From Candidatus Peregrinibacteria bacterium (lineage in GTDB: Bacteria > Patescibacteriota > Gracilibacteria > Peribacterales > Peribacteraceae): a stretch of DNA of 34,181 bases. The notes under the pieces are model-generated. The model searched no databases. It saw only the letters and a program-made list of their open reading frames with translations, and was not told where the DNA came from. How positions within the stretch are numbered: position 1 is the stretch's first letter; each line of letters opens with the position of its first letter. The stretch spans positions 1 through 34,181 of the forward strand of contig JACPXZ010000036.1 of assembly GCA_016196225.1 (NCBI GenBank), written 5' to 3'. Shown here piece by piece: positions 1-34,181 of this stretch. The position numbers were made by a program, and so were the translations under genes.

Positions 1-2
1 CA

Positions 3-1220
3 TCCGGTCTCCCATACAGAGCGGAAGATGATGGTCGGGGGCAATTAATAGTTGTTCCTTTAGGAGAAGGTTCAACGGGTTCCCGTGGGGTGGGTGTGAC
101 GACAGAATCGCCGGCTACGTCGGAGCAAACTCCTGCGACACCATCAAAAGCCCCCGATGTATCCAAACCTGACGAATCCACAAAACAGGAGGCGGCATCT
201 GATACTTCGAAGGAAGCACCGAGCAATGTACCGGTGGAAATTCCTGCCAATCTCGATGGGAGTTTACACGAAAAGTTTAAGACACTCGATTCCGCGGAAC
301 AACAAATCGTGACGCAGGCACTGACATTCATAGAATTCAAAGATGATGTACATCATAACCAGCTTCACTTGATCAGCGCACTGACCAAAATGGATGCGAG
401 TCATCGTGACCAAATTGCGAAGCAGATTGACCAACTGGGTAAAATACCGGACGAAGAGGCAGCGGCAGGGATTCAAAAGGCACTTCAGAATGCGGGTCTT
501 AATGCACAGGAAGGACATGTTCTTGCGGTACTCATACAACACCACCGCGAGGTTTTCCGGGCTCCGCAGGGAGAGCCCAATGCTCCAGGGGAAGAGGCGG
601 TCGGGGAGGTGCCGGATAAGCAATCACTGGCGACCGAGGCGGCGCGTTTGCATGGGTTACCAGCCAATCGTATCAACGACATCCGGCGCGCCGGATTTTT
701 GCTCAGTCTCGCATTCAAAGGTATTGATATTTCGGATAAAGAAAATATTTTTTCCGGTAATCCTGATGCGTTAAAGATGTGTCGAAAGGATGACAAGATG
801 TGGAACATTATCGCGGGTTTGGTGGAGGTCGCGATGGCACTCAAAGGAGAACAATCGGATGAGGAGAAGAAAAAAGAATCCGAGAAGGAAAAAGAAAAAA
901 TCGTGGCAAAACTAGAGAGAGGGAATAAATTTATTCAATCTCAGACGGATGATCAGGTCGGGATTGATAGTGATTCGGCTACAGGGCCGAAAAAGGAAGG
1001 AAACAACCGCTACTGGATCGGTATCGATGGGGATACCAATGATCTCCGTGTTCAGTTCAATGCAGAAACATCCCGTTGGGAAATGAAGGAAGAAGATGCG
1101 ACAACGTGGTGGAATCCAGGAGTAGACAGCAGACCGGATGAATGGAGTGGAAGTGGTCTCGCAGCGATAAAAAGAATCGAAAATGGATTGAAGAGTATTA
1201 ATGAAGACAATGAAGCATAA
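3..1220 (+). CDS. Hypothetical charged protein, 5'-partial (C-terminal part)
   Basis: I do not recognise this protein. The frame is open from base 3 without a stop and has no ATG before base 90, so the gene probably starts outside the window. A GTG at 90 is the only obvious internal start, but the residues encoded before it (for example GQLIVVPLGEG) look like real protein. From about residue 30 there is a long linker rich in Pro, Thr, Ser, Glu and Lys. A mainly helical region follows, then a Lys/Glu block (around 860-905), then a Trp-containing C-terminal part with NRYWIGIDGD and TTWWNPG. No signal peptide or membrane segment is visible in the part present. The 3' end overlaps the next gene by 20 bases, suggesting co-transcription and translational coupling. 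Function unknown; confident only that it is coding. Confidence 0.75.
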   Translation, partial: SGLPYRAEDDGRGQLIVVPLGEGSTGSRGVGVTTESPATSEQTPATPSKAPDVSKPDESTKQEAASDTSKEAPSNVPVEIPANLDGSLHEKFKTLDSAEQQIVTQALTFIEFKDDVHHNQLHLISALTKMDASHRDQIAKQIDQLGKIPDEEAAAGIQKALQNAGLNAQEGHVLAVLIQHHREVFRAPQGEPNAPGEEAVGEVPDKQSLATEAARLHGLPANRINDIRRAGFLLSLAFKGIDISDKENIFSGNPDALKMCRKDDKMWNIIAGLVEVAMALKGEQSDEEKKKESEKEKEKIVAKLERGNKFIQSQTDDQVGIDSDSATGPKKEGNNRYWIGIDGDTNDLRVQFNAETSRWEMKEEDATTWWNPGVDSRPDEWSGSGLAAIKRIENGLKSINEDNEA

Positions 1221-1854
1221 AACTATGGACCCCACTATTGCCCATGCCATCCAGGCCATTCTCTTCTCCCAAAGCAATGGCCACACCGTTTCTTCGCAGG
1301 GGCGGAGCCGCCTCCTTGGTGAAGGGGCGCTTAAATATTCTGATGGCAATTTTACCTATGGCGAAGTGACCCCGGAGGGGATGGAGCAGATCTTGGCGCC
1401 TGCGATTCCTCGGGAGGGAGAGGTCTTCTATGATCTGGGATCCGGGACGGGGAAGGGGGTGATCTTTGCGAGCACGCTGTTCCCTTTTAAGAAATGCGTC
1501 GGGATAGAACTCCTCCCCGATCTTCATGCGGTTTCGCAGGAGGTTCGGGATCGGTTCGAACGGGAGATCAAGCCGGCATTCGGCAACGGGTGGGACCCAA
1601 ACGTCGAATTTAGACAAGAAGATTTTGCAGATTCAGATTTTTCCGATGCCGACATCGTCTTTGCGCATGCAACCTGTTTCGAAGAAGGGTTGATGGCGAC
1701 GTTGCAGCGAAAGTTCGAAGCATTGAAAGAAGGAGCGCGAGTCATTCTGGTGACGAAGACTCTGAGTTCACCTATTCTTCAGTGGCTGACTACGAGTGTG
1801 TGCCCCTTCAGTTGGGGGAGTGCGACGGTATCGTGTTATCGAAGGGGGACTTAG
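1201..1854 (+). CDS. DOT1-like class I SAM-dependent methyltransferase
   Basis: A protein of 217 residues with a Rossmann-type methyltransferase fold. FTYGEVTPEG lies just before the SAM-binding motif FYDLGSGTGKG (about residues 75-86), followed by the acidic-loop motif GIELLPDLH and the motif-IV-like ADIVFAHATCF (about 147-157). The order YGE, DLGSGxG, GIE resembles the catalytic core of DOT1-type lysine methyltransferases; the similarity is from recalled family motifs, not from a search. The substrate in a bacterium is unknown. ATG codons in frame at 1201, 1210 and 1225 are all possible starts. The 1201 start overlaps the upstream gene by 20 bases and has no Shine-Dalgarno. It could instead be a generic class I methyltransferase acting on a small molecule or on ribosomal protein. 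Confidence 0.8.
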   Translation: MKTMKHKTMDPTIAHAIQAILFSQSNGHTVSSQGRSRLLGEGALKYSDGNFTYGEVTPEGMEQILAPAIPREGEVFYDLGSGTGKGVIFASTLFPFKKCVGIELLPDLHAVSQEVRDRFEREIKPAFGNGWDPNVEFRQEDFADSDFSDADIVFAHATCFEEGLMATLQRKFEALKEGARVILVTKTLSSPILQWLTTSVCPFSWGSATVSCYRRGT

Positions 1855-1879
1855 TACAGAATACACATACACATACATT

Positions 1880-1897
1880 GTCACCTCAACATGACAT
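1880..1897. repeat. Degenerate half-copy of palindromic repeat family 1
   Basis: CACCTCAACATGACA matches the right end (CACCTCAGSATGACA) of the repeat units at 2091-2140, 2485-2531 and 7518-7564, with one or two changes. The other half is missing. It lies between the methyltransferase stop and the tRNA gene. Confidence 0.45.
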
Positions 1898-1916
1898 GTT
1901 TATGTTTGTTTTATTG

Positions 1917-2003
1917 TGGTGCCGAGGAGAGGGCTCGAACCTCTATGTCCTTGCGGACACCAGCTCCTAAGGCTGGCGCGTCTGCCAATTTCGCCACCTC
2001 GGC
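1917..2003 (-). tRNA. tRNA-Leu (anticodon UAG)
   Basis: The reverse strand folds as a class II tRNA. The acceptor stem is GCCGAGG paired with CCTCGGC, followed by A and an encoded CCA tail. The anticodon stem CCAGC/GCTGG encloses the loop CTTAGGA, giving anticodon TAG, which reads CUN leucine codons. The long variable arm (GTCCGCAAGGAC) is typical of tRNA-Leu, and the T arm AGAGG-TTCGAGC-CCTCT is intact. Length is 87 bases including CCA. There is no intron. It stands alone, with no neighbouring tRNA. Confidence 0.96.
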
Positions 2004-2061
2004 AATGGAGTTATAATGACATATTTCTCTTCATTAAAACATAAACAGCATACACACACAT

Positions 2062-2163
2062 TGTCATCCTGAGGTGCATTGCGTTTTTTATGATGCTTCG
2101 AGGCTCGTCTACGAAGGCGGACTCGCACCTCAGCATGACAAGAAGCAATGCCTCGAAGGATCA
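2062..2163. repeat. Palindromic repeat family 1: one unit apparently nested in another
   Basis: The family-1 unit is about 47-52 bp: TGATSCTTCGAGGCTC at one end and CACCTCAGSATGACA at the other. A complete unit lies at 2091-2140. It is enclosed by the two ends of a second, oppositely oriented unit: TGTCATCCTGAGGTGC at 2062-2077 and GCCTCGAAGGATCA at 2150-2163. The inner edges GCATTGC (2076-2082) and GCAATGC (2145-2151) are complementary. This looks like one unit inserted into another, or a two-tiered hairpin. The last three bases form the stop codon of the adjoining GIY-YIG gene. Confidence 0.8.
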
Positions 2164-2460
2164 TAAAATAAGATGCTTGCGTCGAGATAGTTTTGGCAGT
2201 TTATCCCATTCTCTTTTAATCAATGCCTCCTTTTTATCACGCCGCCACCCTTTTACTTCTTTTTCCCATCGAATAGCATCATGGATATCCGTGAATGATC
2301 CAACATATACTAATTCCAATGGATGTTTATCGTATGTATATGCATTTGGATCAACGCCGTTTTGGTGTTCAGCAAAACGGCGTTCATAATCATTGGTAAC
2401 ACCAACATAGTAAGCACCGTTGCAACACAGAATCATATAGACGTAGTACGTTTCTGGCAT
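2161..2460 (-). CDS. Small GIY-YIG nuclease-domain protein
   Basis: A 99-residue protein that is essentially one GIY-YIG domain. YYVYMI (residues 5-10) and YYVGVTNDYERRF (17-29) correspond to the GIY and YIG strands with the conserved Arg helix. HQNG and the Glu of RWEKEVKGW complete the active-site set. Length and motif order match the UPF0213/YhbQ type, which are single-domain putative endonucleases or DNA-processing proteins. Repeat family 1 lies on both sides, and the TGA stop falls inside the repeat at 2161-2163. The start has no Shine-Dalgarno but has TAGTAT six bases upstream. A repair role or a role in spreading the flanking repeats are both possible; neither is shown by sequence alone. 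Confidence 0.88.
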   Translation of the reverse strand: MPETYYVYMILCCNGAYYVGVTNDYERRFAEHQNGVDPNAYTYDKHPLELVYVGSFTDIHDAIRWEKEVKGWRRDKKEALIKREWDKLPKLSRRKHLIL

Positions 2461-2466
2461 AAGGGA

Positions 2467-2472
2467 ATACTA
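2467..2472 (-). promoter_or_regulatory. Candidate -10 box (TAGTAT) of the GIY-YIG gene
   Basis: TAGTAT on the minus strand ends 6 bases before the ATG. At that spacing the transcript would start at or within a base or two of the start codon. No convincing -35 was identified. Confidence 0.45.
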
Positions 2473-2484
2473 CTATTTCTTTTA

Positions 2485-2531
2485 TGATCCTTCGAGGCTC
2501 CTCATTTCATTCGTCGCACCTCAGGATGACA
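2485..2531 (+). repeat. Palindromic repeat family 1 unit
   Basis: Begins TGATCCTTCGAGGCTC and ends CACCTCAGGATGACA, with a short centre containing CATTCGTCG. It is nearly identical to 7518-7564 and lies just upstream of the GIY-YIG gene, mirroring the copy at its 3' end. Confidence 0.85.
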
Positions 2532-2555
2532 ATGTTTCTGTATATTATTTGGTTA

Positions 2556-2591
2556 TTGGGATTTTTCGAAGACCGGACAAAAGTGGCAAAG
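2556..2591 (+). repeat. Partial copy of a dispersed repeat also found upstream of aspS
   Basis: CCGGACAAAAGTGGCA at about 2573-2588 matches CCGGACAAAGGTGGCA at 5119-5134, and GGGATTTTTC occurs shortly before both. The aspS copy has a full hairpin arm; here the left arm is missing, so this appears to be a remnant. Confidence 0.5.
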
Positions 2592-2622
2592 AAAAAACAT
2601 TGCTTATGCAAATGGATAATGA

Positions 2623-2669
2623 CCCCCTCCCCTTCATCCCCTCCCCATTGGGAGGGGTGCTCCCGCCGG
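2623..2669. repeat. GC-rich palindromic repeat family 2 (short copy) downstream of the coiled-coil gene
   Basis: CCCCTCCC at 2638-2645 pairs with GGGAGGGG at 2650-2657 around a four-base loop. The flanking C-rich sequence resembles the copies at 20761-20840, 21820-21930 and 24233-24342. It lies just past the stop of the minus-strand operon ending at 2682, where it could act as a transcription terminator. Confidence 0.65.
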
Positions 2670-2681
2670 AAAAAAGTCAAT

Positions 2682-3689
2682 TTACTCTCCTTCCCCTTTC
2701 CCAGAAAACTTGCTGTCCATTTTATGTCGTTCGGTTTGACGGATATCAGCCGCTTCTTCCTCATGGGTGTGCCGCTCGGCGTCCGCCACGGCTTGATCAT
2801 GTTGGTTTTGAGTTTTGCGATGGGACTGTGCCGTCTGCTGCAGGATGGCGGTTTTCTTTTCCTCATATTCCTTTTCGATCTCCCGCATGCGGGTTTGCTC
2901 CTCCTGGTCGAGAATTTTTTTCTGATCTGCGAAGCGTTTATCGATCGCTGTTATGCGTTGCAGGGTGTCTCTCTCGAGTTGTTGAAGACCGGCCTTCGCC
3001 GGGAGTCCGCCGATGCCCCGTTTTATTTTTGATTCTTCGAGTTTTCGTTTGCGTTCCACTTCCAACTTCTGTGACCTTGTTTCTGCGATCAGACGCTGGC
3101 GAAGGAGCGCAAGATCACTTTTTTCTTTGGCCTCAACTTCCCGCGTTTCGCGCGCAAGGGTATCGAGAGCTTCGTGCTCGTTATGTTCCACTTCGTGGCG
3201 TGCGCGGTTAAAGTGTTCCTGTGCGGTTTTTTTCGCGCGCTCTTCGTGTGCAGAGCGTTCTTTGAGGAGTTCCTGACGGTGTTTGAGAACGGCTTTATCC
3301 TCAAGTTGCTTCATGTATTCCTTTTGATTTTTCTGCCGTTGCTCTTCCTCCGCCTTCATTTTTTTGAGATGTTCCTCCTCCTCTTTTTCGTGACGCTTGG
3401 TTTCTTTAATAATGTTTTTCTCTTCGTCTTTTTGTTTTTTCCATACGCCGAAGAGTCGTTGTTCCTCTTTTTTATGGTGTTCCTCTTCAAGAACGTTTTC
3501 CTGCTGTCGCAATGTCCGTGCCTGCTCTTCCGCGCGCCGCACACCCTTCCGCTCAAGGATCTTTCCCTGATAATCGGCTCTGCGTTCGGTTGCCCGCTCT
3601 TCGAACTCTTTAAACTGCTCGAGCCGCTTTTTATCGGGATCGGTGGGTTCGGAATTGGGAGGGATGATCGGTTTCGCGCGTGGTTTCAT
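2682..3689 (-). CDS. Hypothetical coiled-coil protein
   Basis: A 335-residue protein extremely rich in Glu, Lys, Arg and Gln and almost free of hydrophobic runs, with heptad-like spacing from about residue 20 to 310. This predicts one long coiled coil. There is no signal peptide or membrane segment. The Pro-rich N-terminus (KPIIPPNSEPTDPDKK) is the only non-helical part. The ATG at 3689 overlaps the stop of the preceding 61-residue gene as ATGA, so it is translationally coupled to it and, through it, to the protease gene. I cannot assign a function. A scaffold or filament role linked to the membrane protease is a guess from operon position. Long hydrophobic frames on the opposite strand are antisense shadows of its Glu/Lys codons. 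Confidence 0.82.
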   Translation of the reverse strand: MKPRAKPIIPPNSEPTDPDKKRLEQFKEFEERATERRADYQGKILERKGVRRAEEQARTLRQQENVLEEEHHKKEEQRLFGVWKKQKDEEKNIIKETKRHEKEEEEHLKKMKAEEEQRQKNQKEYMKQLEDKAVLKHRQELLKERSAHEERAKKTAQEHFNRARHEVEHNEHEALDTLARETREVEAKEKSDLALLRQRLIAETRSQKLEVERKRKLEESKIKRGIGGLPAKAGLQQLERDTLQRITAIDKRFADQKKILDQEEQTRMREIEKEYEEKKTAILQQTAQSHRKTQNQHDQAVADAERHTHEEEAADIRQTERHKMDSKFSGKGEGE

Positions 3690-3871
3690 TGTAATACCTT
3701 ACCATGCAGGGGGATTTTTGGTATGCGCTCAAGGAGTTTTTGATACCTCTCCCACTGCGACTTCGTCATGTACAGGACTGTTGTCCGTAACACGGTCGCC
3801 ACTTTACGAATATCTTTAATATGTTCTTTCCGCTCGCCAAGATTGAGGAATGATTCGATATACTCGATCAT
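3686..3871 (-). CDS. Small hypothetical protein, 61 residues
   Basis: Begins MIEYIESFLNLGERKEH and ends IPLHGKVLQ. It is mostly helical and basic, with no Cys and no membrane segment. Its reality is supported by packing: the protease stop (3873-3875) is one base before its ATG (3869-3871), and its TGA overlaps the next ATG as ATGA. The centre contains KVATVLRTTVLYMTKSQWERYQKLLERIP, probably two helices. The family is unknown. It may adapt the protease to the coiled-coil protein, but that is inferred only from gene order. Confidence 0.72.
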   Translation of the reverse strand: MIEYIESFLNLGERKEHIKDIRKVATVLRTTVLYMTKSQWERYQKLLERIPKIPLHGKVLQ

Positions 3872-3872
3872 T

Positions 3873-4952
3873 CTAAACCTTCACCGGAGATTTTTCCTTC
3901 GCGGACTCTTGTGACAGGATCGACTTTCGCGCTTCTTCCACTGCCTTCCACAGTTGATCGAAGGCCAAGCGTTCCTCCGGCGACATGACCGGTACTCCCC
4001 ACTGTTCACAAGCAGCTTTGAGGATATCCGAGCGTATGGATCCGCTGACGCCGTCTCCGCCGCGGTAGCCATATGTATTCATCCCGACGAGTTCCACGAC
4101 CAATTCTACTTTTCCATCTTTTTCTCGGACTTTACGGATGGAGAAGAGGCCTCCGCCGGAGTTCCCCGGATTGATGGGGGCGTCCGTCTGGAGGAAGATA
4201 TTCCCGGGTTCGATATCCCCGTGACGGGCACCGTGGCTGATAATGCCGTGGGTGACGGAATCGCGATTACGGAATGGAGTGCCGACGGCAATGACCGGAT
4301 CTCCTTGGTGTAAAGGGTGGGTGACGAGATTGTGCATGCGGACTCCACGTGCCTCCGCCGGGAGACGAATGTCCACTGGGATTTCGATAAGAGCGATATC
4401 TTGTATTTTTGTTCCGTCTCCCTGAAAATTGAAGTGCGCGCGCTGCCCATTGCTTAAAATGACCGGTGCGGCTTTGAATGAAATGGGTTTCTTGAAGTCG
4501 TCGCCGTTATAGAGTGTTATGTCGTACACCGGGTCTCCAAATTCGTTCACGCGGATTTCCGAATCTTCCGTGACATGGGCGTTAGTGAGGATAAATCTGC
4601 GTCCGAGGTCATCAATAATAATGGTGCCGGAGCCGGTCACTGTTGCCTTTTGTCCGAAGTACTCGAATTCCCCCTGCACGCGAACGGTGGAGGGTGTGAC
4701 CAAATCTGCGGCCTCTGCAAGGTCGTCGATGGTGACCTGGAGTTCAAGCTGGTTTAGGCGATCGATGTTTGATGCAACTCTTACTTCTGCCTCGTCGATC
4801 CGATGAGATGTTCTCTGTGCATAGTCGACGCCAAGGATACCCGCTGTTGCGGCTCCGGTGGCGATAGCGATACCGCCGATCAAATTAGTTAGCGCGCCAC
4901 CTTTGCGGGATGTGTTGTACGCGTGATCGTGCTCAGGTGAATGATACGACAT
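3873..4952 (-). CDS. Membrane-anchored trypsin-like serine protease (S1C, DegP/HtrA-like) without a PDZ domain
   Basis: A 359-residue protein. A hydrophobic stretch at about 24-43 follows a short charged N-terminus and should act as a signal anchor, placing the protease domain outside the membrane. The catalytic triad is visible: His126 in TNAHV, Asp185 in DIALIEIP, and Ser265 in the oxyanion-hole motif GNSGGGLF. A helical linker (about 47-80) follows the anchor. After the protease domain only a short helical tail remains (MSPEERLAFDQLWKAVEEA), too short for the PDZ domains usual in DegP/DegS. It heads an operon with the 61-residue and coiled-coil genes. The likely role is envelope protein quality control or cleavage of a specific exported substrate; the latter is inference. 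Start chosen at the ATG at 4952; its upstream region is pyrimidine-rich with no Shine-Dalgarno. Confidence 0.9.
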   Translation of the reverse strand: MSYHSPEHDHAYNTSRKGGALTNLIGGIAIATGAATAGILGVDYAQRTSHRIDEAEVRVASNIDRLNQLELQVTIDDLAEAADLVTPSTVRVQGEFEYFGQKATVTGSGTIIIDDLGRRFILTNAHVTEDSEIRVNEFGDPVYDITLYNGDDFKKPISFKAAPVILSNGQRAHFNFQGDGTKIQDIALIEIPVDIRLPAEARGVRMHNLVTHPLHQGDPVIAVGTPFRNRDSVTHGIISHGARHGDIEPGNIFLQTDAPINPGNSGGGLFSIRKVREKDGKVELVVELVGMNTYGYRGGDGVSGSIRSDILKAACEQWGVPVMSPEERLAFDQLWKAVEEARKSILSQESAKEKSPVKV

Positions 4953-5104
4953 AGAGGGGAGGGGAAGGTTTAAAAATAATAGTAATGTTTAGTTAACAAT
5001 TTGTAAATGGTAATTGACGTCATATTTCGTGGTTGTCATGGGATTTTTCCATTCTTTTTGTAACCAAAACGAACCCTGCCGGCAGGCAGGCGCCGGCATT
5101 TTGG

Positions 5105-5132
5105 GCCACCTTTGTTGCCGGACAAAGGTGGC
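5105..5132 (+). repeat. Perfect 10-bp inverted repeat upstream of aspS
   Basis: GCCACCTTTG at 5105-5114 pairs with CAAAGGTGGC at 5123-5132 around the loop TTGCCGGA. The loop contains TTGCCG (5115-5120), the best -35 candidate for aspS, with 18 bases to TACCAT at 5139. The repeat may therefore be an operator. It may equally be a dispersed repeat, because part of it recurs at 2573-2588. Confidence 0.65.
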
Positions 5133-5138
5133 ATACTC

Positions 5139-5144
5139 TACCAT
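5139..5144 (+). promoter_or_regulatory. Candidate -10 box (TACCAT) of aspS
   Basis: TACCAT ends six bases before the ATG at 5151, with TTGCCG 18 bases upstream as a possible -35. The spacing implies a leaderless or nearly leaderless transcript. Confidence 0.45.
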
Positions 5145-5150
5145 TCCCCT

Positions 5151-6944
5151 ATGCTCCGCACTCATACCTGTGGCGAACTCAATGCCAAGCATGTGAAAAA
5201 ATCCGTGACTCTTTGCGGGTGGGTACATCGGCGGCGGGATCATGGAGGATTGATTTTTGTGGATTTGCGCGATCGATATGGTTTTACGCAAATTGTTTTT
5301 GATCCAGAGAACAAAGATGTTTTTTCGGTTGCTGAACGGATTCGTCCTGAATGGGTGCTCAAGATTGAGGGAATTGTTCGCAAGCGTTTGGAAGGTGCAG
5401 AGCGGCAGGAGAATCCGACGGGAGGTATGGAGGTCGTGGTGAGTGCTGTTGAAATTTTCAGTGAATCCAAAACGCCTCCGTTTGAGATTGACCAGCCTCC
5501 GCTAAAGCTACGGCCGGCAGGTCAAGAGAAAGATGTGAATGAAGAACTTCGACTGCAATATCGTTTCCTTGATCTTCGTCGTCCGCGTCTCCAGGAAATT
5601 CTGAAGAATCGTGATGCGTTCATTCAACATATTCGGACATACATGCATAAGAAAAACTTTGTAGAGATTCAGACACCCATTCTGGCGAATTCTTCCCCCG
5701 AGGGTGCACGTGATTATCTTGTTCCGAGTCGTCTCCACAAAGGTACGTTCTATGCCCTCCCGCAAGCGCCGCAACAGTTCAAGCAGCTCCTCATGGTCGC
5801 AGGGATGGACCGGTACTTCCAGATTGCCCCGTGTTTTCGGGATGAAGATCCCCGGGCAGATCGTCATCCGGGGGAGTTCTACCAGTTGGACTTGGAAATG
5901 AGCTTTGTCACCCAAGAGGATGTGTTTAACACGGTCGAACCGCTGATGGTGGAACTCACCGAAAAATTTAGTGATAAAAAAATATTGGAAAAACCTTTTC
6001 CGCGATTTGCATGGAAAGAGATGATGACGCGCTACGGGAGTGATAAGCCGGATTTACGTTTTGAGCTCCCGATCGAGGTTATCACGGATGATGTTAAAGA
6101 GTGCGGATTTAAGGTATTTGCGGACACCGTGCATCAAAAAGGAGTCGTGCATGCATTGCTCGTACCTAAGGGGGCGGAATTCTCCCGTAGCCAGATCGAT
6201 GATCTTACCGATCTTGCCAAGATTCATGGAGCAAAGGGGCTTGCCTACATTCTTGTTCGGGATCATGAACTCCAATCACCGATTACGAAATTTTTAGGGG
6301 ACGATCTTGCATGGCGGATGGTCAAACAACTGAAAGCGAAGTCGGGCGATGCGATATTTTTTGGCGCTGATACATGGCTCACGGTTTGTAAATCGTTAGG
6401 CGCGGTACGCGATCAGATCGGGCGGTTGCAGGGATTCAAGGATCCCAAAAAAGCGGCGTGGGGTTGGGTCACGGACTTCCCGATGTATGAGTGGAGCGAG
6501 AGTGAAGGGAAAATCGATTTTTCTCATAATCCATTCTCGATGCCACAAGGGGGGATGGAGGATCTCCTCCATAAGGATCCTCTTGATATCCTTGGATACC
6601 AGTATGATCTGTTCTGCAACGGGTTTGAAATTAGTTCGGGGGCGATCCGCAACTACAAACCTGAGGTGATGTACAAGGCATTCGAAATTGCAGGATATTC
6701 CAAAAAAGAAGTGGATGAAAAATTTGGAGGGATGATCCGGGCTTTCCAGTATGGAGCCCAGCCCCATGGCGGATTCGCACCCGGTATTGATCGCCTCATG
6801 ATGGTGCTCTGGGAGTGTCCCAGCATCCGCGATATCTATGCCTTCCCCAAGAATGGCAAAGCGCAGGACAGCATGATGGGTGCCCCTTCGCAAGTATCAC
6901 AAAAACAATTGAAGGAGTTGGGGATAAGGATTGTTGAAGAATAG
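5151..6944 (+). CDS. aspS: Aspartyl-tRNA synthetase, probably non-discriminating
   Basis: A 597-residue class IIb synthetase that charges tRNA-Asp with aspartate. Parts in order: an N-terminal OB-fold anticodon-binding domain (about 1-105, CGWVHRRRDHGGLIF), the class II catalytic core with motif 2 around APCFRDEDPRADR, the bacterial GAD insertion (about 280-400), and motif 3 in the C-terminal GGFAPGIDRLMM. His31 within RRRDHGG is the residue associated with bacterial non-discriminating AspRS, which also charges tRNA-Asn. This predicts an Asp-tRNA-Asn amidotransferase (GatCAB) elsewhere in the genome. The start was set at 5151 because family similarity begins at MLRTHTCGEL. A longer frame from a TTG at 5112 would run through the upstream hairpin. 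nrdR follows after 14 bases. Confidence 0.96.
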   Translation: MLRTHTCGELNAKHVKKSVTLCGWVHRRRDHGGLIFVDLRDRYGFTQIVFDPENKDVFSVAERIRPEWVLKIEGIVRKRLEGAERQENPTGGMEVVVSAVEIFSESKTPPFEIDQPPLKLRPAGQEKDVNEELRLQYRFLDLRRPRLQEILKNRDAFIQHIRTYMHKKNFVEIQTPILANSSPEGARDYLVPSRLHKGTFYALPQAPQQFKQLLMVAGMDRYFQIAPCFRDEDPRADRHPGEFYQLDLEMSFVTQEDVFNTVEPLMVELTEKFSDKKILEKPFPRFAWKEMMTRYGSDKPDLRFELPIEVITDDVKECGFKVFADTVHQKGVVHALLVPKGAEFSRSQIDDLTDLAKIHGAKGLAYILVRDHELQSPITKFLGDDLAWRMVKQLKAKSGDAIFFGADTWLTVCKSLGAVRDQIGRLQGFKDPKKAAWGWVTDFPMYEWSESEGKIDFSHNPFSMPQGGMEDLLHKDPLDILGYQYDLFCNGFEISSGAIRNYKPEVMYKAFEIAGYSKKEVDEKFGGMIRAFQYGAQPHGGFAPGIDRLMMVLWECPSIRDIYAFPKNGKAQDSMMGAPSQVSQKQLKELGIRIVEE

Positions 6945-6958
6945 ATTAACCAACTTGT

Positions 6959-7405
6959 ATGCATTGTCCTCATTGTAAACATGAAGAGACCTCAGTCATC
7001 GACTCGCGTCTCGCCGAAGACGGGCGGGCCGTGCGTCGCCGTCGCGAGTGCGTAAAATGCAGTCATCGCTTCACAAGCTTCGAACGGCAGGAATTGAATA
7101 CCCTTATTGTCATCAAACGTGACGGGACCCGCGAGCCGTATTCCCGGCCGAAAATCGAACGAGGGGTATGGCTTGCCTGTACCAAACGTCCCGTTACGCA
7201 GCACAAGATTGATGCGATGCTCTCCAAATTGGAGGAAAAATGGGCAAGTAACAAACAAGAAGTCCAAAGCTCCACGATAGGGACCGATGTCATGCGCGAA
7301 CTCAAGCGTCTGGATAAAGTGGCGTACATTCGATTCGCTTCCGTCCACCGGGAGTTTAAGGATGTTGATGAGTTTAAAGAGGAGCTGGGAAAACTATTTA
7401 AGTAA
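6959..7405 (+). CDS. nrdR: Transcriptional repressor NrdR
   Basis: A 148-residue regulator of ribonucleotide reductase genes that senses ATP/dATP. The N-terminal zinc ribbon has Cys3, Cys6, Cys31 and Cys34 (CPHC and CVKC). An ATP-cone domain follows (about 47-137, starting LIVIKRDGTREPYSRPKI). Length is the usual 150 or so. The start at 6959 lies 14 bases after the aspS stop, so the two are probably co-transcribed. TAGATT at 6942-6947 overlaps the aspS stop codon and could also drive a short separate transcript. No ribonucleotide reductase gene or clear pair of NrdR boxes was found in this window. The gene faces tsaC across a repeat-filled convergent gap. Confidence 0.96.
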   Translation: MHCPHCKHEETSVIDSRLAEDGRAVRRRRECVKCSHRFTSFERQELNTLIVIKRDGTREPYSRPKIERGVWLACTKRPVTQHKIDAMLSKLEEKWASNKQEVQSSTIGTDVMRELKRLDKVAYIRFASVHREFKDVDEFKEELGKLFK

Positions 7406-7444
7406 ATTTAAAATTTTGGTAGACAAAAAATACATACAAAAACA

Positions 7445-7564
7445 TGTCATGCTGAGGTGTGAGTGGAGCGAGAGCGGAACGAACCTCGAAGCATCATCAT
7501 AAGAAACAGTCGTTTTATGATCCTTCGAGGCTCCTCACTGCGTTCGTCGCACCTCAGGATGACA
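7445..7564. repeat. Inverted pair of family 1 repeat units in a convergent gap
   Basis: Two units in opposite orientation: 7445-7496 begins TGTCATGCTGAGGTG and ends CCTCGAAGCATCA; 7518-7564 begins TGATCCTTCGAGGC and ends CACCTCAGGATGACA. They are separated by 21 bases. Together they form a large palindrome, extended by ACATGTCAT and ATGACATGT at the two edges. The pair sits between the 3' ends of nrdR and tsaC, where a large hairpin could terminate transcription from both sides. Confidence 0.85.
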
Positions 7565-7579
7565 TGTATGTGTTTTTCT

Positions 7580-8122
7580 TTATAACCGTAACATTTTTGG
7601 CTCTTGGCCCGTGCAATCCACAACTTTCGATGGTGGCACTTCCGGGAGATTGCCACTGTCCAGAATCAAATCACAAGGAACGATGTCATCCACACAGTAA
7701 GGATTGGGTTGTCCGTGCAGGTTGGCGGAGGTTGTTGAAAGAGGTTTGCCGAATTCTTTTGCGAGGCGGCGCGCGATCGGATGTGATGAAATGCGAATGC
7801 CCAGCGAAGAGGCATTCGATTTTAAACATGAGAAGATAATAGTGTTTTTTTTGAGGGGGAGAATGAGGGTCAGTGGGCCCGGGAGATATGTTGTTGCCAA
7901 ATCCTCTGCAAGTGCATTCCACTCCACATATTTTTTTGCTTCCTCAATGGAAGTAAATAATGCGCTTACGGGCATATCGTTTGGACGATGTTTTATACCA
8001 AATAGTTTTGCGACCGCCGTCGGATTTGTCATATCACATGCAAGCCCGTAACAGGTCTCAGTGGCATGAGCAATCACTCCGCCATATTGTAGAATGCGTA
8101 GTGCTTTTTTGATGTTACGCAC
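7580..8122 (-). CDS. tsaC: L-threonylcarbamoyladenylate synthase (TsaC/YrdC/Sua5 family)
   Basis: A 180-residue protein that makes threonylcarbamoyl-AMP from threonine, bicarbonate and ATP, the first step of the t6A37 tRNA modification. Family signatures are visible: ATETCYGLACD (about 20-30), KHRPNDMPV (about 44-52), LPGPLTLIL (about 79-87), LGIRISSHP (about 108-116) and PLSTTSANLHG (about 127-137). Length fits the single-domain TsaC form, without the Sua5 C-terminal domain. The GTG start (8120-8122) overlaps the dnaE TAG stop by one base, so translation is probably coupled to dnaE. No in-frame ATG exists near the N-terminus. No other t6A genes (tsaB, tsaD, tsaE) are present in the window. 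Confidence 0.93.
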   Translation of the reverse strand: MRNIKKALRILQYGGVIAHATETCYGLACDMTNPTAVAKLFGIKHRPNDMPVSALFTSIEEAKKYVEWNALAEDLATTYLPGPLTLILPLKKNTIIFSCLKSNASSLGIRISSHPIARRLAKEFGKPLSTTSANLHGQPNPYCVDDIVPCDLILDSGNLPEVPPSKVVDCTGQEPKMLRL

Positions 8123-11100
8123 TATTCACTACTAACTAAATACTTCCCCACCACTTCCTCAATCTTCTTTTCCAGAATAGTGGACATGGAGATCGTGAGA
8201 GAGACAGGGATAATAGTCTCTCCAATTTTTAACTGCACACGCTCCTTACCAGGAAACTTCTCGAACGTATGTTTGAGTTCGATGAGGAGTTGTTTGGGAG
8301 CGCGCTCCGGCAGAGCAATGGTGTGGATCGATATTTGGAGAGCAGGGGACGAAACGGGAATGAGATCGTGAGTGGGCATTCCTTCTTTAATCCATGCAGC
8401 CAATGGTCCAAGAAAAGTGTTCTCTTCCTTAAATACGGTCATCCGCTCTCCTGCAATGACATTCCCTTCCTCATCAACCAATTCCACCGTTTCTTCCGTT
8501 GGTATTATGGAGTTCGATCGTGACGGGAAGGAGGAGGCGGACTCATCAAAAAATCCTTCTGCCTTGGCATGCGCGATCATCGTAGAGAGGGAGGCCCGTT
8601 TTACGGCATCGGCGCGAACCTGGAGAGCCCCTGCACGCACATTGAGCGATCCCCCGATGACAAGCACGGTATCCGGTTGTTCAAGAAAGTTCTGTGCTGA
8701 CGCGAAGACCTTTGGAAAAAGAGTCACTTCTATTTTTCCGGTGGGATCTTCCAGAAGAATCACGCCCATCGTCTCTCCTTTTTTTGTCTGGATCCGCCGG
8801 ATGGTCTCGACTAACCCTGCCACGGTGATTTTACGGCCGGCATCCTTTACCGAAAATTGCTCGATGAGTTGTGCTTTTTTACCGATGTACTTTTTGAGTC
8901 CCATCAACGGATGACTTGAGACATAGAGACCCAAACACTCTTTTTCCCACTGCAAACGCTGCTGTGGAGAAGCCGGGACAGTGGAGGCAAACTCAATGGT
9001 GGCTTTGGCGAAACTCTCGGAGGTTGTTGCAAAGAGATCCCCCTGTCCTTGTTGAGAATCGCCGCATGCTTTTTTAAAATCGATGATTTTTGTGTAATGT
9101 TCCAACAGTCTTCTTCGTTCCCCGAACGAATCAAGGGCGCCGGATTTTGCAAGAGCCTCGATGAGTTTTTTATTGAGGAGTTTTGCGGGGAGGCGACGAG
9201 CAAGATCTTCGAGGGACGTAAATACTCCTGCTCGTTCCCGTTCGTCGATGATGGTGCGGACGGATGTATCACCTATTCCTTTAATGGCGGACAGCCCAAA
9301 ACGGATGGCTTTTTCGGGAGGGCGGGCAGTGAAGTGTCGAAGCGATTGGTTAATGTCGGGAGGGAGAACATTGATACCCATGGCGCGACATTCTTCTATT
9401 TCCACAAGGATACGGTCGGTACGTGAGGCATCACTGCTGAGGAGCGCCGCCATAAATTCGACCGGATAGTGTGCTTTGAGGTAGGCGGTCTCGAAGGCAA
9501 TGCGTGCGTAACATACTGCATGTGACTTGGGGAAGCCGTAGCCGGCAAATGGCAGCACGACGTCGTCGAATATTTTTTCAGCGAGCGGTTGCGGGTGATG
9601 CAGACTGATTGCACCCTGAATAAATTTCTCCCGTTGGGCATGGAGTTCCTCTTTTATTTTTTTTCCGATTGCTCTGCGGAGTAAATCGGCTTCTCCCAGA
9701 GAAAATCCTGCAAACGTCTGTGCGAGCTTAAGAATTTGCTCCTGATATACGCCGATGCCGTACGTTTCTTGAAGAATGTCTTTTAAATCAGGGTGGAGGT
9801 AGACCACTTTTTCTTGTCCATGTTTACGCTTGATGTAATCCGGTATCCATTCCATGGGCCCGGGGCGGTAGAGGGCTGCCATGGCAGTAATGTCCTGGAA
9901 TGTAGAGGGTTTAAGTTGCCGAAGGTATCGCCGCATTCCGGCGGATTCAAACTGAAACACTCCGGTTGTTTCTCCACGCTTGAGGAGATCGAATGCTTTA
10001 CGATCGGACGGTGGAATGCGGCGTATATCCACCTCTTTGTCGCATGTTCTTTTGATGATTTCCAGTGTTGTCTGGATAACCGTCAGGTTGGTCAGTCCTA
10101 AAAAGTCCATTTTGAGGAGGCCGAGCGCATGGAGAGATTTGGCGGCAAATTGTGTGATGATCGTTTGATCATCTTTGGGAGCTCGTTGGAGAGCGGTGAA
10201 GGTGACGGCGGGTTCGGGAGTAATAATGACGCCGCAGGCATGAATGGAAACGTGGCGATTTTTCCCTTCGAGTTTGAGTGCGGCATCGAAAATCCGACGG
10301 TAGGTTTCGTTGCCGGTATAAGCAGTGTGAAGTTCATCGGTTTTGAGTGCGTCGCAGAGTCTTGTTCCCGGCCGATCTGGGATGAGTTTTGCCAGTGCAT
10401 TCATTTCCAGGAATGAAACGCCGTACGCGCGTCCGACATCTTTGACCGCTGCTCGGGCAGCCAGTGTCCCAAAGGTACATATCTGTACAACGTGGTCTTT
10501 CCCGTACTTTTCGCGCACGTATTCGAGTACTTCATCCCGTCGGGTATCGGCAAAATCCATATCGATATCGGGCATGTCGATCCGCTCCGGATTAAGGAAT
10601 CGTTCGAAGATGAGTCCATGTTCCAGAGGGTCGAGTGCGGTAATATTGAGGGAGTAGCTCACGAGAGATCCCGCTGCTGATCCCCGACCGGGACCGACGG
10701 TGATGCCACGGCGTTTCGCCTCATTCACAAAGTCTGCGACGATGAGAAAGTAGCCCGAAAACCCCATTTGTTTGATGATTTGGAGTTCATGCTCAAGGCG
10801 CGCGCGGTGGAGATCCGAGGTATGTTCTCCATACCGCTGCATAAGTCCGATCTCGGCAAGACGACGGAGTTCGCTGTCTTCCGATTCGTGTAACGGTACG
10901 GTGAATCGGGGAATATGGTATCCGGTATTTTTGAAAGAAATCTGACAGCGATCGGCAATAGCGCGCGAATTTTTTAAGGCATCCGGCACGTGACCAAATA
11001 CACGTTCAAGTTCACTGAACGGACGCATGGAGAAGTCGCACCCCTGCATAGAGAACCGGTTGGGATCGTTGACGAGCGCATTTTTTTGGATACAGAGGAG

Positions 11101-11769
11101 GACATCGTGAGCTTCGGCGTCTTCGGGTCGGCAGTAGTGGCTGGCACAGGTTACGACCAGAGGGATGTCGAGGGCTTTGCTCCATGTAATCAGTTGTTGA
11201 TTGATCTCGGCTTGTCCGGTGACATTGGGGAGATCAATAAGTTCAAAGTACACGTTGTTTTTCCCGAAGAACGATTGATATTTCTCCGCAAGTGCCGTGA
11301 TGCGATCTCCGTCTTCTGCGAGAGCGGCTTGAGGGATAAGTCCCTCGATGGAGCCGGAAAGCGCAATAAGCCCATTGCCGTAGGTTTTGAGGAGTTCATC
11401 ATCGACCCGTGGTTTGCCGTACAATCCCTCGAGAGAGGCGAACGTCGCGAGTTTCAAAAGATTTTGATATCCGTCCTGCGACTCCGCGATGAGGATCAGA
11501 GGTGAAAGGGCAGCATCGATAGTGGGATCGAGGTCTAGCCGTGTCCGTGCCGCGACGTAGACCTCCATGCCGAGAACGGGTTTGAGATTATATTTGTGTG
11601 CGGCTTGATAGAACTCCATCAGGCCATAGGTGTAGCCTTTATCCGTGAGAGCAACGGCGGATTGTCCAAGTTCATGCGCCCGCAAAACAATCTCCTCAGG
11701 GCTTGGTAATGCTTCAAGAAGAGAGTAGGTGCTGTGGAAATGCAGATGGACGAAATCTTCGGATCTCAC
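8122..11769 (-). CDS. dnaE: DNA polymerase III alpha subunit (DnaE type)
   Basis: The replicative polymerase, 1215 residues. Order of parts: N-terminal PHP domain (HLHFHSTYS at 8-16, metal-binding histidines present); palm with GPGRGSAAGS (359-368) and the catalytic PDIDMDF at 400-406, so Asp401 and Asp403; the third acidic residue in KMDFLGLTNL (near 560); helix-hairpin-helix region (AIKGIGDTSVRTI); OB fold (about 990-1040, ITVAGLVETIRRI); and a C-terminal tail-like domain. Only a DnaE-type core is seen, with no inserted exonuclease and no intein. The start is GTG at 11769; no in-frame start lies between it and the upstream stop. TATACT is seven bases upstream. tsaC follows with a one-base overlap. 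Confidence 0.97.
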   Translation of the reverse strand: MRSEDFVHLHFHSTYSLLEALPSPEEIVLRAHELGQSAVALTDKGYTYGLMEFYQAAHKYNLKPVLGMEVYVAARTRLDLDPTIDAALSPLILIAESQDGYQNLLKLATFASLEGLYGKPRVDDELLKTYGNGLIALSGSIEGLIPQAALAEDGDRITALAEKYQSFFGKNNVYFELIDLPNVTGQAEINQQLITWSKALDIPLVVTCASHYCRPEDAEAHDVLLCIQKNALVNDPNRFSMQGCDFSMRPFSELERVFGHVPDALKNSRAIADRCQISFKNTGYHIPRFTVPLHESEDSELRRLAEIGLMQRYGEHTSDLHRARLEHELQIIKQMGFSGYFLIVADFVNEAKRRGITVGPGRGSAAGSLVSYSLNITALDPLEHGLIFERFLNPERIDMPDIDMDFADTRRDEVLEYVREKYGKDHVVQICTFGTLAARAAVKDVGRAYGVSFLEMNALAKLIPDRPGTRLCDALKTDELHTAYTGNETYRRIFDAALKLEGKNRHVSIHACGVIITPEPAVTFTALQRAPKDDQTIITQFAAKSLHALGLLKMDFLGLTNLTVIQTTLEIIKRTCDKEVDIRRIPPSDRKAFDLLKRGETTGVFQFESAGMRRYLRQLKPSTFQDITAMAALYRPGPMEWIPDYIKRKHGQEKVVYLHPDLKDILQETYGIGVYQEQILKLAQTFAGFSLGEADLLRRAIGKKIKEELHAQREKFIQGAISLHHPQPLAEKIFDDVVLPFAGYGFPKSHAVCYARIAFETAYLKAHYPVEFMAALLSSDASRTDRILVEIEECRAMGINVLPPDINQSLRHFTARPPEKAIRFGLSAIKGIGDTSVRTIIDERERAGVFTSLEDLARRLPAKLLNKKLIEALAKSGALDSFGERRRLLEHYTKIIDFKKACGDSQQGQGDLFATTSESFAKATIEFASTVPASPQQRLQWEKECLGLYVSSHPLMGLKKYIGKKAQLIEQFSVKDAGRKITVAGLVETIRRIQTKKGETMGVILLEDPTGKIEVTLFPKVFASAQNFLEQPDTVLVIGGSLNVRAGALQVRADAVKRASLSTMIAHAKAEGFFDESASSFPSRSNSIIPTEETVELVDEEGNVIAGERMTVFKEENTFLGPLAAWIKEGMPTHDLIPVSSPALQISIHTIALPERAPKQLLIELKHTFEKFPGKERVQLKIGETIIPVSLTISMSTILEKKIEEVVGKYLVSSE

Positions 11770-11776
11770 GTATGGG

Positions 11777-11782
11777 AGTATA
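11777..11782 (-). promoter_or_regulatory. Candidate -10 box (TATACT) of dnaE
   Basis: TATACT on the minus strand ends 7 bases before the GTG start. It is the closest match to TATAAT among the start-proximal boxes here. It lies in the 38-base gap after the exported cassette, suggesting that dnaE starts its own leaderless transcript. Confidence 0.55.
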
Positions 11783-11807
11783 GGGCTTCACCATGCTTTT
11801 TAGCCAG

Positions 11808-13493
11808 CTAGTTGCACGAATTCTGCGGGATGGGGAAGTTCATTTCGGAGTCCAGTTTTGCCGCCTGTATACATTTTTCGGAGCGAGGGCTCTCGCACGA
11901 ATCCCCAAGAAACGAACCGTTCGTGTACGGGAAGCATTCGTCGGCGAGTGCAATGCGAATAATCTTTTCGAGGATCATATTGCATGGCTGGTACACGCAT
12001 GTTCGGCGGATAAAATATGCAAACGCAATGGCGAATTCACGCATGCCGCTGCGGTCACTTGCGAGCGTTGCAAAGCTACCCACGGCACCCCGCAGAGGAC
12101 CAAGCGCGCCCCGCATTTCGAGGAGAGGATCGCTGCCAATAGGGAAGATGGTACTGTCACCCTGTTCCTGGAGACGACTGAAGAGTTGGAGTGCCGGTCG
12201 GGCAATGAATTGGAACATGGCACCGAATCCCGTTGTGTTTGGACTGACACCGCTGGTAGAAGGAGACAGCGCAGAAAATTCTTGGGGGAATTTGTAAACA
12301 TCCGGAAATTCACGTGATTCGCCATCCGCTTCGCGCGTTTCCCGAAAAACGTCGAGAATGCGTGGCTCATCTTTCTCAATCGAGAATGGTCCGCGCAGTT
12401 CCCACCAATTTGCATCTTCAGCGGTAATGCATCGGTCGCCAAATCCGCATTCCGCGTCATTGATACATGATTGAGAAGAATTCCGTTCACAGGATCCGCG
12501 CTTTAGTCCACTGACGCAGTTCCCCATGCCCGACTGTTGGCAGTCGATATTTTCAGTACATTGCATCTGTCTGTTAAATTCGCAGAAATTTCGGAGGCAT
12601 CCTCCTGCTGTGCGATGCAATCGAGGGGCGGACGGGACGGGACTGGTACCTGTTTGTTGCTGAAGATCCATGATTTGTTGTGCTTGTAAAAGGTAGGTTG
12701 ATACCTGGGTGGTAAGGGACTGGAGACTTGCCCGTTCGTCCGCGGTCGGTCGATGAGCGGTTCGCGGGGTAAGAATATCCAGATCGCAGCCAAACCCGAT
12801 CACGTTTGGCGGGAGATAATCGGTGTGGAACGGGCACATTTCTGTCTGGCACATTGGATTGCAACCGATCCCGCCGTCACATTCTTCCCCCACTTCTATA
12901 ATGTCGTTCCCGCATGTTGGCAGGGTGACAGTGGTGGCGGGCGTTCCAAATACATACGGACCACTGGGATTATCAAATAAGAAGGACCGGTGCCAGAACG
13001 GATCCTGATAGGACGGGTCCCGTGCGCCTTCGACGAGAACTTGGAGATGTTGGTTAAGAAAATGAAGCAAAGACTGAAGTCGTAAGATGCTTTCGGTCCT
13101 TTTGCCGACAATGGCCTGATGGAATGCCGTGCGCACCTCGTCTATTTTGCATTCGAGGAGGTACACATCAATGCGCAAACATGCGGTATTGCGAAGAAGA
13201 TCGCGCTCTGTTTGTACAATACGAAATTGCGTATCGAGTAGGGAAAGAAACGCGGTCTCAATCGCGCGGATCCAGCTTGGAAGGTACGTATTAAAGTTTG
13301 CATGGGCGGATTGTGTGGAGGCAAATGTAAGACCGGCGCTGGCTCGTTCGAGAACGCGCTCTGTAAAATGGGAGGAAACGGGGGGGAGAGACTGGAGAGC
13401 ATCCTTACAGTCGGGACTGAGGAGTGCTTGAGCCGGTTCTGGTTGGAGAACAAACATCGAAGCGATGCCGATCATGATGATTATCCGCTTCAT
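11808..13493 (-). CDS. Exported Cys-rich protein of unknown function (cassette gene 5)
   Basis: A 561-residue protein. The ATG at 13493 is preferred over one six codons upstream because it overlaps the previous TGA as ATGA and places a clean signal peptide (MKRIIIMIGIASMF to AQA, about 1-23) at the N-terminus. A helical region (about 30-160) contains several Cys. A segment near 195-220 reads CGNDIIEVGEECDGG followed by CNPMC, resembling the Cys-rich repeat of exported myxobacterial and other bacterial surface proteins (DUF4215-like). A second Cys-rich block (about 300-365, CLRNFCEF to CITAED) follows. The C-terminal half is helical with a few more Cys (RRTCVYQPCN). No enzyme motif was recognised. 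It is probably an extracytoplasmic, disulfide-stabilised protein working with the four genes before it. Confidence 0.85.
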   Translation of the reverse strand: MKRIIIMIGIASMFVLQPEPAQALLSPDCKDALQSLPPVSSHFTERVLERASAGLTFASTQSAHANFNTYLPSWIRAIETAFLSLLDTQFRIVQTERDLLRNTACLRIDVYLLECKIDEVRTAFHQAIVGKRTESILRLQSLLHFLNQHLQVLVEGARDPSYQDPFWHRSFLFDNPSGPYVFGTPATTVTLPTCGNDIIEVGEECDGGIGCNPMCQTEMCPFHTDYLPPNVIGFGCDLDILTPRTAHRPTADERASLQSLTTQVSTYLLQAQQIMDLQQQTGTSPVPSAPRLHRTAGGCLRNFCEFNRQMQCTENIDCQQSGMGNCVSGLKRGSCERNSSQSCINDAECGFGDRCITAEDANWWELRGPFSIEKDEPRILDVFRETREADGESREFPDVYKFPQEFSALSPSTSGVSPNTTGFGAMFQFIARPALQLFSRLQEQGDSTIFPIGSDPLLEMRGALGPLRGAVGSFATLASDRSGMREFAIAFAYFIRRTCVYQPCNMILEKIIRIALADECFPYTNGSFLGDSCESPRSEKCIQAAKLDSEMNFPIPQNSCN

Positions 13494-15406
13494 GGGGTTC
13501 CAAATGGGCACATCGCAACCGGAAATTCAGTCTCTTTTATCGAAGAAAGCAGTGTACTTGCGATATGGATGATGTCCGCAAGAGATCGGGTGGTTGCGCG
13601 GAGGTAATTGGCATAGAGACTTGTCGCGATGCGGGTTCCGATTGCTGCACCGGTAAGTTCCAGTCCCTTTATCGGTTCGTGTTGTTCTTTTCCCTGCATG
13701 AGAAGACGTTGGATGAGTGGTTGATAATCGGTTCCGGGATATGAGAGTGCCCGTCGGATATCAAAAAGACAAAGTGCGGGAGGGGTTCGCGGCGGGAGTC
13801 CGTTTATTTGACAAAGAGCGGCATCCAGCTTTTGGATAAGGAGTTGAGGACGATATCGGGGGATCGTTGTTTGGGTGATCGGAGGGATTTGGAGGATGGG
13901 AGTCCGTACAGGTTCAGGTTGTATACGACTTTCCCATGGATAGGACTGCCCTTCGACGACAAAGGTATTCTGGCCGGAGGTAAGGCGGTGGTATTCGAGC
14001 GATCCCTCAATACATGCGCCGATATAGCAGGCATTATTCCCGATGGTATTGCGATAAAGGACTTGTTCCCTCGGATCGCAGACAGGGCGTGAAGGTGTCG
14101 AGGATGAACTGCTTGTATTGATGCCGGTTGTTCGCCAGGCAATATCGGCACAGAGATCGGGGCCGAGTTGCGTGGTTTTAACGGTTGCATTTTTGTTCTG
14201 CTGACAACGCATGAGGGTGATTTGGTTGGTTTGAGTGGGTGGCTGTCCGCTCTCATCACATTTCTCGCCGGCGGTCTTGATACGATCGCGGCAAAGATAT
14301 CCCTTTGCAGGGAAGGGGTGAGTGCACAGGCCGAGCCCATCAACGGGTTTGTTTCCGGATACAGGGGCCGGCGGGTAGCGCCCGCCGAGAATGGCCTCTC
14401 CGTTGTCGCCAATGAGGGATGGTAGAGCGGGTTCTTGAGGGAACTGCCAGTGAAGACCGATGTCTCCCCATGGCCATCCAGCATTGGGATTCCCGTCAAT
14501 ACGTGCCCAGATAATAATGTTTTCGGGCATGTGCTGATCGAGGAAATCATTACCAAAGATAAATAGGACGATTTCCTTTTTGTCGAGTGGGGGATCGAAC
14601 TCATTCACATCGAAAGGGTTTTTGGGAAGGGCGCTCCAGATATCAACGAGCGCCTGCTCAATATCAGAGGTGCCGTTACTGCCGTTCCATCGCCGAAAGA
14701 GATCCTGACGTTCGGTATTGAGGCCGTTATCGGGATCACCACTCGGAGCTTCGAGGTGGAATGGAAGAAGTGGAGAAATACCAAATGAGGGAGTGCGCTC
14801 TCCTCGAACGAAACGCAGACCGTGCTGGTAGCGCCAAACCGCAGCAGCGCGTTCGTGCTCGGGGACTGCTATCAGTTTTGTACGGAGCGTATCCACCAGT
14901 GGACCCATGACCTGATGATCAATCAGTTTGGTTCGGACGAGGACGCCGGTACCGACATCTTCAATGTTTCCGCCTGTTCCCGTTTGCCAAATACTGATGA
15001 TGCCCTGATAGCGGGAGGAAAAATCCAGAGCCCGTCCCGGCATGCCATCTACCGGGAGTTCCTCGCCGGTGGTAAGCGCCTGCAAATTACGGCCGACGGC
15101 TCGGACCAATATTTCGCGTCCGAGGATGTCTCTGATCCGGACACGAAATTCCGCGCAATCGGTATGTTGTTTGGCGGGTTGTTTACCGCACACCGTTGCG
15201 ATCTGATTGCGAATAGTGCCGGTAATATCGGCGTCCGTGACATCCGAATAGATCTTCTGAATAAATTGTTTCACAATGGATTCGGCGTCCTCAAAGAGGA
15301 GTTCTTTCTTGAGCATATCAACGGTGTTTGTGTACGGGGAGGCGATAGCTCGCATGGGGACTATGAGACAAATTGCAATGCCGATCATAAAAGTGGGAAT
15401 GTTCAT
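13490..15406 (-). CDS. Exported protein of unknown function (cassette gene 4)
   Basis: A 638-residue protein. The start at 15406 forms an ATGA overlap with the preceding gene and gives a signal peptide (MNIPTFMIGIAICLIVP to AIA, about 1-22); a longer frame runs upstream but would bury the signal peptide. The N-terminal region (about 25-160) is helical, with VCGKQPAKQHTDC holding a Cys pair. A Pro/Trp-rich middle contains IIIWARIDGNPNAGWPWGD and a stretch of short Cys-containing segments (LCTHPFPAKGYLCRDRIK, CDPREQVLYR, CYIGACIEG) with a Ser-rich linker. The C-terminal region (about 560-638) is helical. No catalytic motif or membrane helix beyond the signal was found. Family unknown to me. Confidence 0.84.
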   Translation of the reverse strand: MNIPTFMIGIAICLIVPMRAIASPYTNTVDMLKKELLFEDAESIVKQFIQKIYSDVTDADITGTIRNQIATVCGKQPAKQHTDCAEFRVRIRDILGREILVRAVGRNLQALTTGEELPVDGMPGRALDFSSRYQGIISIWQTGTGGNIEDVGTGVLVRTKLIDHQVMGPLVDTLRTKLIAVPEHERAAAVWRYQHGLRFVRGERTPSFGISPLLPFHLEAPSGDPDNGLNTERQDLFRRWNGSNGTSDIEQALVDIWSALPKNPFDVNEFDPPLDKKEIVLFIFGNDFLDQHMPENIIIWARIDGNPNAGWPWGDIGLHWQFPQEPALPSLIGDNGEAILGGRYPPAPVSGNKPVDGLGLCTHPFPAKGYLCRDRIKTAGEKCDESGQPPTQTNQITLMRCQQNKNATVKTTQLGPDLCADIAWRTTGINTSSSSSTPSRPVCDPREQVLYRNTIGNNACYIGACIEGSLEYHRLTSGQNTFVVEGQSYPWESRIQPEPVRTPILQIPPITQTTIPRYRPQLLIQKLDAALCQINGLPPRTPPALCLFDIRRALSYPGTDYQPLIQRLLMQGKEQHEPIKGLELTGAAIGTRIATSLYANYLRATTRSLADIIHIASTLLSSIKETEFPVAMCPFGTP

Positions 15407-16170
15407 GATGGCGGAGGGTCTCGAAGTGATCCGCGGGCATCCCAGACGCGGGGGAGACAAGTGCTGCCTTCGGAGATAAGGCCGAGGACATTGCGAAGGT
15501 CCAAGGACGCGCGTTCGATGCATTCGAGATCAAGGAGAAATGGACGCAGGCGATCGAGAGCGCCGCTCGTGGAGAGGATGCGGTCGAGCGCCGATCGCGC
15601 AATACGAAGTTCCTGCTCGATAACGGACTCCCGGCGTTTACGTTCGACGCCGAATTCTGGCCACTGGAGAGGAAGCTTGGAAAAAAGAGGAGCATCATTC
15701 ATGATATTGACGTCGAGAAAGGTTCGGTGGTTTTTCAGAGCGCACTCATAGATGCGCAAAAATTCAAGGAGGACCACACCAAAATCCTGTTCGGAAAGAC
15801 TGGCGAGATTTTGCGGGTCCTGCCATGGAGGAAGTTGGGTGGCAATGAGGAAGAGTGGAGCGCTCGGTTGCAACAGACCGGAAAGGTCTGGGGCGGCGCA
15901 CTGAAGATTGGAGAAGAACGGTGAATCGGATCCCTGGTTATTAAAACTCTTGAGATGTGCAGTCACGGCAGCGTCTACCAGTTGATGGTAGGCATATGCC
16001 CAAAAATTGAAGGGGATCAGAGAGAAAATGGTTCCATCACCGGAGCAGGGGGGTAAGGTCGTATTGACAAAAAATCCCTGACGCGGAGGGGTGTTCCCTG
16101 GTGTGCAACTTGCGGTTATGATCGCAAGGAGAAACGTTGCCAGCGCTTTTTTGGATTGGTTCAATCGCAT
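15403..16170 (-). CDS. Predicted lipoprotein of unknown function (cassette gene 3)
   Basis: A 255-residue protein. The N-terminus MRLNQSKKALATFLLAIITASC has a basic start, a hydrophobic core and a plausible lipobox ending at Cys22, so it should be lipidated and anchored on the outer face of the membrane. The mature part is mainly helical with sparse Cys (at LPPCSG, NLQCAAPD, IYECALK, DLECIERAS and STCLPRV), giving possible disulfides. It starts 10 bases inside the previous gene and ends in an ATGA overlap with the next. LspA, which would process it, is encoded at 27135. Function unknown. Confidence 0.82.
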   Translation of the reverse strand: MRLNQSKKALATFLLAIITASCTPGNTPPRQGFFVNTTLPPCSGDGTIFSLIPFNFWAYAYHQLVDAAVTAHLKSFNNQGSDSPFFSNLQCAAPDLSGLLQPSAPLFLIATQLPPWQDPQNLASLSEQDFGVVLLEFLRIYECALKNHRTFLDVNIMNDAPLFSKLPLQWPEFGVERKRRESVIEQELRIARSALDRILSTSGALDRLRPFLLDLECIERASLDLRNVLGLISEGSTCLPRVWDARGSLRDPPPS

Positions 16171-16961
16171 TGGGAGATGAAGCAGGGGATACGGTCGAGC
16201 TGTCCGAGAATAGTCGCCGCATCCCAGAGCGGACGAAGGAGTGGGAAGCGCAGTGCATTGGTAAAGTTCTCAAATGCGCCGGCAAACTGAAGGAGGGATC
16301 GGTATCCGGCATCGTAGGCAACCGTCATTTCGAGGAGACTGATCTCCCGGGAAAGGAGGGCATCGGCGGACTCGAGGCATCGTGCATACATATCGGTCGG
16401 GAGTGCGGGGTTGGTTTTTTCGGTGAATGCGCAACCGGTAAATGTTGGGAAGGACATTTGCATGCACCCTGCCGGTTGGACTTTTGTGAGCGGACCTACC
16501 TCTGTTGGTGCTTGTTGTATGGTGAGGCAAATGGCAGCGAGGCGACATTGGAAAGCACGTATGCTCTGGGTGAGTGCGGGTATGAGTTCGGATGTGCTTG
16601 TATGGCGAATCTCGAAGATTCCGCGTCGGGTACGTGTTCCACTGATGCGATCCGTCTCGGATGATCCATCCACCAGCATGTCTGTAAGAGTGTTGGTATT
16701 CACGAGAGATTTCCAGGTATTTTTTTGCGTCTTCATCCACACACTTTTATCGTTCAAATGACGTACAGAACCGAGCGGTTCATGTTCTGCTTTTGGGAGA
16801 CCAAGGAGGACGCTGCGATATACGCGCTGTTCCTGAGCCATCGTGTTATACATATCAGCGGTACAGGAATTGAAATCCGGACTCTGGGCAGAGGTGCGAA
16901 AGACCGCAGCGCATGTGCCGATGCCAACAAGAACGCCGATTGTAGTCCATCGGGAAGGCAT
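16161..16961 (-). CDS. Exported helical protein of unknown function (cassette gene 2)
   Basis: A 266-residue protein with an N-terminal signal sequence (MPSRWTTIGVLVGIGTCAAVF, cleavage near TSAQS). The mature chain is predicted helical throughout, with paired Cys in QCRLAAICLT, GCMQMSFPTFTGC and the C-terminal PCFISQCD. The start codon lies one base after the TGA of the 1236-residue gene, so the two must be co-translated. Its C-terminal helical region, around EISLLEMTVAYDAGYRSLLQF, has the look of cassette gene 3, but I could not align them convincingly. No enzyme motif seen. Confidence 0.82.
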   Translation of the reverse strand: MPSRWTTIGVLVGIGTCAAVFRTSAQSPDFNSCTADMYNTMAQEQRVYRSVLLGLPKAEHEPLGSVRHLNDKSVWMKTQKNTWKSLVNTNTLTDMLVDGSSETDRISGTRTRRGIFEIRHTSTSELIPALTQSIRAFQCRLAAICLTIQQAPTEVGPLTKVQPAGCMQMSFPTFTGCAFTEKTNPALPTDMYARCLESADALLSREISLLEMTVAYDAGYRSLLQFAGAFENFTNALRFPLLRPLWDAATILGQLDRIPCFISQCD

Positions 16962-16962
16962 G

Positions 16963-19900
16963 TCAGGGGGTGAGGGGAAGGGAGGGGAGAACGGGACGAA
17001 GATCCACGCGTGGAACGATTTTCATCGACTCCAGGAGATCAGATGGTTTTGCCTCGTAGAGCGGCATGGCTGAGGACGACACTCCTCCAATCGGCTCCGG
17101 CAGATTGATGCTGCGTATGTTCGTACGGACGGCATCGATAAAATCCTGCTGGATGGTCGGGGCGTTGATCTTCCACCCCTCTTTGGGAAAGCGCGCTTTT
17201 GTATTGAGGAAGAGACAAACGTGATCGTCGGGAGGACAGGTGAAGGGATCGCTCCGCGGTTCACCATGTGAATCATAATCTTCGGCAAGGAGCACCGCAG
17301 GGCGGGATCCGATCCGGGTAAATCGTTCGAGGAGATCCATCTCGATGTGAACGCAGGGCCAGCTGGCCCATGCGGGACACCAAAAATACACTTCTCCGGT
17401 TTCTTCATCTTCAAAGTGGACGAGGCTGGACCAGAAGTCTTCATAACCTGGGAATCCTCCTGTTCCCTCTTCGGTTCCATAGGTCATGACGTACACCATG
17501 TAGAATATCTGAACCAATTCTTGCCAGAGTTTTTGTATGGAAGTGGCATCCGTGATGAGTGGTGGAGGGATGATCACACTTGGGGGGTTACCGAGAACTT
17601 GCACGTTTTGCAGTGGTACGTTATTGAGAGCATTACTCATGACATCCTTGATACCTTGGATGGAGGGAAGGTCGGCGAGTGTCGGGACAATCCCAGGGAG
17701 CGTCTCGATGGATGGCGGGCGGAGTTTTTCGATGTCGAGTTTAATTTGGATGGGACTGAGTACCGGGATCGTGATCGTTCCGGATGCCGTGATATTCAGC
17801 ATGGAGAAATCAAAGACAAAGTCCGTCGAGGTCTGGATCCCGTGGAGGATGGGAAGACACTGCGGCCACTTGATGGATCCGTCGGACGGACACGAATAGT
17901 CGAGAGAGCCATTGACGCGACCGGTCCGGTTTTCGCGTACCGGGATAAACGGATCAATGAGAGAATAGATGGGGATCGTGAATCGTTGGTTCATGCACCA
18001 GGGGAAATTCACGGTATCGTGGAATTGTTGATAAATATATTGCGTGAATTGCCAGACGGGGAGGAGCTCAGAGAAAATTTGCTGCCGACGATTGAGGAAG
18101 TCCCGGTACACGGTCAGGTTTTCTTCGATCCAATTTGCAATGGGCATAACAATACCGCTTTGCGTTTGTAAGGTGCGACCGAGATAGTAGGCAAGTTCTC
18201 CGCGTAGTCCCCTGACATCTTCAATACGCTCTGCATAGAGTTCGAGTTTTTTGATCAGATCAAGAACTTTCGGTGGAGCTCCGTCGCAGGTATTGATACG
18301 GCTGGCCGCTTGCGTATCGGGGATCTGGCGGTTGGAATATCCGATCCACCATGTGCACCAGTTCTCCGCAATCGCGCGGAGTTCCGTCGGAGATCCCATG
18401 GGGACGACGACGGGGACGGGTTCTTGTTCGATGTTGAGGAGGACCGATCGCTCGATGTAGGCGGCGACCTCGCCCATGAGGTCTTCGTGCGCGCGGAGTT
18501 GCACTTCCAGCGCATCGGTGCGGGTAAGGGGATTTGGGGACCCGATGCGCGTGGGGGTAAAGAGGGGGTCGAGGGGATCAATGCCGATCGCCCAGGTTGC
18601 GGGGAGAAGAAGCCGGACGGTTGGCGGAGAGAAAAGCATATTTGCTTTGGTCTGTTCACCTTGCCACCACTCGACGATCGGGCGGAGATCGCCGGTATCG
18701 TTTGTCACGGCATCATCGAATGCGCGGACGTATTTTTCCGCATAAGCGGATGAGCCGGATTGCTGCAGATGTTCCATGCGCATCTCGGCGGAATCGGGTT
18801 TGAGGAGGGCGAGAGAGAGATCCTTCCCCATCTTTTTGTCGAATATTTTCTCGTTGATAAAAGAGAATCCTCCTCCGAGCTTGAGATACCAAGGATCCTC
18901 ATCTTCGTCAAAATCGCCGCGCGCAAGCGGAGTACCGCCAAATCGTTGGTTTGGATCGAGTGCGGGATCACGATCGAGGATAGAGGAATTCTGTCCATAC
19001 TCTCCACGGAGCATGTGACTTTTTCGCATTTGTTCCCGGAGTGTTTTGTCCTTATCTTCCCCGAAGATATCGATGACGCAGCGCCAGTCGGAGGTATCCG
19101 GCATTTCTTCCAGCGGGTCAAATTCGCGGTACCACCCGTAGCAGGCGACTTCCCCTTCTTTTTCCGTCACTTCATCGATGGGATCATCGCTTGTTTGAAT
19201 AATGGGAGGGACGGGGAGAGGGTCGCGGGTAAATTTACTCTGATAGCGGCGGAAGAAGGAGATATACGGTGCGCCGTTTTTGGGAGCCATCCGCTCCGAA
19301 GCGAAGCATCCATCGATCGGACAACGACATTCTGCGCCCGGAGTGGAGTCGTCTTTGGTATAGGCGGCGGCCCCGACGAGATTAATATGATCTTCCACGC
19401 CGCAGGTCGTGACATTGGGATACTCGGTGTTTTCTTTGATCAAATATTCTTCGCATTGAGCAGGGATCTTGATGCCACTATGGTCTTCATCCAACCATAC
19501 CCAGCCGTGAGGAGCGATAAGTTTTCTGGCGTTTGGAGGAAAATCTCCGTCGTCATTTTTACACCATGCCTGCCATGGATGTGTACTCGGCGGTTTGGCG
19601 CCGTCTTCGTACGTACTATCCCAGACTGCCGGAGTGACTGCTTCGGTAGCATCCGCTGTACAAATGAATTTTTCACCAGCATGTTTTCCATCTTTCTCGA
19701 GCGCTTGCCTCATCAGACAGGCAAATGTCACCCACCCTTCCCATGTCGGACATTCAGCGAATCCAGGCAGTAAGGACTCTCCTGCTTCGGCGTACCCGTC
19801 GAGAATCGGGCAGCTATTACATTTTGCTTGAGTGTGCACAACACTGCCGTTGAGAGTGGCGTTTGTATCGTCTGTTGAATACGTATCCCATGCGTATAAC

Positions 19901-20671
19901 CACCAATCACAGGTTTCTTCTTTTACACCATCTTGTTCCCAGTGGCCTGCACCGGTTTCTTCATCATCAACAACCCATTTCCATTTTATTTCACAGGCAT
20001 ACGCATACATCCCCGCATAACATTCGCTGATCCGACACACGGGATAACGCCATTCGTTGTTGATGATGTCCGAGACCTTGAGGCAACTTTTTTCTGTGCT
20101 GCAAAACTGCTCGGGAATATTGAAGAATGCTTCGGGGAGCCACTCGCACCAGGGATTCTGGGTATCGTAGGCAAAAGCATATCCTTCCGCGCCGTGCGGG
20201 TACTTAAAATCATTATCTGCGCGAGCGGCCATTCCGGAGGGGGTATTCCCGCTCCATGTCCCCTCCCGTCCGGGGAGTCCTTCGAGAGGAGCGAGGGGAT
20301 ACCCGAGCATTTTGGGGAGTTGTACTAAAGGGATTCCATTTTCCGGAGTCTCCGGTGGTTCCGGCATATCTTGGGAAGATTCGGGCACTTCACTTTCGGC
20401 CCCGTCACCGTCCTCGATTTGTGCAATGTCTGCGATTTTTCCCTCAACACTTTCTTCTTTGTCCCACCCTCCGCATTGGGTCTCTTCAAAATAATCAAAA
20501 ATTTCTCCATCCTTCGTGACAAAATCTTGTCCGGTGACTTGCTCAAGTTCTTGGATACTGCCGGGAACGGGACTTGAAAGTTGATAAGGATCGCGCGCCT
20601 CGGCTGGCCTCGCGAAGGAGATCGTGAGTCCCATCAGAACCCCAAATGCCCAAAATGCAGTTTTTGTATTC
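16963..20671 (-). CDS. Large exported Cys/Trp-rich protein of unknown function (cassette gene 1); start codon TTG at 20671-20673
   Basis: A 1236-residue protein and the first gene of the cassette. Translation probably starts at a TTG occupying 20671-20673, because the signal peptide (MNTKTAFWAFGVLMGLTISF to AEA, about 1-26) begins there and a stop lies three codons upstream; the full CDS therefore extends to 20673. After an acidic Glu/Pro segment (about 85-110) there is a long region rich in Trp and Cys (about 165-540), with many CxnC pairs suited to disulfides. A helical region follows (about 760-860, containing ELAYYLGRTLQTQ). The C-terminal part is beta-rich and Pro-rich, with SGTITIPVLSPIQIKLDI. 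No second membrane segment and no sortase motif were found. It is likely a cell-surface or periplasm-like structural protein; family not recognised. Confidence 0.85.
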
Positions 20672-20681
20672 AAATCTATCT

Positions 20682-20687
20682 ATTCTA
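20682..20687 (-). promoter_or_regulatory. Candidate extended -10 box (TAGAAT) of the exported cassette
   Basis: TAGAAT on the minus strand is preceded by TGG (extended -10 form) and ends 8 bases before the TTG start of cassette gene 1. No downstream promoter is obvious until dnaE, so it may drive all five genes. Confidence 0.5.
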
Positions 20688-20760
20688 CCAGAAATTTTGG
20701 GGTTGTGGGAGGGGGAAGAGTAGATATAATAAAATGTTTTTGAGTTTGTGCAACTAGACT

Positions 20761-20840
20761 CCCCCCTCCTCGGTCCTCCCCCTACGGGGGAGGTGCCCTT
20801 TGGGGTACCCCTCCCTGGAGGGAGGGGTGAGGGGAGGGGG
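20761..20840. repeat. GC-rich palindromic repeat family 2
   Basis: Two hairpins in tandem: CCTCCCCCTACGGGGGAGG, then CCCCTCCC-TGGA-GGGAGGGG, followed by GTGAGGGGAGGGGG. It ends directly against the ssb stop codon (20841-20843). The rest of the 167-base gap to the cassette start is AT-rich and holds no gene. A role as ssb terminator is plausible. Confidence 0.75.
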
Positions 20841-21707
20841 TTAAAACGGCAAATCCTCTACTTTTATCTCCGACGTATAGTCGATCGCAGGGATAGCTCC
20901 GACGCCAACCAAATCCTGGTCCGATGGTGGGGACGTTTCGCCCGCAGAGTTCGCTTCGCTATGCTTAACGCTATCCGTCTGGATGAACTCCTGAATACTC
21001 GGATCTTTGACTCCAAGAGGCACCACGCTCTCGGCAATGATTTCGGTGGTGTACCGTTTTACTCCGGCTTGGGTCTCAAAACTTCGGGTTTGCACCCGTC
21101 CTGTGGCATAGACTCGTTGCCCCTTTTTCATTGTTACTTGTGCTTGTTCTGCTAGCGCACCCCATACGACCACGTTATGGAATTCGGTCCGTTCGCGTGA
21201 TTCTCCGGTATTTCGTTCTTTCCAGCGGTCATTGGTGGCAACACCCAATGTGAGCACATGTTGACCACTCGGAGTCGTTCGCATTTCCGGATCGCGGGTG
21301 ACGTTCCCGATGACAAATGCTTGATTGAGACCGGAGGTAGTGGACTCTCCACTCTTTAACTCTCGTTGTCCGTCTTTTGGATCGAGCATGATCAGATCCA
21401 TGGCAACAATCTTGGTTTTGCTCCGCTTTTCATTACTTTTCGTGTCCTCCCATGTATCGGTTTGCAATCGTCCGGAAATAAAGAGTTGCGAGCCCGGACG
21501 CACAAACTGTCGGACGACATCCGCCATCGCACTCCAGACCGTAACAGTATGGAAGTTTTTTCCTTCGATCCATTGTCCGTTCTCACCCTTAAAGCGATAC
21601 GGTGTCACAAGGTTCATATCGGTGACTGAGGTCCCCGAGGGAGTTTGACGAACTAAAATTGGTTGTGTTTGGTACCCGATAAGATGAACACGATTGAGAG
21701 AGAACAT
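20841..21707 (-). CDS. ssb: Single-stranded DNA-binding protein with two OB folds
   Basis: A 288-residue protein carrying two complete SSB domains. OB1 (about 1-112) begins MFSLNRVHLIGYQTQP, with PSGTSVTDMNLVT and GSQLFISGRLQTDTWED. OB2 (about 128-232) begins LNQAFVIGNVTRDPEM, with PSGQHVLTLGVATN, EFHNVVVWG and GQRVYATGRVQTRSFE. A short flexible tail ends in EDLPF, matching the acidic C-terminal tip that recruits partner proteins. Most bacterial SSBs have one OB fold and act as tetramers; two per chain, as in Deinococcus/Thermus, predicts a dimer. The start at 21707 was chosen because similarity begins there; a longer frame reaches 21764. TACCCT lies eight bases upstream. The region upstream to the repeat at 21820 holds no gene. 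Confidence 0.94.
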   Translation of the reverse strand: MFSLNRVHLIGYQTQPILVRQTPSGTSVTDMNLVTPYRFKGENGQWIEGKNFHTVTVWSAMADVVRQFVRPGSQLFISGRLQTDTWEDTKSNEKRSKTKIVAMDLIMLDPKDGQRELKSGESTTSGLNQAFVIGNVTRDPEMRTTPSGQHVLTLGVATNDRWKERNTGESRERTEFHNVVVWGALAEQAQVTMKKGQRVYATGRVQTRSFETQAGVKRYTTEIIAESVVPLGVKDPSIQEFIQTDSVKHSEANSAGETSPPSDQDLVGVGAIPAIDYTSEIKVEDLPF

Positions 21708-21715
21708 AGTAGAGA

Positions 21716-21721
21716 AGGGTA
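21716..21721 (-). promoter_or_regulatory. Candidate -10 box (TACCCT) of ssb
   Basis: TACCCT on the minus strand ends 8 bases before the ATG at 21707. It is a weak match by itself, and is listed because its position fits the other start-proximal TAnnnT boxes. Confidence 0.35.
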
Positions 21722-21819
21722 GGGAGTAAAGGAGGCCACGGAGATGACCACGTGCATGGTGCACTGATGTTTCATTAAAAACAAATAAATGAAGTTGAAG
21801 GCTTTGGAAGTTTGTTGTG

Positions 21820-21930
21820 GGGTACCCCTCCCTGGAGGGAGGGGATAAAGGGGAGGGGGTCCGAAAAAAGAATCATCAAAATCAATCACACCCCCCCTCC
21901 TTTATCCTCCCCCGCGGGGGGAGGTGCTCC
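21820..21930. repeat. GC-rich MITE-like repeat family 2, full copy
   Basis: About 110 bp with imperfect inverted arms. The left arm runs CCCCTCCCTGGAGGGAGGGG then ATAAAGGGGAGGGGG; the right arm is CCCCCTCCTTTATCCTCCCC then CGCGGGGGGAGG. The centre includes GTCCGAAAAAAGAATCATC. The copy at 24233-24342 shares the same centre and orientation. It abuts the murB stop codon at 21931. Confidence 0.85.
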
Positions 21931-22791
21931 TCAAAACACCATGTTCCCTTTTTCATCGATAAACCTCATCTCCACCTCTAATGTTTCTGGCACATTTTCA
22001 CGGATAAGTTCGATTATTTTTTTTGCATCATCGAAGGTTCCCTTTCCGGTGTTAAGGAGAAAATTCGCATGTTTTTCCGCGATCTGGATATCACCAACTT
22101 TTTTTCCGCGGAGTCCCATTGCATCAATGAGTTTCCAAGCAGGAGTCTCTGCAACGGCCTTGAAACAGGAGCCGGCGGTTTTGAGATGAGGTTGGGTATC
22201 GATTCGTTTTTGGATAAGACGATCGATTTCGGCAATGGTTTCGGCAGATGGTTTTGAAGGGGCAGAAAGCAAAGCAGACCAGATGATTGGCGAATTCATG
22301 TTCTTAAAAATACTTTCGCGATAGGTAAATTTGCATTCCGCTTTTGTAAATATTTTCCAAGAGTCATCAACAAAAGCCTCGACGGATTCTACGTACGAAT
22401 CGATCCACGTTCCATGAGGGCCATCTCCTGCGTTCCCGAAGATAGCTCCGCCCAAAGTTCCCGGTATCCCGGTAAGAGGTGAGAGGTCGAGGTTTTTTTC
22501 CGCAAGATCGTTAATGAGGGAAGCGAGGATTCGACCCGCCCCAACGCATATGCGGGTCGCCGTATTTAACTCATCATATTTTACTCGTACCACCAACGCT
22601 TCAATTATGCCATCCGCAAACACCGTATTCGATCCTCCGCCCAGAACAATAAGGGGGAGGTTTTTTTGTTTTGCAAATACATATGCATATTCGGCATCTT
22701 GTTTGGTATTCAATTCCATATACCACCGAGCAGCGCCGCCGATGCGCATGGTCGTTTTGGATCCCAATGGAATATTTTCTTGGATCAGCAT
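21931..22791 (-). CDS. murB: UDP-N-acetylenolpyruvoylglucosamine reductase
   Basis: A 286-residue flavoenzyme that reduces UDP-GlcNAc-enolpyruvate to UDP-MurNAc with NADPH, the second committed step of peptidoglycan precursor synthesis. The FAD-binding domain shows TTMRIGGAARWYM (13-25), LGGGSNTVF (around 50) and GIPGTLGGAIFGNAG (about 108-122). The C-terminal domain has TAGSCFK, with the catalytic Ser, HANFLLN, and the closing Glu region EVEMRFID. The length and short form fit the type II MurB class. Its ATG overlaps the gltX stop by 7 bases, so it is coupled to gltX. Repeat family 2 follows the stop directly. Confidence 0.95.
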   Translation of the reverse strand: MLIQENIPLGSKTTMRIGGAARWYMELNTKQDAEYAYVFAKQKNLPLIVLGGGSNTVFADGIIEALVVRVKYDELNTATRICVGAGRILASLINDLAEKNLDLSPLTGIPGTLGGAIFGNAGDGPHGTWIDSYVESVEAFVDDSWKIFTKAECKFTYRESIFKNMNSPIIWSALLSAPSKPSAETIAEIDRLIQKRIDTQPHLKTAGSCFKAVAETPAWKLIDAMGLRGKKVGDIQIAEKHANFLLNTGKGTFDDAKKIIELIRENVPETLEVEMRFIDEKGNMVF

Positions 22792-24200
22792 TTATAAGAA
22801 GCATTCTTCAGTCTTCTCATGGTCTCCTCCTTCCCCAATGCACTTGCAACTTCCGTCGCACCGGGGCTGAAGGGTTTGCCGGTGAGGATCGCTCGGAGCG
22901 GCCAGAGGAGTTGGCCAAGTTTTAGTTTGTTTTTTTCTGCGGAGAATCGGAATTGTTCGAGCAGTGCATCTGGAGACCAGTCTGATATATTCTCAAGAGT
23001 ATGAATGATCGTTTGAAGAATCTGAGCAATATTTGCCTCGGTTACATGCTGTTTTTTGTTTAAGAGAACGTCGAGCGGCACATCAGACGTTTGGTAAAAG
23101 AATGCCATCATATCAGGAGCTTCGTTAAAGAAGGTGATGCGTTCGTGAACAAGAGCAGCTCGCTCCAAAAAATGCTCATCAATTCTCGCAGAAGAAAACC
23201 CTTTTTCCACCAATGGCCGGATACGTTCGGCAAATTCTTGCGTGGGAATTTTCCGAATCCATTGTCCCTGAAGCCAATTGAGTTTATCCGTATCAAAGAC
23301 GGCTCCATGCTTTTGCACACGCTCGATGGAGAACTGATCAATAAGTTCTTTTAACGAAAAGATGTCCTGTGGCGTTCCCGAGTTCCAACCTAAAAGAGCG
23401 ACAAAATTTAACAATGCCTCGGGAAGATATCCGTTTTGGATATAGTCTTCCACAGCGACGTCACTCTGACGCTTGCTCAATTTTGATTTATCTTTATTGA
23501 GAATAAGCGGAACGTGCGCATAGCGCGGGGGTTTCCACCCTAAGTATTGGAAGAGGAGGAGGTGTTTGGGGAGAGACGATAACCATTCTTCGCCGCGGAT
23601 CACGAGACCGATATCCATGAGGTGGTCATCGACGACATGAGCAAGGTGATAGGTGGGGAACCCGTCACTTTTGAGGAGTACCTGATCGTCCACCACCCAG
23701 TTTTTGAATTCCACTGTCCCGCGAATATCGTCGTCAAAGATCGTTTTCCCTTCACGGGGAATTTTGAGTCGCAGGACATGCGGTTCCCCGGCTTCTATTC
23801 TTTTCTTTATCTGTTCTTGCGAAAGTGCACAGCACAGTCGGTCGTACATCGGCGCTTCCTTCCGTGCCATTTGGTCTTTGCGCATTTGATTGAGACGTCC
23901 CTGTGTACAGAAGCAAGGGTACGCATATCCATCTCTTTGGAGCTGTGCTGCATACTTTTTATATAATGGGAGACGTTCGGATTGAATGACGGGCTTTTGA
24001 TCGGGATCCAATCCTGCGAAGTGGAGGGTCGAGAGAATATTTTCAACAGCACCGGGGACCGATCGCTCCTGATCCGTATCTTCAATCCGCAGCAAAAATT
24101 CTCCTCCTGTTTGTTTAGCGACAAGATATGCATAAAGAGCGGTGCGGAGGCCTCCAATGTGGAGGAAGCCCGTTGGTGAGGGGGCAAATCGAGTACGCAT
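22785..24200 (-). CDS. gltX: Glutamyl-tRNA synthetase
   Basis: A 471-residue class I synthetase. The HIGH-type motif is in RFAPSPTGFLHIGGLRTALY (4-23) and the KMSKS-type motif is KLSKRQSDVAV. A Cys-x-Cys (PCFCTQGRL) followed after about 25 residues by YDRLCC matches the zinc-binding insert seen in many bacterial GluRS. Length is normal. If it is non-discriminating it would also make Glu-tRNA-Gln for the amidotransferase pathway; this cannot be decided here, but the neighbouring AspRS evidence makes it worth testing. There is no Shine-Dalgarno, and TACCAT is seven bases before the ATG. murB overlaps the 3' end. The gltX-murB pair is bracketed by two same-orientation family 2 repeats. Confidence 0.96.
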   Translation of the reverse strand: MRTRFAPSPTGFLHIGGLRTALYAYLVAKQTGGEFLLRIEDTDQERSVPGAVENILSTLHFAGLDPDQKPVIQSERLPLYKKYAAQLQRDGYAYPCFCTQGRLNQMRKDQMARKEAPMYDRLCCALSQEQIKKRIEAGEPHVLRLKIPREGKTIFDDDIRGTVEFKNWVVDDQVLLKSDGFPTYHLAHVVDDHLMDIGLVIRGEEWLSSLPKHLLLFQYLGWKPPRYAHVPLILNKDKSKLSKRQSDVAVEDYIQNGYLPEALLNFVALLGWNSGTPQDIFSLKELIDQFSIERVQKHGAVFDTDKLNWLQGQWIRKIPTQEFAERIRPLVEKGFSSARIDEHFLERAALVHERITFFNEAPDMMAFFYQTSDVPLDVLLNKKQHVTEANIAQILQTIIHTLENISDWSPDALLEQFRFSAEKNKLKLGQLLWPLRAILTGKPFSPGATEVASALGKEETMRRLKNASYKC

Positions 24201-24207
24201 GGGAGGT

Positions 24208-24213
24208 ATGGTA
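24208..24213 (-). promoter_or_regulatory. Candidate -10 box (TACCAT) of gltX
   Basis: TACCAT on the minus strand ends 7 bases before the gltX ATG. The aspS box has the same hexamer at nearly the same distance. Confidence 0.45.
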
Positions 24214-24232
24214 GCGTTTCCCCTCTTCTGAA

Positions 24233-24342
24233 GGGAGCACCCCTCCCTGGAGGGAGGGGATTAAGGGGAGGGGGTCCGAAAAAAGAATCATCCAAGTCAA
24301 TCATACGCCCCCCTCCTTTATCCTCCCCCTCAGGGGGAGGTG
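24233..24342. repeat. GC-rich MITE-like repeat family 2, full copy
   Basis: Nearly the same sequence as 21820-21930, in the same orientation, including the centre GTCCGAAAAAAGAATCATC and both arms. It starts GGGAGCACCCCTCCCTGG and ends CCCCCTCAGGGGGAGGTG. It lies between the cyclophilin stop (24345) and the gltX promoter, as expected for a terminator. Confidence 0.85.
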
Positions 24343-24344
24343 GC

Positions 24345-24944
24345 CTAATTTTCTACCTTGACGGTAAATGTTACCGGTTCCAATGGTTGATCTTTGTGAT
24401 CACGTTCCACATTGGCGATGGTATCGACAATGTTCATTCCATCTATTACTTTTCCAAATGCGGTGTGCTTACCCTGGAGCCAGGGGGTTCCGTCTTCATT
24501 TTGAATAATGAAAAACTGCGACCCGTTTGTATCGGGTCCCCGATTCGCCATGGCGATTACTCCGCGATCCATGAGGATTTCGCTTGGCTCATCTTCAAAC
24601 GTCGGCCCAAAAATACTTTCTCCGCCTGTGCCATCTCCATTCGGGTCTCCCCCTTGGATCATGAAGGCGGGGATTACCCGGTGAAACGGAAGACCGTTAT
24701 AGTATCCGGATTGTGCAAGGACGACGAAATTGGTGACAGTCTTCGGGGCCTGGTCGGCATCAAGCTCGAGAGTGATATCTCCTTTCGATGTCTCGAGAAC
24801 GACGGTATGTCTTCCCGTAAGGATTTTGCCGTCGAATCCAATGAGGGTGGGGGAGGGTGAGTCTTTCATTGTTGAAGCATTATTTTGAGTACAGCCAATG
24901 AGCAAGATAGCCGCAGCAAATAACGGAAGAAGAACCCGGACCAT
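24345..24944 (-). CDS. Cyclophilin-type peptidyl-prolyl isomerase, predicted lipoprotein
   Basis: A 199-residue protein. The N-terminus MVRVLLPLFAAAILLIGC is a lipoprotein signal with Cys18, so the enzyme should sit on the outer membrane face and assist folding of exported proteins. The cyclophilin core starts near residue 46 (TVVLETSKGDITLEL). Catalytic and substrate residues are present: PFHRVIPAFMIQGGDP with the catalytic Arg, GVIAMANRG, NGSQFFI, and PWLQGKHTAFGKV including the conserved Trp. The domain is complete. The gene follows murG by 12 bases. TAGCAT, which overlaps the murG TAG stop, lies nine bases before the ATG. It may fold the large disulfide-rich exported proteins encoded nearby, but that is inference. 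Confidence 0.94.
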   Translation of the reverse strand: MVRVLLPLFAAAILLIGCTQNNASTMKDSPSPTLIGFDGKILTGRHTVVLETSKGDITLELDADQAPKTVTNFVVLAQSGYYNGLPFHRVIPAFMIQGGDPNGDGTGGESIFGPTFEDEPSEILMDRGVIAMANRGPDTNGSQFFIIQNEDGTPWLQGKHTAFGKVIDGMNIVDTIANVERDHKDQPLEPVTFTVKVEN

Positions 24945-24953
24945 AACCCGTCC

Positions 24954-24959
24954 ATGCTA
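24954..24959 (-). promoter_or_regulatory. Candidate -10 box (TAGCAT) of the cyclophilin gene
   Basis: On the minus strand TAGCAT begins with the murG stop codon TAG and ends 9 bases before the cyclophilin ATG. The hexamer is a modest match and could be coincidental. Confidence 0.3.
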
Positions 24960-25940
24960 GAGATGTTCGACATGTCCTACAAGGTGGTCAAGAATAACTT
25001 TTGTGATCTTCAAGCGAGCATCGCTTGTCCTGAAGTCGTCCGTAGGACGTACTTCGGGGGTTTTATAGAGTGCTTTAAGAGTGTAGTGAATCGTTTCCAT
25101 TAATTTCCCCTTCAATTTCTCCTGTTCCATATGGATAAAGAGGGGGCTGGACGTCGCTGCATGAACAGCATTGTGGTATTGGTGATCATGGCCGACTTCT
25201 CTTAAGGGGACGAGAATGGTTGGGATATTATTTGCTTGTAATTCTGCGATGGTATTTGCTCCAGCCCGACTTAGTGCAACATTCGCAATGGCATACAAAT
25301 GAGGGAGCTCATCGTATGCGAATTCCGTAGACCAATATCCTTTGAGATTCGAGATTGGACCAGCCTTCGCCCAGCCGTCGCACACAGCGCTATGGCTGGC
25401 AGGCAAGGCTATGGCCGGCAAGTATTGGAGATTAGACTTTTTTCCTTGGCCGGTGATATGGGCGATATCAACCATCTTTAGTAATTCTTCCAAATTACTC
25501 CAAATCATTTCATTGAGTGCTTTTGCACCCTGACTTCCTCCGAGCACGAGGAGGATCGGTTTTTTCCCGGAAAAACCGGTGATGGAGAGTCCTTTTTCTT
25601 GTAATCCTCCGGTGATCTCCTCTCGAACAGGATTGCCGTTTTGAAAGAAGACGTGTGTTGCCAATATTGAGAGAAGCCGATTTGCCCTTCCGATCACCAT
25701 ATCCGATTCGTGGAGAATGATGGGAATTCTTTTTATGTAGGCAATGAGACAGAGTGGTAAAGATATCGAAGTCCCCTTGCTGAATATCAGGTCTGGTTTT
25801 TGAAACGTAGCTTCATTGGGATTGGTCCCGCAGATAAAATGAAAATCTATGTCCCTCTGTTTGCTTAGTTCCTGGGCAATTGCGACGCTCGGGGCAATGT
25901 GTCCAATGGAACCACCCCCCACAAAAAGCACCTTCTTCAT
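24957..25940 (-). CDS. murG: MurG-like UDP-GlcNAc:lipid I transferase with an internal deletion and an insertion
   Basis: A 327-residue glycosyltransferase that would convert lipid I to lipid II at the inner face of the membrane. It has GGGSIGHIAPS (8-18) in place of the usual GGTGGH loop, LHESDMVIGRANR, VLGGSQGAKALN (133-143), SRAGANTIAEL and REVGHDHQYHNA, all expected for the family. Between GT (38-39) and KPDLIFSKG (48-56) only about 8 residues are present where E. coli MurG has about 53, removing part of the N-terminal acceptor domain. Between GQGKKS and FAYDEL there are about 17 extra residues encoded by a GC-rich repeat. The frame is uninterrupted. It could be a working divergent enzyme, a decaying copy, or an assembly artefact. 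It starts 4 bases after the ftsW stop. Confidence 0.85.
   Translation of the reverse strand: MKKVLFVGGGSIGHIAPSVAIAQELSKQRDIDFHFICGTNPNEATFQKPDLIFSKGTSISLPLCLIAYIKRIPIILHESDMVIGRANRLLSILATHVFFQNGNPVREEITGGLQEKGLSITGFSGKKPILLVLGGSQGAKALNEMIWSNLEELLKMVDIAHITGQGKKSNLQYLPAIALPASHSAVCDGWAKAGPISNLKGYWSTEFAYDELPHLYAIANVALSRAGANTIAELQANNIPTILVPLREVGHDHQYHNAVHAATSSPLFIHMEQEKLKGKLMETIHYTLKALYKTPEVRPTDDFRTSDARLKITKVILDHLVGHVEHL
25355..25425. repeat. Repeat-like GC-rich insertion inside murG
   Basis: Contains GGCTGGCAGGCAAGGC, GGCTATGGCCGGCAAG and CCAGCCTTCGCCCAGCC, a set of short GGC/GCC repeats unlike the surrounding coding sequence. It resembles the GCCGGCAGGCAGG motif upstream of aspS (5075-5100). 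It encodes about residues 172-195, which match no usual MurG segment. Confidence 0.6.
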
Positions 25941-25944
25941 GTGA

Positions 25945-27114
25945 CTAGATTACGTGCCTTTTCCTTCTCGCCGCAATCGTTTCCACCCTTGAATAACTGG
26001 AGATATTGAGAAGAATACCCACTGCGAGCAAGAGCGAGACGAGGGACGATCCTCCATAACTTATAAATGGCAGAGTAAGACCTGTGAGCGGAAAAAGAGA
26101 AAGGTTGACGGCGATATTCAGAAGTGTCTGAAAGGCAACCCACATGGTGATGCCCGTTGCGACAAGAAATCCAAACCGATCGGGGGCCGTTTGTGCGATG
26201 TGGAACCCTCGTACGATAAAAATCGTGTACATACCAAGGATGATGAGCAGACGGAAAAATCCAAGTTCTTCCGCCATCGCAGCGAATATGGTATCTGCTT
26301 GTACTTCAGGGAGATAACCGAATTTTTGGACGGATTTCCCGTATCCCGCACCAAATAATCCTCCGGAGCCTATAGCAATGAGCGCCTGTTTAATTTGAAA
26401 ACCGATCGTCTCGGTAATCGACGGATCATTGGGAAAAAAGAACGCCTTAAAACGGTTACGGATATAGGGAGTTGTCAGAATGAAAGGGAGACCGATGGCC
26501 GCTGCCAGACTTCCACCAAGAATGAGATGAGTGATGTTGCCGCCTCCGACAAAGAACATCGTGGATGCAATTGCAGTAAGGACGAGGAATGAACCGAGAT
26601 CGGGTTGAACGGCGACGAGCCCCGTACTGATAATGAGGAGAATTGCGAAGGGGACAAATCCTTCGTGCAGATTGGATACAAATTGCTCCCGCTTTTGCAA
26701 CCATACTGCGAGATAGAGAATGAGTGTGAGTTTAAGGAATTCGGATGGCTGGAAGGATAAAAGACCTGCAAAAAGAATCCAGCTGCGTGCGGTTCCATAA
26801 TTCGCGCCGATGCCCGGTATCAACACGGATATCAGGAGGATGAGCGTGAGGATAAAAAGTGGACGTGCCGCGTAGGACCACAGAGAGTAAGGGATGATCA
26901 TCCCGATACCGAGCGCTGCCATTCCAAAAATGACATGAAGAAAACTGCGCCAGAGATAGAAGGAGTTGGTCGGTTCTGTCCGTATTCCTTGTGATACCAG
27001 TCGTTCGGTGAGTTGATAGCTTTCGTACACGCTGACACTTGCGATCATGGCAAGACCGAAGAATGTGAGTCCGAGCGCAATGCCGAGGAGCAAGAAGTCG
27101 ATTCTTCGAAACAT
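25945..27114 (-). CDS. ftsW: SEDS-family peptidoglycan glycosyltransferase FtsW
   Basis: A 389-residue integral membrane protein with about ten hydrophobic segments. It polymerises lipid II at the division site together with a class B PBP. SEDS signatures: the large extracellular loop with SFQPSEFLKLTLILYLAVW, the VAVQPDLGSFLVL segment, GYLPEVQADTIFAAMAEELG, and the C-terminal TLPFISYGGSSLVSLLLAVG. FtsW is preferred over RodA because murG follows directly, as in dcw clusters, but RodA is not excluded. The ATG is 20 bases from the divergent lspA ATG, with TACACT seven bases upstream. It heads the ftsW-murG-cyclophilin group. Confidence 0.93.
   Translation of the reverse strand: MFRRIDFLLLGIALGLTFFGLAMIASVSVYESYQLTERLVSQGIRTEPTNSFYLWRSFLHVIFGMAALGIGMIIPYSLWSYAARPLFILTLILLISVLIPGIGANYGTARSWILFAGLLSFQPSEFLKLTLILYLAVWLQKREQFVSNLHEGFVPFAILLIISTGLVAVQPDLGSFLVLTAIASTMFFVGGGNITHLILGGSLAAAIGLPFILTTPYIRNRFKAFFFPNDPSITETIGFQIKQALIAIGSGGLFGAGYGKSVQKFGYLPEVQADTIFAAMAEELGFFRLLIILGMYTIFIVRGFHIAQTAPDRFGFLVATGITMWVAFQTLLNIAVNLSLFPLTGLTLPFISYGGSSLVSLLLAVGILLNISSYSRVETIAARRKRHVI
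25947..25952 (-). promoter_or_regulatory. Candidate -10 box (TAATCT) before murG
   Basis: TAATCT on the minus strand ends 6 bases before the murG ATG and shares one base with the ftsW TAG stop. It lies in the last codons of ftsW, so murG may have an extra start-proximal promoter besides ftsW read-through. Confidence 0.35.
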
Positions 27115-27121
27115 CTGATAA

Positions 27122-27127
27122 AGTGTA
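27122..27127 (-). promoter_or_regulatory. Candidate -10 box (TACACT) of ftsW, overlapping the lspA promoter region
   Basis: TACACT on the minus strand ends 7 bases before the ftsW ATG. On the other strand TAAAGT (27119-27124) lies ten bases before the lspA ATG at 27135. The two boxes overlap in a 20-base gap, so the two promoters would compete. Confidence 0.45.
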
Positions 27128-27134
27128 CTACAGG

Positions 27135-27539
27135 ATGCGTTTGCTCTGGGTTACTGCCGGCGGGATTGCACTCGTCACATTCCTCTTTTCCGTTGCTGTG
27201 GAATTTATCGGCTTTCCTGTTGTGTATAACCGCGGTGTTGCATTTGGCGTGAGGTTACCCGAACCATTCCAGACGATAGCGATCCTCGCGGCATTGACGA
27301 TCGTTATTTATTTGGGCCTCCATACACGAAATCGATGGGAGGCGTTTGGGTTTGGAAGCATCATCGGAGGGGCATGTGCAAATAGTATTGATCGTTTGAT
27401 TGATGGTGTGGTCACCGATATGTTCCGTGTCGGCATATTCCCCGTTTTTAATGCGGCTGATGCGGCGATTACTGTTGGTGTTATTTTGGTATTATGGGTG
27501 TCGGGACGGGAGGGACTAAAGAACCTATTTACAAAATAA
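27135..27539 (+). CDS. lspA: Lipoprotein signal peptidase (signal peptidase II)
   Basis: A 134-residue membrane aspartyl protease that cleaves prolipoproteins before the lipidated Cys. Four hydrophobic segments are visible. Family motifs: VVYNRGVAFGV (about 29-39), GACANSIDRLIDGVVTDMF with the first catalytic Asp (about 79-97), and PVFNAADAAITVGV with the second. It is slightly shorter than the usual 150-170 residues. The start is taken at ATG 27135, with MRLLW leading straight into the first membrane helix; a GTG at 27123 would add four residues and overlap the promoter region. Substrates in this window include the cyclophilin and cassette gene 3. Diverges from ftsW. Confidence 0.93.
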   Translation: MRLLWVTAGGIALVTFLFSVAVEFIGFPVVYNRGVAFGVRLPEPFQTIAILAALTIVIYLGLHTRNRWEAFGFGSIIGGACANSIDRLIDGVVTDMFRVGIFPVFNAADAAITVGVILVLWVSGREGLKNLFTK

Positions 27540-27614
27540 TATTATTGTTGTTTGGATATCTTGCCTGTGTCCCAAGGAAAGTGTTAATTTGCATCGCTTA
27601 TTACCCAAATACCT

Positions 27615-28376
27615 GTGTTGGTCTACGTACTGGTCCTTGTTGGGTCCATTGTTGGTATTTGCCTCATGGCTCTGTGTCGTCTCCTTCTTAAACAGCAGGC
27701 GATCCGGCGTTTTGTCCGGAGCATGAAGCAGCGATTACATGCAGTGAATTCAGGGACTGGTCAGATAAGTGAAAAAATCATTGAACGTTGCAGTTCGGGG
27801 CATCTCCGTGCCGCAGATGTTCAACAAATTCGGGGATTTGTCTGTAGTGCACAGAAGGCATTGGCCAGACAAAAAACAGAGGACGCAGAGCGATATTTCA
27901 TCCAAGCCCTGACGGTGAGTACACATGCGTACGAAGCCCGGGCGGAGTTAGCCAAGTTGTATCTGACGACGGGAAGAACATCGAAAGCCGAAGCCATGTA
28001 CCGAGAATTGATTCTGGATCGTCCGGAGATTTCTTTTTTTGCGAATCTTGGATTAGCTTGCTATCAACAAGGTAAGTTCACTGAAGCCTGCGCCGCATAT
28101 AAAGAGGCTTACGAACAAGATCCGAAGAATCCCATGCGCGCGGCATCGTTGGGGAGATCGTATATGGCAGCAGGATTGATGTCAGAGGCGGCAGAGTATC
28201 TTGAAAAAGCAAGTTGTGGATGCGCGCGGGATACTGAGCTCCTGCGATTACTTGCAGAATGCTATGTCCATGTTGGAGATCGTGCCCATGCGCAGGAGGT
28301 CTATCGACGTGTGAACAAACTGGAACCGTACGATGAGGATATCAAGGAGCGGATGTTGGCTCTTGCCGGTGCATGA
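27615..28376 (+). CDS. Membrane-anchored TPR-repeat protein
   Basis: A 253-residue protein. A single N-terminal hydrophobic segment (LVYVLVLVGSIVGICLMALC, about 2-21) anchors it, with the soluble part probably facing the cytoplasm. From about residue 75 there are four or five tetratricopeptide units, for example ARQKTEDAERYFIQAL, ARAELAKLYLTTGRTSKAEAMY, FANLGLACYQQGKFTEACAAY and ECYVHVGDRAHAQEVYRRV, each with the usual W/L-G-Y-A-F-A-P-like spacing. TPR arrays mediate protein contacts; the partner is unknown. The start is a GTG at 27615 without a Shine-Dalgarno. It follows lspA by 75 bases and may be co-transcribed with it. The opposing ferredoxin gene ends 5 bases from its stop. Confidence 0.86.
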   Translation: MLVYVLVLVGSIVGICLMALCRLLLKQQAIRRFVRSMKQRLHAVNSGTGQISEKIIERCSSGHLRAADVQQIRGFVCSAQKALARQKTEDAERYFIQALTVSTHAYEARAELAKLYLTTGRTSKAEAMYRELILDRPEISFFANLGLACYQQGKFTEACAAYKEAYEQDPKNPMRAASLGRSYMAAGLMSEAAEYLEKASCGCARDTELLRLLAECYVHVGDRAHAQEVYRRVNKLEPYDEDIKERMLALAGA

Positions 28377-28380
28377 AGAT

Positions 28381-28662
28381 TTAGTCTGGTATTTCAACCG
28401 TGACGTCGCCGGATATTTTTGCCTGACAACATAAACGGTAGGGCTCCTCCGTAATCCCCATATTCTCTTCGCGATCATTACGGGGGGTAAGGTTAGTCAT
28501 CCCGGCGGTCACGCGGGACATGCAGGTTGTACAAAAGCCATTCCCTCCACACGCATGTTCCATCGGGATGCCATTGTCGAGAGCAATCTGGAGCACCGTT
28601 TGACCGTCTTTGCCTTGGACGACTTTCGTCTGGCCGTTGTAGATGAATGTGACGTTGGGCAT
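28381..28662 (-). CDS. 2Fe-2S ferredoxin (adrenodoxin/ISC-like)
   Basis: A 93-residue protein. Cluster ligands follow the CX5CX2C...C pattern: Cys38, Cys44 and Cys47 in HACGGNGFCTTC, and the fourth at Cys78 or Cys79 in YRLCCQAK. The beta-grasp N-terminus (VTFIYNGQTKVVQG) and the C-terminal GDVTVEIPD are typical. It carries electrons at low potential. Its position, divergent from sufC, suggests that it supplies electrons to Fe-S cluster assembly; this is inference from context. The ATG at 28662 has no Shine-Dalgarno, and AATAGT seven bases upstream is only a weak -10 candidate. Confidence 0.94.
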   Translation of the reverse strand: MPNVTFIYNGQTKVVQGKDGQTVLQIALDNGIPMEHACGGNGFCTTCMSRVTAGMTNLTPRNDREENMGITEEPYRLCCQAKISGDVTVEIPD

Positions 28663-28663
28663 A

Positions 28664-28736
28664 TGTTGGACTATTGGAGATTGGAATATTGGAATATTTG
28701 GCCCAATATTCTAATACTCTAATATTCTAATACTCT
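28664..28736. repeat. AT-rich short tandem repeats between ferredoxin and sufC
   Basis: TTGGAATATTGGAATATTTGG is followed by CCAATATTCTAATACTCTAA and a second TATTCTAATACTCT. The two halves are loosely inverted. This 73-base stretch is the whole divergent promoter region for the ferredoxin and the Suf cluster. Confidence 0.7.
28723..28728 (+). promoter_or_regulatory. Candidate -10 box (TATTCT) of sufC
   Basis: TATTCT ends 8 bases before the sufC ATG at 28737. It occurs within the tandem repeat, which also offers TAATAC and a second TATTCT further upstream, so the exact box is uncertain. Confidence 0.4.
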
Positions 28737-29480
28737 ATGTCTCTTCTCTCTATCAACAATTTGCGCGTCACCGTTGGTGAAAAAGAGATTGTTTGCGGTG
28801 TCTCTTTAAAAGTCGAAGAGGGCGAGATCCATGCAATCATGGGTCCCAACGGTTCGGGGAAGTCATCGCTTGTTCATGCGCTTGCCGGTCACCCCGCGTA
28901 CACGATGCATGGAACAGTCTCTTTTGCAGGGAAGGATCTGAAGGAGTGCGCTGCAGATGAGCGTGCGCGGATGGGGCTTTTTTTGGCTTTTCAATATCCG
29001 CGGGAAATTGTCGGCGTGAGCCTTAAGAGTTTTTTGTTTGCCGCTTATCGTGCTCAACATCAGCGAGTTACAGGTAAAAAAAGGATGTCCCCGTTGCAAT
29101 TTGATAGAATGCTCGGCGGTGTTTTGAAGGAGCTTCGTATGGATCCAGCATTTTTGGATCGGTCGCTCAATCAGGGGTTTTCCGGAGGTGAAAAAAAGAA
29201 AGCGGAAATTCTTCAGTTAAAAGTCTTGCAACCCCAACTTGCGCTTTTGGATGAAACGGATTCGGGGTTGGATATCGATGCCCTTCGGATCGTTGCGGAT
29301 GGGGTGAATACGCTCCGAGGGCCGGAGTTTTCTGCGATTGTTGTAACGCATTATGCGCGACTTCTCCAATACGTTATTCCGGATTATGTGCATATCATGG
29401 TGGGGGGGCGGATTGTAGAGAGTGGAGGGAAGGAGTTGGCGGAAGAATTGGAGAAGAAGGGATATGGGAAATATATTTGA
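28737..29480 (+). CDS. sufC: Fe-S cluster assembly ATPase SufC
   Basis: A 247-residue ABC-type ATPase that powers the SufBC2D scaffold complex in the cytoplasm. Walker A is GPNGSGKSS (36-44); AFQYPREIVGVS holds the Q-loop region; the signature is FSGGEKKKAEILQL; Walker B with the catalytic Glu is LALLDETDSGLD, and the switch His is in VVTHYARLLQYV. FSGGEKKR/K together with DETDSGLD is diagnostic for SufC among ABC ATPases. Length is normal. It heads the Suf cluster; sufB and sufD follow, but with other genes between them. There is no Shine-Dalgarno. Confidence 0.96.
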   Translation: MSLLSINNLRVTVGEKEIVCGVSLKVEEGEIHAIMGPNGSGKSSLVHALAGHPAYTMHGTVSFAGKDLKECAADERARMGLFLAFQYPREIVGVSLKSFLFAAYRAQHQRVTGKKRMSPLQFDRMLGGVLKELRMDPAFLDRSLNQGFSGGEKKKAEILQLKVLQPQLALLDETDSGLDIDALRIVADGVNTLRGPEFSAIVVTHYARLLQYVIPDYVHIMVGGRIVESGGKELAEELEKKGYGKYI

Positions 29481-29613
29481 ATCACTAATCACCAAGCCCC
29501 AATCACCAAATAATGACCAATGACTCAAACCCCAATTATCTTATCGTGATTTTTGGTCATTGGGATTTGGGATTTAATTGGTGATTGCGTGATTGGGATT
29601 TGATGATTAGTGT
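29479..29613. repeat. Imperfect palindrome built of short CAAT/ATTG-type repeats
   Basis: The left half repeats AATCACTAATCACCAAG, CCCCAATCACC and TGACCAATGAC. The right half holds GGTCATTGGGATTTGGG, TTGGTGATTG and TTGATGATTAGTG, roughly the reverse complement. The 135-base palindrome fills the gap between sufC and the SIMPL gene. It resembles heptamer-type intergenic minisatellites and could fold into a long hairpin in the transcript. No gene is present. Confidence 0.75.
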
Positions 29614-30369
29614 ATGTCTTATATGGATGATCATCGCATCTTTCTTCGCCCTCCTCTTTGGCTCCCTATTTTTGTTGCTCTCGTTGTAGGGGGTGCATAT
29701 ATCGGTGGAAAGGTTGTGGAGACGCGTGATCGGGAGAAGACGCTTATTAGCGTTTCGGGAGAAGGACGCATATTTTCATCTCCGGATATTGCAGAGTTAT
29801 CGTTTGGCGTGCAGACCGGACGTGTGCAAACCGCGAAGGTCGCGATGGATAAACTCCGCAAGGACATGGATGCGATTTTTCAATCCGTGAAAGGTCTTCA
29901 GGTCGAAGAAAAAGACATTCGGACAGAACATTTTTCGCTTAATCCCGTTTATGATTGGACGGAGCAGGGGCAGATCTTTCGCGGGTTCGAAGCGAGTCAG
30001 AGTTTTCGGGTGAAAGTTCGGGATTTGGATCAGGTGGATGAAGTTCTTACAGCAGCTTTGGATGCGGGAGCCAATCAGGCCGGCAACGTGCAATTTACCA
30101 TTGACGATCCGGAAGGACTCCGGGCGCAGGCGCGGGCGCAGGCCATTAAAGAGGCAGAAGCGAAGGCGAATGTCCTTGCAGAGAGTCTGGGGAAGCGCCT
30201 GGGAAAGCTGAAAGGGTTTAGTGAAGGAGGTGGCTATGGCGGACCCGTTCCCATGATGATGATGCGTGCGGAAGGTATGGGTAAGGGGGGGGGAATGCCG
30301 GATTTGCCATTCCCGACGGGTGAAGAGGAAATTAATGTGCAAGTGACACTGACGTATGAGTTACGGTAG
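29614..30369 (+). CDS. Membrane-anchored SIMPL-domain (DUF541) protein
   Basis: A 251-residue protein. One hydrophobic segment near the N-terminus (PLWLPIFVALVVGGAYIGG, about 14-32) suggests a signal anchor with the rest outside the membrane. The SIMPL domain follows: LISVSGEGRIFSSPDIAELSFGV (about 44-66), a helical middle, and RAQARAQAIKEAEAKANVLAESLG (about 169-192). A Gly/Met-rich loop (GGGYGGPVPMMMM) and the final beta strand EEINVQVTLTYEL close the domain. SIMPL proteins such as YggE have been linked to stress tolerance, but the biochemical role is unclear. The gene lies between sufC and sufB in the same direction. An ATG at 29623 is an alternative start. Confidence 0.9.
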   Translation: MSYMDDHRIFLRPPLWLPIFVALVVGGAYIGGKVVETRDREKTLISVSGEGRIFSSPDIAELSFGVQTGRVQTAKVAMDKLRKDMDAIFQSVKGLQVEEKDIRTEHFSLNPVYDWTEQGQIFRGFEASQSFRVKVRDLDQVDEVLTAALDAGANQAGNVQFTIDDPEGLRAQARAQAIKEAEAKANVLAESLGKRLGKLKGFSEGGGYGGPVPMMMMRAEGMGKGGGMPDLPFPTGEEEINVQVTLTYELR

Positions 30370-30372
30370 AAT
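30367..30372 (+). promoter_or_regulatory. Candidate -10 box (TAGAAT) of sufB, overlapping the SIMPL stop
   Basis: TAGAAT begins with the TAG stop of the SIMPL gene and ends 9 bases before the sufB ATG. The same hexamer precedes cassette gene 1 at a similar distance. Confidence 0.4.
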
Positions 30373-30381
30373 GAGGTTCGT

Positions 30382-31797
30382 ATGTCGTCGCAAGGTACAG
30401 CCATTTTTTCGAAGATTAATCGACGCATTCTCGATACCCCAAATCCCTCCCCGTACATCAAAGATGTAAAACGGGGCCTCGATGAGGCACTCGTGCGGAG
30501 AATTTCGAATGATAAAAAAGAACCGAGGTGGATGCTCGATCATCGCTTGCAGAGTCTCGATATTTTTTATAAAAAGAAAATGCCAGAGTGGGGTGCGGAT
30601 CTCTCTTCGCTCGACCTTGATGGCATCATTTATTATGCTCCCCTTGGGGCAGGCTCGGGATCGAACGATGATTGGGATAATGTTCCGGACGATATTCGCA
30701 AGGTTTACGATAGACTTGGTATTCCCGAAGCAGAGAGGAAAGTTCTTGCAGGAGTTGGCGCACAATACGAATCAGAAGTCATCTATCACAAATTAAAAAA
30801 GGAATGGGAGACACTCGGAGTGATTTTCCTTGACATGGATGATGCATTACGAGAACACGAAGATTTAGTTCGAGAATATTTTATGAAATGCGTTCCGGCT
30901 TCGGATCATAAGTTTACCGCATTGCATGGGGCAGTCTGGTCGGGGGGCACATTTTTATATGTTCCCAAAGGAGTGCATATCCGCGAGCCGTTACAGGCCT
31001 ATTTCCGTATGAATGCCAAAAATATGGGCCAGTTTGAACATACGCTGATCATTGTGGAGGAGGCGGCGGATGTGCAGTACATCGAAGGGTGCTCTGCTCC
31101 AAAGTATGGATCTCAAGGATTGCATGCTGGGCTCGTGGAGATCTTCGTGAAACCCGCTGCCAAAATGAGGTACTCATCGGTCGAAAACTGGAGTCGTGAT
31201 ACGTATAATCTCAATACCAAACGGGCAATCGTGGAACGTGATGCGACGATGGAGTGGGTGGGGGGGAATATGGGGAGCGGTGTCACGATGCTCTATCCTT
31301 GCTCCGTTCTTGTCGGGGAGGGGGCGCACTGCGATCATTTGGGGATTGCGTTTGCGAATGCTGACCAATGGCAGGACACTGGTGCGAAGGTTTTGCACAT
31401 GGCACCACGCACGTCCAGTACTGTTCTCAGTAAATCGATTAGCACCGGCGGTGGTGTATCGGTGTATCGCGGTCTCCTTAAAGTTGCACCTCATGCATAC
31501 GGATGCACCGCACGCGTTCAGTGCGATGCGCTATTACTTGATGAACACAGCCGGACCGATACGGTTCCCGATATGCAAATTAAGAATCACGATGTGACGA
31601 TTGCGCACGAAGCGACCGTGGGAAAAATCAGCACAGATGATGTGTTTTACCTGATGAGTCGCGGACTTACGGAAGAACAAGCATTCACGATGATCGTTCA
31701 CGGATTTATCGAACCCATTGTTCGCAGTCTCCCGTTGGAATACGCAGTAGAAATGAACAGACTTATTGAGCTCGAAATGGAAGGTTCTGTTGGGTAG
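30382..31797 (+). CDS. sufB: Fe-S cluster assembly scaffold SufB
   Basis: A 471-residue scaffold subunit on which Fe-S clusters are built. Conserved stretches include YYAPLGAGSGSNDDWDNVP, ALHGAVWSGGTFLYVPKGVH, QYIEGCSAPKYG and VFYLMSRGLTEEQAFTMIV near the C-terminus. The C-terminal part (CDALLLDEHSRTDTVPDM through NRLIELEMEGSVG) resembles the actinobacterial form as I recall it, more than the E. coli form. No intein is present, unlike some actinobacterial SufB. It is separated from sufD by two small genes. There is no Shine-Dalgarno. Length is typical. Confidence 0.96.
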   Translation: MSSQGTAIFSKINRRILDTPNPSPYIKDVKRGLDEALVRRISNDKKEPRWMLDHRLQSLDIFYKKKMPEWGADLSSLDLDGIIYYAPLGAGSGSNDDWDNVPDDIRKVYDRLGIPEAERKVLAGVGAQYESEVIYHKLKKEWETLGVIFLDMDDALREHEDLVREYFMKCVPASDHKFTALHGAVWSGGTFLYVPKGVHIREPLQAYFRMNAKNMGQFEHTLIIVEEAADVQYIEGCSAPKYGSQGLHAGLVEIFVKPAAKMRYSSVENWSRDTYNLNTKRAIVERDATMEWVGGNMGSGVTMLYPCSVLVGEGAHCDHLGIAFANADQWQDTGAKVLHMAPRTSSTVLSKSISTGGGVSVYRGLLKVAPHAYGCTARVQCDALLLDEHSRTDTVPDMQIKNHDVTIAHEATVGKISTDDVFYLMSRGLTEEQAFTMIVHGFIEPIVRSLPLEYAVEMNRLIELEMEGSVG

Positions 31798-31906
31798 CCG
31801 TCTGCCCCGCGAAGCTCCCGAAGGGGGCGAAGTGGGGTCTTTACCCCTTGACTTTCGATCGTTTTTTGGCTACAAAGTCACAAATTTATTCTTTCACCCT
31901 ATTTTT
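31798..31906. other. Gap between sufB and the 67-residue gene with a GC-rich inverted motif
   Basis: 109 bases. CCCCGCGAAGCTCCCGAAGG followed by GGGCGAAGTGGGG forms a repeat-like GC-rich patch right after the sufB stop. The rest is AT-rich. An open frame runs through it from within sufB, but its first 47 codons look non-coding. Confidence 0.45.
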
Positions 31907-32110
31907 ATGTCGAACGCTGATACAGAAAAAGATATACCTTCTGCGAACTCCGGAGCGGATTCCGATCAAGGAAAAAAGAACGAACCTGTGGTCGTGCGCG
32001 ATCGCGTTCGTGAAAACTTGGAGAAGTTTTTGATTGAACAAGATGCCAAGCGCGAAGCGGCGGGACGTCTTGGGGCTCGAGGATGGGGAGGAATGGGAGG
32101 AGATGTTTAG
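31907..32110 (+). CDS. Small hydrophilic protein between sufB and sufD (67 residues)
   Basis: Not a recognised family. The N-terminal third is a disordered-looking acidic/Ser segment (MSNADTEKDIPSANSGAD), the middle a charged helix (VRDRVRENLEKFLIEQDAKRE), and the C-terminus is Gly-rich with a Trp (GARGWGGMGGDV). There is no Cys, so it is unlikely to hold a cluster itself. The ATG at 31907 is taken as start because the upstream part of the frame crosses the sufB end and a repeat. Its place inside the Suf cluster suggests an accessory role; that is inference. It could also be a non-essential filler gene. Confidence 0.6.
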   Translation: MSNADTEKDIPSANSGADSDQGKKNEPVVVRDRVRENLEKFLIEQDAKREAAGRLGARGWGGMGGDV

Positions 32111-32179
32111 TTAAAAATAATTGACTCTGACGGAGAGTTATGCGAGGATTAGCCATGATACTTTTTACCCATTGTTCGT

Positions 32180-32374
32180 ATGCTTTCTCCCACTGAGCAG
32201 AAGGAACAGTATGATTTAGATCGGTTGGTTGACGAGGGTGGCCCTGATCCCGCAATCCACAATCAGCGTCGCGCGTTAGAGGAGGCTCTTGGAGGAGGGG
32301 TGGACGTTAAGACGGGGGATAAAACGAATAAGAAGGGGTCTAATGGAGAGGGGAAAACGGAAAAAGATCTGTGA
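32180..32374 (+). CDS. Small hydrophilic protein directly upstream of sufD (64 residues)
   Basis: Family unknown. It starts MLSPTEQKEQYDLDRLVDEG, contains a short helix (NQRRALEEALGGG) and ends in a Lys/Gly-rich tail. There are no Cys or membrane segments. It is supported as a gene by its junction with sufD: the TGA (32372-32374) overlaps the sufD ATG (32374-32376) by one base. It is therefore probably co-translated with sufD. Confidence 0.62.
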   Translation: MLSPTEQKEQYDLDRLVDEGGPDPAIHNQRRALEEALGGGVDVKTGDKTNKKGSNGEGKTEKDL

Positions 32375-33201
32375 TGTTTACAATATGTATGGTTCCATTG
32401 GGGGCTGCCCCCAAAGAGTTGACTGTTAAGCGGGGGAGGAGTGACTGTTTTTTTGAGAAGTGGAATGGACAGGGAGACCGTATCATTGATATCGCCGTTC
32501 AACCGGGAGCATCGTGTGTATTTGTGACGTTTAACCAGTCCGGCACGTCAAAAATTGTACAACGGGGAAGAGTGGAAAAAGGCGGGCATTTACATTGGAT
32601 CAATGTGACCTGCGGGAAGAATGTGGACCATGTTTTAGAATCCCGCGTATGCGGAGAAGGAGGAGTGAGCACCATCGATTGGATTTTTTTAGGGATGGAG
32701 ACGGATACGCAGCACATACGCGCGCGGAATATTTTTGATGCATGCAGCGGTCGAGGAGATATCACCATTCATGGAGCGGCGCTGGATGCGGCGCATATTC
32801 GGTGCGAAGGAAAAATCGAAATTTCTCCATTTGGAGACGGAACACAAACAACTCTTCGCGAGGGGGTCCTGATTCTGGATCCAGAGGCGTCGGTCCGTGT
32901 CATCCCCTGCCTTGATGTCCGAACGAACAACGTCAAAGCATCACATGCGGCAACGGTCTCCCGTTTAACGGATGATGATGTCTTCTACTTCGGTTCCCGC
33001 GGCATTGCCCGTGATGCCGCTCGCCAGATGTTGGTGGAGGGATTCTTGGGCGAAATAATTCAGCGTGTTCCCGATGGAAATATTCGAAAAAAAATTCAAA
33101 AGGAATTGTTCCCCAAGACTGGGTCTCGGGGGCCCCAGTTTTGGGGAACACCATTGAAGGGAAAGGGGCACATGGGGGAAACCGTAGGTTTCCGCCCATG
33201 A
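32374..33201 (+). CDS. sufD: SufD-like Fe-S cluster assembly protein, short form
   Basis: A 275-residue protein, clearly shorter than E. coli SufD (about 420). It keeps the right-handed beta-helix core and the C-terminal SufC-contact region, but lacks most of the N-terminal helical domain. Diagnostic residues: DVRTNNVKASHAATVSRLTD with the conserved His of the SufB-SufD interface, and DVFYFGSRGIARDAARQML followed by VEGFLGEIIQRVP. The start is ATG 32374 (TGATG overlap); a GTG at 32371 is possible. After KKIQKELFP the last 27 residues or so (GSRGPQFWGTPLKGKG and on) do not look like SufD and are partly encoded by a hairpin. It faces the 16S gene. Confidence 0.9.
   Translation: MFTICMVPLGAAPKELTVKRGRSDCFFEKWNGQGDRIIDIAVQPGASCVFVTFNQSGTSKIVQRGRVEKGGHLHWINVTCGKNVDHVLESRVCGEGGVSTIDWIFLGMETDTQHIRARNIFDACSGRGDITIHGAALDAAHIRCEGKIEISPFGDGTQTTLREGVLILDPEASVRVIPCLDVRTNNVKASHAATVSRLTDDDVFYFGSRGIARDAARQMLVEGFLGEIIQRVPDGNIRKKIQKELFPKTGSRGPQFWGTPLKGKGHMGETVGFRP
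33108..33149 (+). repeat. Strong hairpin within the 3' end of sufD
   Basis: GTTCCCCAAGACTGGG (33108-33123) pairs with CCCAGTTTTGGGGAAC (33134-33149) around a 10-base loop; the single mismatch is a G-U pair in RNA. There is no U-run after it, so it is not a classical terminator. It appears to have been added to the end of sufD, extending the frame. Confidence 0.7.
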
Positions 33202-33316
33202 TTTTCACACCATTGCAGAGTAGAGAAACCGTCGGATAAACATTGTAGCCTCCGACTCAATCAATATTCATCATGGTGAGTGGGCTAGCACTCAGAGCAT
33301 GCAAATTTTCCCTGGT
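33202..33316. other. Convergent gap between sufD and 16S rRNA, with hairpins
   Basis: 115 bases with no gene. Minus-strand GTCGGA and TCCGAC (33231-33256) form a 6-bp stem followed by a mildly T-rich stretch, a possible terminator for the 16S transcript. A smaller stem GAGTG/CACTC is near 33277-33292. No tRNA and no start of a 23S gene are visible after the 16S 3' end. Confidence 0.5.

Positions 33317-34181
<865 letters not shown>

Follow-up and report, generated by a model that had tools for sequence, protein, structure and literature searches.

Five adjacent genes in a Candidatus Peribacteraceae genome of 1.09 Mb form a real, conserved cassette that is apparently undescribed and that probably encodes a class-specific, Sec-exported surface complex. 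Such a complex would be built on one protein, A, with four disulfide-stabilised exported partners, B to E, and attachment would be its likeliest role. The window, which is the whole stretch of DNA that was analysed, is an entire contig of 34,181 bp. An initial annotation of the window had proposed that the set was an undescribed, conserved multi-protein exported unit, and this proposal held: linked A-B-C-D(-E) genes recur across the class and match no known family.

All five genes lie on the minus strand. Gene A (16963..20673) starts with TTG and encodes an exported, Cys-containing protein of 1,236 amino acids, a shortened orthologue of a giant surface protein found throughout the class. It is followed by gene B (16161..16961; 266 amino acids), whose exported product has eight conserved Cys residues and a PCF..QC motif at its C terminus, and by gene C (15403..16170; 255 amino acids), whose product is membrane tethered. 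Gene D (13490..15406; 638 amino acids) encodes an exported, Cys-rich protein, and gene E (11808..13493; 561 amino acids) encodes an exported, Cys-containing one. A single base (16962) separates A from B, B and C overlap by 10 bases, and the C/D and D/E junctions are ATGA overlaps; the five coupled same-strand genes, their lengths, and the four junctions of the initial annotation were thus reproduced exactly when the open reading frames were rechecked. The cassette is bounded upstream by ssb (20841..21764, minus strand) and downstream by dnaE (8122..11769, minus strand), which lies 38 bp past E. Scans upstream of A for a sigma-70 promoter and a terminator found neither. The ssb product itself, of 307 amino acids, apparently has two OB-type SSB units in tandem and a tail with the sequence DLPF. 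By eye, positions 28737-33201 of the window also read as a suf-like cluster that holds sufC, sufB, and a short gene similar to sufD.

Each of the five proteins has a hydrophobic export segment at its N terminus, as do most of their orthologues, in agreement with the export signals originally read in all five. The Cys patterns reported alongside them also proved to be conserved. In the window's proteins, the Cys residues retained in at least 90% of Peribacteraceae sequences number 11 of 30 in A, 8 of 9 in B, 5 of 6 in C, 13 of 16 in D, and 8 of 24 in E.

Next, we searched for known families and folds. No Pfam or NCBIfam model reached its cut-off for A to E, and PDB sequence searches with single proteins and with profiles returned nothing credible, as expected from the earlier remark that the set had no recognised family. 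The window's A matched no Pfam family at an E value of 5 or below and hence carries neither an SLH domain (PF00395) nor an adhesion domain. The annotated lack of likeness to pilus, S-layer, and type IV secretion components was borne out as well, with no Pfam or NCBIfam model of these matched by any protein of the window. Pilin domains were not matched by A to E in either database, and the N termini resemble Sec signals by inspection. Every member of the C and D alignments, scanned singly against Pfam (and D also against NCBIfam), gave no Tra or Vir match. Profile comparison among A to E found no paralogy, the sole signal being the signal peptide common to D and E.

AlphaFold2 models were then used to look at A and D. 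The model of A residues 60 to 1236 (pLDDT 68, pTM 0.63) and the alignment together delimit a core at approximately residues 548 to 1059 (17497..19032, minus strand), the segment common to the giant orthologues. This core is predicted to contain strands, a continuous helix of about 89 residues (residues ~801 to 889; 18007..18273, minus strand; 742 to 830 in the numbering of the model, which begins at residue 60), and a proline-rich extended stretch that forms its tail; it also has a Trp/Cys motif. In the model of D (pLDDT 69.5), the N-terminal half is well predicted, with helices and a few strands, and the Cys-rich half is uncertain. Compared with the PDB, these middling models of A and D gave best Foldseek E values of 2.0 and 1.7 and VIA Z scores of at most 2.6 and at most 4.8, respectively, a lack of match that does not establish a new fold. 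The profile searches suggested at the outset found no known family, and for A and D the structure searches add models of middling quality with no credible PDB fold.

Within the family, A was present in 41 of 48 genomes, and a single-sequence search recovered it in none of 31 genomes outside the family. The locus order, read from loci L031 to L067, is gltX, (murB, ssb), A, B, C, D, E, dnaE, sua5, and aspS, with extra genes occasionally inserted before dnaE. Peribacteraceae A to E sequences share about 20 to 40% identity and many invariant Cys, Trp, Gly, and Pro residues. One divergent Peribacteraceae cassette (L100 of genome G039, positions 3-11108) encodes a 756-amino-acid A, B, and C and then an open reading frame of at least 2,458 amino acids at the D/E position. 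Five genomes of the family, from the genera g6, g9, and g24, had neither A nor C. In G005, G008, G042, and G023, dnaE, ssb, murB, and gltX are contiguous and the cassette is cleanly missing, so that ssb adjoins dnaE. The starred branches of a quick dnaE tree force at least two changes (losses). Since this locus cleanly lacks the cassette in three genera, the unit can be dispensed with and is lost in its entirety.

To follow A beyond the family, we used a Peribacteraceae profile, which gave weak local matches within open reading frames of 3,300 to 5,300 amino acids in other families of the class, and then a profile of the core (A6) built from both groups, Peribacteraceae and giants. The class is GTDB Gracilibacteria, as inferred in part because sister families use TGA in frame (code 25), as Absconditabacteria and Gracilibacteria are known to do (PMC8080830, PMC11452946). 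The A6 profile matched 249 of the 289 class genomes (200 of the 228 better ones), mostly with E values of 1e-40 to 1e-135 and usually in one copy. When genomes were drawn from the whole phylum, 35 class genomes matched, and among about 345 genomes outside the class there was one borderline match (8e-4). On the core-of-A profile, the cassette is restricted to the class. Protein C was found in 195 of the 289 class genomes; by the A and C lists, 182 genomes had both, 67 had A only, 13 had C only, and 27 had neither, counts in which some A-negative genomes may be masked (N) at A or broken by contig ends. Two loci (L186 and L187) are masked at the A position and were left out as uninformative on A.

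Linked A-B-C-D(-E) genes occur in 14 families besides Peribacteraceae (f2, f4, f5, f9, f15, f16, f18, f20, f21, f23, f25, f26, f27, and f31), so the synteny check proposed initially found the gene order kept within the family and far beyond it. In a few of these families, one partner was weakly scored or uncalled, examples being B of f31 and E of f15, of f5, and of one f16 locus. Profile-profile comparison of the positional partners matched on the diagonal only, with probabilities of 88.8% for B (from a set that still included two stray TPR proteins), 95.9% for C, 94.0% for E, and 28.9% for D, and at most 6.5% off the diagonal. Sequences in L088 and L101 that had initially been taken as B homologues were TPR proteins and were dropped. 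All 192 measurable neighbouring pairs were on the same strand, 186 of them within 150 bp, and the median distance was -4 nt at all four junctions. The recurrence of this order and coupling in 14 other families places the arrangement beyond chance. Furthermore, the flanking genes vary between families (dnaE in Peribacteraceae, uvrA-like genes elsewhere by inspection), and conservation across such differing flanks implies that the five genes are one inherited unit. Families f29 and f11 keep an intact B-C-D-E block that stands apart from A (L176 and L177). Code-25 families f14 and f22 have A with no linked B to E recognised, and C was found weakly elsewhere in several code-25 families, so that the partners there may be unlinked, diverged, or non-obligatory. 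Neither A nor C was found in f7 and f13, for which loss or divergence could account.

Outside Peribacteraceae, A is typically about 3,700 to 5,600 amino acids long. Two full giants jointly bear SLH, Invasin_D3, Big_1, FG-GAP, and TSP3 domains (Pfam). SLH was detected in A orthologues with E values of 1.3e-27 (L096), 5.9e-13 (L091), and 5.1e-11 (L129), as well as in A frames of 4,194, 4,519, and 5,617 amino acids, and partial giants of f16 and f18 carry SLH, TSP3, or FG-GAP. It was not found in L133, and two code-25 partial giants were scanned with no Pfam match of any kind. Giants align with one another over long stretches beyond the core as well. Many of them have a conserved C-terminal domain that contains a CxxCPC motif and was unmatched in Pfam where scanned (L091, L093-L095, L129-L140, L147, and L148). 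Peribacteraceae A ends about 180 residues past the core, often in a poly-Ser tail, and most versions are only about 1,000 to 1,570 amino acids long, yet all four partners are retained. On these alignments, Peribacteraceae A reads as a trimmed member of the class-wide giant family. SLH domains were abundant in all 29 class genomes examined (3 to 82 matches per genome); their presence even in the one cassette-free genome among these indicates that walls bearing SLH ligands are a general trait of the class.

The partner proteins were examined individually. The lipobox-like site that had been noted is present in C, but it is imperfect (TASC); a better lipobox occurs in L032 and L036, and most C orthologues have an N-terminal transmembrane anchor instead, with a lipobox-like site in a few, among them the window's C. 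The DUF4215-like segment pointed out in E corresponds to a sub-threshold TIGR02232 match (E value, 0.26) and is not conserved in orthologues; it is a local trait, and DUF4215 was rejected as a hallmark of the cassette. The statement that no protein has an enzyme motif is correct for the window, whose D lacks any HExxH insert, but not beyond it: a Cys-rich, HExxHAxx metallopeptidase-like insert with the pattern HELxHAxQ...CC..E is present in 18 of 36 Peribacteraceae D proteins (loci L031 to L065; for example, at residue 502 of the L047 D) and in 0 of 18 outside the family. When members were scanned singly, this insert was weakly M76-like (Pfam M76 E value, 5e-4 at best). Peribacteraceae D proteins of similar length exist without the motif, and the segment is a lineage-specific addition.

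Outside Peribacteraceae, a Cys lies within the last 10 residues in 17 of 18 B, 18 of 20 C, 12 of 18 D, and 15 of 16 E proteins, compared with an expectation from composition of 15 to 20%, related sequences not being independent. This near-C-terminal Cys common to B to E fits inter-subunit disulfides. From sequence pattern, and for D also from the model, B, D, and E are predicted to be largely alpha-helical.

In the arrangement that we propose, A would be the central, outward part of the complex. In most families it would be a giant fibre with SLH domains as its wall anchor and with Ig-like, FG-GAP, and TSP3 modules; the Peribacteraceae form would consist of the conserved core and an N-terminal Cys-containing part. 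C would tether the complex to the cytoplasmic membrane, with either a transmembrane helix or a lipid as the anchor. The other three partners, B, D, and E, probably assemble with C and the A core and so would build A, anchor it, or present it; together with the helical and proline-rich core they may make up a disulfide-stabilised base or shaft. From there the outer part of A, which varies between a giant form in other families and a reduced one in Peribacteraceae, would reach outward. Because the window's A has no SLH or adhesion domain, we infer its location from its orthologues. Attachment to other cells or surfaces is favoured as the likeliest job because of the adhesion-type modules in giant A and because host attachment has been proposed for the clade's giant surface proteins (PMC8080830). 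The surface and attachment idea of the initial annotation therefore stands as the best reading, drawn from orthologues with SLH and adhesion-type domains, with the role itself only presumed.

The main rival, which we consider unlikely, is that B to E form a dedicated export or assembly device (a trans-envelope conduit, chaperones, or maturation factors) and that the surface structure is A alone. One very large client beside four smaller exported partners would suit such a device, as would the ability of B-C-D-E to stand as a block away from A and the peptidase-like insert in half of Peribacteraceae D proteins. However, the block contains no ATPase, channel, or multi-span membrane gene, its products are exported single-anchor proteins, and the four partners are still kept where A has shrunk in most Peribacteraceae. 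Operons can also group proteins of one compartment, and the five could be separate envelope proteins joined merely as an expression unit with no common structure; survival of content and order in 15 families whose flanking housekeeping genes differ (uvrA, dnaE, and others) and the loss of the genes together make this improbable. Least probable of all is a novel contact apparatus for predatory or epibiotic attack that docks to or perforates the prey envelope. The class does include predatory Absconditabacteria, whose giant surface proteins were proposed to serve host attachment (PMC8080830), and A is present class-wide, but no lytic, pore, or effector domain was seen (Pfam and NCBIfam on the window's proteins, Pfam on the giants), and some genera show clean cassette losses.

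Taken together, these comparisons leave the surface complex built on A, with attachment as its likeliest role, as the probable reading. Its broadest form, a new, class-defining, giant-based surface machine for cell contact in the Gracilibacteria/Peregrinibacteria/Absconditabacteria group, with no relation to pili, secretion systems, or known S-layers, is offered tentatively, as a possibility that we would not yet favour. The means by which these ultra-small and probably host-dependent bacteria attach to other cells are not settled, and the usual candidates are pili and unnamed 'giant proteins'. For one giant protein there is now a defined orthologous family with a class-wide range and four conserved partner genes, as well as relatives that naturally lack the cassette. 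The attachment question thereby becomes testable, with proteins to label, co-express, and solve and relatives to compare.

Among known systems, F-type conjugation encodes exported Cys-rich proteins (TraN, TraU, TraH, TrbC, and TraF) in one operon. A to E have no Pfam or NCBIfam match to these five, and no type IV secretion ATPase or inner-membrane gene lies nearby; the Peribacteraceae flanks (ssb, murB, gltX, dnaE, sua5, and aspS) hold no secretion ATPase or polytopic membrane genes. SLH S-layer and surface proteins (PF00395) are similar in the SLH and adhesion-type modules of A orthologues from other families, whereas the window's A lacks SLH and the conserved core and B to E match no S-layer component. 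We know of no SLH system with four co-encoded exported partners.

Closer to the clade, attachment has been proposed as the role of the giant surface proteins in Vampirococcus lugosii (PMC8080830) and of large exported proteins, rich in Cys, in Ca. Peribacter (PMC4736985); all of them are large, exported, and of the same clade and can be set beside A by description. The portions of these two reports that were accessible give no account of the cassette, its partners, or class-wide conservation. More widely, the literature covered, with subscription papers and supplements outside the search, makes general remarks on the clade's giant or Cys-rich surface proteins (PMC8080830, PMC4736985, PMC11573180) and does not describe the cassette. 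By description, the giant extracellular proteins of Apilactobacillus kunkeei (PMC12863079) are also alike, with consecutive very large surface-protein genes in a small genome, but they belong to another phylum and are five giants, whereas the cassette has one giant and four partners of ordinary size. The protein families of the cassette are new; the kind of system that it likely represents, exported partners around a giant surface protein, is known in part.

Follow-up and report, generated by a model that had tools for sequence, protein, structure and literature searches.

The locus described here raises the question of whether a MurG without the counterparts of most membrane-contact residues of the E. 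coli enzyme can still serve as the lipid II synthase of the cell encoding it. The gene lies in a window of 34,181 nucleotides (the whole stretch of DNA that was analysed), which is contig 14 of the 38 contigs of the 1.085-Mb, 97.7% complete genome of a Peribacteria-like bacterium. It and its immediate neighbours are arranged as follows:

24957..25940, minus strand: murG, encoding 327 amino acids from an ATG start, flanked by ftsW and a cyclophilin-type isomerase gene
25945..27114, minus strand: ftsW, the upstream neighbour of murG, used as the control for evolutionary rate
24345..24944, minus strand: cyclophilin-type isomerase gene adjoining murG, recognised by a profile match

The murG frame starts 4 bp after ftsW, and murB lies three genes downstream, with gltX between it and the isomerase gene; murG thus sits in a cell-wall/division gene cluster of the kind expected for this family. 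The order ftsW-murG-isomerase-gltX is identical in a Candidatus Peribacteria contig (L031; JAHFJN010000001.1), whose MurG is 44% identical to that of the window. Elsewhere in the window, a single 307-residue SSB chain (20841-21764, minus strand) contains two SSB/OB domains, at residues 24-136 and 146-248, an arrangement like that of the two-domain SSBs of Deinococcus-Thermus. Between dnaE and ssb (11808-20673, minus strand) there are five long ORFs of 567, 677, 255, 266, and 1236 amino acids with no Pfam match at E 0.001.

In a Pfam profile search the murG product recovers both domains of the family. The donor domain PF04101 scores 97.3 bits against a cut-off of 22, within the 90-106 bits of its relatives. 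The acceptor domain PF03033 scores 49.7 bits, above its gathering score of 26.2, but its best stretch covers only positions 87-138 of the 139 in the profile, whereas in 8/8 relatives it forms one stretch from profile position 1-2 to 136-138. Against the TIGR01133 equivalog cut-off of 250.25 bits the protein reaches 126.9; as all eight intact relatives also fall below it (193-227 bits), this cut-off does not discriminate in this clade. The best match in the PDB is E. coli MurG (1f0k). With the known MurG enzymes (UDP-GlcNAc:lipid I N-acetylglucosaminyltransferases of family GT28; E. coli 1F0K/1NLM, P. aeruginosa 3S2U, A. baumannii 7D1I) the window gene shares both Pfam domains, the adjoining ftsW and the motif order GGxxxGH - KPDxxFSKG - HESD/HEQN - GNPVR - GGSQGA - SRAGAxTxxEL - Q/N. 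It differs from them in lacking strand 3 and helix 3 with the loop that joins them, and in having gained a 21-codon repeat insert in the C-domain. The gene is present in a single copy: the second murG for which the earlier note had suggested looking was not found, a PF04101 search of the genome (of which 2.3% may be missing) returning no second protein with this domain. Within the explanation that we favour below, the gene is a true MurG orthologue, with predicted lipid II synthase activity.

What was lost can be located closely by alignment with relatives:

25802..25803, minus strand: junction of the deletion, F46 and Q47 being the codons on either side; about 111 bp are missing by comparison with the family
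25803..25829, minus strand: residues 38-46 (GTNPNEATF), the remnant of helix B before the junction, placed by alignment and by helix 41-49 of the low-confidence L031 model

Between F35 (in HFIC) and D50 (in KPDLIF) the window protein has 14 residues, against 47-62 (mode 51) in 82/82 fully aligned relatives, which gives a loss of about 37 amino acids, or 111 bp, in frame. The earlier note had reported about 45 missing residues at 25803-25830. Against E. coli MurG (28.6% identity over 294 aligned positions) the deletion is a single gap of about 44-46 residues, 44 by our count, and within the family it is about 37; the junction falls on the low-coordinate edge of that interval. Of the 82 relatives, 12 are from the class and 70 from the family, for which 73 genomes were compared besides that of the window. 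They were drawn from 86 aligned locus rows, of which four were set aside: two cut by contig ends (L089 and L095), one in pieces (L097) and one that is the same gene as that of L015 (L061). The gene of L097 is in pieces under translation table 11, and TGA may be a sense codon in some genomes of the class; L112, truncated at a contig end, was also dropped from the length count. Among the three remaining family genomes, two have no MurG match and one has its gene cut by a contig end. Six further class members were chosen for their short frames or overlapping matches: five have 58 residues between the same anchors, and in the sixth the gene is cut, with the second half of the segment visible. In the same class, the murG matches of five genomes (G044, G055, G046, G048, and G057) contain one to nine in-frame TGA codons, which suggests that TGA is translated into an amino acid in some families of the class.

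In all, the segment is kept in 87/87 measurable relatives (70 family genomes and 17 class members), and the alignment with related genomes that the earlier note had proposed as a check yields none with an equally short segment. A class-wide search found matches in 315/353 genomes, and none among the matches listed crosses query positions 40-55 without extra length. Together these results rule out a naturally smaller MurG N-domain throughout this group of Patescibacteria; we found no support for it and regard it as extremely improbable. The in-frame loss of about 37 residues relative to the gene's own family is hence a confirmed observation, and it is so far known from one genome only of the 88 measured, including that of the window.

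A wrong start codon or a frameshift is ruled out, as only three open codons precede the ATG and the frame runs through; the ORF is continuous and the start of strand 4 (KPDLIF) is preserved, in agreement with the intact frame and normal flanks described earlier. There remains the explanation that the loss is an assembly or consensus artefact, or the path of a minority strain in a metagenome-type assembly of 38 contigs, the usual murG of this organism having the segment. The genus is represented among the genomes compared by this single assembly, with no other genome of the genus for comparison, and the presence of the segment in every family genome but the three that are unmeasurable would fit such an error. 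However, a random-length error has one chance in three of being in frame, as this loss is, and it leaves the beginning of strand 4 intact. To our knowledge, neither short-read nor long-read assemblies usually err by dropping about 111 bp cleanly from within a sequence. Nor does a direct repeat of useful length stand at the junction: the repeat families found lie elsewhere, and none flanks 25802/25803, which argues, although weakly, against repeat collapse. We consider an artefact unlikely.

The earlier note had further tied the loss to a gain elsewhere in the protein, through an exact sum of lengths (355 - 45 + 17 = 327). This sum does not survive alignment: against the E. coli sequence used here, which has 356 residues, there are 16 gap runs (the main ones being -44, -10, and +19) that total -29. 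A loop before GNPVR (residues 96-104; 25630-25655) is about 10 residues shorter than in E. coli, and is also short in L003, L005, and L027. The gain proves to be of another kind altogether:

25360..25422, minus strand: 63-bp in-frame insert of 21 codons, consisting of a 30-bp palindromic unit with a related 33-bp unit nested mid-way

As a result, the stretch from GQGK to GYWSTEF has 33 residues in the window protein, against 7-8 in most relatives and 29 in one. A near-identical intact copy of the 30-bp unit is found elsewhere in the genome (G000:C3:11631-11657), within a Mur-ligase-like gene, in whose open frame it encodes LPAIALATAG; of two further copies (G000:C37:56694-56728 and 57273-57291), one lies in the frame of a gene that reads from its sequence as subtilase-like, and the other is apparently intergenic. 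The insert therefore consists of repeat DNA that has become part of the reading frame in a C-domain loop; it is unrelated to the loss in the N-domain, for which it cannot compensate, and the agreement in length is coincidental. The palindromic repeat of about 30 bp (CTTGCCGGCCATAGCCTTGGCGACGGCTGG), present as two nested units in murG, is reminiscent of the in-frame palindromic elements of Rickettsia, and a looser form of its pattern has matches in 4/59 relatives. The insert hairpin (inner hairpin at 25371-25399) has a predicted energy of -31 kcal/mol, but 26/200 shuffled sequences reach as low a value (z -1.29), so that it is no evidence in itself.

From the N-domain, the deletion removes the last part of helix B together with strand 3, helix 3 and the loop between these two; this corresponds to about residues 50-93 of E. 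coli MurG. In the part of the literature accessible to us, the E. coli enzyme is described as having a hydrophobic patch of I75, L79, F82, W85, and W116 and a basic ring of K69, K72, R80, R86, R89, and K140, each numbered one higher than in the E. coli sequence aligned here (PMC5785501). Mapped on E. coli, the gap takes four of the five hydrophobic-patch residues and five of the six basic ones, and the membrane-contact segment of patch, ring and helix 3 is absent from the window protein. The earlier placement of the missing part in the N-terminal Rossmann domain, in a region said to bind lipid I and the membrane, is thus upheld as to its position and as to its carrying the majority of the residues with which E. 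coli MurG contacts the membrane. The family counterpart of the lost stretch is likewise hydrophobic and basic (consensus APRxSxxFPxxF) and moderately conserved (e.g., L 0.79, P 0.74, F 0.72). In a structure model of the intact L031 protein (mean pLDDT 41.4) the removed unit consists of a helix end, a strand at 55-59 and helices at 62-84, all of which are absent from the model of the window protein (mean pLDDT 38.9); both models are of low confidence, having been built from two sequences only, and are too poor to tell whether the protein folds. MurG chains rank first in a Foldseek search with the window model, at TM 0.24-0.27 and an rmsd of about 20 Å, which amounts to family recognition only.

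Several experimental precedents, as available in excerpts of the respective papers, concern this surface. In R. sphaeroides MurG the single patch change L76E abolishes membrane binding (PMC6381277), and in A. baumannii MurG the hexamer contact involves the strand 3-helix 3 loop (PMC8256705). LpxB and PimA are GT-B enzymes whose hydrophobic/basic face for membrane docking lies in this region as well, and experiments have found it important in both: six changes in the matching patch of LpxB block complementation, and a loop deletion renders PimA inactive (PMC5785501). These enzymes act on other substrates, and the excerpts describe point changes and one loop deletion, as against the whole strand-helix unit lost here. 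A narrow phrase search of the literature on shortened MurG, as far as its texts were accessible, returned no description of an internal deletion. A search of viral contigs for MurG relatives gave 18 pattern matches, none of which was confirmed.

Against this loss stands what was kept:

25899..25919, minus strand: first glycine loop GGGSIGH (residues 8-14), aligning with E. coli GGTGGH, with the position of the catalytic-base His kept
25761..25781, minus strand: second glycine loop SKGTSIS (residues 54-60), with its second Gly replaced by Thr
25701..25712, minus strand: HESD (residues 77-80), the retained counterpart of the HEQN acceptor loop
25524..25541, minus strand: GGSQGA donor-phosphate loop (residues 134-139), kept in the alignment

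H19 is the predicted catalytic base of MurG (PMC5785501, in part), and the accessible text of PMC8256705 describes the HEQN loop as critical for lipid I and also covers the GGS loop. All motifs for catalysis and substrate binding (GGxxGH, second G-loop, HE, GNP, GGSQGA, and SRxGxxTxxE) are present, and Thr57 is the single departure: this position is Gly in 78 of 83 sequences, Ser in four and Thr in the window protein alone. Of 70 positions with at least 80% conservation among relatives, the protein retains 65, a larger share than 43 of 82 relatives retain. In trees of 44 taxa its mean MurG/FtsW distance ratio ranks 16th, at 2.15 where the median is 2.08, and the divergence of the N-domain around the deletion does not exceed that expected from the C-part (rank 44 of 83). 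Taken together, these measures give no sign of old decay; with the kept motifs, they speak against a long-dead enzyme, though not against a recent lesion.

Such a lesion is the second explanation to be weighed: the strain or population sampled may carry a recent real deletion that has crippled or inactivated its MurG, too new for the remainder to have decayed. The cell would then survive on what activity is left, on a different glycosyltransferase, or on material from a host. The removal of most of the patch and basic residues and the occurrence of the deletion in a single measured genome would fit this. The gene also has three separate indels, and the protein stands at the top of the 83 aligned sequences both for missing core columns (47/340; the next has 22 and the median is 1) and for rare inserted residues (24). 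A replacement has a precedent in MglA, a diverged relative that takes the place of MurG as an alternative lipid II synthase of Kitasatospora/Streptomyces among some actinobacteria (PMC8092295, as excerpted). However, MglA is a second gene with both domains, and the PF04101 search found no counterpart of it in this genome. Residue-level constraint is normal in both domains, and there is neither a frameshift nor a stop. We hold a recent lesion to be rather improbable, though somewhat likelier than an artefact.

The reading that we tentatively place first, at a little short of an even chance, is a real, lineage-specific deletion in a MurG that is still used, with an altered membrane contact. The need for the enzyme is consistent with it: the genome has four Mur-ligase matches, two of PF00953 (the MraY/WecA kind), and two transpeptidase matches, with the MurB and FtsW genes inside the window, and Peribacteria are described as carrying all genes for peptidoglycan synthesis (PMC4736985, as excerpted). 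As the pathway parts searched for are present, lipid II is presumably made, and the window MurG is the only candidate enzyme found. We propose that the lineage of one species lost one strand-helix unit of the N-terminal Rossmann domain, about 111 bp in frame, which would join strand 2 to strand 4 via the remaining 13-residue link. Strand 3 should lie at the edge of the sheet, as is general for Rossmann folds, so that this joining would be possible and the core may still fold. The shortened enzyme would still make lipid II, and what remains of the patch, an oligomer, or partner proteins (e.g., MraY or FtsW) would then have to provide its membrane contact.

Several points weigh against a deletion in a still-used enzyme. 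It occurs in no relative, so that its persistence through speciation is not seen; normal rates are equally expected from a very recent deletion; the lost segment is moderately conserved, and by analogy with R. sphaeroides MurG and LpxB, where patch changes are harmful in the cases excerpted, its loss may be too; and the second G-loop also lacks the Gly kept in most sequences. The more specific proposal that this is a working lipid II synthase without the strand 3-helix 3 dock, in which catalysis and docking are separable and docking is provided by partners or the remaining surface, we regard as doubtful.

On the present basis of one gene in one assembly, the finding would have different meanings under these readings. 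If the deletion is not compatible with function, this would be a bacterium with a wall pathway living with a crippled lipid II synthase. If it is real and the enzyme functional, the gene would be a natural deletion mutant by which the parts of MurG, an antibiotic target, that are required for access to lipid I could be told from those serving membrane residence alone.
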